Source of the DNA: Adineta ricciae
Taxonomy: Eukaryota; Rotifera; Eurotatoria; Adinetida; Adinetidae
Assembly: GCA_905250025.1 (NCBI GenBank)
Contig: CAJNOJ010000317.1
Coordinates: forward strand, 43,307 to 107,306
Direction: 5' to 3'
DNA: 64,000 nt
Shown: one piece after another, positions 1 through 64,000 of the stretch
How positions within the stretch are numbered: the stretch's first letter is position 1
Layout of the letters: every line of letters begins with the position of its first letter
Notes under the pieces: model-generated
The model's input: only the letters and a program-made list of their open reading frames with translations
Database searches by the model: none
What the model was told of the DNA's origin: nothing
Program-made: the position numbers and the translations under genes

Positions 1-479
1 TCTCGATCTACATCTCAAGCACAACCACAGCCGCAATCTCCATCTCATTCTCCAAGACAGATCAAAATCAATTCACCGTGTGCTTCTTCGGTTCAGGTCG
101 ATTCTCTCGCGGTGCGCCAATTAACACAAGCAAAACTGACAGACGAAAATCATGATTCAAATGAAGATTTATGTCTTGACACGAACCAGTAAGTTCTATT
201 TTCTACATTGATCGACGACATAATATTTACAACCTTCTTTTATATAGAGACAACACCAGCAGCATTGAAACAACATCATCGAGCAAATTCAAATCACAAC
301 AAAAGATTAAACCACGAAATAAGCAAAAGAGAAAGTCAGCTCCAGATGATCAAAATTCAGATTCTTTGGTTGCTACGAAAACAAATGATCATCAACTTAC
401 TTCTACCAACTCAACTGCATTTCATGATCTTACCAATTCGAATTGTACTTCGCGTCCGAAACGAAAACGAAGAGTTTAA
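1..479 (+). CDS. 3' end of an unidentified gene with a basic C-terminal tail
   Basis: Partial gene entering from the left edge. Exon 1-188 ends at a GTAAGT donor, intron 189-247 (59 bp) ends at TATATAG, and exon 248-479 ends at TAA. The frame stays open across the junction and runs out of the window upstream. The visible protein is low in complexity, rich in Ser, Gln, Pro, Asn and Thr, with no recognisable domain. It ends in a run of Arg and Lys (RPKRKRRV at the stop) that looks like a nuclear localisation signal. A disordered tail of a nuclear or DNA/RNA-associated protein is the likely reading, but the family cannot be named. An AATAAA signal lies near 654. Confidence 0.6.
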
Positions 480-2382
480 TTGTTATTTAACTTACCGATC
501 GATTCGAATTGTCCAGGATTTTAATTTATTTCGTTGATATGAATTTTCAATTCAGATGTGACATCTGACTATTCGTTATTTTCTAGTTATCTTTATCGAT
601 CACTTTTTCTTTGATCTAAACCATGGTTAATTATGCACATCGAAATTGTCTCAAATAAAGTTCTATTTTCTATTGATGAAATTTAACAAACAAACAGTTA
701 TTTTGATGGTTTTTCTCTAGTCTATAGAACAAACAACTTCGACGTCAACATCCTTCCTTTTTTTCGTTTGATAAACTAAACCATGTTATTTAAACAAGAT
801 CATTCTTTGAAAATTGAGAAACTCAAACAATACTTTTCGCTCTTCTTTCTTTCATTATTTAAGTTGAAATTACAGTTTCTTACATTTATGTCTTTACTGA
901 GATATCCATTTCTCTTTCCTGTTATCTCAACTATCAACTTAATTCGATATACATCACTTCCCAAACAACTATTTACACTAATTCAATCTCCATGAAAACG
1001 TCTAATCATTTTTCATGGAACATTAAAAGTTCAGATCTATTAATATGTCATGTTTAACAATGAAGACATGTTTCAAATAGCATTTGCCCTTTCAAACATT
1101 ATTCCAACGAAACCAGAAGTATGCCTTGTAACAAGTACCTAATATTCTTTCTTTTTGTTTTTTATCGTTTAGTTATGATCTTCGTTAGCACTTCCATCCT
1201 CACTTGTATACTTTCGCTCAAGTTTTGCTCAACTTTTTTCATCATTCAGGTAATTTCTCTTCTTCGTCAATGGTATTTGTTCATCAACATGACATACTAC
1301 TTTATTTCTTTTTGTTGATTCTCTTTTCAAATTATTTATGCTGATGTAAATAGCCTTATCGACAGGAATGATTTCTGGTGCTCTGTATATACTGTACTTT
1401 AAAATCATGACGTTATTCTATTGAAGCTAACACATCGATGTTTCTAATCTATTTTTGTTTGAGAAAGGCATGTCTAGATTCACATAGCGTAAGAAATAAA
1501 CGGTCAGTTATGTTAAAAACAAATCATCGCTGTATGATATATTCAAAATTAGATTCAATCTCTCACAACAAGTAACCTAATTTCCGCTCATAAACATTTC
1601 AATCAACCCTCAAGATGTTTCAGAGATGCATTTAATTTCTCTCTACATTTAGATTCACTATATACAGCTACTGGTATGCTTCAACCACAAAGACAGGTAC
1701 ACTTACCAACCAACAAAACTAACTTTCATCGTGTGATTTTTTAATCCTTAGGCATTCCAAGTCAATCAGTGATCAATTCTTTGAACAATCAGCCGTTTCG
1801 CAACATACTAGAGTTCTATTTCGATGGAATTTCTAAGGTAAATAATATTTCACAGATAATTTTTCTCGTGTAGTACAGCTAAAAACCACGTGGCCGATAT
1901 ACAATTCTTTTTGGGACGTTTATCCAGCTAGTATACAATAAAGTCCACCATGATGATGTACATTTCTCTGAGTGACACTACGAACCTCTTCACTTTTCAG
2001 AATTCTACATATACTTCAACGACCAGCTGCTCTCCAGCGAATCTTTCTTTTAACTTTACAACCTTCAAAAAGCTGCTTCAAAAATCAAAATTCCGCACAT
2101 AGATCGTGAGAAAGTAAGATATATCATAATATTTTTTCGTATTTAAACCTTACATCTCCACAAGTCATCGTCTTTTCTTCAGATATATAATCATTTCCTG
2201 CAACTAAGCAACTTGCTGCACAACCCTCCGATGAACCAATTATCAGTTGATGGAAGTGATCAATTGGCCGAACAACCAGTATGAACGAGTATACAAAGGT
2301 ATTTTAACGTTATATACCCGCGGATAAACCAACACTTGTTTATCAGTTAATTGGTTTTCCAAGTTCATGTACCCCTGAAAAT
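480..2382. other. Non-coding stretch, no supported gene
   Basis: AT-rich spacer with T-rich tracts. Short exon-like islands bounded by possible splice sites occur, for example about 1754-1836 after a TTAG acceptor and before GTAAAT. No chain of them forms a convincing protein. They could be a non-coding transcript or decayed exons. Confidence 0.5.
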
Positions 2383-2580
2383 CGTTTATCAGAATGCAAC
2401 GGATAACATACCCTTAAATCGTTGTTCACTCCTATCAACGTTTTAATAAACGTTTTGTTAAGGAGTATTTCAGCTTGATCAACGGATTTTTCTCCGTGTT
2501 TTCATAGGTAGATCAATCGGTTTATCACACTTTGATCAATGGTAATATAGGGTATATTATTCGTTGCACTCTGATCAACC
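2383..2580. mobile_element. MITE-like inverted-repeat element
   Basis: A 31 bp arm at 2383-2413 is matched by the reverse complement of 2550-2580 at 26 of 31 positions; both inner ends read ATACCC/GGGTAT. The interior holds a further hairpin around 2427-2466 (ACTCCT ... AGGAGT with AAACGTT). It has no coding capacity. This looks like a small non-autonomous DNA transposon or a foldback element. The true ends may lie outside these arms, and no clear target-site duplication was found. Confidence 0.5.
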
Positions 2581-2790
2581 TTTAAAGGGTTTTTTATTCT
2601 GCTGATTTTTTTTTCTGTGTATGGGCGACTGTGGATGTAAGGGAAAAATCTTTGGAAGAATTTGTGTGTGGCAACTTGCTTTGTCTTTCCGTTCAGGTTA
2701 TTTTAAGAAAACTTCCTTGTCGTATGAAATATCATATAAGCATATGGTGAAGCAATCCGAATTTCCGGTGGGCAGGCTCAAACCTTCGGT

Positions 2791-2809
2791 GGACAGGCTG
2801 AGCCTGTCC
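2791..2809. repeat. Perfect 19 bp palindrome in a GC-rich island
   Basis: GGACAGGCT at 2791-2799 is followed by one base and then its exact reverse complement AGCCTGTCC at 2801-2809. It sits in a locally GC-rich stretch (about 2765-2835) unlike the AT-rich surroundings, with further GGCAGGCT and TGGCTAC(C/G) echoes. It is probably part of a dispersed repeat, but too short to classify. Confidence 0.5.
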
Positions 2810-2845
2810 TGGCTACCACCTGGCTACGCCACTAACTCTATATAA

Positions 2846-4468
2846 ATGGTCCTCACATAGAATCTTTACTTCGTCATGTTGAATTGAATGTGAATGATCG
2901 AACATCCAGTGATAATTCACAAATAAACTGTTAATCAGGTAGATATTATGGAAAAGAAACGATACAATTAATTCGACAAACGGGTATGATCAAAATACTA
3001 TTAGAAAGCGATGAATACGTACATATTACTTTCTTCAAATACTCAATGAACATAGAGACAAACATCAAGGAGATGATCAAGTAAAGAAAATCGTAAATAG
3101 TCAAGTGAATTTCGAATGCATTGCTTATATCATGGCTAAGTTTATGTGCACGCCAACAGATCTAGCATGAATGCACTAAAATTTTCAACATATACTCTGT
3201 TTTCGTAGCTCTCTCTTTCCTTCTCTATTTTGAAGATCAGACAAATGAAAACATTGATAGAAAAGTTAAAACAGAGTTAAATCATATAAAAAAGATAATT
3301 TAACTTTGAGTCAACTTAATGCATCGTCAAAATCGACTGCCGGATTCGCAGTACAATAATTATGCTAAAAGCCTCTTTCCACAAACCATAATACCTTCAT
3401 CGTATTTTGTATGACGAACGACTTCAATTACACGCGTTTCTGCCGGTATACAAAGTAAATCGAAGATGAGAGTGCGTAATCATCTACTGCTGGTATCAAA
3501 GTTATTTTTCAAGTATAAATAAATCTATGAGCTAGAAGTGGTGCATCACTACATATACGAAAAAAATGAACATTAATTTCTTTCATGTCAAAGAATTTCG
3601 ATATTAACTTGTGCACCGAAATGATACTCAGTATCTCGAAGGTAGAATGATTCGAAAAAAGAATTATTCATTTTTCTTATCACTACTATGGGTATTAATC
3701 GCTAAACTAGATGCACATGCCGTTTTTTACTTTTTAAATAAATTTATAACTCAGGATATAAAAATTGAAAATTAATCAGTTTTTTTCCTCGAAAAATTGA
3801 CCGTCGCATTGTTTTCCAAAGACTAATATAAATTGGTTGCGATCCTTCCTGGATGATATCTTTGAGTATATTGAAGATAAGGCAAAAACACAAACGGGAT
3901 TGTTACTTACGAAACACCCTTTAGAAATTATTCCCTTTTCTGAAAGGAAGGGTTATACAGCGTTTAAATGCTGTGCTAAAAAGCTTAAAGTTTGTCTGTT
4001 TGTCCTATCCAAATAGAAATCAGCATTTCTAAAATCAATAAAATTGATCGATCATTGTTAGAAAATGATTACCGGTAGGGTAATCGAGGTCGAGGATCTC
4101 GAATTCGGTGTTAGTTTTTTAATGAATACTTTCTGACCCGTTTTTTACGACAAAGAATCAATTTTTCAGACGATAATGTTTTAAGCGGTAATATGTAGAA
4201 CAAAATGTAATAGCTGACTGACGTCCGATCGCTGGATCTCCATAGTCATCAGCATTTTAATGAGATCACACCCGTTTATAAACAGCTATACTATACGAAT
4301 ATCATCTGATGCCAGTCATTCAAAATAATGTTTCGCTTGTCAAGTGTTGTCTTCGAGGGTCATAGTAGCACAAAGAGGGTGACTTTTAAAGAGGGAATAG
4401 AAGAGAACGAATGGATTAGTTTCAAAAGTGACTCTAGACTAAGTGGATTAGTGAAAATGTTCATGTAA
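2846..4468. other. Non-coding stretch with no recognisable gene
   Basis: AT-rich sequence with no long or spliceable reading frame. Small hairpins are present, for example ACAGCGTTTAAATGCTGT near 3958. Nothing else can be supported. Confidence 0.4.
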
Positions 4469-5402
4469 CGGCTAGCCGCGAGTGGCTGACCGGAGGGAGG
4501 CCGACGAACGACTAGTTGTTTCTTTTGAAAATTGGTGGAAAAGTGAGATTTATAAGACTCTCGCAAAGTGTCCATAATTTTTCTAAGATACATATATATG
4601 ACATCTTTTCGAGCTTCGAGAATAAACTATGTAGATCACTAACTCATTCAACTAAAAATGATAATAAAAGATATACTGTAGGTCACGAAGTTGTGAAGAA
4701 TTTCAGCAACTTTGCTAGAGACGGACTCAACAAGAACGAGGAACTTTTTAATATGAAAATATCATTAAACACTTATTAGGTACCGATGGCTAGCGGTGAG
4801 TGGTCGACCGGAGAGAGGCCGACAAACGACTAGGCGTTATAATTTCAGAAGATTTCAGGAAGCAAAATTGGTCTAGGTAAAACATTCTGACAAATTATCA
4901 AAAGATCAGATCGTTCAACCGAAATAACCTTTTTCTCTCTTTGGACGAATAGTAGCGCTCTAATACTATCCTTTCAGTAGAGGGTTTAGCGGCTACTAGG
5001 CCGCGTTACTTGTTATGTAAAGTTTCAATATCTCGCATGACAAACCGATCAATTAAGAGCGGGTCAACTGTTCGGTGTGAAAATGGGAAACTAATCGTAT
5101 ATGTGGCAACCGACGAACGACTTCGCGTTTAAATTTCAGATTAATCTTAAAGTGTTCACTTGGAATAGCCTTATCAGGCTTCAACGATTTTTTAAAAGGA
5201 TTTGGCAAATGTATATTCCTCAATGAAAATATTGGAGAAGGCATCATTTTGTTGAAAGCAGAGAAAAGAGTCAATTTTTTGCTAAAAGAGACAGGCTAGT
5301 GTGTAGAATTTTCATGCGAGTAATGTGAAAATAGAACAACAGATGAAAAGGTGAATGGCTGGTCATGAGTGGCCGACCGGAGGGAGGTTGACGAGCGACT
5401 AG
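4469..5402. repeat. Four dispersed copies of a ~47 bp repeat at 270-320 bp spacing
   Basis: Copies lie at about 4469-4515, 4788-4833, 5103-5130 (truncated) and 5357-5402. Each has the pattern GGCTAGC...GAGTGG(C/T)..GACCGGAG.GAGG, then GACGAACGACTAG with small changes. Copies 2 and 3 also share the bases just downstream (GCGTT.TAA.TTTCAG). Read on the minus strand, copies 1, 2 and 4 give similar short peptides around R-P-P-S-G, but no extended frame joins them. A degenerate tandem array with a ~0.3 kb unit, or a cluster of short transposon-derived repeats, would both fit. Confidence 0.5.
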
Positions 5403-5591
5403 CCATTGAGGGATGGGGTTTTCAGTCAACACAGTTACTTCTCGAGAATTACTGACTGACAAATGACTAATCGGTTCGGTTTCTGAAAAAGAACAATCTC
5501 TGTCTTCTATTCACTCTAGTGTGTGCCATAGTGGCATGGTTCAGTTGAGAGCTGGTAGCAATCGCAGTGCCTAAGTTGTCTTTCAAAGTGT

Positions 5592-5656
5592 TTGAGGGTG
5601 TGGTTGTACAAGAGTCTATGCTCTTAACCTACACTCATACCCTCACCCTCTCAAGA
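5592..5656. repeat. Hairpin with telomere-like arms
   Basis: TTGAGGGTGTGG at 5592-5603 faces ATACCCTCACCCTCTCAAG at 5638-5656, an imperfect inverted repeat made of TGAGGG/TGTGG-type units. A second small palindrome lies at the tip (AAGAG-TCTATG-CTCTT, 5610-5625). The units match those in the telomere-like tract near 56.1 kb. It may be a rearranged interstitial telomeric scar; this is inference. Confidence 0.4.
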
Positions 5657-5732
5657 TCTATTGCCTTTACATAAAAAAGTCAACAAGAAATGGCAGTAGA
5701 GTAATTTATTGAATGATTAGCGATGGCCTTAT

Positions 5733-5991
5733 TTAAATGTTAGACCAATGGACACCAGGGTCGATACATAGCGCAGGTAGATGATCTGCAATCTCCAAAC
5801 ACTGTTCAGGGGATCGGCACTGCATACACTGGCATCCACAAGGTTTTCCTAAAATACATATGCGTCATTTTTATGATGTACAGACAAATTAGTCCAGCAG
5901 ACTACTCACCCATCACGGCAGGCATAATGAAACACACAGTAAGGATGAGGACAAAAATCATCATAAGATAGGATCGGTGAAGGAATATCAT
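5733..5991 (-). CDS. Small secreted cysteine-rich peptide (65 aa)
   Basis: Two exons on the minus strand: 5991-5910 and 5848-5733. They are separated by a 61 bp intron with GTGAGT donor and TTTTAG acceptor. The spliced frame is exactly 66 codons including TAA. The first ~28 residues form a hydrophobic signal peptide (core MMIFVLILTVCFIM). The mature part of ~37 residues has six cysteines: C-x-C-x-C-x2-C-x5-C-x10-C. A polyadenylation signal (AATAAA) follows within 30 bp, at 5711-5706. The gene stands alone in non-coding sequence. The cysteine pattern does not match a family I can name; a peptide hormone, antimicrobial or protease-inhibitor-like role is possible. Signal peptide, clean splice sites and poly(A) signal together support a real gene. 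Confidence 0.7.
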
Positions 5992-7356
5992 CGTTGTTTG
6001 GACTACGCGAGAGAAGATTGGAGTGAAGTTTAAAGTGATTCTCTTAGAAAATAATTGTAATAACGTTTATGCTGTGAATGAAAGGGATATATATATAAAT
6101 ATTCTGTTATCAGAAAAAATAGGCGTTGGCGTGTATATCTAATGCATCTGCCATCCTCTCTACATTAAAAAATAACAAGAGAAATTAGTATTACTCTTTG
6201 ACGGAATCCTTAGTAGAAGAAGAAAAAACGATGACTGAAAAGTGCTTTTTCAGTGACAGAAGGAAAAAGGTCTACTTCTTTGAGGGTGAAGGTGTAAGTA
6301 TGGGTAGAGATGACTGGGTACACCGGCAGTAGCCTCATTCTCAATGATGCAGACGGATGTGACATTTGATATTGCTTTAATATCTTTGTAACTTACATAT
6401 TTCGTTGTTATCATCGTTTGTTTGATGTTGGATAAAACATGTGTGAGAGCTGGGTATTCCAAGTTAATCATTTTCAGAGACTTTTCTCTAACAACTACTA
6501 AGAAAAATATGGTCATCAAAACTAGATTCTATATAAGCTATCCAAAATATGTTATCATAAACTGTAGAAATTCGTACTCAAATACGATGCTCCATTTTTA
6601 TATCAATAAAAGTAAGCGTTCACGCTCATGACCGAGAAGGTGAGCTGTACACATCTACTTTGTATTATTTGTATTAGAAACAAATGAAATTAACCAAAAT
6701 GATGAGAGCGTGGATGAATATAATACTTCTCTTCTCATCCTTCTTTCGTCCTTATCAATTTTATTCGATTTGATTTTATTCATTTACAGCTATCGAATCG
6801 TTATTTCAGAGGTGCAGAATCTTCCTCATGCGCCCCCGCGCGGGGGGGGGGGGGAATTTTTGAAAACTGTCACTCTGGAAGAAGTTTTGAATATTACCAT
6901 TGAGGAAATTTTGGAAAAGTACTAGAAGACGAAATCGTTTTCTTCTCATAGCTGATTATATGATATAAATCATTCTTTTGAGTATGTCGTTTTACTTGTT
7001 TACTTTATTCTTCATCTTACTAAAAATATACACATTCAATTCTTTGACTCTTGGTCCTCTTCTCCTATGTACGTCCATCTAAATATACACGCACACATAC
7101 ATAACTCCGTTATTCTAGTTACTACTCGTTTCTCTTTCTGCTTTTACGTCTCTAATTTTGTTCTCTACTGCATCATTAGATCCATTGAATAAAACCAGAC
7201 TCCAGTTTAAGCACACAAAAGTGATAAGGAAGAAAAAAAGACTAACATTTTTTTACTGTTTTTTCGTACGTGATGGACAGTTAATACTCCTATTTCAAGT
7301 TACTTTCATTCTTATATTTATTGTTACAACGGTTGCTGGTTTTCAGGTTGATTGAG
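5992..7356. other. Non-coding spacer with a poly-G run
   Basis: Upstream region of the small peptide gene (TATA-like ATATATATAAA near 6090-6100), then spacer leading to the first transposase gene. It contains an inverted GC run at 6831-6854 (GCGCCCCCGCGC followed by ~14 G). Short frames here, such as 6710-6925, are hydrophobic or low-complexity and have no supporting evidence. Confidence 0.4.
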
Positions 7357-10300
7357 ATGTTTCCTAGTAAAGAAACCGTTAATTGTTTATACTGCGAATG
7401 GACGGGTCGAAAAGACAAGCTGGCTTCTCATTGTAATACATATCACCCCGGTTTTAAAGTTCGACGCGGAGCTGCTTCAAATGCTCTATCTACTTTCTGA
7501 AAACAACAATCAGTACCACTTGCTACAGAGCAGATCGAGAAGCGAACGAACGTCAATGATGCGATCGAGGATTCACCTACTTTAGATCAAACACAGGTGA
7601 CAACAGTTTCTTCACTTACCTCACCTGAAACAACAACTTCTTCGTTCACCTCACCTGTCACAACGTCCATCGTACCCTCCCCCTTCTCAGCATCGAACGA
7701 GCACCAGGTTCAACAGCAGCTATTTTACATGAGCGAACAGATTTTGAACTTGAGCACTAAGTTTGACAGTTTATTCGGCACAAAAAGCTCGATTTCAACT
7801 ATTAAAGAAGCTAACGAAGGAGAAGAGTTAGATGTTATGTTAAATGAAATCAAAAGTTCAGACGATCTGTACAAACTGAAAAATTTTGAAATCAACTCGC
7901 AGATGGAACTTATGACCTGTTTATCTTGTTCGAAACACAAAACACATGCACCAAAACAACTTCAGTCAACAATAAAATCTTCCTTCGGTGTATTCAGATT
8001 TATTGAGCAAGATGGAGGCTACAATCAAACTCAAAAATTTCGTGACTTAAAGAAAAGTATAAGATTTCATCTCTCGAATAGCTTACATATATGGTGTGCA
8101 AGAAAAGAGCAGAAGGAAAAAGAAGAAGCCGATGATGTAATGAGAAAGAATGAGAAAGCTGGATACAATATTGGAAGAATCGCATTATTCTGTATTCGTA
8201 CTGGACTAGGTGGTTTAAAGTTTGTTGAAAGTGTTAACTTGATTGATTTATGTGGTGGTACCGTTGGGAATTACAGGTAAAGCTTCTTCTATGAATTTGT
8301 GTCTCAGCGCCCTTCAGGTTTATCATATTGTTTAGACATAGTCGATATATCTATGATAGGCTACGAAGTGTTATGGCAGAGGAAATGAAACTAAAGATTA
8401 CAGAATACTTGGTTCGTGTGGATCCAGTTCTTCAACATTCTGTTCCATTTGGCGTTACTTTCGATAAAGTAACCCTATTGAAACGATCTATTCAAACAAC
8501 GCTACTTATCACATTCGTTGATGGTGTTTTAACGCCAATATATTTACAATCACCACTTTGCAAAACAGAACTAAGTGGTAAAGAACTAGTCGATAAGTGA
8601 GTTCGGTGGAAATATCTCATTGCCTAATCTTCTTTTTCTTATCTCGTTTTTCCGACTACAGTTGCATTCATGTAATGAACTCGTTTGGTTTAACTAAAAA
8701 GATGTTGCAGCAGCAGCTCTCTGGTTGTGCTGTGGATGGCGCATACATACACCTTAACATTGACAAACATTTATCATCTGCCCTTGAAATGAATTCGGAG
8801 TGGTTGACTGTATCGTGGGACTGCGCACACTTGTTGGAGCTTGCTATCAATGATGTCAAACGCCAACGCAAGTTCGTTTGGATAAACAACTTCATCAAGC
8901 TGTGTGCAGCACTGATGAGAAAATACTCATATGGGAAGCAGTATGAAATACTGCTCGAAACTGCGCAATATCTTGACGAAGATATATTAGCTTCAAAACA
9001 ATTCCACACGACACGTTTCGTTAGTTCCGAAAGACGAGTATATGAAACAATCTTGCGAGACTGGAGATCTCTGCACGAAGTGCAGGAAGAAGAGGATCAG
9101 CTGAATGCCTTGTCGCATGGTGATGTTAGTACAAGAACCAGGCGTGCTTATACTGTTTTACATGAAGGAACCGGCAGTGAAAATACTTTAAAAGTGAGTT
9201 TCAAAGCAAAGATTTTAATTCAATACTTATGTATCTTCTTTTCCCAGCTTGATGATATTTCCTCGATCGATTTTGTTGGAAAACTCCTAGGTCTTAACGA
9301 TGTTTACTCTTTGATCGTTAAATCATCTATGTCCATTCAAATGGTTAACACTTTTCCATGGGAGTATTCGTATGCATTAGAAAAGTTGAAGAAATCTCTA
9401 TCTGCATACGCAGCAGAAGTAGAGAAATTATCCAACACTTTGAACAACACACAGGAAATGGAAGGTAATTTATTTATGAACCTCTCGCTTTTCTTTTAAT
9501 CTTTTTCTTATTCTTAACTAGATGTGGATGAGGTTCCCTTTGCCACCCAAAAGGCTCCTTTGGATGATGATGAAGAAGGAGGAGAATCTCCTGAAAGAGA
9601 AAATGAGGCATTTGACGAAGTGACGCTAACATCTACACACTTATCTTTGCACTACAATGATCTACTTCGTGGAGAATTCCAAGGAAGGCCAGTCACGCGC
9701 AAAGCTGTTGAACACGATTTGGATGATCCCACACTCTACTTTAGAGAGAAATTAGTTGATTTTTGCCAAGCATTGCGTACTTCGATCGATACTCGATTCG
9801 AAGAAGCTCCTGCTATATTCGAAACAATGGCAAAATGTCTTGACGTTGCGGCACTGTATCAAGAAGTTATTTTAGCCAAAAGAGGGGATGTGCTTCAATA
9901 TGGGCAGTCATCGTTTCAAAGTCTACTTGATTTTACGAAGAACAGTTCAAAATATATCAAGATCGACAGTATTTTACTACATGATCAGTATCTGAAGTGG
10001 AAGAAACGATGTTTGACAGAATTGAAAGACAAAGAAAATTGGAACGTTTGGACAAAAGACGATAGAATTTCAACAACAAAAGTCATGAAATCTTTCCTTA
10101 CGAACAGAGATCTGGCTAGTGGTATCGAGCAGTTTCTACATTTATATTCGCTGATGGTTGTCAAAATCAGAAACGAAAGTGCTGCTTCAATCCTGAAGCA
10201 ACACATTCATAGCAATCGAGTTCTGGATCACGAATCCCTAGACGAAGAAGTAATGTTACATTGGAATGCACCACCGCTTCATCTAGCAGATCCATTCATC

Positions 10301-10465
10301 AAGTCTTCCCTCGACAACTACTTCTATCAGTTGAAAGATAAAATCTGGGTTTTCTTCAAAAAAACAGATCATAACCGTCTATTCAAATTAGTTTCACCTG
10401 GTTCGGTTGTTTCGAATCGCTTAAGAAAACAACAAGTACAAAGAATTCCTATGTTGTACGAATAA
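7357..10465 (+). pseudogene. hAT-type transposase gene 1, with an in-frame TGA
   Basis: Five exons: 7357-8276, 8336-8596, 8662-9193, 9248-9464 and 9522-10465. All have GT-AG introns of 53-65 bp and phases that join perfectly into ~957 codons. The start encodes a zinc finger of CLYC...HCNTYH type (BED/C2H2-like, residues ~14-31). Codon 48 is TGA (7498-7500), after which the same frame stays open. A Ser/Thr-rich linker follows, then an RNase H-like hAT core with an acidic motif (VTFDK), CAVDGAY and WDCAHLLELA, the last being the hAT signature equivalent of CAAHxLNL. A typical C-terminal hAT dimerisation motif is not obvious. AATAAA follows at about 10516. Apart from the TGA it is intact, so it could be a recently silenced element, a domesticated gene starting downstream of the TGA (an alternative GTG lies at 7597), or a sequencing error. 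Confidence 0.7.
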
Positions 10466-10579
10466 TAACGAACAGGACAAAATATTGCCATGCTTTTTAT
10501 TCCTGTTTTGTCTGAAATAAAGTTGGTTGGTGAACGATGAAGATAAAACAGCTGAGGAAAATTTTCAGAAAAATATTTC

Positions 10580-13500
10580 GTGGAGGGGGGGAATTTTTTA
10601 TTTCATGGAAGATTCTGCACCTCTGATTATATCTTTCTTATTTACAAAGACACCGCAAAGCAAACACAATCAGCAACATCACCAAGAACGAACCATCGAA
10701 CACAATATTTACGTAAATGGGAACAAACACCTGAAGCACAATTTAAAAGTTATGTTTATGATAATCTTGGTGGTAGACGTGAATCGTTTAATATGCTGGT
10801 TGTCATTCGAAAACGATGCCATGTGGTGTTTTTTATGTAAAAAGTATACGAAACGAAAAAACACAAATGGTAAGTCAATGTAGTCAATAAAATTGTTTTT
10901 GCTCTTCATTTTGAGATACATTTTATAACTACTACAAGAGTTTTAGTGTTCTCTGAAGAAATTTTCTGAAAGAATTATTTTTTAAATAGGAAAAGAGAAT
11001 GTTTGGTGTACTACCGGTATGAAGACGTTATCGCTTGACAAAATCAAGCAACACAAAGAAAACAGTGAAGTACATAAGCAGGCAGAGGCACAAGAATTAT
11101 TAGTACCTTCTCGACTACAGCCAGATTGGCATGTAACAAAGCAAAAGGAAGTTGAAAAGCATGAACGAGCAGTTCAAAATTTAATGTTGTCTTGTATCTA
11201 TTTGATTCAAATAGATTCCCCATTAGCGTGTATCGAATCACTATGTAATTTATTAGAAAAATTAGAGGTGCAATTACTACCTGCTCAAACATCAGGTGTT
11301 TCTTATCGTAATAATGACGCTGCAATTGAATTTTTGAATCATATAGCTAATTATTTACACGAAGAACTCGTTGAGAAAATACAATCGAGTCCAGTTGTTG
11401 GTATGTCAAACTTGATCAAGTATTTTATTTAATAAATTATTGTACTAATTTGCTGTAGCATGGATGTGAGATGAAACGACATCCAGGACAACTGAAAAAA
11501 GTTGCATCGTATTCGCACGATACATCGATAATTATGAAGAAAAGACGGCATACTATGGATTACTCGATTTGGAAGGAAATGGAACTACTAACAATATTGT
11601 TGAATCACTTAATTGTTTATGGGGAAAAGATGATATAAATGTGTCCAAAAGTTGCTGGTTCGCTTCAGATAATGCGAGTACATTCACTGGTGAGTGTTTT
11701 ATCATAATAATCAAATGTTTTTATATTCTGTACTTCAAGGTGTAAACGAAGGTGTTGTAGCTAAGCTTCGTCGTCATTTTGATTGTGAATGGTTAGAATC
11801 TAATTCTTGTGCTGCTCATACCTTCAATCTAGTGGGTAGTCAAGCATGTTATCAACCAAAACCCGAGGCAAGTGTTTTTTGTTAATAATTTGATAGATAA
11901 ACATTTCATACTATTTTAGCAAAAGAATCACCAGTCCTCCATGAATCAATTTACAATTTTGAAAACACAATGAGCAAAATATACAACTATTTTAGTCGAA
12001 GTAGTTTTCGTCAATTTAAATTAAAGAGTGGCAAGATTTTTTAGAAATTCCTGAACTCAAATTCAAAAAAATATTCGATATTAGGTGGTCTTCGATACAA
12101 GGATGTATCAAACCGGTTATTTTGAATATTCAACCTAGTATTTTAATATCGCGTGGTTATATAAATACTTGCATAATTATTTTCTTTTAGGTAGTCAATC
12201 ACTACTAGCTTATCTTCAAGAAACAGCAACTGATTACAATTTGTCTCTTGGTGAACGTGAATCAGCCCAAGATTTATTAAAACTTGTCTTGAACGATGAG
12301 TTTTTGTTTTCATTACATTTTCATTATGATCTTCATGGAACTGTTCTTGGTAGGTATATTGTTCTTTCAAAATAAAGTTCACTGTGAATTGCATTGTCGA
12401 AAGCGTTTTAGGTCCATTAACCAAGATTATGCAGAATGACAAACTTACTTACTATACTCTCATGCAAAACGTTGATGAAAAAAGAAAAATATTAGAAAAT
12501 TGGAAAGATCTGTCGACATCAACAGTTACTCTTGCATTACTTGATTATGTTCAATCAACAGCTGCACAATCATACGGTGGTTTTCAACTGATTCTTGGTG
12601 ATCGTGATAGTTTTTTTAAGAACTGCTCTGATCATGTTCATCGTCTTCTTAATGAATTAGATCGCCAATTTGCTCGTTCCAAACTTCAAGAAGGTTTATC
12701 TGTACTATTCGACCCGCAATGCTTAATTGCGAATAAAAAATATATTGGCAATGTTAATTATGGTAGAAATGAGCTTGATTTTGTTCGACAAAAATATAAA
12801 AAATTTCCTGGTTTCGACTCAAATCTTGTTCGTAATGAATGGGAATCTTTGAAGCAATCATTAAATGATTTTACAAATAATTTTGGTCCGGGTCAAAATG
12901 TTTGAATATTTTGGAAAGATTTCATTGCCTTAAAAGTCTCTAGTAATAGTCATTTTTTGGATCAAAATAGAAATATTTTATTATTACTTAGTATCTTTTT
13001 AATTTCACCAACAAATTCTGTAGAATGTGAGAGAGGTGTACGTAAACTATTTCGTCTACTAAACTTTTTCTCATATAACCTTTTTTTGTACTTTTAGTTT
13101 TCTGCTGTAAATCGTATTCAAACAATTGGAAGGTCACGTTTAAAAATTGTCACATTGGATTCCTTAATGACAGTGCGTATGTTGTTAAGAGATGACTTAA
13201 GAAGATAAACTGAAAGATTATCATGATTATTTATTGATTTTTATTTTTAGTGCTAGGTGTCAACAAGTTGTTACAAAAGCTTTTGAATCTTGGAATGATA
13301 GAGATCTAAATCGTCGTCTTCATCAAATGCAATTATTAATTGATATTTCTAATGATTATATACCAAATAAACAAGCACGATCCGTTTGTAAACGACCTCT
13401 AGAAGATCTCGAAGTGCAAATGATGAAAAACAAAAAGAAAAAAAAAATCCAAATTTATAAAATGTATGTTAACGTTTTTCTCAATACATATAGTTGTTTT

Positions 13501-13788
13501 TCTATCTATCTGTCAGATGCTAATGGTTGTAAACGAGAAGTTTCCGCAACAGATCCAAGTCAAAGTGAAGCTATACAGTGTTGTCATCAAAACGAACAAT
13601 TCCAGTGGGTCGATTTCGATGAAAACTGCTCTCGATGGTTGTGCAATTATTGCAGAATCAAACACAGTATAAATGTTGATTCCATTTGGTTTTGCGATGA
13701 TCATGTAGATATGCATCACGAAGAACATGAAAATGAAATTGAAGTTTTTGATTATAATACAAGTTGGTGTTTTCGTTCTTATCGATAA
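10580..13788 (+). pseudogene. hAT-type transposase gene 2 (ZNF862/C17orf113-like), multiply broken
   Basis: A second, unrelated hAT gene directly downstream of the first. Recognisable pieces in order: a CFLCKKY zinc finger split by an intron (10869/10990); exon to 11400; exon 11459-11689 with the catalytic-region motif DETTS preceded by an in-frame TGA (11467-11469); exon 11740-11877 with the hAT hallmark CAAHTFNLVG; a frameshifted exon from 11920 containing FDIRWSS; pieces at ~12191-12355 and ~12411-13037; a second in-frame TGA (12903-12905); and the dimerisation motif NSVECERG joined across an intron (13037/13098) to FSAVNRIQT, ending at TAA 13206-13208. The intron at 11878 seems to use a GC-AG donor (GAG|GCAAGT). 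A Cys/His-rich tail (13234-13788) probably belonged to the same protein. At least one frameshift also lies near 10800. It is clearly no longer functional. Confidence 0.75.
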
Positions 13789-14937
13789 ACTAAACTTCGA
13801 CTTTTTGTTTTTTTAATCAGATTTTATTGTATATTTTTTTGTAAACATTTCTCTACTTGTGTTAGATGAAAAGGTAAATAGTGAATTTATTGAATTTGTT
13901 CATTCAACACCATACATTTGTGATACGTTTGTGATAAAATTGAAACTAAACATTTCTTTACTTGTCTAGATAAAATATTCTCGCTTGATTTGTACACTTT
14001 GCTTTCGGAAACAAAGTGTGTGCATACATCTTGTTACACTAAACAACGTGTACAAAAACATTTTGTATCAGATTTCCATTCGGAACCTTGATCCGGATAG
14101 ATTTGTTGAAAACCACGATTTTAATCTAAAACATCAGATTTATCAATCATTACAATCCAGAATTACTCGTATCACTGCGTTTTCACATAAAATAAGAATA
14201 ATTTATCAAACGCAAAGCTTTTGAACATAAAAAATCTCTTTCCAGAACGCTAATGACTATATTTTCTATTGTTATTCCATTCCGAACAGAAAAAAACGAT
14301 CACTTCATATACATTCGTACATTGTTCGTAATTGGGGGTAAATGGAGTATGATAGATGCGTTTGTAACAGCTATTTTTATGTCATATCTCTCAACAATGT
14401 TAACAGATGATATTCAAGCAACATTTCTTCTTGAATTCTATTGTCTTTGAATTTATTGTATCACTTCTTTGTTAGTTGTACAAAACAGTATAACCATCAA
14501 TAGCTAAAATCAAATACAAATCGATACCAATAATCTTTATCACATGGAATAATCACTCATTGTCTTCAAAATTTCATCGAATTCTTGTTTTCATATCTAC
14601 ATCTGAATTAGTCCAATAACTAACTTTAACAAAATCCGCGCGAATCTTCACTTCCAACCATTTGTCTTAAATAAAATTATATATCTATTCGTAGTAATAT
14701 ACCGCATATAAAAAAAAAACCTTCCCACATGTGATTGTATTTTTACATGCTTCATCATTATATAAAAACCATAAACATATCTGTGTTTTTTTTTCTCTCT
14801 TCTCTTTCTCTACATAGAGCGAATCATTGAATCGAACGAATCACTCTGTTCGAGCACGCATTATGCATTGCACATCAATTATATTCAATGTTTTTTATTC
14901 ATCTAAATTTTCTTAAATAGATTTTCAATTGAACAAC
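13789..14937. other. Upstream flank of PLC copy 1, matching 22.3-23.1 kb
   Basis: No gene is supported. From about 14080 onward the sequence aligns base for base with 22335-23133 with scattered substitutions and small indels, so it belongs to the duplicated block. The left part, 13789-14080, is unique. Conserved elements include the polypyrimidine run just before the PLC start. Confidence 0.6.
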
Positions 14938-16474
14938 ATGTTAACAAAAACTCAAGAGCAAATGAATGAACTTTTACGTGAATTAAAACTCGGTTGTGTA
15001 TTAGTCGAACAAAAATATGATGGAACAAAATGTTTTCGTCATTATTACTTACATAAAAGTGAGCAATTTGTAACATATCGTCAAACAAATCGAACACTCC
15101 CATCGCCAATACGTTGTAAATATTATTTATGAAAATGAAAAAATCCTATTTTTCTTCACGATTTTCTTTCTTATAGATTATATAAATCAAATCGATGAAA
15201 TACGCGTTGGGTTTAAAACACGAACATTTGATCGACTTATTAAACATAAACTTCTTAGACAAGATGATGTAAATAAATCTCTACGATTCATATTTAATAT
15301 ATTCGAAGTTTATCTACCTATAGGAACAATGCGCGTTTTCGATATTTTCGAATAACTATCGTGATGAAATCAATCTTCTTGCAAATGATGAAGAAATACG
15401 AAATATATGGATCGAAGGTCTTCAATATCTTATAGAAATTCATTCTCAAATTCAACAAAATTATCTTACTAATGAAACAAAGTAAGAATCAAACAATGTT
15501 CATAAGCAAAAAAAACAAATTTTTTGTTGTTAAGTTGGATTTTGAATTCTTTCTATTCGATTACAAAACAACGTTCAGATTCATTATCAAAAGATGAATG
15601 TCGACAATTATTAATTGATACATTCAATACAAAAGTATCTGATGAAGATTTTGAAAGATTTTTTCAAGTAAGTTTATATTTTTAACAAGGAAAATCTATT
15701 TTTTCTGAAATGTTCATTTTTAGAAAATCGATAAAAATTCATTAGTAAGTGATGAATTTCTCGAATTATTTCATTCAATTACACTTCGTCATGATCTTTA
15801 TAAAATAATGAAAAAGTAAATGAAAAATTTTTGTCTTTCATTTTCATTTCAATTGATTTGTAAAGATATGCGAATAATACGGAAAATCAAACAATTGATT
15901 CGCTTTATTTAACAGCAGAACAATTATTAGAATTTCTTCAAAAAGAACAAAATGTAAATTATAGTCAAATATGTTTTTTCAATGAATTGATTTGTTTTGT
16001 TTTTTCTAAGCAATTTGTATTAAAAACACGAAAAAATGATTCAAAATGTGATTTTACACTCGAATCAATCAATACAAATGAACAAGTCAAAGAATTAATT
16101 CAGCAATTTGAATCAAATGATCAAATGAAAGAAAATGGTCATATTAGTTTAAAAGGTCAACCTAATTTAATGAATTTTCATATATTTGATTGTTTTTTTT
16201 TCGTTAGGTTTTAGAGATTTACTTCTATCAGATGACTTTACTCTTATGAAACCATGGTGTTCTCGTTTTGTTTATCAAGATATGACAAGGTATAGATGTA
16301 TAAAGATAATTTATAACAAAATTCTATTGATAATTTAGACCACTTAATGATTATTATATCAATACATCATATAATACGTAAGAATAAATCAGAAAATGAA
16401 GATTGTAAATGAATTTATTGAGGTGTTTTTTATTTTGTTAGTTATTTATTTAATAATGAACATATTGGTGAAAG
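14938..16474 (+). CDS. Pseudo-phospholipase C, copy 1, 5' half (cut at N)
   Basis: Ten exons: 14938-15115, 15177-15268, 15324-15481, 15535-15667, 15724-15815, 15866-15953, 16011-16155, 16208-16289, 16339-16377 and 16442-16474. Each is the same length as its counterpart in the complete copy at 23134-26031. The encoded part covers the PH domain (with IDEIRVG and the NIWIEGLQYL end), the EF-hand-like region and the start of the X domain, where the expected SHNTYL motif reads SYNTYL, as in the other copy. The reading frame is intact up to 16474 and stops at an N (16475), beyond which unrelated minus-strand sequence begins. The missing 3' half appears 27 kb downstream at 43598. See the complete copy for function. 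Confidence 0.75.
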
Positions 16475-16475
16475 N
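16475..16475. other. Single N: sequence junction inside PLC copy 1
   Basis: The PLC exon matches the other copy up to the base before the N and has no similarity after it. This is an assembly gap or join of unknown true length, not a natural base. Confidence 0.85.
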
Positions 16476-19400
16476 TTCTTGGACGTTTGTTAGTCGTCCA
16501 TTCGTTGTTCTGCTTTCGGATTTGCAGTGGGGAGATTTGATGAAACTGATCTGACGCCACTGGTGACTCATACCCCTCGTTGTGATTATTCATCACAGCA
16601 AGGGATAAGGATAAAGATGAAGATAAGATACGAAGAAGAACGTAAGAATCGATATGTACGCGACTAACCGGTGCGAACGAAAAGTCGTGAGTGGCGTGTT
16701 TATGACTTGTATTTGCATAGACTGTTATAAAATGTGCAGCTACTTTTTTATGTAGTAAATTCAATTCTTCGTCGAAATCAATTTCAATTCGTGAACTATT
16801 GAATTCACATTGATCACCTGAAAATCCGTCCGGACATGAACATGTAAATTTTTTCTTTGCGTCGACAAATCTTCTATCTGTAGGAATACATATTCCATTA
16901 TTAAAACATGGTGATGATAAATTTGATTTACAAACATCATATTCGAGATAACAACGTGTACCAAATTTATGCACTGGACATAAACATGAAGTTGATGTTC
17001 CCATACAAATTGAATCTGGTGAACAATGACATTGATATGGAATATCACATCGAATTCCTCGCCATCCTGAATTACAATGACAAAATGTTTCACCATTGGT
17101 AACATATCGTTTTAAAGTTCCATGATTGCCGCAAATAGAAGAATGAGAATTTGCATTGATTGATAGTGAAGGAATTATTATTTGAATAGGCATTCGATGT
17201 ACTGGTAAAAATGGAAATTTAATTGGATATAACCAACTTGATCGATAATTCGATGTATTACCAGCATAAACATCAATTCGTATAGAATATTCTTTTTTTT
17301 GATCTTTCGATCGTGAGTTATATAAAAAATAAGTTGTAAATTTCGTCCGACAATCATGTACAGCTGTATAGACAAATTGTTCAAATGAATGAACAATTGA
17401 ATCATTATCAATTAATGTTATTCCGATGAGAAAGATCATTCGCCATTCTATTTTTGTTCCACATTGAAGAGTTACAGTTACTCGTTGACTTTGATATTCA
17501 CATTTATCTCCATAATAACTTGGTGGACACAAACATGTGGATATTCGTCCAGTTTGTATTGGTATACCACGATTGCATAAGCGATGATAAGTTGGAAAAT
17601 TCGAATAGTGACTTTTTAATTTAGAATCTGACAATAGTTCATACATTGACAAAGAATTATCTGTCGATTTTGAATTTTTCGATGTTTCTAAAACATTTGG
17701 ATACACCGTCGAAGAATCCAAAGTAAAATGAACAATATTTCGTTTTCGCGTTTGATCAAGACTACAAAGTATTTCAAAAACATATAACTTATATCTTGCC
17801 ATATCTTTCGAACAAGTTACATGTTCACTAGTCCAAGTAAAATATTCATTCATTCCATATTTATTCTAAAGTAAAATGCGAGAAAATATTATCAAGGAGA
17901 TTTTTTTTCGTCATATAATGTCGAACAAATTCTTTCAAAACTTCGGTTGTACGAGTACAAAAAAAGCACGCATGAAACATCAATTGATGAGAAAATCCTT
18001 TTGCCAAAATTATCGGAGACAATCTTAAGCATGTCGGAAATCGCAGAACAACTAACATGGAAAAATGACCAATTCAACTTACGGTAATGTAATCGCAAAG
18101 ACGTTCATCTTCGTCATTCCAACAGTCCGACTTTCCATCACATACAACATTAGGATTATAACAATGCTCTTCTTCTGAACATCGATAACGTTGAGTAGGA
18201 TTATTGAATTTATTTCGACATAGATGCCTTTCATCGAATGCACCTAGACAATCAATAAAATTATCATTTACCAACGTTATATTTAAACATATCGGTGTGA
18301 GTGTAATAGATGATATACAAATATGTTGCATTGGTTGACAAGATAAATTCAATGAAGAAGAAATTAAATTTGATGAACAACCAACTTCATCTAAACCGTT
18401 ATCACAATTCCAATACCCATCACAATGAGTATATGTAGTATTACAAGGCCATATATGATAATCACAATTTGTTTCATCTGTCTCTATTGTTTGATCATCC
18501 ATTATCAGTGGACGATGATCTTCAAGTCCATCACATAATGTTGCAAATGAAATCATTGTATTTATGTTGGTTTTTTCAATACCATTTTCATGATCTGAAC
18601 TAACTTTTCGAGTTAAACAATCATATTCAGTATGAGCATAGAGAAGTGGAGAAATACATTTCAATGTTTCATTATTTCTACACTGAAAACGATATTTGTT
18701 ATAAGTTAACGCACAACTATGTTCATAAGTTTCATCATCATTTAATGGACAATCTTGTATTGAATCAAGAAGACGATGTTTTGAGACACATTTATCAGAT
18801 TGCAGACATTGATACAACTGAGAATGTGAATCACAATCGTTTTTCATATATCTATTCACTTGATCATATGTCATACAATTAGCTGAATAAAAAGTTTCCA
18901 CAGCTTTTCGAAAATGATGCCATGAACGAATTTGATCATGATTTCGAATAGGTAAATCTGGTTGATTGTGACAAGTGAAGAACGTTTGATTATCTAATGT
19001 TATACGAACGGTCTTGTTGAAAAATGGGCATAATGTTTTATTAAAGCAAACATAGACTGGAGAGACAAATTCCCTTGGTTGATAATAATTTCTTTGTGTA
19101 TTTGTATAGAAAAAATAGATATGACCAAGTGCAACAGGATACGACGGATAACGAAATAATTCTGGACAACTAAGTCTTATAGATCTACTACATGAATCGA
19201 ATTGAATACAATCACAATCTTCGAATGTATTAATCCTTGCGAGACAACTGATTAATTTCCAACATTCTTTCCCGAGTATTTGATCGATTGGTTTTTCATT
19301 CCAAAGAATATCTAATTGTTCACTTCGTCCATTTCGACAATCAAAAAAATCATCACAAGATCCATCTCCACAAACAAATGCATTCGAATCTGCTCGACAT

Positions 19401-20161
19401 GTATGTTCTTCACATGCAATCACTGAATTAATATAACAATCTCGTGAATAATCCAAAAATTCATCCGAACGATCAAGACAATCGGGATGATATGGATCAT
19501 CATGCCAAAATCCAGAAGAAATACATTGTGCTCCATTGTGACAACGATATTCATCAGAATGTGTACATTCGTTTAATTCCAGTTCAAAACAAAATTGTTC
19601 ATCAATAGCATCATTTAAACAATGAATTATTCCATCGCAAATTTCACGCCAATCTAAACACAATGGATAGGGATAAATGTAATTACATGATAAATGTATA
19701 TAACATGATGTCGGTTTTGTTAAATATTCTTGGTCATCTTCATCTCCAAATTGACGAAGTGATTTTATAATAAGATCATCAATTGATTTATGTTCAATTT
19801 CGAATTTCAATTGGCATGAAGGTCCAAACAAAGGCCATGTACAATTATAGAAATGTTTCAGACCTAAAATCGATATATTTTGTGAAATATTCATTAAATA
19901 TATTTGATAATCTTCAACAATATCAATTGGCGCTGACCAGGTAAGTAATTCATAATGTGTTATACCACGTTGACGCAATTCATTGAAACTTATTGGAGAA
20001 TTAGGTCTGTGAGATTCTAAATAAGTTTCATTTGTTCGAATACAATATGTATAGAAAGAACGTGATGATAAAATCAAATCTTTTGTGCTATCGAGTGTGT
20101 AATGATAAATACAATACTGATCTTCATTTTCGTCGTAGAAATTTTCATCGGTTTTGTACAT
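16476..20161 (-). CDS. LDLa- and EGF-domain receptor, 3' end missing at the N
   Basis: Two exons: 20161-18083 and 17865-16476, with a 217 bp intron (GTAAGT ... TTTAG) joined in phase 0. The first exon (~693 codons) has a series of about seven LDL-receptor class A modules, some degenerate, with clear C-D-x-x-x-D-C-x-D-x-x-D/E signatures such as CDGKSDCWNDEDERLC and CDGYWNCDNGLDEVGC. The second exon carries a CxCPPSYYGDKC EGF, then about three more EGF-like modules near its end (GWRGIRC, HKFGTRC, GFSGDQC). No signal peptide is seen at the 20161 ATG; an in-frame stop lies five codons upstream. A homologue at 42993 does have one, so the 5' end is incomplete or decayed. By analogy with the fragment at 53.2-55.0 kb, the lost C-terminus should be a seven-helix domain. 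It is likely a cell-surface receptor; ligand unknown. Confidence 0.7.
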
Positions 20162-20211
20162 ATCTATCTTAAATTACAAAAAAGACGAATCATGACGAGT
20201 GACCTGTGTCA

Positions 20212-20971
20212 TATGACAATGATTATAAAATATACTCAAAATTATCATATTTTAAACATTAAGTTCGGTGTTGGTTCTCACAGGTGGAAGTACACGAATC
20301 AATTTCATTTAGATACTCACATATTTCTTGGAAATGAATATACTGAATCAACGATTAAATTTCTATGTTTTAATGATTTATGTGCTGAAGAATATTGACA
20401 TTCATTTGTTATCAATGGTAAACTTAATTGGCTATTTGAATTAAATAAAAAGTTTGAAATCATGAAAGGTTATTTTCGACAAGAGTTACAATTGATCGAT
20501 GATACTGATAGAATTCTTCAGCGAAAAAGTCAATTACAATGTTATGATGGTGATAACTTAAATGAAGTTATGAAATGTTCTGAAGACATGTGTTTTTATA
20601 TGAAATCATTTGATTTTCTTGATGATTATTCTTGCGGAGCTTCTCGTTTAAATTTCTTGGATGAACAAATTAAAATACAATACAAAATCTTACCAACAAT
20701 TAATGAAAATCCTTTATTCGCATTCGCTTATTCTTGTAGTACAAATAAATGTAATAAATATGAAACAACAGTAAAAATTGGTGAATTTATTCGTCAATAT
20801 TATAACATTTCATATCAATTCAAATCTTCTATGATGTATTCAAATGAAATTAAGAATCAATCACTATTAAATATAACGAATCAAACAATTTTATTCATAA
20901 CAAGCAACTGTATCACTCGTCGATCCAATAATTATACAATATTTATTCTACTATTTGCATATCTATTTTAA
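20212..20971 (+). pseudogene. Ly-6-like GPI-anchored cysteine-rich protein, 5' part damaged
   Basis: The frame from 20462 to 20971 encodes 169 residues with paired cysteines. One module runs from QCYDGD to SCSTNKCN, whose C-x4-C-N end resembles the Ly-6/uPAR three-finger fold. It finishes with several N-glycosylation sequons and a hydrophobic tail (IFILLFAYLF), as in GPI-anchored proteins. The same frame continues upstream through a TGA at 20396-20398 into CFNDLC, the likely end of a preceding module. Its start is unclear because the upstream sequence overlaps the divergent receptor gene. The start coordinate given is approximate. Either the gene begins at ATG 20462 without a signal peptide or the 5' half is a pseudogene. 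Confidence 0.45.
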
Positions 20972-21429
20972 CACGAATCATGTAAGTGCGTGTCTATATT
21001 CGTTTATCTTACACACGCACATCGTCGAACAGTCGAATATCATTTCATTTTCTTCATCATTCGAAGAGTTTTATGACAAAAAGTTTGTCAAATGATCCTT
21101 GGCAAATATTTCTAAATAAAAATGTATACGAACATGTCATTGACAGTATTAATATTTACATATGAACTACATCCAGAAAAAAAAGTTTCTTTTTTCTTTC
21201 TTTTTAAAGACAAAATGAACAGGTATTTTTCATTGTAATGCCAACCTGTCTCAATAGTCAAAATCAAAATATAGAATTATCATTTTCAATTCTAAACAAA
21301 TCTCATTTACTCATAGAATACGAAAATCTCGACAAGACAATAACATACAAACAATTTTGAATATGAAGAAAATTTGATTAAAATGAAGATCGAATTTAAG
21401 GAAATTCATGTCGCATCGATTGGTTATTT

Positions 21430-21840
21430 CATTTGAGAAAAAAAGTTGAGAAATTACGACGAAATTTTATCAAAGAACTGTATGTTTCATCTTCAAATTC
21501 TCAATCGAAACGTCGGATAAAATGTTATGACGAAGACGATGATACTACACCTATATCTTGCGATCATCTTTGTTATTATTCTGCTATGAAAAAAATGTAA
21601 TGGATTTGAGACACCGAGTAAAATTGAAGATTTTATCACAGAAGCTTATAACATTTCTCATCGTTAATAACTTTTTCGACTGCAACAATAACAACGAGTA
21701 CATTAGTAACGTTTATTACAACGATGAATTCAGTAAGAAATGGAACAATATCAAACGAAATACCGGCAAATTTCACTTGTAGTTTGATTGATTTAAATAT
21801 TTTGTTTCTCGATTATTTCGTTTTAAGCTTTAAAGAATGA
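21430..21840 (+). pseudogene. Broken second copy of the Ly-6-like gene
   Basis: Fragments in different frames match the gene at 20462-20971 in order. One around 21454-21600 gives KCYDEDD..SC..LCYY (compare QCYDGD..KC..MCFY). One around 21598-21666 gives CNGFETPSKIEDFI (compare CNKYETTVKIGEFI). The middle of the module is missing, with a stop and frameshifts between pieces. A Thr/Ser-rich stretch and a hydrophobic end follow (to ~21840). This is a tandem duplicate that has decayed. Confidence 0.5.
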
Positions 21841-23133
21841 GAACAAATTTGAACATAAAATCACATCGTAGAAAAGATTCATTTCATTTGTTCACAAAAC
21901 AATCGGTTCTAATTCATTCGAAGCATCAATAAGGATACATACGCTTTAACGAACACGAGAGATTTATTTAAAATAGAAATTCAAGCGTAACTTTCAAACA
22001 GTTATTGATGAGATTTTTACTGTATAAATCCATTTGTCAAATATCTCTATAACTCTATATTTTCCTTCAAATAAATGTTATGTTTTACTATCAACATCAT
22101 TCATTTCTCTAATGGTATTTCATCGTTGTAATCAATTAGCTATCGAACTATCTTAACAAGAAAAATTCTTTATCTTCGAATCCTTTACAAGCACAATACA
22201 GTGTAGAGGTAAATTATACAATCTGTTTGTGTTTATAACATGCGTTATATAAAACATGTGGCCAAACATATTCGTTTTGTCACCCATGATTACCCATCGA
22301 AAGAAATTTATTCTTTTTACTTTCTCTATTTATATAATATTGAATCATCCGAACAGATTTGTTTAGAGCCGCGGCTTTAATCTAAAACATCAGTTTTATC
22401 AATCATTACAATCAAGAAGTATTCGTGTCACTACTTTTTCACATAAAATAAGAATAATTTATCAAACACAAAGTATTTGAACATAAAAAGCCGCGTTCCG
22501 GAACGTTAATGACTATATTTTCTGTTGTCATTCCATTCCGAATAGAAGACATTATATACATTCGTACATTGTTCGTGATTGGGGTAAATAGAGTATGACA
22601 GATGCGTTTGTAAAAGGTATTTTTATGCCATATCTCTCAACAATGGTAACAGGTGATATTCAAGCAACATTTCTTCTTGAATTCTATTGTATCACTTCTT
22701 TCTTAGTTGTACAAAAAATATAAGCATCAATAGCTAAAATCAAATAGAAATCGATACCAATAATCTTTATCACATGGAATAATCATTCATTGTCTTCAAA
22801 ATTTCATCGAATTCTCGTTTTCACGTCTACACCTGAATTATTCCGATAACTAATTTTAACAAAATCCGCGCGAATCTTCACTTCCAACCATTTGTCTTAA
22901 ATGAAATTATATTTCTATTCGTAGTGATATACCGCATATTAAAAAAAAAACCTTCCCACATGTGATTGTATTTTTCCATGCTTCATCATTATATAAAAAC
23001 CATAAACATATCTGTGTTTTTTCTCCTCTCTTTCTCTACATAGAGCGAATCATTGAATCGAACCAATCACTCTGTTCGAGCACATTTTATACATACACAT
23101 CAATTATATTCAATAGATTTTCAATTGAACAAC
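21841..23133. other. Intergenic; right part is the PLC upstream flank
   Basis: 21841-22335 is unique AT-rich spacer. From about 22335 to 23133 it matches 14080-14937, the flank of PLC copy 1. No gene is supported in either copy, although conservation of the T-rich and splice-like segments just upstream of the PLC ATG suggests promoter or 5' UTR. Confidence 0.5.
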
Positions 23134-26031
23134 ATGTTAACAAAAACTCAAGAGCAAATGAATGAACTTTTACATGAATTAAAACTAGGCTGTGTATTAG
23201 TCGAACAAAAACACGATGGAGCAAAATGTTTTCGTCATTATTATTTACATAAAAGTGAGCAATTTGTAACTTATCGTCAAACAAATAGAACACTCCCATC
23301 GCCGATACGTTGTAAATATTATTTACGAAAAAGAAAAATGTGATTTTTTTTCTTCTTCTATAGATTATATAAATCAAATCGATGAAATACGCGTTGGATT
23401 CAAAACAAGAACATTCAATCGACTTATTCAACATAAACTTCTTAGACAAGATGATGTAAATAAATATCTCCAATTTATATTTCATACATTCGAAGTTATT
23501 TACCTGTAGGAACAATGCGCGTTTTCGATATTTTCGAATAACTATCGTGATGAAGTCAATCTTCTTGCAAATGATGAAGAAATGCGAAATATATGGATCG
23601 AAGGTCTTCAATATCTTATAGAAATTCATTCTCAAACTCAACAAAATTATCTTACTAATGAAACAAAGTAAAAATCAAACAACATTCATAAGCAAAAAAA
23701 CGAACTTTTTGTTGTTAAGTTGGATTTTGAATTGTTTCTATTCGACTACGAAACAACGTTCAGACTCATTGTCAAAAGAAGAATGTCGACAATTATTAAT
23801 TGATACATTCAATACAAAAGTATCTGATGAAGATTTTGAAAGATTTTTTCAAGTAAGTTTATAGTTTTAGCAAAAAAAAACTATTTTCTGAAATGTTCAT
23901 TTTTAGAAAATCGATAAAAATTCCTTAGTAAGTGATGAATTTCTTGAATTATTTCATTCAATTACACTTCGTCATGATCTTTATCAAATAATGAAAAAGT
24001 AAATGAAAAATTTTGTCTTTCATTTTCCTTTCAATTGATCTGTAAAGATATGCGAATAATACGGAAAATCAAACAATTGATTCGATTTATTTAACAGCAG
24101 AACAATTATTAGAATTTCTTCAAAAAGAACAAAATGTAAATTAGTCAAATATAATTTTTCAATGAATTGATCTGTTTTTGTTTTTTTACTAAGCAATTTG
24201 TATTAAAAACGCAAAAAAATGATTCAAAATGTAATTTTACACTCGAATCAATCAATACAAATGAACAAGTCAAAGAATTAATTCAGCAATTTGAATTAAA
24301 TGATCAAATGAAAGAAAAGGGTCATATTAGTTTGAAAGGTCAATCTAATTTAATGAATTTTCATATATTCGATCGATTCCTTCTTTAGGTTTTCGAGATT
24401 TACTTCTATCAGATGACTTTACTCTTATGAAACCATGGTGTTCTCGTTGTGTTTATCAAGATATGACAAGGTATAGATGTATAAAGATAGTTTATCACAA
24501 GACTTTATTGATAATTTAGACCACTTAATGATTATTATATCAATACATCATATAATACGTAAGAATAAATCAGAAAATGAAGAATTTGTTGGATCTTTTG
24601 TTTTGTTAGTTATTTATTTAATAATGAACATATTGGTGAAAGTAATCCGGAATCATTTAATCGTATATTAAAAATGGGTTGTCGTGCAATTCAAATCGAT
24701 TGTTATGATGGTGATCATGGTCAACCCATTGTTAAAGATAATTTAACACTTGCTAAACCGTATTTATTCGAATCAATTATTCGTTCTATTCAACCGAATC
24801 TTTTTAAAATATCAGTTTATCCTGTTATAATTGATATTGGCAATCATTGTTCGAATGAACAAGAATTTCAAATAACTCAAATTTTACAAAAAATTTTCGG
24901 TGGTAAAAGAATTTTTCGATGAAAGGAAACGTCGATGAATTTCTCATCTAAACTAGATCAATTGATAACTGAATCGTTATTAACAAAACATTCGTTGGTT
25001 TTACCATCACCAGAAGATCTTAAATACAAAGTTATTATTCGAGTAGGAAGAATTGGATTTTTTTTCGAATGAAAAATATCTTTTGAATATTGAAGGGAAT
25101 CAATTTTCCTGCTCTGATTGATGAAGAAGAATATTTCCATGAAGTATATGTTGACAATTTTGTCTTTTCGAAGTGAAATTTGTTAGTTTAGATAAATGAA
25201 AACAACATCGACGATCAGGACTTTGTTGATGATGATGAATATGAAGATGCAAAAGATTATGTTCCTTATTATCAATCAGAAAACCTTTCTGAAAAAGATT
25301 TTAATCGATTTGTTGAAGTTAATTCAATAGATTTGATTAAACAAACATTGAATTCATTTCTTCTCATGTATCCCGATGATCTTCAACAAGATTCAAGTAA
25401 TCCCGATCCAATTACACCTTGGAATTTTGGTATTCAAATGGTTGCATTAGATTATCAAAATGATGATCCGATTTTATCATTATCTTATGGAAAATTTATG
25501 GATAATGGAAATTGTGGCTATGTATTAAAACCAGAATATTTAACTCATATTAGCAGATCTTTATTTAATCCTTTAAATTATATAACAAAACCATTGAAAT
25601 ATTCGGAACATATTTTTGAATGTCCACAACGTTTAATTTTGACAATTATTAGTGGACAATTTCTACGTCGAACCAATGCTAGTGATCCATATATTCTTAT
25701 GTCTACACGTGGAATTCCATGTGATCAACAAATACAAAAAACGAAAACATTTAGCTGTAAAAGTTTGAATTTAGAATGGAATGAAATATTTCAATTTGAT
25801 ATTTATTTTCCTCAAATGTGTTTAATGAGATTTGATGTTTGTGATCATAATCGTTTAGCTTACTTTTGTTTACCAATAACAACTATGCAGACAGGTTTAG
25901 ATAATCGATTTTGATTTGATTTTGTAATTCTTTCGTCTTTTTAAGGTTATCGTCATATTCATTTAAGAGCAAATAACAATAGTTTAACTTATTCAACATT
26001 ATTTATTCATGTTCAATTTAAACCAATATGA
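23134..26031 (+). CDS. Phosphoinositide phospholipase C-like protein with a dead active site (complete copy)
   Basis: Fourteen exons: 23134-23311, 23364-23455, 23510-23667, 23720-23852, 23907-23998, 24048-24135, 24194-24338, 24389-24470, 24520-24558, 24610-24902, 24957-25042, 25096-25143, 25192-25894 and 25946-26031. They total 2223 nt, 740 residues, with every junction in phase. Domain order is that of PLC-delta/PRIP: PH (residues ~15-140, IDEIRVG, NIWIEGLQYL), EF-hand-like (~145-270), X (~300-430), acidic linker, Y (~490-590, FMDNGNCGYVLKPEYL) and C2 (~605-740, LTIISGQFLRR). Aligned to rat PLC-delta1, His311 is Tyr (SYNTYL), Glu341 is Gln (IQIDCYDG), His356 is Asp (VKDNLTL) and Glu390 is Gly (DIGNHCS); Asn312 and Asp343 remain. 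Hydrolysis of PIP2 is therefore not expected. A PRIP-like role as a phosphoinositide-binding or InsP3-buffering scaffold is inferred. An upstream exon cannot be excluded. Confidence 0.85.
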
Positions 26032-26619
26032 CCAATTGATTTAGAATGAACTTTTTACAATTTTCTTTAGTTTGAAAATAAAATTCAAACATTGGCGAAA
26101 AGAGAGAAATCTCTATCTATTTTTATTCTCTAAAACTGAAGGTGAATATCTGAGAGCGCTCTGTCTAAAGTAAAAAAAGGATTTAATTGGTAATAAAGAA
26201 TGACATTATTGAGAAATTTACACTATTCCTTGGCTGAGACTGGATTATAGTCGATGAGTCAAATGTGAGTTTTTTGCTATTCGTTATGAAATTCACAATC
26301 GTTTTTTTTCTTCTTATTATTACCAACGTTTGTTTTGCTATAAATCTGTAAGCTGGATATACGGTATTCGAAAGTTATCGGAACTAGCTTTACGTGGATC
26401 CATTCTATTCTTTTCTTTATTTTATGAATTACCAATCATTCTTCTTACTGATCAAGTACATCAATATTTGTTAATGATAAACATAACTTCATTCGTGAAT
26501 AACAAGACAAACGAAATCTGATCCTGTTTGTATAAGTTATGATTTTGAAATTCTAATAAGAACGAGCGTTATCAATGTAAAAGGTTTCCATTTGAATATT
26601 GAAGAAAAAAAAACAATAC
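26032..26619. other. Short spacer between PLC and the three-helix protein
   Basis: No gene is seen. It corresponds to 44330-45153 in the second copy, which is longer by about 200 bp. Confidence 0.5.
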
Positions 26620-29277
26620 ATGTATATGATCAAGATTGAGATCGTGTTTATTGTTCTGGTTGAATGTAATCTATTCATTAAAGCTGATCAATCCGATTTT
26701 TCCATAAGTCCCGATGGTTATCTCTCAATATTACGTGATTCCAATGGTAAAAGGATTGACACCGCTGGTATTGTAATTAATTCGCCAATATGGGCATTCT
26801 CAGAGAATAATAATGAAGATTATTATAAATACAGTTTTTATGAAGATCACTCTTGCAATAAGATCGATCCAAATTTAGAATCAATCACCCATGTTATTGC
26901 AATACGAGGCGATAAATTTGTTTATCTCGGTGAAGATTATAATAAGACGCAGCGAATTGGTTTAGTTCAATTAAACTATATTTTCGATCAAATAGATACA
27001 TTTGAACTTGAATTTACTGTGCTCAATAATCAAACGGTCGACAATCCATATGAGACTCTGATGACTATATATGACCATCGCCTTGAAAATCGAGTTTATT
27101 TCTTTTCAGCTGTTGGTTTTTTTATGTATAATCTTCATACGTTTGAAATCAATTCATATTCCTGGCTGAATTCATCAGATTTGAAAAACTTTCATGATTT
27201 ATCAAATATTATCGTTGTTGGTGAAAATTATTTCTTACTCGGATTTGGAGAAACATCATTCCGATGTGAAAAATGTCCTTCATTTTTATTAGTCGAAATC
27301 GATTCATTTCTAGAGGTACGACTTCATAGTTATGAAACAATCAATTTATCGGAATATGATGATTTTCAAGGTCGAATGGTAATGTCAATCAATGATCACA
27401 ATGATCTGGCCATTCTATTTCAAGAAATCAATTTAATTGCCTTTGGAAATATTGATTTGAATATAAAACGAATCACAATCAATACCAAAAAGGTTCTTTT
27501 AGATCAAGCTGGGCAATTACCCAGTCATTCAGTTCTTTGGGTAAACAATACTCGACAATTAGCCGTTCTTTTTTCAAATGCGCCTCTCACTCAATTCGCA
27601 AATTCATCGATATTCTTTTTCAATTATGAAGATGAAGATTTACGTATTCAAAATGTTTTTCCAAATAAACAACAAAGAATTACCTATGAAAAGGAAGATC
27701 AAGTACCAAGTTTTTCGAATTTGATTAACATTAATGGAAACTATTTAGGAATAAGTGCAGAATATCCGGAACAGAATTGGTATTTATTGATAATACCATT
27801 GATATCGTCGAAAGGAAAAGAATTCATTGATTTTGGTGGTCCGCTGGATGATGATTTGATATATCGATTTGCAACATTTGCTGCGTGCTTGCCGGGAATG
27901 TATAAAAACTCGAATCGATCATTGGAACAATGTGTTTATTGCCCTACAGGCGAAAAAACATCGAAATCTGGTAGTATTCAATGTGAAAAATGTGAGAAGA
28001 AGGAAAATTGTCCATTAGCAGCATTAAGTGATGAGTTTGAATACAAAAATGTTAATCAGATAGTTAGTTACCCATCGAAATCGAACATTGACTCATTCGA
28101 TGATATAATCTTATCAAATATGTTTCATTTTCAATGTCTTTCTATTTCTCCAGCGTTTTGGATGTTTCTTGTTATTTCGATAGTTTTATTTTTGGCAATT
28201 CTTGTTTTCCTCTGTTCGTATTTCCCATCGACATTTCGTTATCGATTGAAAATTCATCAAATTCTCTCACATATTGATTTAATTACTGAAGGTCAACTGT
28301 GGATTGGCGGTGTCGTCTCTTGTGGTATATTCGTTCTGGTTACATTCGCTGCTTTGTTTAGTTTTGAATACATGAATCTGTATCCGATTGAAAACTTTCG
28401 TTCTTCATCGTTTGTTTGCGATTCAGATATTGTCAATGCCAAATTTACAAGTGGATTACAATTACTCGCATTACCGAAAACTAATGACGAACGTCCCATC
28501 TTCGATTTACTTGATGGTCAACCATTTCAATTAGTATTTCACTTGATAAATACAAACCTTGATTGTGTAAATTCCAGATTCGATATTAGACAAAAGAATG
28601 GTGATTATTTTACTTCTTTCCCTTCATTTAATTGTTCAATGAAGGACAATAATGCGACATTAGCATTAGTTGTTACACTTTTAACACACGTTGCACGAAC
28701 AACAATTAAGATTAGCTCAGTTCATCCGATAGCCATCCTTCAAATCTGTTTACAAGGATCCAATCGAACGATCGACGATGGAAAATATGTTTTACGTTCA
28801 TTATTTGCTTGCAACGTATTTTCCGATGCCAATCATACAATTGATGAAAATCCAGAATTGGATATAACTTTAACAAAAGTAGTTAATCGGACGGAATCGT
28901 TAGAAGGTAATCAACAAATGCAATATTCTGGTCTGTGGATTCCTTTGATCACTGGAAAAGATATCACGACAAAAACTCGCTTGGCACCAACGGACGAGTA
29001 CCTCCGGTATCTTAGTTTATCAACAACAATTTCAATCCAATTACGAGAATCGCAGTTTTTCATTCAGAACACTCAGGAACCAATTGCAAGAAAATATGAA
29101 ATACTTTTTCGTAATGTGCTCTTTCTCGGTGTGGTGATTGAACTATTTTCATTGACATTTTTAATCTGTAAACTTCTTCTTAGACCAATCATTCACTTAA
29201 CTTACCAATGTTTCATCGGACTTTGTCTCCTCAAGCGTTTTAAACGAACGAAATCTATCGAAAAAACAACATTTTAA
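26620..29277 (+). CDS. Three-helix membrane protein with ephrin-receptor-like cysteine motif, copy 1
   Basis: Intronless frame of 885 residues. I take the ATG at 26620 because the second copy keeps the same codon; the frame is open slightly further upstream without an ATG. A signal peptide (IEIVFIVLVECNLFI) is followed by ~400 residues of beta-rich ectodomain with no named family, possibly propeller-like. A GCC2/GCC3 (ephrin-receptor-like) motif follows at ~425-470: CLPGMYK...CVYCPTGEKT...CEKC. Transmembrane helices lie at ~510-535, ~560-585 and ~830-855, with a second glycosylated extracellular loop of ~240 residues between the last two, and a short basic tail. It looks like a surface receptor or channel-associated protein. 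The family is unknown to me; no kinase or other enzymatic domain is present. Confidence 0.8.
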   Translation: MYMIKIEIVFIVLVECNLFIKADQSDFSISPDGYLSILRDSNGKRIDTAGIVINSPIWAFSENNNEDYYKYSFYEDHSCNKIDPNLESITHVIAIRGDKFVYLGEDYNKTQRIGLVQLNYIFDQIDTFELEFTVLNNQTVDNPYETLMTIYDHRLENRVYFFSAVGFFMYNLHTFEINSYSWLNSSDLKNFHDLSNIIVVGENYFLLGFGETSFRCEKCPSFLLVEIDSFLEVRLHSYETINLSEYDDFQGRMVMSINDHNDLAILFQEINLIAFGNIDLNIKRITINTKKVLLDQAGQLPSHSVLWVNNTRQLAVLFSNAPLTQFANSSIFFFNYEDEDLRIQNVFPNKQQRITYEKEDQVPSFSNLININGNYLGISAEYPEQNWYLLIIPLISSKGKEFIDFGGPLDDDLIYRFATFAACLPGMYKNSNRSLEQCVYCPTGEKTSKSGSIQCEKCEKKENCPLAALSDEFEYKNVNQIVSYPSKSNIDSFDDIILSNMFHFQCLSISPAFWMFLVISIVLFLAILVFLCSYFPSTFRYRLKIHQILSHIDLITEGQLWIGGVVSCGIFVLVTFAALFSFEYMNLYPIENFRSSSFVCDSDIVNAKFTSGLQLLALPKTNDERPIFDLLDGQPFQLVFHLINTNLDCVNSRFDIRQKNGDYFTSFPSFNCSMKDNNATLALVVTLLTHVARTTIKISSVHPIAILQICLQGSNRTIDDGKYVLRSLFACNVFSDANHTIDENPELDITLTKVVNRTESLEGNQQMQYSGLWIPLITGKDITTKTRLAPTDEYLRYLSLSTTISIQLRESQFFIQNTQEPIARKYEILFRNVLFLGVVIELFSLTFLICKLLLRPIIHLTYQCFIGLCLLKRFKRTKSIEKTTF

Positions 29278-29739
29278 TAAAGGGGCAAAAAAACACATAC
29301 TCTTATTACGATGTACATAGAATATATTAACCTAGTTTCGAGAATGTGGGTGTAGTTGGTGATAGAAGAAGAAGCATGTTCACGCACACGTACCCTCGAG
29401 ATGTTTTCCCTAAAAAATCAGACTCGATATCGATCATGATCTACTTTGATGACGAAACGCAAGAAAAATACTCATATGTTTTCGACCGTATCACTTTTAG
29501 GCATACAATTTGTAACAATCTAATCTGATGTTTCTTCACAGATCATAAAAAAGCAAATTGTTCGAAAGAAATGCAGTTCCCTAGAAAAACTTCGAAAAGA
29601 AAACGAGCCCCATATAAGCATGCGGCAAATTAGGCGACCAAAAAGCCATTTGTAAATTTTCATCCGTGCAAAATACCGTCTTGTGAGAGCATGAGTGTGA
29701 AGTGAATGACGAGAGAGACATATTCACATCCTCATTTAT
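29278..29739. other. Intergenic between convergent genes
   Basis: Holds the 3' ends of the three-helix protein (AATAAA at the stop codon) and the ART gene. It matches 47812-48368, which carries an extra 105 bp. No gene is seen. Confidence 0.5.
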
Positions 29740-31083
29740 TCATTTTTTTCTTAGAACATATTCTTCCGGCACAGAAATGTTCTTTAGGAGTTGTTTTAAG
29801 GTTTGTGATTCTCTCTTTGGAAAATGTTGGTGAAAACGATCCATCGAACCTTTAGGATGTGTTAATATCCATTTAAATGACGATAAAATATCTTTATGAG
29901 GTAACAAAACATTTGTTAAATAAATTGTATAACATGATGATTGATATTCCACACGATCTACATGAAATATTGTCCATGGTAATATAAGAATTTCAGCTTC
30001 ATTTTCGAATTCCGATAAACAAGGTTGCTCATTTGATATTCTACCTAAATCAATTGCTTGATCACAATGTATCGGAAAATTAAATGTAAATAGAACTGAA
30101 TTTCGACGGTTTTCCGATGGATTTTTATTATGATGGGTTAAAAATTCTTCTGCAATAGAACGTTGCGCAGATGATGAAGAAAAATGTTTTGTTTGTAAAA
30201 AGCTTTGGTGATGAACAGCGGCATTTTGATAAATAGCAATATCATCATCGTCCAATTTGGCACCTCGGTAACTTTGTCCTTGAAAATATCGATCTTTCAA
30301 TGTTTCTAATGTTTTGTATAAAGGTAAAGCTAATGGCATTGGATCTTGTCGAAGAGCATGATAAAGTTTTGTTTCTAATGTGTACAATCTTATTAAATAT
30401 TCAACACCTCTTGTTTCATCAGGATCATTTGAAAATTTGTTCAATAAGTCATTTGCTTTGGTTGATTGAGGATCTTCATTAGCAGTAATTTCTCGATCGA
30501 TTAAATCTTGAAGTCTATTTGCTATATTTTTCAGTGACATTGGTGCATCAGGATGAAATCTATCCGCAAGAAATCTTCCCAGCTTTGACTGTGATAGAGC
30601 TATCGATGTTGTTGAAAAGCCAATTTCAAGTTGTTTTTCTTCTTCAGTTTTGTAATCTTCAACTGTCGATGTCTTTATTTTTCCATGTTTTATACTACTT
30701 ACATATTCCTTAGGTGGTTTAACAAATTCGAAACAATCTGCGATATTTTCATCTTGGAAACGAGATGCACTCGAATCACCATCACTTGGACGATTAAAAA
30801 GTTGACGAATTTCGTCATTAGCAGCTTCTTCGTAAGCCGTAAGACCATAACTATTTGTTTGTGATCGATCACATCCGTATTGAAGAAGAAGTTTAACTAT
30901 TTCTGCATGACCATAAAATGAAGCTGCGTGTAACGGTGTACTATTTATATGTGTTTCAATTTCATTGGGATTCCATTTGGTTGGTGATAATGTTGTGAGA
31001 TAATTTCTCACATATTCTACATCACCATTTCGACAGGCAAGGTAAAATTTGCTGATTTGAGATGATTTTTCCGAATTTGTCAT
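29740..31083 (-). CDS. Ankyrin repeat-ADP-ribosyltransferase (ART) protein, copy 1
   Basis: Intronless, 447 residues, starting at MTNSEKSS. Residues ~12-100 contain about two ankyrin repeats (TPLHAASFYGHAEIVKLLL; GLTAYEEAAN). The C-terminal half (~200-430) fits the arginine-type NAD ADP-ribosyltransferase fold (PF01129). An arginine in SYRGAKL, a serine cluster (HFSSSSAQRS) and ENEAEILILPW stand for the R-S-ExE signature, with the catalytic glutamate in EAE. No signal peptide or membrane segment is visible, so it is probably intracellular, unlike vertebrate ecto-ARTs. Predicted reaction: transfer of ADP-ribose from NAD+ to a protein, substrate perhaps chosen through the ankyrin repeats. It is divergent from the Kv channel gene and convergent with the three-helix protein. 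Confidence 0.8.
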   Translation of the reverse strand: MTNSEKSSQISKFYLACRNGDVEYVRNYLTTLSPTKWNPNEIETHINSTPLHAASFYGHAEIVKLLLQYGCDRSQTNSYGLTAYEEAANDEIRQLFNRPSDGDSSASRFQDENIADCFEFVKPPKEYVSSIKHGKIKTSTVEDYKTEEEKQLEIGFSTTSIALSQSKLGRFLADRFHPDAPMSLKNIANRLQDLIDREITANEDPQSTKANDLLNKFSNDPDETRGVEYLIRLYTLETKLYHALRQDPMPLALPLYKTLETLKDRYFQGQSYRGAKLDDDDIAIYQNAAVHHQSFLQTKHFSSSSAQRSIAEEFLTHHNKNPSENRRNSVLFTFNFPIHCDQAIDLGRISNEQPCLSEFENEAEILILPWTIFHVDRVEYQSSCYTIYLTNVLLPHKDILSSFKWILTHPKGSMDRFHQHFPKRESQTLKQLLKNISVPEEYVLRKK

Positions 31084-32646
31084 AGTTGTTTATTGTGTTT
31101 TACATATATAAAAGCTACGAATAAATGAAACATTATGTCTTGCGCATCATTTTTCATATGAATCATCACATACTCACTAATAATATTGATCATTGGTAGA
31201 TAATATTGCTGTCTCATGTCGAACAAGCAAAATAATGAAAAGAAACGCCCTCTTTCCTCCGGTCATTTCTCTTATACAATTTTGTTTACGCACGCTAGTT
31301 TTCGAGTTTAACTATACTGAAGATTTCTTAATACAAATTCCGCTGTTTCTCCTGTCGGTGGAATTAATAGGTGTAACATTTGTTCATTTTTTAAACTTTA
31401 TTATGGTTTCTTTGGAAATATATCTATCATTTACACAGAAAAAAAAACAACAACGGTAGATTTCTCAAAGCTTTTTCGTGGAAGCAGCAGATTCGCCAAG
31501 TAGCACATATTTAATGTTTTCATCCGGATGTAATTCATTGATGTTGAACAGCTGAATGGATTCAATGAAATTTGTTTCTTCTTCAATATTTGTGGAAGAG
31601 GAGAAATGTCATACTCTTTGCTTACTGCACACGCGGTGTAAAAAACGTGGTTAATTGTTACATTTTCTTCAAAGAGAGGAGGCTTCTCTCGAAAAGAAGC
31701 AAAATGTATAGTAGTCGACCTCCACTCGCTTATATGATCTATGTCTCGAGAACGGCTCATCCATTTGTCCGACAAATTTTAGTCTAGTTGATGACATCGT
31801 TTGAGTATAAGCATAGTCATAGGTTAGATGCAATGACTTCTAAATGATCCAACTAGTTATTGCCTATCTGATAAGATATCTAATTGCTTGTTTTTTTTTC
31901 TTATGAGAAAAGAAAATAGATACATGGTTGAATAAGCACTGTAGTTAATAGCAATATAAAATAGTGTAATCATCACATGCTTTCTTTCATGACTTGTTTT
32001 CGTTTAGAATGCAATCTACTACTTTTGTCAATATGCCTTCAAACAGCCTTGTTTCATAATTTAAGCTAAATATCATCGTGTTATTTTTATTCGATACATG
32101 CGTTAGTCAAATGAGATTTTTTCATATATTTGCTTGAGAAGCCTTATTTTCAAGGATCAGAAACAGAAGAGACCTCTAATTTCGTTACTATAATGCATTT
32201 TCGTGATGATCAAATTTCCGATCAGTAGTTTCTTGAAAGTTGAAGTACTATAGCATAATCCATTCTAATATTTCCTTCAATACACTGAAAGAACCAATGC
32301 TATGTAAAACCTGGAACATCTTCGATAATTTTACTGAATTCTAAGCCTTTTTCGATTATGTGTAATATAAAGGTTCGTCGAAAAGTATTTTCTCTTCCAT
32401 GTTAGAAACACTTCTATAGTCGTAGATCGTATTTCTTCTTAAATTGAGTTGCGTTTTAAAATTTGTTTTCATAATTTGTCTATCTTCTCCTTGTTTAGTT
32501 GAAACGTGAATATAGTGACGTCGTCCTTCAATTCGGCAAACTGTAGGATCCTAAACGAAAAAAGCAAAATAACAAACAAGTTAACCATTTTTACGTTCTA
32601 TTGTTTAAACTATCCACATACTCTCTCTCTCTCTCTCCTAGCTCCT
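31084..32646. promoter_or_regulatory. Divergent intergenic region between ART and Kv genes
   Basis: This 1.56 kb region separates the two divergently transcribed starts. It matches 49716-51441 over most of its length with small indels, including AT-rich boxes and a (CT)n tract next to the Kv start (32622-32638). No gene is supported. It must hold both promoters; no specific motif can be assigned. Confidence 0.45.
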
Positions 32647-34307
32647 ATGTCTGAATCTAGAAAAAGAGAAAATCATGGCGTTGTAGAGTAAGTTTAAAAG
32701 ATATATTCTTATGAATCTAATTTAGAGAATTTTGTTCATTCATTGAAGTTCAAGAGTATCCGAGAAAAGCTCAATTGTTAGAATCAATGTTGGTGGCTGT
32801 CAATTTGAAATCCATTTGTCCAGTCTCAATGCTTTTCCCGAATCACTATTGGGTGATGAAAATAAACGAAAAATCTTTTGGAATACAGATCGACAAGAAT
32901 ACTTTTTCGGTCGACATCGTGCATGTTTTGAAGCAATTTTATATTATTATCAATCAAATGGACGTCTTCGTCGACCTGATCACGTTCCATTAGATATATT
33001 TCTTGAAGAAATTAGATATTTTCAATTAGGTCCAAAAGCACTTGCGCAAGTGGTAGAATCAGAAAATTTACGTGAGATTAAACCTAAGATAATGCCTAAT
33101 GAGCGCTGGCGTCGGCTTATTTGGCAACATTTGCAATATCCTGCATCTTCAATATTAGCACGTGGGATCTATATTATTTCAATGGCTATTACTCTTCTTT
33201 CCAGTATCACATTAGCTATTGAAACTTTGCCAAGTATCAAAACAGATTTGTTAGGTCTTTGTTTTAGTGGAACAAATCTTAACGGCTCTTCAACATACCA
33301 ATTTGTGGCAGGTTGTCCGAGAATATTTTCTACAATGCCATATTTTACTATTGAAAGCATCTGTGTTTCATATTTTACAATCGAATTTTTTCTTCGTTTA
33401 ATCAGTACTCCATCGTATAAAGATTTTTTTCTGTCATTTATGACTTGGGTCGATATATTAGCTATTGCTCCCTATTATTGCATTGTGCCTTTATTAGCAA
33501 CCAGTACAAGCAAAGGTGTAAACCTGACAGTTGTACACATATTTCGTCTCTTACGTGCACTGCGTACACTAAGACTTTTAACCATTGTTCGAGAATTGAG
33601 ATCAATGCGTGTTCTTGGTAGAGCTTTGAAAGAATCAATGTTTGATCTTGCAGGAGCGGCTATCAGTATAACTACCATAGCATTTCTGTTCGGATCAGCA
33701 GCTTATCTTGCAGAAGAAAAAGACAATGCAAATTACAGCTCGATTCCAGCAGCAACTTATTGGGGAATTATTACAATGTCAACCGTTGGGTAAGTAAACT
33801 GGTGACAAAGCGAATTTTTGGAGGCACTTTAATCACACTATCAATTTTTAAATTGATTTTAACAGTTATGGTGATATTTCTCCAATGACATGGCTTGGCC
33901 GTATAATAGCTTGTATGTGTGCAGTTTTTGGTACGGCAACGATGGGTATGGTTATTTCTGTTCTTGGCGAAAGCTATCAACGTGTTTATAAACAACAGAC
34001 ATATGACCCTAATGAACAAGAACCATTATTAGTCGATTGGGATCGCATGAGTAACGTAGAAGAAGAGAAAGAACAAAATATGGCTAAAAACCTAGCGACT
34101 CGATCTAAACTTAATTTTTCTATTTCAAGCAATGATGGTAATATTGATGATCACTTAGCCAATCTGATCATTAAGCATTTAAATGAAAAAGTTATTGAAA
34201 TACAAGAAATTATTCGCAAAGACATTTATTTACAAATGATTGATAATGATAACCAAAAGCCAGCAGATAGCAGTGTTAATACATCTTTACGCTACTTTCG
34301 ATTATGA
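32647..34307 (+). CDS. Voltage-gated potassium channel (Shaker-superfamily), complete copy
   Basis: Three exons: 32647-32687, 32749-33789 and 33866-34307, phases consistent; 507 residues. A T1 tetramerisation domain (RINVGGCQFEIHLSSL, YYYQSNGRLRRPDHVPLDIF) is followed by S1 (~ITLLSSITLAIETL), S2, S3 (WVDILAIAPYYC), an S4 helix with regularly spaced arginines (FRLLRALRTLRLLTIVREL), S5, a pore with selectivity filter TMSTVGYGD and S6. Length and T1-S6 order fit a tetrameric Kv subunit in the plasma membrane. S6 lacks the PVP hinge typical of Shaker-type channels (it reads GTATMGMVISVLGES). The last intron splits the GYG filter codon. The C-terminus is short with a possible coiled coil. The Kv subfamily cannot be assigned with confidence. 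Confidence 0.88.
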
Positions 34308-35288
34308 TTAATAGCTATTGCTAATTTTTTCTTTTCTTTTCACTCAAAACAACTGTATAACAATCTCATGACACTCAAGAGACTAAATCTGATGTTGAAC
34401 CGGAAATCTGTTCCTCAGTACTACAGAACATATATCTTCTTTTCCTCTAACAGGCAAATACATTTGATTATCAACAGTAAGATTACTTTTTAGAGGAGAA
34501 AATATAAGTTATGACACCACTATACGGTAGTAGCAAGAACTATGGATATTTGCACTAGCCAACTCGTTCTCATCACTGATTGACTGAAAATTGATCAGTC
34601 ATGCTTCGAGATAGTCGCTGTTATCCAGTTTGGCGCATCATTGATTGTTTGTGTATGCAGGGTGCTGAAAAGTCCCTGAGAAAACTTTTTGCGAATAACT
34701 CTAAAACAGTTCAACCGGCTTCAATATTTTTCATACTATTATAGAACTTTTCGTGAAGTTTTATTTTGTATATTTTCAGATAAATGCGTGTTGTAACGAC
34801 AAACTTTATTTCAACCAAACATTTCCTTTTATATCCGTTCCCTCTGTTCTCTTTTCTTTTGAGCGCATCAGTCAAGAGAGAACAGGGAGAGAAAGAGACG
34901 GACAGAGAGAAACACGAAGAAGAGAAAAGAATCATTAGATGAATTGATGAAGATGAACTCGCTATGAGACGAGATGCATAGATATAATGAACAGAAAGGT
35001 GAGGATGATAATATATACATGAGTCATCTATCTGTGTTTGAAAGATTAATTGATGAATACACAAATGTTGTCACAGACATTGCCACAACTAATATAGAAA
35101 AATCGCGTCTACTTGCAGTATTTAGTCAGAAAATCATTTTTGTATTTCTTGAATATTTCTACCAAAATCAATGTAGGGAGTTTTTATGAGGAAAAAATAT
35201 TTCCATTTCGCGTATGGAATTAGTCTTCGATTGTGCAACATCGTGAAATTAAATGAATATTTTCTTCTCAAATGCAAAAAAAAGAATA
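34308..35288. other. Intergenic, no supported gene
   Basis: AT-rich spacer. A segment near 34657-34730 (GTGCTGAAAAGTCCCTGAGAAAA...) resembles the ends of some Tc1/mariner-type transposons, but no partner end was found. Purine-rich low-complexity sequence lies at 34876-34935. Confidence 0.4.
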
Positions 35289-35805
35289 TTACCTGTCGAT
35301 CATGTTAATGTATAAAGAAAATTAAGCAGTGTAATTAAAATATTTTCATTAGTACAACATGTGTACATAACATGGTTGTTGTTGTTATTAATAAGTCTAT
35401 ATTTCAAACTTGGATCTGGAGCGATCTCCGTATGTAATCACGAATGCACTTCTAGTTCGTTTAAATCAGGCGAGTTTTTTTTTCAGCAAATTAGCTCGTT
35501 AAATACTCATGACTCCATATGTACAATTTGTAAATAATTCGTGTTTGTCATCTGTTAAAAACTACGTAGTAATGTTAGAGAACTAGACCGAAAACGACTT
35601 AGAAATCCGTCTGTAGGAATACACGTCAATTATAGTGGATCCAGTCGATTCCTGTCGTAAGAAATTCATATGAATTTCAAACTTCTATCTACTGCATACT
35701 TTGATAACAACAACAAATACTTATGTATACACGTGTTGTATTAATCGCAAATGTTTTGATTAAACTGCTTAATTTTCTTCATACATTTACACGATGGACA
35801 GGTAA
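35289..35805. mobile_element. MITE with long terminal inverted repeats and TA target duplication
   Basis: The ends are TTACCTGTC... (35289) and ...GACAGGTAA (35805). The left arm matches the reverse complement of the right arm for roughly 100 bp with scattered mismatches (for example AAGAAAATTAAGCAGT on both). The element is flanked on both sides by TA (35287-35288 and 35806-35807), the target duplication of Tc1/mariner-type transposons. It is 517 bp with no coding frame, so it is non-autonomous. No autonomous partner is visible in the window. Confidence 0.75.
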
Positions 35806-36797
35806 TAGCGAGGGTGTATATACAAAAGAGAATGAGGCCCTCATCACTATTTAGTTATATACCGACTTTGTATTCACAAAAACAAATAGACGATCGTTAT
35901 TTTGCTCATTTATTCAAACGATTGAAAGGTAACACTCGTTTTCGCATATGAAGAAGAAAATATTCATATAGCTTTATTTTTTTCTTCACACGTCAATCAC
36001 ACATCCTACTTATTTACGTAATTAACGAAACATGAATGATTATTATTCTGTAGTTTATGCATTTCAATGATTGATAAACTCTGTGTACCTCGTATATGAG
36101 GAATGACATTTGTATTGCCCTACTGCTCCCGATTGATAGTTGAATTCAACTTTCAAATTTGACCGACTGGTTGTCTCAGCGATGTTGGTTTCTAATCAAA
36201 ATTCGTCTCATAAGAATACTATATTTCTTTGACTCTTTGATTTGTTATTCGTTTCAGGTAAACAATGTACATTACCCAATCCATCGAAAAGGTTTCGTAG
36301 GTACCAACATGCTGAAAAACATAGGCTTTTAAAATCTGTGAAACCTGAAAAAGATCTGTCCACGGGTACACGCTCCGAAGAATCATCTATGAAATCTTTT
36401 TGATGGGTTTGGTAATGTATATTTTTTATTTTGCGGAGAAGTTCAAATTGTCCACTGATAACACTTTTTCTTTCAAAACGATACTCGTAGATTTACTATA
36501 TCGTTTTTTTTCCAGATTTTTATATTCAACAAAACAACACGATTGAACAATGGAAATCTCTGAACTAGAAGTATACCATTCTAATGTTACGTGATAAATA
36601 CTGAAGTGCTTTGTTTTGTTAGAAGAGAGCAGGTATTGATGAGAACACAATAAATTTAAACACAATCCCTAATATTAATCCTGAAGGTAGCATACCCTAT
36701 ACAACTAATATTAGATTAGGAGAATATATGATTGAAAAGATTAAGTATATATCATTTGCAATGTCATGTGACCTTTTATTTCATTACTCTTTGTTAG
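35806..36797. other. Probable 5' region of the FG-GAP gene
   Basis: Possible upstream exon near 36262-36410: after a TTTCAG acceptor a basic, hydrophilic frame (containing NPSKRFRRYQHAEKHR) could encode the cytosolic N-terminus of the FG-GAP protein. It ends at a TGA without a clear donor, so it is not annotated as coding. Confidence 0.35.
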
Positions 36798-39700
36798 GAA
36801 AGCTGGCCTTTTGCCACTATGGAATTTATTAATTCATTCAGTCTGTACATTTGGTTCATTTTTAATTGTATCGATGATTGTTGGTATACTAATAGTCTGT
36901 TATACTACACCAAAGCCATCAGGTTTGTTGATGTTACTCATTTTTCCTATTGAAATCATTGAAATGTGAAAGTATTTCTTATGCTATTTAGAAGATTACA
37001 ATTCATATGAGATTGAGAAATATTTTGAGATAGATAACAAATGATAATAGAAAACGGAGTTAGATTCTTTTGCACTATACATATTTGGATATTTTATTGT
37101 TTTGAATAATTTATTTTTGTTTTGTTTAGTTCCAAAATGTGAACTGAAATTTAATCGAATCGATCCAAATCCAGTTAAATATAAATATGGACCACGATCA
37201 GTTGCTACAGGTGATTTCAATAAAGATACTTGGATAGATATGGTCGTTGTTAATAATGCTGTCGATAGTATAACTGTCTATTTTGGAAATAGTAATATTG
37301 CATTTCAGCGTCAAATGCAATATTCGACTGGTCCAGGTTCATCTCCTCGTATGGTCGTCGTTAATGACTTGAATAATGATCATCAACTAGATATTATAGT
37401 GGCAAATTTTCGCACCCATAATCTTGGAATATTTCTCGGCTTTGGAAATGGATCGTTCGCTAATCAATTAGAAATATCCACTGGTGTATCTCGTCCAGCT
37501 TCGATTACTATTGCAGACATGAATAACGATACATTACTTGATATTGTTACTGCCAATTATGGAACCCATAGTGTGAGTATCTTCTATGCATACGGAAACG
37601 GACGTTTTTCAAATTCAGTATCGTACTCGATCGGTTATGACGCTCAACCCATCTCGTTGATCACTGGTGATTTTAATAATGACAATTATGTAGACATTGC
37701 TGTGGCGAATTATGATACACACAATATAGTTATTCTTTATGCAAATAACAAGAGTACTTTTGAAAATCAGGTTATCTTATCAACTGGTCTTGGTTCTCAT
37801 CCATGTTCAATTGCTGCTGGTTATATCAATGATGATTCATTCCTTGATATTGTTGTTGCCAACTATGGAACTAATAGTGCTGGCATGTTTCTCAGCAATT
37901 TTAACGGAACTTTTACAAATCAACAGACGTTTTCACTGGGTAAGGTTTCCCCATATGCGATAGCCCTTGGTGATTTCAATCGCGATAATAATATGGATAT
38001 AGCTATCACAAATCAGGGCGCAAATAATATCGGAATACTACTTGGATCTAATACTGATAAGAATATTTCTACAAGTTCTATAAAATATTATTCAACAGGT
38101 TCTTTGTCTTCGATTATGTTTACTATAGTTGATTTGAACGGAGATAATCGACTGGATATCATCGTTGTAAGCAATGATACTGGTTCCATCGATGTTCTTC
38201 TTGGTTATTTTGAAGGTTTTCCCGATAAAGTAACTTATTCAACTGACTCTAGTCCGACATCCGTAATTGTGGGCGATCTAAATAATGATAACCGATTGGA
38301 CATCGTCGTTGCCAATGCTGGTAGCAACAATGTTAGCGTTTTTCTCGGAAATGCCGATGGTTCATTTACCGAACAAGTAACTTATGTAACTGGCTTCAAT
38401 CCTACATCTGTGATTGTTGGTGATCTAAATAATGATACTCGATTGGATATCGTCGTCACCAATGCTGATAGCAACAATGTCGGCATTCTCCTTGGTCTCG
38501 ACAGTGGTTCATTTGCCGATCAAATGACTTTTGCAACTGGTTCTCACCCTGTGTCTGTAACTATTGGTGATCTCAATAATGATGCTCGATTGGATATTGT
38601 CGTCGCCAATGCTGGTAGCAACACTACGAGCGTTCTTCTCGGCCATGGCAATGGTTCATTTGCTGATCAGATAACTTATTCAACTGGCTCTGACCCTGCG
38701 TCTGTGATTGTTGGCGATCTCAATAATGATACTCGATTAGATCTTGTCGTCGCCAATGCCGGTAGCAACAGTATCAGCATTCTGCTTGGCTACGGCAATG
38801 GTTCATTTGCACATCAAGTAACTTATTCAACTGGCTCTTATCCTGTGTCTGTGATTCTTGGTGATCTGAATAATGATACCCGATTAGATGTCGTCGTTGC
38901 CAATCGTGATAGCAATAATGTTGGTATTCTTTTTGCAAATGGTGACGGCTCGTTTACAAAGGAAATTACTTATTCAACTGGCCTAACTCCTCACTCTCTG
39001 ACTGTGGGTGATTTCAATAATGATGCTCGATTGGATATTGTCGTCGTCAATGCTAATAGCAACAATGTTGGTCTTCTGCTTGCGAATGCTGATGGCTCAT
39101 TTGGGGCCCAAGTAACTTATTCAACTGGCGTTGGTCCTTACTCCGTAGCTGCGGGGGACTTTAACGATGATTCTCGATTAGATATCGTCGTCGCAAATTA
39201 TTATAGCTATAATATCAGCGTACTTCTTCAGTACAATAGAGGAGCACTTGCAAAGAATATGACATACGCATCTGGTGGCGGGTCCAGTCTACGGTATATT
39301 GCTCTGGCTGATCTAAATAATGATTCGCGTCCAGATCTGGTGGCTGCGAACTACGGAACTAATGATGTCAGTGTTCTGTTTGGCCTGGGAAACGCTACTT
39401 TCCGAAGTCAAACAACGCCAATGCCTAGTTCAAATTCACATCCATCATCAGTTGCTATTGCTGATTATAACGGTGATCAACAACTGGACATTGCTGTGAT
39501 TAACTATGTTTCAACAAATGTAGACCTGATGATTGGAAATGGAAACGACACATGCATAACTCAAATAAATAATGGTTACCATTTTGTTTCATCTCCCTTC
39601 CTTCTCACTGCTGGCGACTTTAATAATGATGGACGATCAGAAATTGTGGTTGGGTTCGATGACAACGATAATATCGATGTTCTTTTCTCATATAACATCG

Positions 39701-41340
39701 GATCTTTTACAATTGCACGATCGTATTCAACTGACTCGAATCCTGCATCTGTGTTTGTTGGTGATCTAAATAATGATACTCGATTGGATATTGTAGTCGC
39801 CAATGCCGGTAGCAACACTACGAGTGTACTTCTCGGTTACGGCAATGGTTCATTTGCCGATCAAGTAACTTATTCAACTGGCTCGAATCCTGTGTCTGTA
39901 ACTATTGGTGATCTCAATAATGATGCTCGATTGGACATCGTCGTTGCCAATGCCGATAGCAACACTACGAGCGTTCTTCTCGGCCATGGCAATGGTTCAT
40001 TTGCCGATCAAGTAACTTATTCAACCGGCTCGAATCCTGTGTCTGTAACTATTGGTGATCTCAATAATGATACTCGATTAGATCTTGTCGTCGCCAATGC
40101 TGGTAGCAACAGTGTCAGCATTCTGCTTGGCCACGGCAATGGTTCATTTGCAAATCAAGTAACTTATTCAACTGGCTCTTATCCTGTGTCTGTGATTCTT
40201 GGTGATCTGAATAATGATACCCGATTAGATATCGTCGTTGCCAATCGTGATGCTAACACTGTCAGCATTCTTCTTGGTCTCGGCAATGGTTCATTTGCCG
40301 ATCAAGTAATTTATTCCGCTGGTTTTTACCCTTCCTCTGCAATTGTTGGTGATCTCAATAATGATGCTCGATTGGATATTATCGTTACCAATTATTACAG
40401 CAACAATGTCAGCATTCTCCTTGGTCTTGGCAATGGTTCATTTGCCGAACGAATACCTTATTCAGTCGGCATTGGCCCTTGGTCCGTTGCTGTGAACGAC
40501 TTTAATAGTGATCGACAAATGGATATCGTTGTCGGCAATGCTGGTAGCAACAATATCAGCGTTCTTCTTGGTCACGGTAATGGTTATTTTGAAAATCAAA
40601 TAATGTATTCAAGTGGTGGATTCTCCTCTGGATTAGCTGTTCATGATTTGAATAACGACAGTCACCCGGATGTTGTTATTACCAATCCAAGTAACAAATG
40701 TGTGAGTATTCTTTTGGGCCAGTCTAATGAAGTTTTCGTACCACAAACGACACTCACTACTGCCAACAATTCACGACCTCGGGCCTTGGCAATCGCTGAT
40801 TTTAATAATGATAATCATTCAGATATTGTTGTCGCGAATTCTGGTACCAATGATATTGGTATTTTTATCGGACATGGTGATATCTCTTTCACGAATCAAT
40901 CTACATATTCAACTGGTCCAAATTCATCTCCATACTCTGTTGCTGTTGGTGATTTTAACCGTGATAGTTACGTAGATATTGTTGTCACTAACTATGGTAC
41001 TGACACTATAGGCATTTTTCTCGGTCGTGGAGGCGGTAATTTCACAAATCAAACTACATATTCTACTAACGTGGGCTCTAGACCATATTCATTATCTGTC
41101 ATTGACTTTAATAATGACACTTTTCTTGATATTATCGTTGCTACTTACGATGACAATAATCAAGGCATCTTTCTTGGCTATGGTGATGGAACATTTGACA
41201 AATTCCTTGTTGTTGGCACTGACTATGGGTCACATCCTTTTTTGGTGTCTTTTGGTGACTTTAACAATGACAAAAAGATGGATTTTGTAGTAGCTAATGA
41301 AGGCACTGACAGTTTGAGTATTCTCGTACAAACTTGTTAA
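36798..41340 (+). CDS. Large FG-GAP/VCBS-repeat type II membrane protein
   Basis: Exon 36798-36922 encodes a single transmembrane helix (FGSFLIVSMIVGILIVCY) and joins in phase across a 207 bp intron to exon 37130-41340. The second exon encodes ~1400 residues of FG-GAP/VCBS repeats. These have a ~49-residue period and motifs such as GDLNNDTRLDIVVAN and ILLGYGNGSF; the D-x-N-x-D-x-x-x-D loops should bind calcium. Around 27 repeats form what should be several beta-propellers outside the cell, with many N-glycosylation sites. Membrane helix before the repeats and no signal peptide imply type II topology. A cytosolic exon upstream is missing from this model. Such repeats occur in integrin alpha chains and adhesion proteins; adhesion or ligand binding is the likely role. 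Part of the array is an internal duplication (see findings). Confidence 0.85.
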
Positions 41341-41928
41341 TTTTCTGTTTTCTACATTTTTTGCGTATTTTATTGATATAAATTGCAATTGTTATTTCAG
41401 ATTAAGTCTCTAAGAAAGTCAGTCGAGAGTCAAGCGAGTCTGCCTCGACGAGTGTTGCTTGTTCATAAATGCAACGCTCAGATACCGGACAATGTTGATA
41501 TAGTTATATTAAACAGTTCATCTAATGGCAAATAGCAAAATCGACGAATATCTGTGTCCGTTTCAATACTGATACACATGTGATTACTCTTTGATTTATC
41601 ATTTGATAGAACAATAAGTAAATCAGATACTCGATATGTAAGTACTTTTTCTCGGTAAAGACTTTTGAACAAATTTACAACGAAACTCATATTGATACTT
41701 AAGATTTCAAAGAGAAAAATGCAATATGGAGTGCGCTTTATGTTTATTTTGTTGCTAGTTAAGATATCAATCAGAGATTATTGCGTTATTCGTTAACGCA
41801 ACAAAAATAAATTCACACATCCATATTTAATTTTGGTAGATAGCATTACCATTGTTTACAAGAACTCGAAGATGAATTTTATACGTATGGAAAGCTTTCC
41901 GCAATAAAAACAATAGCGCTGATCTTAC
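41341..41928. other. Intergenic; unassigned minus-strand frame at 41478-41690
   Basis: No gene is recognised. A 70-codon minus-strand frame at 41478-41690 has normal-looking composition but no domain, and may be a decayed exon. Confidence 0.35.
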
Positions 41929-42313
41929 TTGGATTAGCTTCATCAGATTTCAAGCGTTCTTGATGCTTCTTTGTCCGAATATAGCGATTTATGTCTCTAA
42001 TTCCACTGTTTTGGATGGAGAACTGTATGTTACAAACAATGCACATGGCTTTCGATTGATCAATTTTACATTCGCGTAAGAATGTAGAAAAAAAAGAGTT
42101 AGATAACCATTCTGTTTTAAATTTTGAATGATAATGTTTAGTTGATCGCGTTGCTGATGGCGATGAAGTTTGAGTAACAATGTTATTCGAACTAGCGTTT
42201 GGTGACAAAGAAATAGCTTTATCCAGAGCTACTGTTTTGAATGAATTGTAAACATCGTTTGATGATGATAGCACGTTTGTTATCTCCATAATTTCGTTTT
42301 CCGATGAAGACAT
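41929..42313 (-). pseudogene. Zinc-finger exon of a third hAT-type transposase (fragment)
   Basis: Starts at MSSSENE (42313) and runs to a GTAAGA donor after 41929. After a Ser/Asn-rich leader it has the hAT-family N-terminal finger: WLSNSFFSTF..., CIVC, and ...TKKHQERL. The position usually holding the first zinc-binding histidine (DINRH-type) reads DINRYI, so zinc binding may be lost. No transposase core follows downstream. It is an orphan 5' exon. Confidence 0.5.
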
Positions 42314-42992
42314 TATCTCAAAAAACACTTGGTAAATGTGAGTTCTTTTTATCAAAAGAATTTACTTTTACTTTCAAAAACATCACAGAACGAAAGCCTT
42401 TTTCTTATCGCTATGATATTCGTCAAACATCAATTCAATTTTCTTTTTTTTCTTCGAGTTTATATCAATCGAAGGTCTCACTAATTGCCGACTATGAAGA
42501 AAAACAAAAATCAGAAAGTTTGGCACAGCTGAATCCAGTACAAATAGAATATTCCGGAAAAGCCTCGGAGTTGGGAGGCGATCGTATAGAATGCCAGGGG
42601 CTGAGCCCTCTCAGATGAAAATCTCTGGCGCCGCCTCTAGTTGTATTGCTCTTTCTCGCGTAATACATTGAAAATATTCTTCAGAATAAAAAACAATTTT
42701 ATCGAGGAAATCTAGATTTTTTTACCATGATTATATGTAAGGAAAAACGATAATTTTATCTTCACTTTTTGTTTCCAACTTGATCAAATATAAAGCGTAT
42801 CAGAGGAAATACATAGAAAAAATGCATTTATTCAATATTGATAGAAGTGACAATATCATGGCAGGAACAAACGAATTTGTTTTACGACAGTAACTTTAAA
42901 TCCTTTTTTTTATCAAAAGCAAACGAAAGAAAAAGAGAGAAATTAATACAGTAAAATATCAGTGATAAAGATAATTTTATCATTAAAACAAA
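42314..42992. other. Intergenic with a GC-rich repeat-like patch
   Basis: Upstream region of the second LDLa receptor. A GC-rich patch at 42562-42650 (GGGGCTGAGCCCTC, GGCGCCGCC) stands out from the AT-rich surroundings and may be a short dispersed repeat. No gene is supported; the short plus-strand frame over 42304-42618 overlaps the hAT exon in antisense. Confidence 0.4.
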
Positions 42993-43596
42993 ATGCGTCC
43001 CAGGCTCTATTTGAGCTTTTTGATTCTTTCATTCTGTATTTCTGCTCAAGCGGATTTGAATTTATACAATACAGATGAAATAAATAATAATGGTATTGAT
43101 TTATTACAATATAATTGTTTACGTATTAGCATTGATGCTTCATTAGAACTTGAGCCTAGTTTTCTTGAGATGTTATCTTTTTGTATGAACGAAGAAACAT
43201 CGAGAATTTATGTCGAACGTTAAATATCTCTTTCAAATTTTACTTTTGCTGAACTTTCCAAGCGCAATGTAACTGGTGAACAATTATATTATTGGTCAAC
43301 ACCAATTGATGCTATTGAACGATATGAATTATATTTAATATCAAATAATGAAACGATGGGAAACGAGATCTATTATAATTGTACATTACCGAGATTTGGT
43401 CCAATATGCCAATATGAATTGGATCAGTTTGATATAAATGGACATTCTAACTTATATATTCAAAGGTTTTATGCTCGTCTAGATTCCTCTTCAACTAATT
43501 TAACTTGTTACATTCATATAAAATGCGATCGTGGTCCATATCCATCTTGTTTAGATTGGAGTGAAATATGTGATGGAATAATTAACTGTCTTGATT
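42993..43596 (+). pseudogene. 5' end of a second LDLa receptor, with an in-frame TAA, cut at N
   Basis: Homologous to the N-terminal part of the minus-strand receptor at 20161 (WSTPIDAIERYELYL versus WSAPIDIVEDYQIYL; PSCLDWSEICDGIINCLD versus PLCLDWREICDGIIHCLN). It has a good signal peptide (LYLSFLILSFCISAQA), absent from the other gene. The same frame is interrupted by TAA at 43221-43223 and then continues to the first LDLa module. The gene stops at the N (43597), after which PLC sequence begins. Confidence 0.6.
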
Positions 43597-43597
43597 N
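43597..43597. other. Single N: junction from LDLa receptor to PLC 3' half
   Basis: Left of the N is the receptor; right of it, from the next base, the sequence matches PLC exon 13 at 25298. The reading frame happens to stay open across the N, so automated annotation may fuse two unrelated genes here. Confidence 0.85.
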
Positions 43598-44329
43598 TAA
43601 TCAATTTGTTGAAGTTAATTCAATGGATTTGATTAAACGAACATTGAATTCATTTCTTCTCATGTATCCTGATGATCTTGAACAAGATTCAACTAATCCT
43701 GATCCAATTACACCTTGGAATTTTGGTATTCAAATGGTTGCATTAGATTATCAAAATGATGATCCGATTTTATCATTATCTTATGGAAAATTTATGGATA
43801 ATGGAAATTGTGGATATGTATTAAAACCAGAATATTTAACTCATATTAGTAAATCTTTATTTAATCCTTTAAATTATATAACAAAACCATTGAAATATTC
43901 GGAAGATATTTTTGAATGTCCACAACGTTTAATTTTGACAATTATTAGTGGACAATTCCTACGTCGAACAAATGCTTGTGATCCATATATTCTTATGTCT
44001 ACATATGGAATTCCATGTGATCAACAAATACAAAAAACGAAAACATTCAGCTGTAAGAATTGGAATTTAGAATGGAATGAAATATTTCAATTTGATATTT
44101 ATTTTCCTCAAATGTGTTTAATGAGATTTGATGTTTGTGATCATCATCGTTTAGCTTATTTTTGTTTACCAATAACAACTATGCAGACAGGTTTAAATAA
44201 TCGATTTTGATTTGACTTTGTAATTCTTTTTGCCTTTTTGAAGGTTATCGTCATATTCATTTAAGAACAAATCACAATAGTTTAACTTATTCAACATTAT
44301 TTATTCATGTTCAATTTAAACCAATATGA
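43598..44329 (+). CDS. Pseudo-phospholipase C, copy 1, 3' half (Y and C2 domains)
   Basis: Exon 43598-44190 (partial at its 5' end) and exon 44244-44329, equivalent to 25298-25894 and 25946-26031, with a few substitutions (for example DDLEQDSTNP for DDLQQDSSNP). It encodes the Y domain and C2 domain and ends at the same TGA. Together with 14938-16474 it would form nearly all of one second PLC copy; about 660 bp of genomic sequence between them (24637-25297 in the complete copy) are missing from this window. Confidence 0.75.
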
Positions 44330-45153
44330 CCAATTGATTTAGAATGAACTTTTTACAGTTTTCTTTAGTTTGAAAATAAAATTCAAACATTGGTGAAAAG
44401 AGAGATATCTCAATCTATTTTTATTTTCTAAAATTGAGGATAAAGGTGAGAACGTTGTCTCTAAAGTAAAGAAGTGTCGTTGTTCCAATTGTACTTGAAA
44501 CGAGTTTAACCAGAATATTGGAATCTTTGTTCAAGAAACATCCGTGTTAAGAAAGATTTAATTGTGTTCTAATATGCGTTACATTACATGAATTGATGTT
44601 GTGACTTTTCATTTTCTTTAATAATTGAGAACACTATGATAGTTGAATGTTTTATTGGTAATAAAGAATGACATTATTGAGAAATTTATACTATTCCTTG
44701 ACTGCGTCTGGATTAGTCGATGAGTCAAATGTGAGTTTTTTGCTATGCGTTATGAAATTCCAAATAGGTTTTTTTTCTCTCTTACAGTTACCAACTTTTG
44801 TTTTGCTATAAATCTGTAAGCTGGATATACGATATTGGAAAGTTATCGGAACTAGCTTCACATGGATCTATTCTATTCTTTTCTTTATTTTATGAATTAT
44901 CAATCTTGTTCGGCAAGAATTAGATAATCATGATTCGCGCTACAATGTGGATATTTTGTCTTTACTCTCATTCTTACTCATCAAGTACATCAATATTTGT
45001 TAATGATAAACATAACTTCATTCGTGAATAAGAAGACAAACGAAATCTGATCCTGTTTGTATAAGTTATGATTTTGAAATTCTAATAAGAACGAGCGATA
45101 TCAATGTAAAAGATTTCCATTTGAATATTGAAGAAGAAAAAGAAATGCAATAC
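44330..45153. other. Spacer between PLC 3' half and three-helix protein, copy 2
   Basis: Matches 26032-26619 except for extra sequence of about 160-200 bp around 44480-44655 that is absent from the first copy. No gene is seen. Confidence 0.5.
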
Positions 45154-47811
45154 ATGTATATGATCAAGATTGAGATCTTGTTCATTGTTCTGGTTAAATG
45201 TAATCTATTTATTAAAGCTGATCACTCCGATTTTTCCATAAGTCCCGATGGTTATCTCTCAATATTACGTAAACCCAATGGTGAAAGTCTTGACATCGCT
45301 GGTATTGTAATCAATAAGCCAATATGGGTATTCTCAGAGAATAATAATGAACATTATGCTAGATACAGTTTTTATGAAGATCATTCTTCCAATAAGATTG
45401 ATTCAAATTTAAAATCAATCACCCATGTTATTGCAATACGAGGCGATCAATTTGTTTATCTTGGTGAAGATTATAATACGACGCAACGAATTGGTTTAGT
45501 TCAATTAAACTATATTTTCGATGAAATAGGCACAATTGAACTTGAATTTGTTGTACTCAATAATCAAACGATCGAAAATCCATATGAGATTCTAATGACT
45601 ATATATGACAATCGGCATGAAAATCGAGTTTATTTCTTTTCAGTCACTGGTTTTCTTGTGTACAATCTTCATACGTTTGAAATCAATTCATACCCCTGGA
45701 TGAATTCATCAGATTGGAAAAACTTTCGTGATTTATCAAATATTATCGTTGTCGGTGAAAATTATTTCCTACTTGGATTTGGAGAAACATCATTTAGATG
45801 TGAAAAATGTCCTTCATTTGTATTAGTCGAAATCGATTCATTTTTAAAAGTACGAGTTCATAATTATGAAACAATCAATTTATTGGAATATGATGATTTT
45901 CAAGGTCGAATGTTAATGTCAATCAATGATCACAATGATTTGGCCATTCTCTTTCAAGAAATCAATTTAATTGTCTTTGGAAATATTGATTTGAATACAA
46001 AACGAATCAAAATCAATACCAAAAAGGTTCTTTTAGATCAACCTGGAAAATTTCCCAGTCATTCAATTCTTTGGGTAAATAATACTCGACAATTAGCCGT
46101 TCTTTTTTCAAATGCGCCTCTCACTCAATTCGCAAATTCAGCGATATTCTTTTTCAATTATGAAGATGAAGATTTACGTATTCAAAATGTTTTTCCAAAT
46201 AAACAACAAAGAATTACCTATGAAAAGGAAGATCAAGTACCAAGTTTTTCGAATTTGATTAACATTAATGGAAATTATTTCGGAATAAGTGCAGAATATC
46301 CGGGACAGAATTGGTATTTATTGATAATACCATTGATATCGTCGAAAGGAAAAGAATTTGTTGATTTTGGTGGTCTACTGGATGATGATTTGATATATCG
46401 ATTTGCAACATTTGCTGCGTGCTTGCCGGGAATGTATAAAAACTCGAATCGATCATTGGAACACTGTGTTTATTGTCCTACAGGCGAAAAAACATCGAAA
46501 TCCGGTAGTATTCAATGTGAAAAATGCGAGAAGAAGGAAAATTGTCCATTAGCTGCATTAAGTGATGAGATTGAATACAAAAATGTTAATCAGATAGTTA
46601 GTTACCCATCGAAATCGAACTTTGATTCATTCGATGATATAATTCTATCAAATATGTTTCATTTTCAATGTCTTTCTATTTCTCCAGCGTTTTGGATGTT
46701 TCTCGTTATTTCGATAGTTTTATTTTTGACAATTCTTGTTTTCCTTTGTTCGTATTTCCCATCAACATTTCGTTATCGATTGAGAATTCATCAAATTCTC
46801 TCACATATTGATTTAATTACTGAAGGTCAACTATGGATTGGTGGTGTCGTCTCTTGTGGTATATTTGTTCTCGTTATATTCGCTGCTTTGTTTAGTTTTG
46901 AATACATGAATTTGTATCCGATTGAAAGCTTTCGTCCTTCATCGTTTGTTTGCGATTCAGATGTTGTCAATGCCAAATTTACAAGTGGATTACAATTACT
47001 CGCATTACCGAAAACTGATGATGAACGTCCCATTTTTGATTTACTTGATGGTCAACCATTTCAATTGGTATTTCACTTGATAAATACAAATCTTGATTGT
47101 GTAAATTCCAGATTCGATATTAGACAAAAGAATGGTGATTATTTTACTTCTTTCCCTTCATTCAATTGTTCAATGAAGGACAATAATGCGACATTAGCAT
47201 TAGTTATTACACTTTTAACACACGTTGCACGAACAACAATCAAGATTAACTCGATTCATCCGATAGCCATCCTTCAAATCTGTTTACAAGGATTCAATCA
47301 AACGATCGGTGATGGAAAATATGTTTTACGTTCATTATTTGCTTGCAACGTATTTTCCGATGTCAATCATACAATCGATGAAAAGCCAGAATTGGATATA
47401 ACTCTAACAAAAGTAGTTAATCGGACCGAATCGTTAGAAGGGAATCAACAAACGAATTATTCTGGTCTGTGGATTCCTTTGATCACTGGAAAAGATATCA
47501 CAACAAAAACTCGCTTGGCACCAACGGACGAGTACCTCCGATATCTTAGTTTATCAACAACAATTTCAATCCAATTACGAGAATCGCAGTTTTTTATTCA
47601 GAATACTCAAGAGCCAATTGCAAGAAAATATGAAATACTTTTTCGTAATGTTCTCTTTCTCGGTGTGGTGATTGAACTATTTTCATTGACATTTTTAATC
47701 TGTAAACTTCTTCTTCTACCAATCATTCACTTAACTTACCAATGTTTCATTGGACTTTGTCTTTTCAAGCGTTTTAAAAGAACGAAATCTATCGAAAAAA
47801 CAACATTTTAA
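45154..47811 (+). CDS. Three-helix membrane protein with ephrin-receptor-like motif, copy 2
   Basis: 885 residues from the ATG at 45154, the same length as the copy at 26620; an extra in-frame ATG at 45145 would add three residues. Signal peptide, cysteine motif (CLPGMYK...CVYCPTGEKT), three helices and basic tail are all retained. Differences are mostly substitutions in the N-terminal ectodomain, while the C-terminal two thirds are nearly identical. Both copies are open, suggesting both are under constraint. Confidence 0.8.
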   Translation: MYMIKIEILFIVLVKCNLFIKADHSDFSISPDGYLSILRKPNGESLDIAGIVINKPIWVFSENNNEHYARYSFYEDHSSNKIDSNLKSITHVIAIRGDQFVYLGEDYNTTQRIGLVQLNYIFDEIGTIELEFVVLNNQTIENPYEILMTIYDNRHENRVYFFSVTGFLVYNLHTFEINSYPWMNSSDWKNFRDLSNIIVVGENYFLLGFGETSFRCEKCPSFVLVEIDSFLKVRVHNYETINLLEYDDFQGRMLMSINDHNDLAILFQEINLIVFGNIDLNTKRIKINTKKVLLDQPGKFPSHSILWVNNTRQLAVLFSNAPLTQFANSAIFFFNYEDEDLRIQNVFPNKQQRITYEKEDQVPSFSNLININGNYFGISAEYPGQNWYLLIIPLISSKGKEFVDFGGLLDDDLIYRFATFAACLPGMYKNSNRSLEHCVYCPTGEKTSKSGSIQCEKCEKKENCPLAALSDEIEYKNVNQIVSYPSKSNFDSFDDIILSNMFHFQCLSISPAFWMFLVISIVLFLTILVFLCSYFPSTFRYRLRIHQILSHIDLITEGQLWIGGVVSCGIFVLVIFAALFSFEYMNLYPIESFRPSSFVCDSDVVNAKFTSGLQLLALPKTDDERPIFDLLDGQPFQLVFHLINTNLDCVNSRFDIRQKNGDYFTSFPSFNCSMKDNNATLALVITLLTHVARTTIKINSIHPIAILQICLQGFNQTIGDGKYVLRSLFACNVFSDVNHTIDEKPELDITLTKVVNRTESLEGNQQTNYSGLWIPLITGKDITTKTRLAPTDEYLRYLSLSTTISIQLRESQFFIQNTQEPIARKYEILFRNVLFLGVVIELFSLTFLICKLLLLPIIHLTYQCFIGLCLFKRFKRTKSIEKTTF

Positions 47812-48368
47812 TAAAGGCACCAAAAAAACACATACTTTTATTGCGATGTACATAGAATATATTTATCTAGTTTCGAGAATGTGGGTGTAATTGGTGATAG
47901 TAGAAGCATGTTCACCCACTCATAGCCTCGAGATGTTTTCCCTAGACACAACATTACATTAATATGAAAAATTTGACGTAACATGTGTAGCAGATAGACA
48001 ACATCGAAACCTGAACAGTTACGTTGCTTTCTTTTTGTTTTTTTCCCTAAAAAATCAGACTCGATATCGATCATGATCTACTTTGATTACGAAACACAAG
48101 AAAAATACTCATATGTTTTCGACCGTATCACTTTTAAGCATACAATTTGTAACAATCTAATCTGATGTTTCTTCACAGATCATAAAAAAGCAAATTGTTC
48201 GAAAGAAATGCAGTTCCCTAGAAAGACTTCGAAAATAAAAAGAACCCTATATAAGCATGCGACAAATTAGGCGACCAAAAAGTCATTTGTAAATTTTCAT
48301 CCGAGCAAAATATCGTCTTGAGGGTATGAGTGAAGTGAACGACGAGACAGGCATATTCACACCGTCAT
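47812..48368. other. Convergent intergenic region, copy 2, with a 105 bp insertion
   Basis: Equivalent to 29278-29739. Contains 105 bp not found in the first copy, bounded by the direct repeat TTTCCCTA (47937-47944 and 48042-48049). Confidence 0.6.
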
Positions 48369-49715
48369 TTATTCATTTTTTCTTAGAATATATTCTTCCG
48401 GTACAGAAATATTCTTTAGGAGTTGTTTTAAGGTTTGTGATTGTTTCTTTGGAAAATGTTGGTGAAAACGATCCATTGAACCTTTGGGATGTGTTAATAT
48501 CCATTTAAATGACGATAAAATATCTTTATGAGGTAACAAAACATTTGTTAAATAAATTGTATAACATGTTGATTGATATTCTACACGATCTACATGAAAT
48601 ATTGTCCATGGTAATATAAGAATTTCAGCTTCATTTTCGAATTCCGATAAACAAGGTTGCTCATTTGATATTCTACCTAAATCAATTGCTTGATCACAAT
48701 GTATCGGAAAATTAAATATAAATAGAACCGAATTTCGATGGTTTTCCGATGGATTTTTATTATGATGAGTTAAAAATTCTTCTGCAATAGAACGTTGCGC
48801 AGATGATGAAGAAAAATGTTTTGTTTGTAAAAAACTTTGATGATGATCAGCGGCATTTTGATAAATAGCAATATCACCATCGTCCAATTTGGCACCTCGG
48901 TAACTTTGTCCTTGAAAATATCGATCTTTCAATGTTTCTAATGTTTTGTATAAAGGTAAAGCTAATGGCATTGGATCTTGTCGAAGAGCATGATAAAGTT
49001 TTGTTTCTAATGTGTACAATCTTATTAAATATTCAACACCTCTTGTTTCATCAGGATCATTTGAAAATTTGTTCAATAAATCATTTGCTTTGGTTGATTG
49101 AGGATCTTCATTAGCAGTAATTTCTCGATCGATTAAATCTTGAAGTCTATTTGTTATATTTTTCAGTGACATTGGTGCATCAGGATGAAATCTATCCGCA
49201 AGAAATCTTCCCAGCTTTGACTGTGATAGAGCTATCGATGTTGTTGAAAAGCCAATTTCAAGTTGTTTTTCTTCTTCAGTTTTGTAATCTTCAACTGTCG
49301 ATGTCTTTATTTTTCCATGTTTTATACTACTTACATATTCCTTAGGTGGTTTAACAAATTCGAAACAATCTGCGATATTTTCATCTTGGAAACGAGATGC
49401 ACTCGAATCACCATCACTTGGACGATTAAAAAGTTGACGAATTTCGTCATTAGCAGCTTCTTCGTAAGCCGTAAGACCATAACTATTTGTTTGTGATCGA
49501 TCAGATCCGTAGTGGAGAAGGAGTTTAACTATTTCTGCATGACCATAAAATGAAGCTGCATGTAATGGTGTACTATTTATATGTATTTCAATTTCATTAG
49601 GATTCCATTTGGTTGGTGATAGTATTGTGAGATAATTTCTTACGTATTCTACATCACCATTTCGACAGGCAAGGTAAAACTTGCTAATTAGAAATGATTC
49701 TTTCGAATTTGCCAT
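48369..49715 (-). CDS. Ankyrin repeat-ADP-ribosyltransferase protein, copy 2
   Basis: 448 residues, intronless, start MANSKESF. About 20 residues differ from the copy at 29740-31083, clustered in the N-terminal ankyrin part and at the C-terminus; the R-S-E active-site segments (SYRGAKL, HFSSSSAQRS, ENEAEIL) are identical. The stop codon is one codon later. Catalysis is predicted to be retained in both copies. Confidence 0.8.
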   Translation of the reverse strand: MANSKESFLISKFYLACRNGDVEYVRNYLTILSPTKWNPNEIEIHINSTPLHAASFYGHAEIVKLLLHYGSDRSQTNSYGLTAYEEAANDEIRQLFNRPSDGDSSASRFQDENIADCFEFVKPPKEYVSSIKHGKIKTSTVEDYKTEEEKQLEIGFSTTSIALSQSKLGRFLADRFHPDAPMSLKNITNRLQDLIDREITANEDPQSTKANDLLNKFSNDPDETRGVEYLIRLYTLETKLYHALRQDPMPLALPLYKTLETLKDRYFQGQSYRGAKLDDGDIAIYQNAADHHQSFLQTKHFSSSSAQRSIAEEFLTHHNKNPSENHRNSVLFIFNFPIHCDQAIDLGRISNEQPCLSEFENEAEILILPWTIFHVDRVEYQSTCYTIYLTNVLLPHKDILSSFKWILTHPKGSMDRFHQHFPKKQSQTLKQLLKNISVPEEYILRKNE

Positions 49716-51441
49716 AATTTTTATTGTGTTTTATACATATAAAAACTACGAATAAATGAAACATTATGTCTTGCGCATCATGTTTCATATGAGTCATCAC
49801 ATACTCACTAATAGTGTTGATCATTGGTAAATTATATTGCTGTCTGATGACGAACAAGCAAAACAATGAAAAAGAAACGCCATCTTTCATCAGGTCATTT
49901 CTCTTATACAATTTTGTTTACGCTAGTTTTCGAGTTCAAATATACTAAAGATTTCTTAACACAAAATCCGCCGTTTTTCCCGTCGGTAGAATTAATAAAT
50001 GTAACATTTGTTCATTTTTTAAACATTATTATGCTTTCTTTGAAAATATATCTATCATTGACACAGAAAAAAACAACAACGGTAGATTTCTTGAGACCTT
50101 TTCGTGGAAACAGCAGATTTGCCAAGTAATACATATTTAATGTTTTCATCCGGATGTTATTCATTGATGTTGAACAGCTGAATTAGTTTAACAAAATTTA
50201 TTTCTTGTTCAATGAAATCATTTGATTTTCGATGCTTGTCGAAGAGGAGAAATGTCATAGCGATGACCTATGACATGCTCTTTGCTTACTGTACGTTGTG
50301 TTAAAAACGTGGTTAATTGTTACTTTTTCCTCAAAGAGAGGAGTCTCCTCTCAAAAAGAAATAAAACGTACAGTAATCGTTTTCTCTGTTTTGCTCTCAC
50401 TCTTAGCCCTATAGACAGAATAATAGATGGTAGTCGACCTCCACTTGCTTATATGACCTATGTTTCGAGAACGGCTGATCCGTTTGTCCGACAAATTTTA
50501 GTCAAGTTGATGACATCGTTTGAGTAAACATATGGTCATCGGTTAGATGCAATGACTTCTAAGTGATCCAACTGGTTACTGCCTATGTGATAGAATATCT
50601 GATTACTTGCTTTTTTTTCTCGTATGAGAAAAGAAAATAGATATATGGTTGAATAAGCACTGTAGTTAACAGCGATATAAAATAGTGTAATCATCACATG
50701 TTTTCTTTCATGATTTGTTTTCGTTTAGACTGCAATCTACTACTTTCGTCAATATGCCTTCAAACAGCGTTGTTTCATAGTTTAAGCTAAATATCATCGT
50801 GTTATTTTTATTCGATACATGCGCTAGTCGAATGATATTCCTTCATATATTAACTTGAGAAGCCTTATTTTCAAGGATCAGAGAAAATGAATCAGAAACA
50901 GAAGAGACCTCTAATTTCTCAAATCTTCTTTTTTGATAGAATCCAAGTTCCTTACTATTTTGTATACGATCCTTAGTACGATTTCGTGATGATCAAATTT
51001 CCGATCAGTAGTTTCTTGAAAGTTGAAGTACTATAGCATAATCCATTTCTAATATTTCCTTCAATATGTTGAAAGAACCAATGCTATTTAAAACTTAGAA
51101 CTTTTTCGATTATATGTAACATAAAACTTCGTCGAAAAGTATTTTCTCTTCCATGTCAGAAAAAATTCTATAGTCGTAGATCGAATTTTGAGAAACATAT
51201 TGCACGTATTTCGTCCAGAATAAGTTAAGTTGCGTTTTAACATTTTTTTTCATAATTTGTCTATCTTCTCTTTGTTTAGTTGAAACGTGAATATAGTGAC
51301 GTCGTCCATCAATTCGGCAAACTATAGGATCCTAAACGAAAAAAGCAAAATAACAAACAAGTTAACCATTTTTACGTTCTATTGTTTAAACTATCCACAT
51401 ATTCTCTCTCTCTCCTAGCTCCTGTGTCTGAACAAGTAATA
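49716..51441. promoter_or_regulatory. Divergent ART-Kv intergenic region, copy 2
   Basis: Second copy of 31084-32646, slightly longer because of several small insertions (for example near 50221-50270 and 50935-50975). No gene is supported. Confidence 0.45.
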
Positions 51442-52685
51442 ATGATGTCGCAATCTAGAAAAACAGAAAATCATGGCGATGTTGAGTAAGTTTAAAAGAT
51501 ATATTCTTGTGAATCTAATTCAAAGAATTTTGTTCATTCATTTTAAGTTCAAGAATATCCGAGAAAAGCTCAATTGTTAGAATCAATGTTGGTGGCTGTC
51601 AATTTGAAATCTCTTTGTCCAGTCTCAATGCTTTTCCCGAATCACTATTGGGTGATGAAAACAAACGAAAAATCTTTTGGAATACAAGTCGACAAGAATA
51701 CTTTTTCGGTCGACATCGTACATGTTTTGAAGCAATTTTATATTATTACCAATCAAATGGACGTCTTCGTCGACCTGATAACGTTCCATTAGATATATTT
51801 CTCGAAGAAATTAGATTTTTTCAATTAGGTCCAAAAGCATTTGCTCAAGTGGTAGAATCAGAAAATTTACGTGAGATTAAACCTAAGATAATGCCTAATG
51901 AGCGCTGGCGTCGGTTTATTTGGCAACATTTGCAATATCCTGAATCTTCAATATTAGCACGTGGGATCTATATTATTTCGATGGCTATTACTCTTCTTTC
52001 CAGTATCACATTAGCTATTGAAACTTTGCCAAGTATAAGAACAGATTTGCTAGGTCTTTGTTTTAGTGAAACAATTCTTAATGGCACTTCAACTTACCAA
52101 TTCGTGGCAGGTTGTCCGAGAATATTTTCTACAATGCCATATTTTACTATTGAAACCATTTGTGTTTCATATTTTACAATCGAATTTTTTCTTCGTTTGA
52201 TCAGTACTCCATCGTATAAATATTTTTTTCTGTCATTTATGACTTGGGTCGATATATTAGCTATTCTTCCCTATTATTGTATTGTGCCGTTATTAGCAAC
52301 CAGTACAAGCAACGGTGTAAACCTGACAGTTGTACACATATTTCGTCTCTTACGTGCAATACGTACACTAAGACTTTTAACCATTGTTCGAGAATTGAGA
52401 TCCATGCGTGTTCTTGGTAGAGCTTTGAAAGAATCGATGTTTGATCTTGCAGGAGCGGTTATCAGTATAACTACCATAGCATTTCTGTTCGGATCAGCAG
52501 TTTATCTTGCAGAAGAAAAAAACAATGCAGATTACAGCTCGATTCCAACAGCAACTTATTGGGGAATTATTACAATGTCAAGCGTTGGGTAAGTAAACTG
52601 GTGACAAAGCGAATTTTTGGAGGCACTTTAATCACACTATCAATTTTTAAATTGATTTTAACAGTTATGGTGATATTTCTCCAAT
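51442..52685 (+). CDS. Voltage-gated potassium channel, copy 2, truncated at N
   Basis: Exons 51442-51485, 51548-52588 and 52665-52685, matching the exon plan of the copy at 32647. The N-terminus differs (MMSQSRKTENHGDV) and the filter reads TMSSVGYGD, with Ser replacing the first Thr of the TVGYG signature. T1 and S1-S5 are intact. Exon 3 is cut by the N at 52686 after GDISP, so S6 and the C-terminus are absent. Confidence 0.8.
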
Positions 52686-52686
52686 N
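52686..52686. other. Single N: junction after Kv copy 2
   Basis: The sequence matches 33866-33886 up to the base before the N and is unrelated after it. Confidence 0.85.
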
Positions 52687-52782
52687 GGGCAACTACTTCG
52701 AACATTTGATGTAGAAAGATTGGCAAAAGGTTTCTTCTTTGAATAAATATTTGAAATTATTAGAACTTATTGACTGACCTAT

Positions 52783-52804
52783 GTATATATATATATATAT
52801 ATAT
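52783..52804. repeat. (AT)n microsatellite
   Basis: About 11 AT dinucleotides inside the non-coding stretch 52687-53181, which otherwise holds nothing recognisable. Confidence 0.8.
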
Positions 52805-53181
52805 TTGTTAATGAAAAAATACTTCGAGTTACTTTCTTTTTATATGTATACGAAGATTTTCTATGATTCAGGTGGAAAAAAAAAGTATCCCAGGGAATAA
52901 AAGATCGTTTCAAAGCATTCTGTGGGATGGGAGAGCAGCTGTTTTCTTTATGACACATAATGGGATAGAAGCAAAAATTTTATCTCCCATCATATAACTA
53001 TTCATACTATAGCTAAATATTTATTTACGATAGAATTCGCTACATATTTATCAATGTCAATAATATACACGAACATCTATGTTCAAATAATTCTTAAAAT
53101 TTAGGACACGAGAGGTAAAGATCATGTATTTGCGCCATATGTAAATAACGCGTATGTACAGCGTTACTTTCATCCTTCACA

Positions 53182-54970
53182 TTAAGTCGATAAAGCTTTG
53201 TTATTTGTTTTCCACAATTGTGACATTAATCTCGTTGATTTTTTTCCAATATAAGTTTGTTGAAATTCTTTCTTATACATAGTTGATGGTAAAATAAAAA
53301 TAAGAAAACTAAAAATTTGCGGTAGATAAGAAAATACATAAGTAAACAAAAGAAGATATCGTTGCCATGATTGTTTCATTTCATTACAAGTAAAATTCGA
53401 TGATAAAATTAAATGTGGTAAAGCCGATATAATCATTATCAATGATGTTAAATAGATTTCTTTTTGTGTTTGAAATTCTTTCAATAAAATTTAAAATATT
53501 GTTACATTTTTCGTTCGTACTTTTCTTTGTTGATATGAACGAGTTATAATAACTAATGTTATTGAAATTATTTGAATTATAAATGGTAAAATCAATTGAA
53601 TCATGAGATTTATTCGATTATATATCGAGAGAAAATTTTATGAATAATTTGTTAAACAATATGTTTGAGATTGAACATCTTCAACAATAATTGAATAAAA
53701 GATTTCATGAATGTGTGTTATAACGACAAATATTAATATAATTAGAATAGATTTCAAATTAAATTTCTTGGAAAAATCTTTTCGCGGAAAGAAAACAATA
53801 AAAACACGTAAAATTGTTATTAAACTCGTTAACCAATGATTTGATCGTATAAATATCGATGATAAATACGTTGAACTTTGACATAAAATTAAATTCAATT
53901 TAAATAAATTTTCAAATTTTCCATTCGTACCTAAGAAAACATAGATTATTTTAAATAATAAAAATATTAATGAAAATTGATTAATAATTGTCAAAATACA
54001 AATTAAATAACTAAGAAAAAGTTTTCGTCGTAGATTTTCTTTTATTGTTAGAAAACAACATGTATTATTCAATAAACCAATAAGAAATAAAAGAAATATG
54101 AATCCAATTAGAATATAATGAACATGTTGAGATTCATTATTAAGTAATGAATCAAGTGTAAAACTAAAGATTTGTATTTGAAATTGACATAATCGACCAT
54201 AAAAACAATGTGGACATAAACAAACAAAATCACTTGAAATTTTCCAATTTCCACGTAAACATTTGCCATTCGATAAACAATTTGTACATTGTTCAAAACG
54301 ATTATTATATGAAAAACATTCAGCTCGTTCATTATTTAACTTTCGATCACAAATACAAAAATGATTGTCATATCGAAAACATTTCAATTCACTGAAATTT
54401 TGACATAGATAATGATATTGAAAGGTTAAATCATTTTGACTGAAGTTTCCTGTTAATAATGAAGATGAATATGGACAAAGAGTTTTGGTTGAGAATTCAA
54501 TTGAAGTATTTAAATAAGAAGTTTGGAGAGTTGTTAAAATTAAAACCAAAAAATGTAAGTCGGATTTTTCGATTTGAAAGAATTTAATTAAGATGAACTT
54601 AGGAATAAAATGTAATGATGTGGAAAAAAGAAATAAATCAGGTAAATAACCAACATAAGATTGTTGATTAACAAGATTAAAACTACTGGAATCAAAACCT
54701 TGAAGAATTATTCCATGTTTCATTTTTTCTTATAAGATTATTTGCATTTGTAGAATTTATTCTTAAGATTGCAGATGCGGATGGAGATTCACATCGATCT
54801 CCATGAAAAGATTTTAGACATTGACATTGGTAGGAAAGGGAATCAATTGAAGAATAACACGTACCACCATTGTAACAAGGTGATGAATCACATTGAAAGG
54901 AACGAAGAAGATAATCATAAAGGATGTCTATAATCATGGTAACGTTGTGATCATTCATATAACGATGTTT
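53182..54970 (-). pseudogene. EGF-seven-helix receptor, 3' fragment with stops and a frameshift
   Basis: Begins after a TTCCAG acceptor (54971-54972). An EGF module (CDSSPCYNGGTCYSS...CQC...GDRCES) is followed by a one-base frameshift in an A-run near 54725, a second EGF-like module (CTNCLSNGKCLRGNW...CFYGRLC) and a rhodopsin-like seven-helix region. Helices 1-4 are in the main frame. In-frame TAA codons interrupt after CLTNYS (53638-53640) and after VTIF (about 53493). Helices 5-7 continue in the same frame to TAA at 53182, ending FILPSTMYKKEF. The domain order suggests it is the missing type of C-terminus for the LDLa/EGF receptors elsewhere in the window. No N-terminal LDLa part is present upstream. 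Confidence 0.7.
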
Positions 54971-55037
54971 CTGGAAAGTGATGTTTTAAGGCGGTTTTTT
55001 GCCGTTTTTTTTCTTGTGAGAGAGACAGTGAGATGAT

Positions 55038-55513
55038 ATGAAAAACAATAGAAAAGAATTAACAGTGAAACAGAGAAGCATCATGAGAACGAATATGATG
55101 ATCAATAGAAACGAAATATATCGACAGAAAACATATATGGGTATTTCCATGGGATCTCAACCACTTTATACACAAGGTCGTCCAAATAATTATAAATGTG
55201 ATGAAACTCAATTATCATGTCAATTAAATGATTTATTGATCTTAAGAAGTTTACGAGAAATTGATATTGATTATCACCAATGTGGTTTTACTGATTTTGG
55301 TTGTTCAGCTGATCAAACATGTTGTCAAACATATGGTTCATCAGATGGAGAATATGCTTGTTGTACTTTAGCTGATGTAAGATTGTCTTTTAGTTTTTCT
55401 TTGAAAAAACTTTTTTTTTCTCTTAGGCTCAATGCTGTGACGATGGACGTCATTGCTGTCCAAAAAGTACACGATGTGATACACAAAATGGTGGCTGTGT
55501 TCAAGATTTTTAA
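55038..55513 (+). CDS. Granulin-domain protein
   Basis: Exons 55038-55376 and 55427-55513, with a 50 bp intron (GTAAGA ... CTTAG) joined in phase 0; 141 residues. The C-terminal half has the granulin cysteine ladder: CGFTDFGC, TCC, ACC, QCC, HCCP, RC and GC, including the canonical DDGRHCCP box. Granulins are secreted growth-factor or lysosomal peptides. The N-terminus from the first ATG is basic and lacks a signal peptide, and only ~70 bp separate it from the opposite-strand receptor fragment. So either the true first exon is missing or the start lies further in. Ordinary frame, no stops. Confidence 0.75.
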
Positions 55514-56082
55514 ATGAATGATTTGTCTTTCAATGAGGTTTTATTTTTATTAAATTATACAGTTTGCGAGATTCATAAAATATTCATTTTAATTAACTAA
55601 AATATTAATAATAAACAATATTTATTTTTCAAACATATGTGACGACTATATGCTTGTGGAAATCGAATCTATCGATTACTCTCATTTTCAAGATAATAGA
55701 CATGATTATCGATCATTTGATTTTATACGAAACATGTATTAGGTACACTTTTATTTCTCAAGTTTACTTCACGATTTTCGATCCATCTATTAAAATAAAA
55801 ACAGAAAGGCATGCAGAGAATGTACGTGTATGGATAGTCTCAAAAGAACGAAAACGAAATGTAAGGAAAAGAAAAGCCCTCGACCGAGGCACAAAGTATG
55901 AGTAGTGTAGAAATCGTTAACTCGATTCGAGTATTAAAACTTCCTTCGAATTCTAACACTTATAAATTTAAAACTCGAACCTTCGAGTTTTCAACTATTC
56001 GAGTTTTCAACTTTTAAACTTATAAATCTAAAACTCGAACCTTCGAGTTTTCGAGTATTGAAGTTTTACACTGCTACCCAAC
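55514..56082. repeat. Spacer with 60 bp tandem repeat of AAACTCGAACCTTCGAG
   Basis: 55514-55900 is non-coding. ACTTATAAAT(T/C)TAAAACTCG at 55958 recurs exactly 60 bp later at 56018, each copy holding the near-palindrome CTCGAACCTTCGAG and TCGAGTTTTC. A partial unit precedes them. The array abuts the telomere-like tract. Confidence 0.6.
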
Positions 56083-56104
56083 GCCCACGCCCACACCCAC
56101 ACCC

Positions 56105-56138
<34 letters not shown>

Positions 56139-56148
56139 CCACACCCTC
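56083..56148. repeat. Telomere-like hexamer tract (TGTGGG/TGAGGG on the minus strand)
   Basis: On the plus strand it reads CCCACG, CCCACA (x3), CCCTCA (x5), then CCCACA and CCCTCA. The minus strand is therefore TGTGGG interspersed with TGAGGG. TGTGGG is the published bdelloid telomeric hexamer; TGAGGG differs by one base. It lies inside the scaffold, so it is interstitial. The G-rich strand points toward lower coordinates. Confidence 0.7.
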
Positions 56149-57820
56149 AATCAGTGTAATGTAACTAGACAAAGAAGTAAATAGTTTATTCTTTCAACAC
56201 TCTTTTATATGAAAATCCGAATAATATTTAACTTTCGGCTTAGTATACGCCTATAAGTTTACAATCGTGTCCCCCTTTCATCACAAAGTAATCATAAAAG
56301 AATTTCATATAATTAAAAAAAAAACTAAAAGAAATGATCATTGCATAAAATTTATTTCTATATTTATTTTATGCACAATTACTAGCAAATGAATATTAAC
56401 CCAGGTCGATCATTCCAGCGACTGGATTCGTTGAAATCTGAGTCGGTTCCGGTAGAACTCTTCTCGATTCCGGCATAGTTTTCGCCGATTCCAGCAGGCT
56501 CCTTGCCGTCGGATTTTGGCCGGAATTGAACAGGAAATATCCTAGCAGTTCATGACCGTTTCCGGTTCGAAGTTTGCAGGAAACGGTCAGTAAATGACTG
56601 GAACCTACGTTTGAACTTCCGGCTGGAATCCGGCGGCAAGTAAATAGTCGGAAAACGAACCTAACCGGCCGGAACCGACCGTGCCATAATAACCTGAGAA
56701 CTTCTCGATTAATATAAAACAAACACATAAGGCAGAAAGTGTGTAATTAAGTAATTACTAATAAATTCGTGACTTCTTTACGATGAGACTATATTTCTCT
56801 AACGATTAGATTTCTCTGAGTACAGTCGATTTTGTAAAACATAAACATAAAACTCTGTATATAGCAAATGAATGTTCATTTATTTCGGAATTCTAGTTCA
56901 GCTAAATCGGGTTTCGTCTTGTTTCTGCTATTGTTATCAGAAAACAATATGTGGCTAAAAGCTGATTTACAAAAAACATTCCACACAGAAAGAATTAATA
57001 AAAGCCTAGTCAATTTTGATTATTTTCTCGTTCTCTCCGCCGAATATCGATAAACGAGAAGGGTCCAGTAAATCTCGACTAAGTAAAAGCAAAAAGCAGG
57101 AGAAACTGATAAAAATCAGATAAAATGACAAAAATCAGCTCCTGAAATCAGGAGATTTTTATTCAGGGAAAATCGGCAAAACCAGTAGACTCCTGACCAA
57201 ATCAGGAGGTTTGGTATAGCTGTGCATGAAAGACATCTGAAACATGGACGATTCTTTTCTAAACAGAAAACAAATAAGAGTTCAAAACTTCTTACCTAGG
57301 TAACCAGAATCTCAAAAGAAGTACATATTCGATAAATGAAGAGTTACTTACCAGCACTATCTCGTCTTGCTTAGTATTAGTACAAGTAAAAAGCACATAC
57401 CATGAAAAAAGTTTGAATTTTTGCAGTATCTGCTAGTTATCGTTGACCAGTCGAAAAAACAAAATTTTTAATTCTGATATTCGATTCTAAAATGGAAAAT
57501 AGAAAAAAAATATCACTAAAAAAAAATTTTCGATTCAAATTGGAATAACACGAAAGTAAAAATGAACGTATACTGTCAAAGAAATGAACCTTGTTCATGT
57601 AAATCGTTGTATAACCTACTGACCATTTACATATAGTGTAAATAGAGGTCACTAAAATCTACATGTAATCTCTTCAGGTGTTGAACATCTACGGTTTGCA
57701 AATATACTGATAAATTTCAGTTATAGAAGGCTTTTCATCATCGAATCATCGTTGAAAATCTATCAGGAATAATAACTGGCTAGAGTAACTCACATAATAC
57801 TTGATGGTGCAATACACTGT
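56149..57820. other. Non-coding region with CCGGAA-rich and CTCCTGA hairpin repeats
   Basis: 56400-56690 is locally GC-rich with repeated TTCCGGC/CCGGAA words and a hairpin GACCGTTTCC ... GGAAACGGTC (56551-56588). Its minus-strand 110-codon frame is probably chance. At 57139-57154 and 57190-57208 two hairpins share the arms CTCCTGA...TCAGGAG. No gene is supported. Confidence 0.45.
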
Positions 57821-57825
57821 TGAGT

Positions 57826-58015
57826 CCGACACATTCCGACAGTCGGATTATGTCGGATCCAACAGGTTCCAGGTGTCGGAATCCTGGATATTCCGACCGC
57901 AGGATGTAAGCGGAAACTGAAGGATGTGCACGGAATCCCATCGTCGGAATCCTATCGGATCTGACTGTCGGATGTTGACGTATTGTTTAGGGATCCGACA
58001 GGGTCCGGTAGGGTG
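57826..58015. repeat. TCCGAC/GTCGGA-rich repeat block
   Basis: About ten copies of TCCGACA or its complement TGTCGGA occur in both orientations within 190 bp (for example TTCCGACAGTCGGA near 57850). The rest of 57821-58325 is AT-rich with no gene. It is probably a dispersed palindromic repeat. Confidence 0.5.
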
Positions 58016-58325
58016 GTTTCGACCTGGGTATCCTCAATGAAATTGGCACTTTGAACTTTTATATTTTTTTTGAACTCGTATTTAATGCTTTATAATGATG
58101 TGATACTAATACAATTACACAATTTTTTTCCATCTAATTAATGAAAATAAGCTGATGCGTTAAAAAAGAAGTGATTTTAGAAAATAGTTGCAGTTACATA
58201 ATAAAGCAGGGCGGTTACATTTTAAAAGAGAAGGAGAGTAGGGTGAGGTAAACGATTAGCATTAGAAATGTTTTGCTATTACAAAGCTCTTCTATCTAAT
58301 AAAGTATAATATAGAAGGAGTTCAT

Positions 58326-61300
58326 TTATTCAAAATCTTCATCTTTCCATTGTGGTTCAAAGTCTGCCGGTAAACTTACAACATTCGTCGGATATAATTT
58401 ATTATCATATTCTTTGTTATCTACCATCACATGTTTAAAATGATTAACAAGTGTATGACGAACAACCATCCAAGCACGTCTTTGTTCAGGTGGTGGAATT
58501 ATCTCTCTACATGCATTACCTTCAGTTGATTGTTGTTTTAAATCATTATACCAGGTTGAATGATTCACATTATAATATTTAGCTTTTGGAAATACGGTTT
58601 CACCCTTATCTTCATCATCGTTTTTGCTGTCCTGTGCAACATTAAGTAGATTTGTTTTTGGTACATAAACACCAATAGTTGTCCAACGTTGATAACATAA
58701 TTCAAGACATGGTGTACTAAGTCCATGATATACCCATCCATGGAACGCGTTTGCTAAATGATGCGTTGCTTCGTGAGTTTTAACAGAAATTGAATCAGGT
58801 TTTTTACCAAAATGAAAGTTTTGCGGATGATTTGTATTTGAATCTTGCCAAATTTCAACGTCTTCTTCATCGTGAGGTTCTTGTTTACTACATTTAGCAC
58901 CACATCCTGGACATCGTGCTTGACAACCAAGTTTTTGTAAAATACTATCCTTGCAACTTTGAAATGCTTCCACCTCCAGATTTTTTGTTATATCTCTCAC
59001 TTTTTCTGCAATATTTTGGTGATGAATAAGAATATGTGAAAAACCCTTTTTAAATAAGTTGTTATCAATAATCGGCATAGAGACAATATTATTTAACGAA
59101 AAGATTGAGTATAATCCTGCACCTTCTGATCCTGTCAATTCAAGGTTAGAAAGATCAATGAGTGTCTGGCGTATACCATTTTTTAACTCCTCAGTGTTTT
59201 CATGTGTTTTTTCTTGAACAAAAGTATTCGCTCCATTAAGTGCTGAACTAATTAAAGATTGAAGACTTAATGTGTGTTTATGTGTGATAGTACGTGCTGC
59301 TATTTTAATTTCACTTAAACTTAGTTCAATAAAATAACGATTAATATCATAAACATATTTGAGAATGTTTTCACCATTTGCTTGATTTATACTTTGTTCA
59401 TAAGCTTGCTGTTGTATAGCCTCATGATTAATAAACTGACTTCGAAAAATCTCCTCTCTTATTTCTTTTATAATTCTCCGCTCTAAAAGCTTAATAATTT
59501 CATCAATAATTTGTATTCCAATTGTTTCAGCCAATGTTTGCCCTAATTCAAATGAATCTTTCATAGCAGTATATTGTTTCAGTAAGTTATCTTTGCATTC
59601 TTTTATTTCATTTGTTGAATTCTGTAAATTTGATTCATATTCAGACTTTTCTTTCGCTATTGCTTCATTAATTAGAATATTAAGACCGATAACAGCCAGA
59701 TCTGAGCAGAGAATATGGATCTCTAAACGATCATAGTTACTGATTATAGATTGCGAATGTATTGCATTTTCAATAAATTGAAAAAGATGTTGAATATTTC
59801 TTGTGTTAGATGAAAGCGATTTTGTACTTTTAATTAATGTAAAAATATCTTCTTCAAATTTTCGTATAACAGTATCCCAAATCTCTGTAAATATTTTCTT
59901 ATTCTTGCTAACCTCGCTATTATTTGAGAACCACTCCAGATTATCCTTTAGCTTCATCCATATAGAATCGCTGTATTCATCTGAGGAACCTGTAAATAAT
60001 GATTTGAAACCCTTCCAAAAACTGCTAGGCTTGGCTGCTGGATTCCTTAGTTGTCTTCCAGACTCTGATAAATGCTTTTCATATTTTTGCAGATGTTGTT
60101 TATATTCTGTTTCAGTCTTGAATTGATGCAATAAATTAAAAATATTTTTTTTTGATTTTTCACTTTTTTTACACTGCATTTCCGGTAGTTGATGGTTATA
60201 AAACTCTAAAATTTTTTGTCTAATCGTTTCTGGTGTTTTGAACGCTGATTGAAGATTTTTATGATGTTGTTCCACAATGGACTTGAAGTTGGTTTCAAGA
60301 CGATTTATGACATCATCTAATAGAAGAATTTTCTTTTGATCGAATTCTTTCTGTACAGAATCCAATAGTTGTTTTTGTGCCATATCAACTCGAACTTTTT
60401 TCAACAAATCGTTTAAACGTCCTTCAAACATTTGTTTTAATAAATAATGTGCAGAGCGAATAGGTGGCTCTAAATGACTGCTAACTTTTGCTTTTATTTC
60501 AGGTGGATAACAACTTTCCTCTGTTTTATTATCAAAACTAATATGTGCTTGAGTTATGGCTTTCATAACAATTGAACTTAATTGGGCATTAAATTGATCA
60601 ATAATACGATCACGATTTGTATCAATAAAATTGCTTTTTGACAAATTTAGTAAAGATTGATCAATTAATTGTTCACCATCTTGATGAGTAGTCACGTTGC
60701 TTTTTGTAATTATATCGTTAGCTATCATTTGTAATCGATTCCTAATCGATAATTCATAAAGTGTTTTACATTCTAATAATTTAGGACCTAAACGATCAAT
60801 TGCGCTCCAATTACTTGAGATTTTTGTATACAACTGTATCATATCTGCGTAAGCTGGATCAATTGAAAGGGTTTGAGGATTGTTAAGTCCAGTGGTGACA
60901 GTAGTACTCCGAATATTCTTTTCTAGCTGTAATCTTTGTGGTTTTGTAGTTTTCGTAATGTTATCAAATATGATGTCTCGCAATTTAATGATTTCACTTG
61001 GAAATGTGTCACATCTTATACATTGAGTTGCATTAGTAATTGGATTTTTAATATGCGAAAATGCAGTAGGTAATAAATAAACATTTTCATTCTGAATATC
61101 AAGTTCATCGTCAATTGAACAATCAAGAATTTTAATATCATTTTGTAATTGTGTTTTCAGTAGTGTTAGTTGTTGAAAGAATGTTGCTTTAGAATGAAGA
61201 TCTGCTTGATCTCTTAGAACAAAGAATAATTTTGGTTTAATGGGACTTTGGATATTTACTTTAGCATAAAAACTCATTCCAATAAGATCTTTTAAGTTTG

Positions 61301-63631
61301 AATTAAATTCACCTTTATGATTAATTAAAATCAAATGAGAAGACAGCATAGCCATTGTAACCATTTGATTATCAAATATTGAACCAGCTTCTTCCAAAGA
61401 AAGTAGACCTTCTGTATCAAAAATAACAATCGTCTCTGACCTCCAATGAATAATACTCATATATATTCCAATTGTACAACGACCAGAACTAACACGAAAA
61501 TTACATCCAAATGCTGTATTCATTAATGATGATTTAGCTGATGATTGTTCTCCAATAACTGTTAAAACTAAAGGTGGTTTTTTTGTTGTTCCAACAAAGC
61601 CAAGACTTTTCTTAATTAATCCGCTATAACAATGTAATGGACGACCGCGAAGGATATGAATTGCAAATCCTTTCAACATCAGATTTACTAATGATCTAGC
61701 AAGATCTTCTATAAGGTTTGGAGAAACAAATAGATGTGGAGTAAATTCATATAACTCCATAATTTCATCACAGAAAAGTCCAATAGTTAAATCAACATTC
61801 ATTAATTTTTCATTCACTGCAGAGAGATATTTATGTTGGTTTTTAAATGTTAATTTTGTTTGAGATAATTTTTGTTGGAATGCGGTTTTATTTGTTGAAT
61901 TCAAGTTTTTTTCAGATTTGAGAAATTCTTCTAACCGTTTAATTTCTGTATTTAAATCCAGAGCTTCCTTTTTAGCGTTTGTTAATTGGCCGATGAGTGT
62001 CGGTTGAAACTTTGATCGCCATTTTTCTAAATACTTTTCAGTTATTAACAGTTCAATATATGAATGTTTCGTCAGTAAGTCTATGAAAAACCTTGTATAA
62101 GAGTTAATGGTTTTAATATTTGATCGTTCCTGAATTAGATTTTCTTTTCGAGTTTGTACTTCTGTTTGAGGAGCATCCCAGTTCTCTGACAATTCTCTTT
62201 CACATTGTTTTATCATTGAATTGAGATAAATAACTGGGGTTGCTATACGAAGATTTTCTGTTTGATCGGTTAAAGAATTAAATAATTGTTCAAGTTTATT
62301 TTCAATTTCAAAACGACAATTATGGGGTGGACTAACATTTGTTGAAGTTTTAACAGTAAAATAGTAAGACTGAATGGTAAATATGGATGTACAACGTATT
62401 TGTTTTTGCATTTTTGTATCTGTATTTTTGACTGATTCATTAAGTGACTTGAGAAGACGTTGCGAACGTGCTAAATCTTTATTTGTTTTATTGCTATCAT
62501 ATTGTTGCCATAAAATAGCCGGTGGTGCTGTTACCCATTTCACATATTTCCAACTCTGATATTCTAATTGAAAAGCATTAATTACTTCCTCTGCTTGGTA
62601 GCGTTTATCATCATAGTTTGGATCAAAAATAACAACGACAGTGGGCTTTGTTTGAATGTTTTTTGAGTAATTCATCATTGAATTTAAAAATTTACTGTTA
62701 AGATCCTCCTTTGTCACATATAGAATTTGTAGAGAACAAAATTCTTGAATAGAAGTAATGATATCTTCATTAAAACTATTAATTGTTCCGTGTACATCAA
62801 AAATAACATATGTTTCATTCTTTTGACCGACTGTATCCGATGGAAAAACTGCATCAATACATCCATCTCGAAGGGATGAACTCCCATCTGTATTCAATGC
62901 TTTCATGCGTTTATCAGTAAAGATAAACTGTAGCATGCTTGTCTTGCCCAACCCCATTGTTGACCTGCTGCCAACCTGTAAGATATAAGGACAATTTGTT
63001 GAACACATTGTTTCAGCAAGTAGATTAAAATTAATTTTATAATCGATATAATTTTTTTGTTGATTCCAGATATAATAAGCAAAGGGTATGGGTAAATCAT
63101 TTTTCTTAATAAAATTTCCAAAATAACGTTGACTTTCGAAGGACATTGACTCATTTGTTGTTATTAATAAAACCGATTTTGTTATTGTAAGTACTATATC
63201 AAGAAAGTTTTGAATTTTTGCTTGTTGTTCCGACTGCTGAGAAGTGTTCTCGAGTAAACACTTACTTAACGGTAAAATATCAATAATATCCATCATACTT
63301 TGATATCTTTTTAAACTATCAATAACATATCTTTTGAGTGAATGATTTTGAAATATTTCTGCGATCAGTGTTTGTGCATTGATCGGATTATCAACGAGTG
63401 TGTTGAAAGATTGATCTAATCCATCAGAGAGTTTAATATTTTTGGAAGAACATAGACATAATGACCAGTTTTTTAATAATTCATAATCATCAGTATCAAA
63501 ATACTGAACATCTACTTGTGTAGAATAGATACACTTATCATCTTGAAGTAAAGATTTCAAATCAATTAGATGAATGTTCCTCGAAACATTTCCATCCTCC
63601 TTAAAACAGGTCGCTTTGCTACCAATTCTTG
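58326..63631 (-). CDS. Very large GTPase (VLIG/GVIN-like), at least 1767 aa
   Basis: One long uninterrupted frame on the minus strand. There is no in-frame ATG near its start. The frame continues upstream to a TTTCTAG acceptor, so the exon starts at 63631 and at least one upstream exon is not identified. N-terminal ~200-340: a degenerate P-loop-like segment (STMGLGKTSML, VIFDVHGT). Residues ~660-800: a clear dynamin/GBP-like G domain with G1 VIGEQSSAKSSLMN, SSGRCTIGIY, G3 FDTEGL and G4 FVLRDQAD, the pattern of interferon-induced very large GTPases. A long helical, coiled-coil-rich region (~900-1500) follows, then a Cys/His cluster (CPGCGAKC ... THHLANAFHGW) like the VLIG C-terminus. It is likely a large cytosolic GTPase, perhaps in innate defence by analogy; function in invertebrates is unknown. 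AATAAA overlaps the stop codon. Confidence 0.8.
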
Positions 63632-64000
63632 CTAGAAAAAATTGAAAATAGCATAAATATTAACTTTCACTAATAACACAGATTGATCAAAGGGATTAGC
63701 TACAGAAATAGAGTTATATTTGTCAATCGTAAAATAATGAGTGCAGAAAATGAAATTGCTGACAAACTCTCGAAAAACACTTCTCTCTCTAAGATCAGTG
63801 CCACGATTTTTGATGGAAGAGATGTATGCGCTGATGGAACTACGCTTATTTATTTCTTCCTCATCAATCGCATCGGTCTGATACCAGACACGCGTTTATA
63901 TACTCGTCCACAGAGAAGACAACGCAAGAATATATCATATTGAAGTACATCAAAATGGACTGAGATAAGGACATAATACGGATAATCCATTAGATGAGGA
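63632..64000. other. Right edge, upstream of the giant GTPase
   Basis: Should contain the first exon or intron of the GTPase gene, but no convincing donor or signal was found. A plus-strand 86-codon frame (63683-63943) has no recognisable domain. Confidence 0.35.

Follow-up and report, generated by a model that had tools for sequence, protein, structure and literature searches.

Can a phospholipase C (PLC) that has lost most of its catalytic residues still be maintained by selection, and if so, what could its product be doing? The question is raised by a locus, W1, in the 64,000-nucleotide stretch of Adineta ricciae DNA analysed here (the window, which lies in contig C317). A first-pass annotation of this DNA had proposed a maintained pseudo-enzyme analogous to vertebrate PRIP. 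The evidence below argues that W1 is a maintained pseudo-enzyme, with a probability of roughly 0.85, and that it most likely acquired this status separately from PRIP.

The gene itself is intact. The first-pass annotation had described a 14-exon gene for a 740-residue protein of PH-EF-X-Y-C2 architecture, and the rebuilt model and its Pfam domains bear this out: a 2223-nt coding sequence encodes 740 residues and ends in its only stop, and each of the 13 introns has GT-AG ends and a length of 48-58 nt. Spliced alignment of the W1 protein back to the DNA returned identical exons, which is a consistency check only. Pfam finds PH_12 at residues 16-127, EF-hand_like at 205-310, PI-PLC-X at 321-462 (141.1 bits against a cut-off of 23.1, E 2.6e-41), PI-PLC-Y at 502-594 (82.9 bits against 28.8) and C2 at 625-700. 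With both X and Y above the Pfam cut-off and the delta-type order PH-EF-X-Y-C2, W1 belongs to the PI-specific PLC family; PLC zeta, epsilon and delta1 rank as its best PDB relatives by sequence. The gene and its domains are laid out as follows.

23134-26031, + strand: pseudo-PLC gene copy 1 (W1), 14 exons, 740 residues
23134-23311, 23364-23455, 23510-23667, 23720-23852, 23907-23998, 24048-24135, 24194-24338, + strand: W1 exons 1-7
24389-24470, 24520-24558, 24610-24902, 24957-25042, 25096-25143, 25192-25894, 25946-26031, + strand: W1 exons 8-14
23179-23620, + strand: PH domain, residues 16-127 (Pfam)
24463-25042, + strand: PI-PLC-X domain, spliced (Pfam)
25261-25539, + strand: PI-PLC-Y domain (Pfam)
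25630-25857, + strand: C2 domain with two shortened loops (Pfam, alignment)

The active site has fared differently. At the PLC-delta1 columns H311, N312, E341, D343, H356 and E390, W1 carries Y, N, Q, D, D and G. These columns come out the same whether W1 is aligned to rat PLC-delta1 (1djg) with HMMER or placed in a 31-row MAFFT alignment, which confirms the substitutions listed in the first-pass annotation, H311Y, E341Q, H356D and E390G, with Asn312 and Asp343 retained. In W1's own numbering the four changed residues are Y334, Q364, D379 and G413. Positions and residue roles are otherwise given as in PLC-delta1, with the spacing verified in the MAFFT alignment. The codons concerned are the following.

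24551-24553, + strand: H311Y
24554-24556, + strand: N312
24692-24694, + strand: E341Q
24698-24700, + strand: D343
24737-24739, + strand: H356D
24839-24841, + strand: E390G
25363-25365, + strand: R549L, in both copies of the gene

The active-site calcium ligands of PI-PLCs are N312, E341, D343 and E390; W1 retains two of these four (N312 and D343), and both catalytic histidines are changed (Tyr at His311, Asp at His356), so that on neither count does it have the site of an active PI-PLC. Among further positions Y551 is retained, S522 is Asn as it also is in C412, the contig with the closest paralogues, and K440, which is Ile in W1, is unconserved among the other delta-like loci of the genome as well. 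H311Y, E341Q and H356D each lie one base from a codon used in active paralogues, and E390G lies two bases away. All six catalytic codons are internal to exon 9 or 10, with none at a junction; shifted splice sites would therefore skip the catalytic core rather than restore its residues. The losses are also concentrated where catalysis takes place. Among X/Y positions invariant in 13 delta-like paralogue loci, W1 has changed 4/6 catalytic against 8/83 other positions (one-sided Fisher p=0.0026, positions treated as independent), which leaves the barrel framework mostly kept (75/83); with the eight closest loci, and again treating positions as independent, the contrast is 4/6 against 16/127 (p=0.0047). 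The W1 product is predicted to be unable to hydrolyse PIP2.

Calcium-binding elements outside the barrel are degraded too, and the PH domain shows a mixed picture.

23748-23783, + strand: EF-hand loop 1, degenerate, TKQRSDSLSKEE, lacking acidic ligands 1 and 3
23913-23939, + strand: EF-hand loop 2, DKNSLVSDE; the C412 paralogue has 3 more residues here
25669-25692 and 25837-25860, + strand: C2 loops, shortened by 5 and 6 residues relative to C412
23233-23235, + strand: PH residue R34, aligned with PLC-delta1 R40 (HMMER against 1mai)

The first position of EF loop 1 is Asp in 13/13 aligned paralogue loci and Thr in both pseudo-PLC copies. Judged from their sequences, the EF and C2 loops of the paralogues would bind calcium, and the W1 product would be insensitive to it. 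In the PH domain, where PLC-delta1 residue numbers (R40, K30, K32) are presumed to apply, the HMMER alignment to 1mai also pairs K26 with K32, and places E24 at K30 and A30 at W36. When the PH domain of a paralogue is aligned, HMMER places R40 one residue further along, at a position whose equivalent in W1 is His35. With Glu in place of K30 and Ala in place of W36, high-affinity InsP3/PIP2 binding by this domain is uncertain. A PDB search with 75 PH residues matched no PLC.

Is this the decay of a single gene? The window holds a second copy, which the first-pass annotation had placed at 14938-16474 with frame, exon lengths and the SYNTYL change preserved. H311Y and N312 are seen within that span; it is the 5' part only, however, and the 3' half at 43598-44329, unmentioned there, was located by a whole-genome DNA search (window match 43593-44329).

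14938-16474, + strand: 5' half of copy 2 (346 codons), ended by an N (16475) after the first 33 nt of exon 10
43598-44329, + strand: 3' half of copy 2 (226 codons in the comparison), comprising exon 14 and, from about residue 516 on, exon 13
22347-33886, + strand: block bearing copy 1, with its second copy at 14091-16474 plus 43598-52685

The 3' half is taken to start at 43598, since the 4 bases ahead of the N (43597) belong to the other contig piece. The 5' half carries H311Y, N312 and the degenerate EF1 and EF2 loops, and the other four catalytic positions are absent from it; the 3' half carries R549L and both short C2 loops. E341Q, H356D and E390G are consequently seen in copy 1 only, the corresponding copy 2 codons being missing from the assembly: for the roughly 650 bases of copy 2 that would hold the E341, D343, H356 and E390 codons, a whole-genome DNA search yielded nothing else beyond 78% identity. 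As far as they can be read, all splice sites and reading frames are intact in both copies.

The duplication extends well beyond the gene. In a self-comparison of the window, 22347-24642 matches 14091-16474 and 25297-33886 matches 43593-52685 in pieces; block identity is 88.6-94.7% in pieces of at least 120 bp, and single Ns bound the second copy at 16475, 43597 and 52686. To the right of the gene the shared block holds open frames of 893, 449 and 348 codons, with second-copy counterparts of 927, 453 and 357. By eye, one frame of the shared block is ankyrin-like (29743-31089, - strand; counterpart 48372-49730) and another BTB/tetramerisation-like (32747-33790, + strand; counterpart 51519-52589). 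Elsewhere in the window, about 15 imperfect 147-base repeats form an array at 38224-40616, which we take to resemble FG-GAP/VCBS protein repeats. The halves of copy 2 flank the stretch that holds copy 1, so the order of genes here may be an artefact of scaffolding. The two copies may be alleles joined into one scaffold or may stem from a tandem duplication. When an allelic contig was sought with three window flanks, 16500-22300 and 53000-59000 had no long partner, and for 7500-14000 the one partial partner was C514 (90% over 2.7 kb); C587 matched there at 84%. The C412 pair shows a like pattern, 28500-34023 matching 43578-49082 at 91.8% identity with an N at 34025 (L021, L051, L022). PMC5916493 reports only two homologous blocks on one scaffold in A. 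ricciae; the present assembly departs from a close match with that account, since pairs share one contig at both C317 and C412.

The relatives of W1 were sought across the 130 Mb genome (1033 contigs). PLC-X matches fall in 30 regions, 27 of which were modelled, leaving out three weak ones (C164 twice, C97), and a Y-domain search of the genome added no contig to those of the X-domain search. Gene models at the more distant of these loci are rough outside X and Y, and two of the C105 models required a frameshift when built from one of the two queries. All six catalytic residues are kept in 24/24 non-PRIP-like loci modelled elsewhere (15 delta-like and 9 other). The full set is lacking at three further loci (C234 twice, C20), called PRIP-like here from their lesions and from what we take to be PRIP features; a PDB search with the C20 locus named only ordinary PLCs and C2 proteins. 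D343H is present in all three (L047 in C20, L030 and L031 in C234), and C20 also has H311Y and E341D. In a tree of 30 rows and 513 columns (LG+F+R4), which includes no PRIP sequence of another animal, W1 and copy 2 join the active C412 pair with support 99.7/100, inside a well-supported delta-like group, and the PRIP-like loci group with rat PLC-delta1 (92.2/72). As C20 stands elsewhere in the tree, its H311Y change arose separately, in a second PLC lineage. PRIP orthology of W1 was set aside on this tree, which is one without a true PRIP sequence. The earlier analogy to PRIP fits as an analogy: the same tree, again without a true PRIP, puts W1 beside an active paralogue and away from the PRIP-like genes.

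How old is the split from the active paralogue? NG86 dS is 1.09 between W1 and C412a, 0.114-0.189 in five other pairs and 0.409 for C10a/C10b. Mean KS in A. ricciae is 0.135 for homologues and 1.27 for ohnologues according to PMC5916493, which suggests that the divergence of W1 from C412 is of ohnologue age. A comparison of C412:28500-50000 with the window found synteny in the PLC stretches only; with no wider synteny, it is divergence that carries the ohnologue reading.

Evidence for maintenance comes from the comparison of copies 1 and 2 over 572 shared codons. The dN/dS test that the first-pass annotation had proposed gives a pairwise ML omega of 0.150 (95% CI 0.10-0.24; omega=1 rejected, p=5.6e-11), far from the value of about 1 that would speak against a maintained gene, and each half of copy 2 rejects omega=1 alone (5' 0.123, p=1e-8; 3' 0.195, p=7e-4). 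By NG86, dN is 0.024 and dS 0.090 (ratio 0.267). Five active paralogue pairs treated by the same ML method have omega of 0.062-0.294, a range within which the pseudo-PLC pair falls; a sixth, C10a/C10b, stood outside the ML step and has an NG86 ratio of 0.228. The copies differ at 61/1723 exon sites (3.5%) against 63/517 intron sites (12.2%), so that introns are about 3.4 times more diverged (p=6e-12), and 10 indel events separate their introns but none their exons, where the intron rate would predict 33. The 5' flank has diverged less than the introns (61/786 sites, p=0.009), a weak sign that the promoter may be constrained, although indels do occur there. A branch model was fitted to ten sequences and 656 codons, of which copy 2 covers 531; its tip omega is 0.205, and lnL drops from -11227.47 to -11242.86 when that omega is set to 1 (2dlnL 30.8). 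H311Y, R549L and the EF and C2 lesions are common to both copies, and selection has therefore acted on a protein already without those residues and loops; this argument does not extend to E341Q, H356D and E390G, which are unreadable in copy 2. The low omega, the exon/intron contrast and the shared lesions together support the maintained pseudo-enzyme that had been proposed.

Constraint is nevertheless weaker in W1 than in its active sister, as it evolves faster than C412a: with six outgroups, W1 has 84-88 lineage-specific changes against 29-49 in C412a (Tajima p 9e-4 to 1e-7), and the stem of the protein tree is 0.343 for W1 against 0.081 for C412. Of the two copies, copy 2 has the longer branch, by a factor of about four. 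The acceleration of W1 is clearest in X and Y, but the idea that it is limited to the catalytic barrel found partial support only: X+Y of W1 is faster than that of C412a with 6/6 outgroups (p 0.0002-0.0012), PH+EF+C2 is also faster with 4/6, and the contrast between the two is significant with 2/6 only. The stem omega of the branch model (0.111) was set aside on account of GC3 (0.14 in W1, 0.32 in C412a, L021) and of inconsistent NG86 dS (W1-C178 0.945, C412a-C178 1.796); GC3 is low in C178 and C63 too (0.17-0.19).

Could W1 instead be an incipient pseudogene, with constraint lifted and a stop or frameshift yet to appear? Its pace relative to the active sister, the long copy 2 branch and its low GC3 would all suit such a history, but an omega of 0.150 with omega=1 rejected, the missing exon indels (0 against 33 expected), the greater divergence of introns and the intact visible splice sites and frames in both copies make it very unlikely. 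An enzyme that still hydrolyses phosphoinositide or another phosphodiester by an altered mechanism might draw on N312, D343, Y551 and the 75/83 framework positions kept. Against this, we know of no active PLC without both catalytic histidines, and W1 has lost these, R549 and two of the calcium ligands. As PMC10149971 describes the family, catalysis falls to His311 and His356, and a surviving activity of this kind is highly improbable.

The remaining alternatives concern origin and role. A highly diverged PRIP/PLCL orthologue, rather than an independent loss, would share the architecture and the kind of lesion seen here, down to the H311Y of the PRIP-like C20 locus; yet W1 is placed with active delta-like genes at 99.7/100, and the three PRIP-like loci lie elsewhere in the tree with a D343H that W1 lacks, so that orthology, as judged on a tree without a true PRIP sequence, is very unlikely. 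A different proposal accepts the pseudo-enzyme but has it act mainly by protein contact, for example as the prozyme partner of the active paralogue, without a lipid role. The active sister is still in the genome, and with R549, H311 and H356 lost and Glu at PH K30 the lipid grip may be weak; the PH framework with its R40-equivalent residue is retained, however, and a trypanosome PLC-like protein, when tested, left its active partner unmodulated, according to PMC10051276. A purely protein-based role therefore seems rather unlikely.

The preferred reading remains a delta-like gene that lost catalysis and calcium loops and was kept as a PRIP-like lipid or partner adaptor, and taken as a whole it is probably right. 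A PLC-delta-like member of an expanded family would have lost its catalytic residues and calcium loops after the split from the active C412 paralogue, and would have been retained thereafter as a pseudo-enzyme under purifying selection. Its product would most likely act as a membrane-bound adaptor whose PH domain occupies phosphoinositide or InsP3 and/or the partners of active PLCs, and which would damp or shield PIP2 turnover as vertebrate PRIP does. According to PMC6726632, the PH domain of PRIP binds PIP2 and fails to do so as R134Q, PRIP blocks the access of OCRL1 and PLC-delta1 to PIP2, and its X-Y domain associates somewhat with PIP2. Given a maintained pseudo-enzyme, a shield of this kind is suggested by analogy, with a chance that falls somewhat short of even. 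The W1 barrel, with H311, H356 and R549 gone, would be expected to serve as a protein-contact surface and not as a lipid pocket, the reported PIP2 association of the X-Y domain of PRIP notwithstanding. In a more tentative version, two PLC-delta ohnologues from the bdelloid genome duplication parted ways: C412 remained an enzyme, and the other lost its active site and recognisable calcium loops to become a calcium-blind antagonist guarding PIP2/InsP3 against this sister. That version, in which animals would have invented the PRIP principle a second time and in one lineage, is possible but doubtful.

Should the preferred reading hold, animals would have evolved inactive PLC scaffolds on at least two occasions. 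The joint loss of active site, EF-hand and C2 loops under continued selection predicts a calcium-independent role, which would be of interest in a group known for surviving desiccation, and the active sister, at 66% identity in the same genome, makes a direct comparison with W1 possible.

How does W1 compare with known systems? The matches listed in a search of open-licence papers include no rotifer or bdelloid pseudo-PLC. The PI-PLC-like protein of Trypanosoma brucei resembles W1 as a PLC-X protein reported in PMC10051276 not to hydrolyse PIP2, but has X plus PDZ only, without Y, EF-hand or C2. Rat PLC-delta1 (1djg, 1mai) has the same domain order and aligns with W1 over PH, EF, X, Y and C2, but its active site is catalytically competent. 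The active C412 PLC (two copies) is the nearest relative, with 488/734 residues identical (66%) and 14 exons; unlike W1, it has all six catalytic residues, the EF loops and the long C2 loops. PRIP, as presented in PMC6726632, is like W1 a PLC-delta-like protein without PLC activity (predicted in the case of W1); PRIP has an X-Y domain, and its PH domain binds InsP3/PIP2. In contrast to PRIP, W1 stands apart from the PRIP-like genes of its genome, with H311, H356, E341 and E390 all changed and its calcium loops degraded. Its loss of conserved sites is presumably wider than that in PRIP. Inactive relatives of PLC were already known; what is new is, apparently, a rotifer pseudo-PLC of separate origin.
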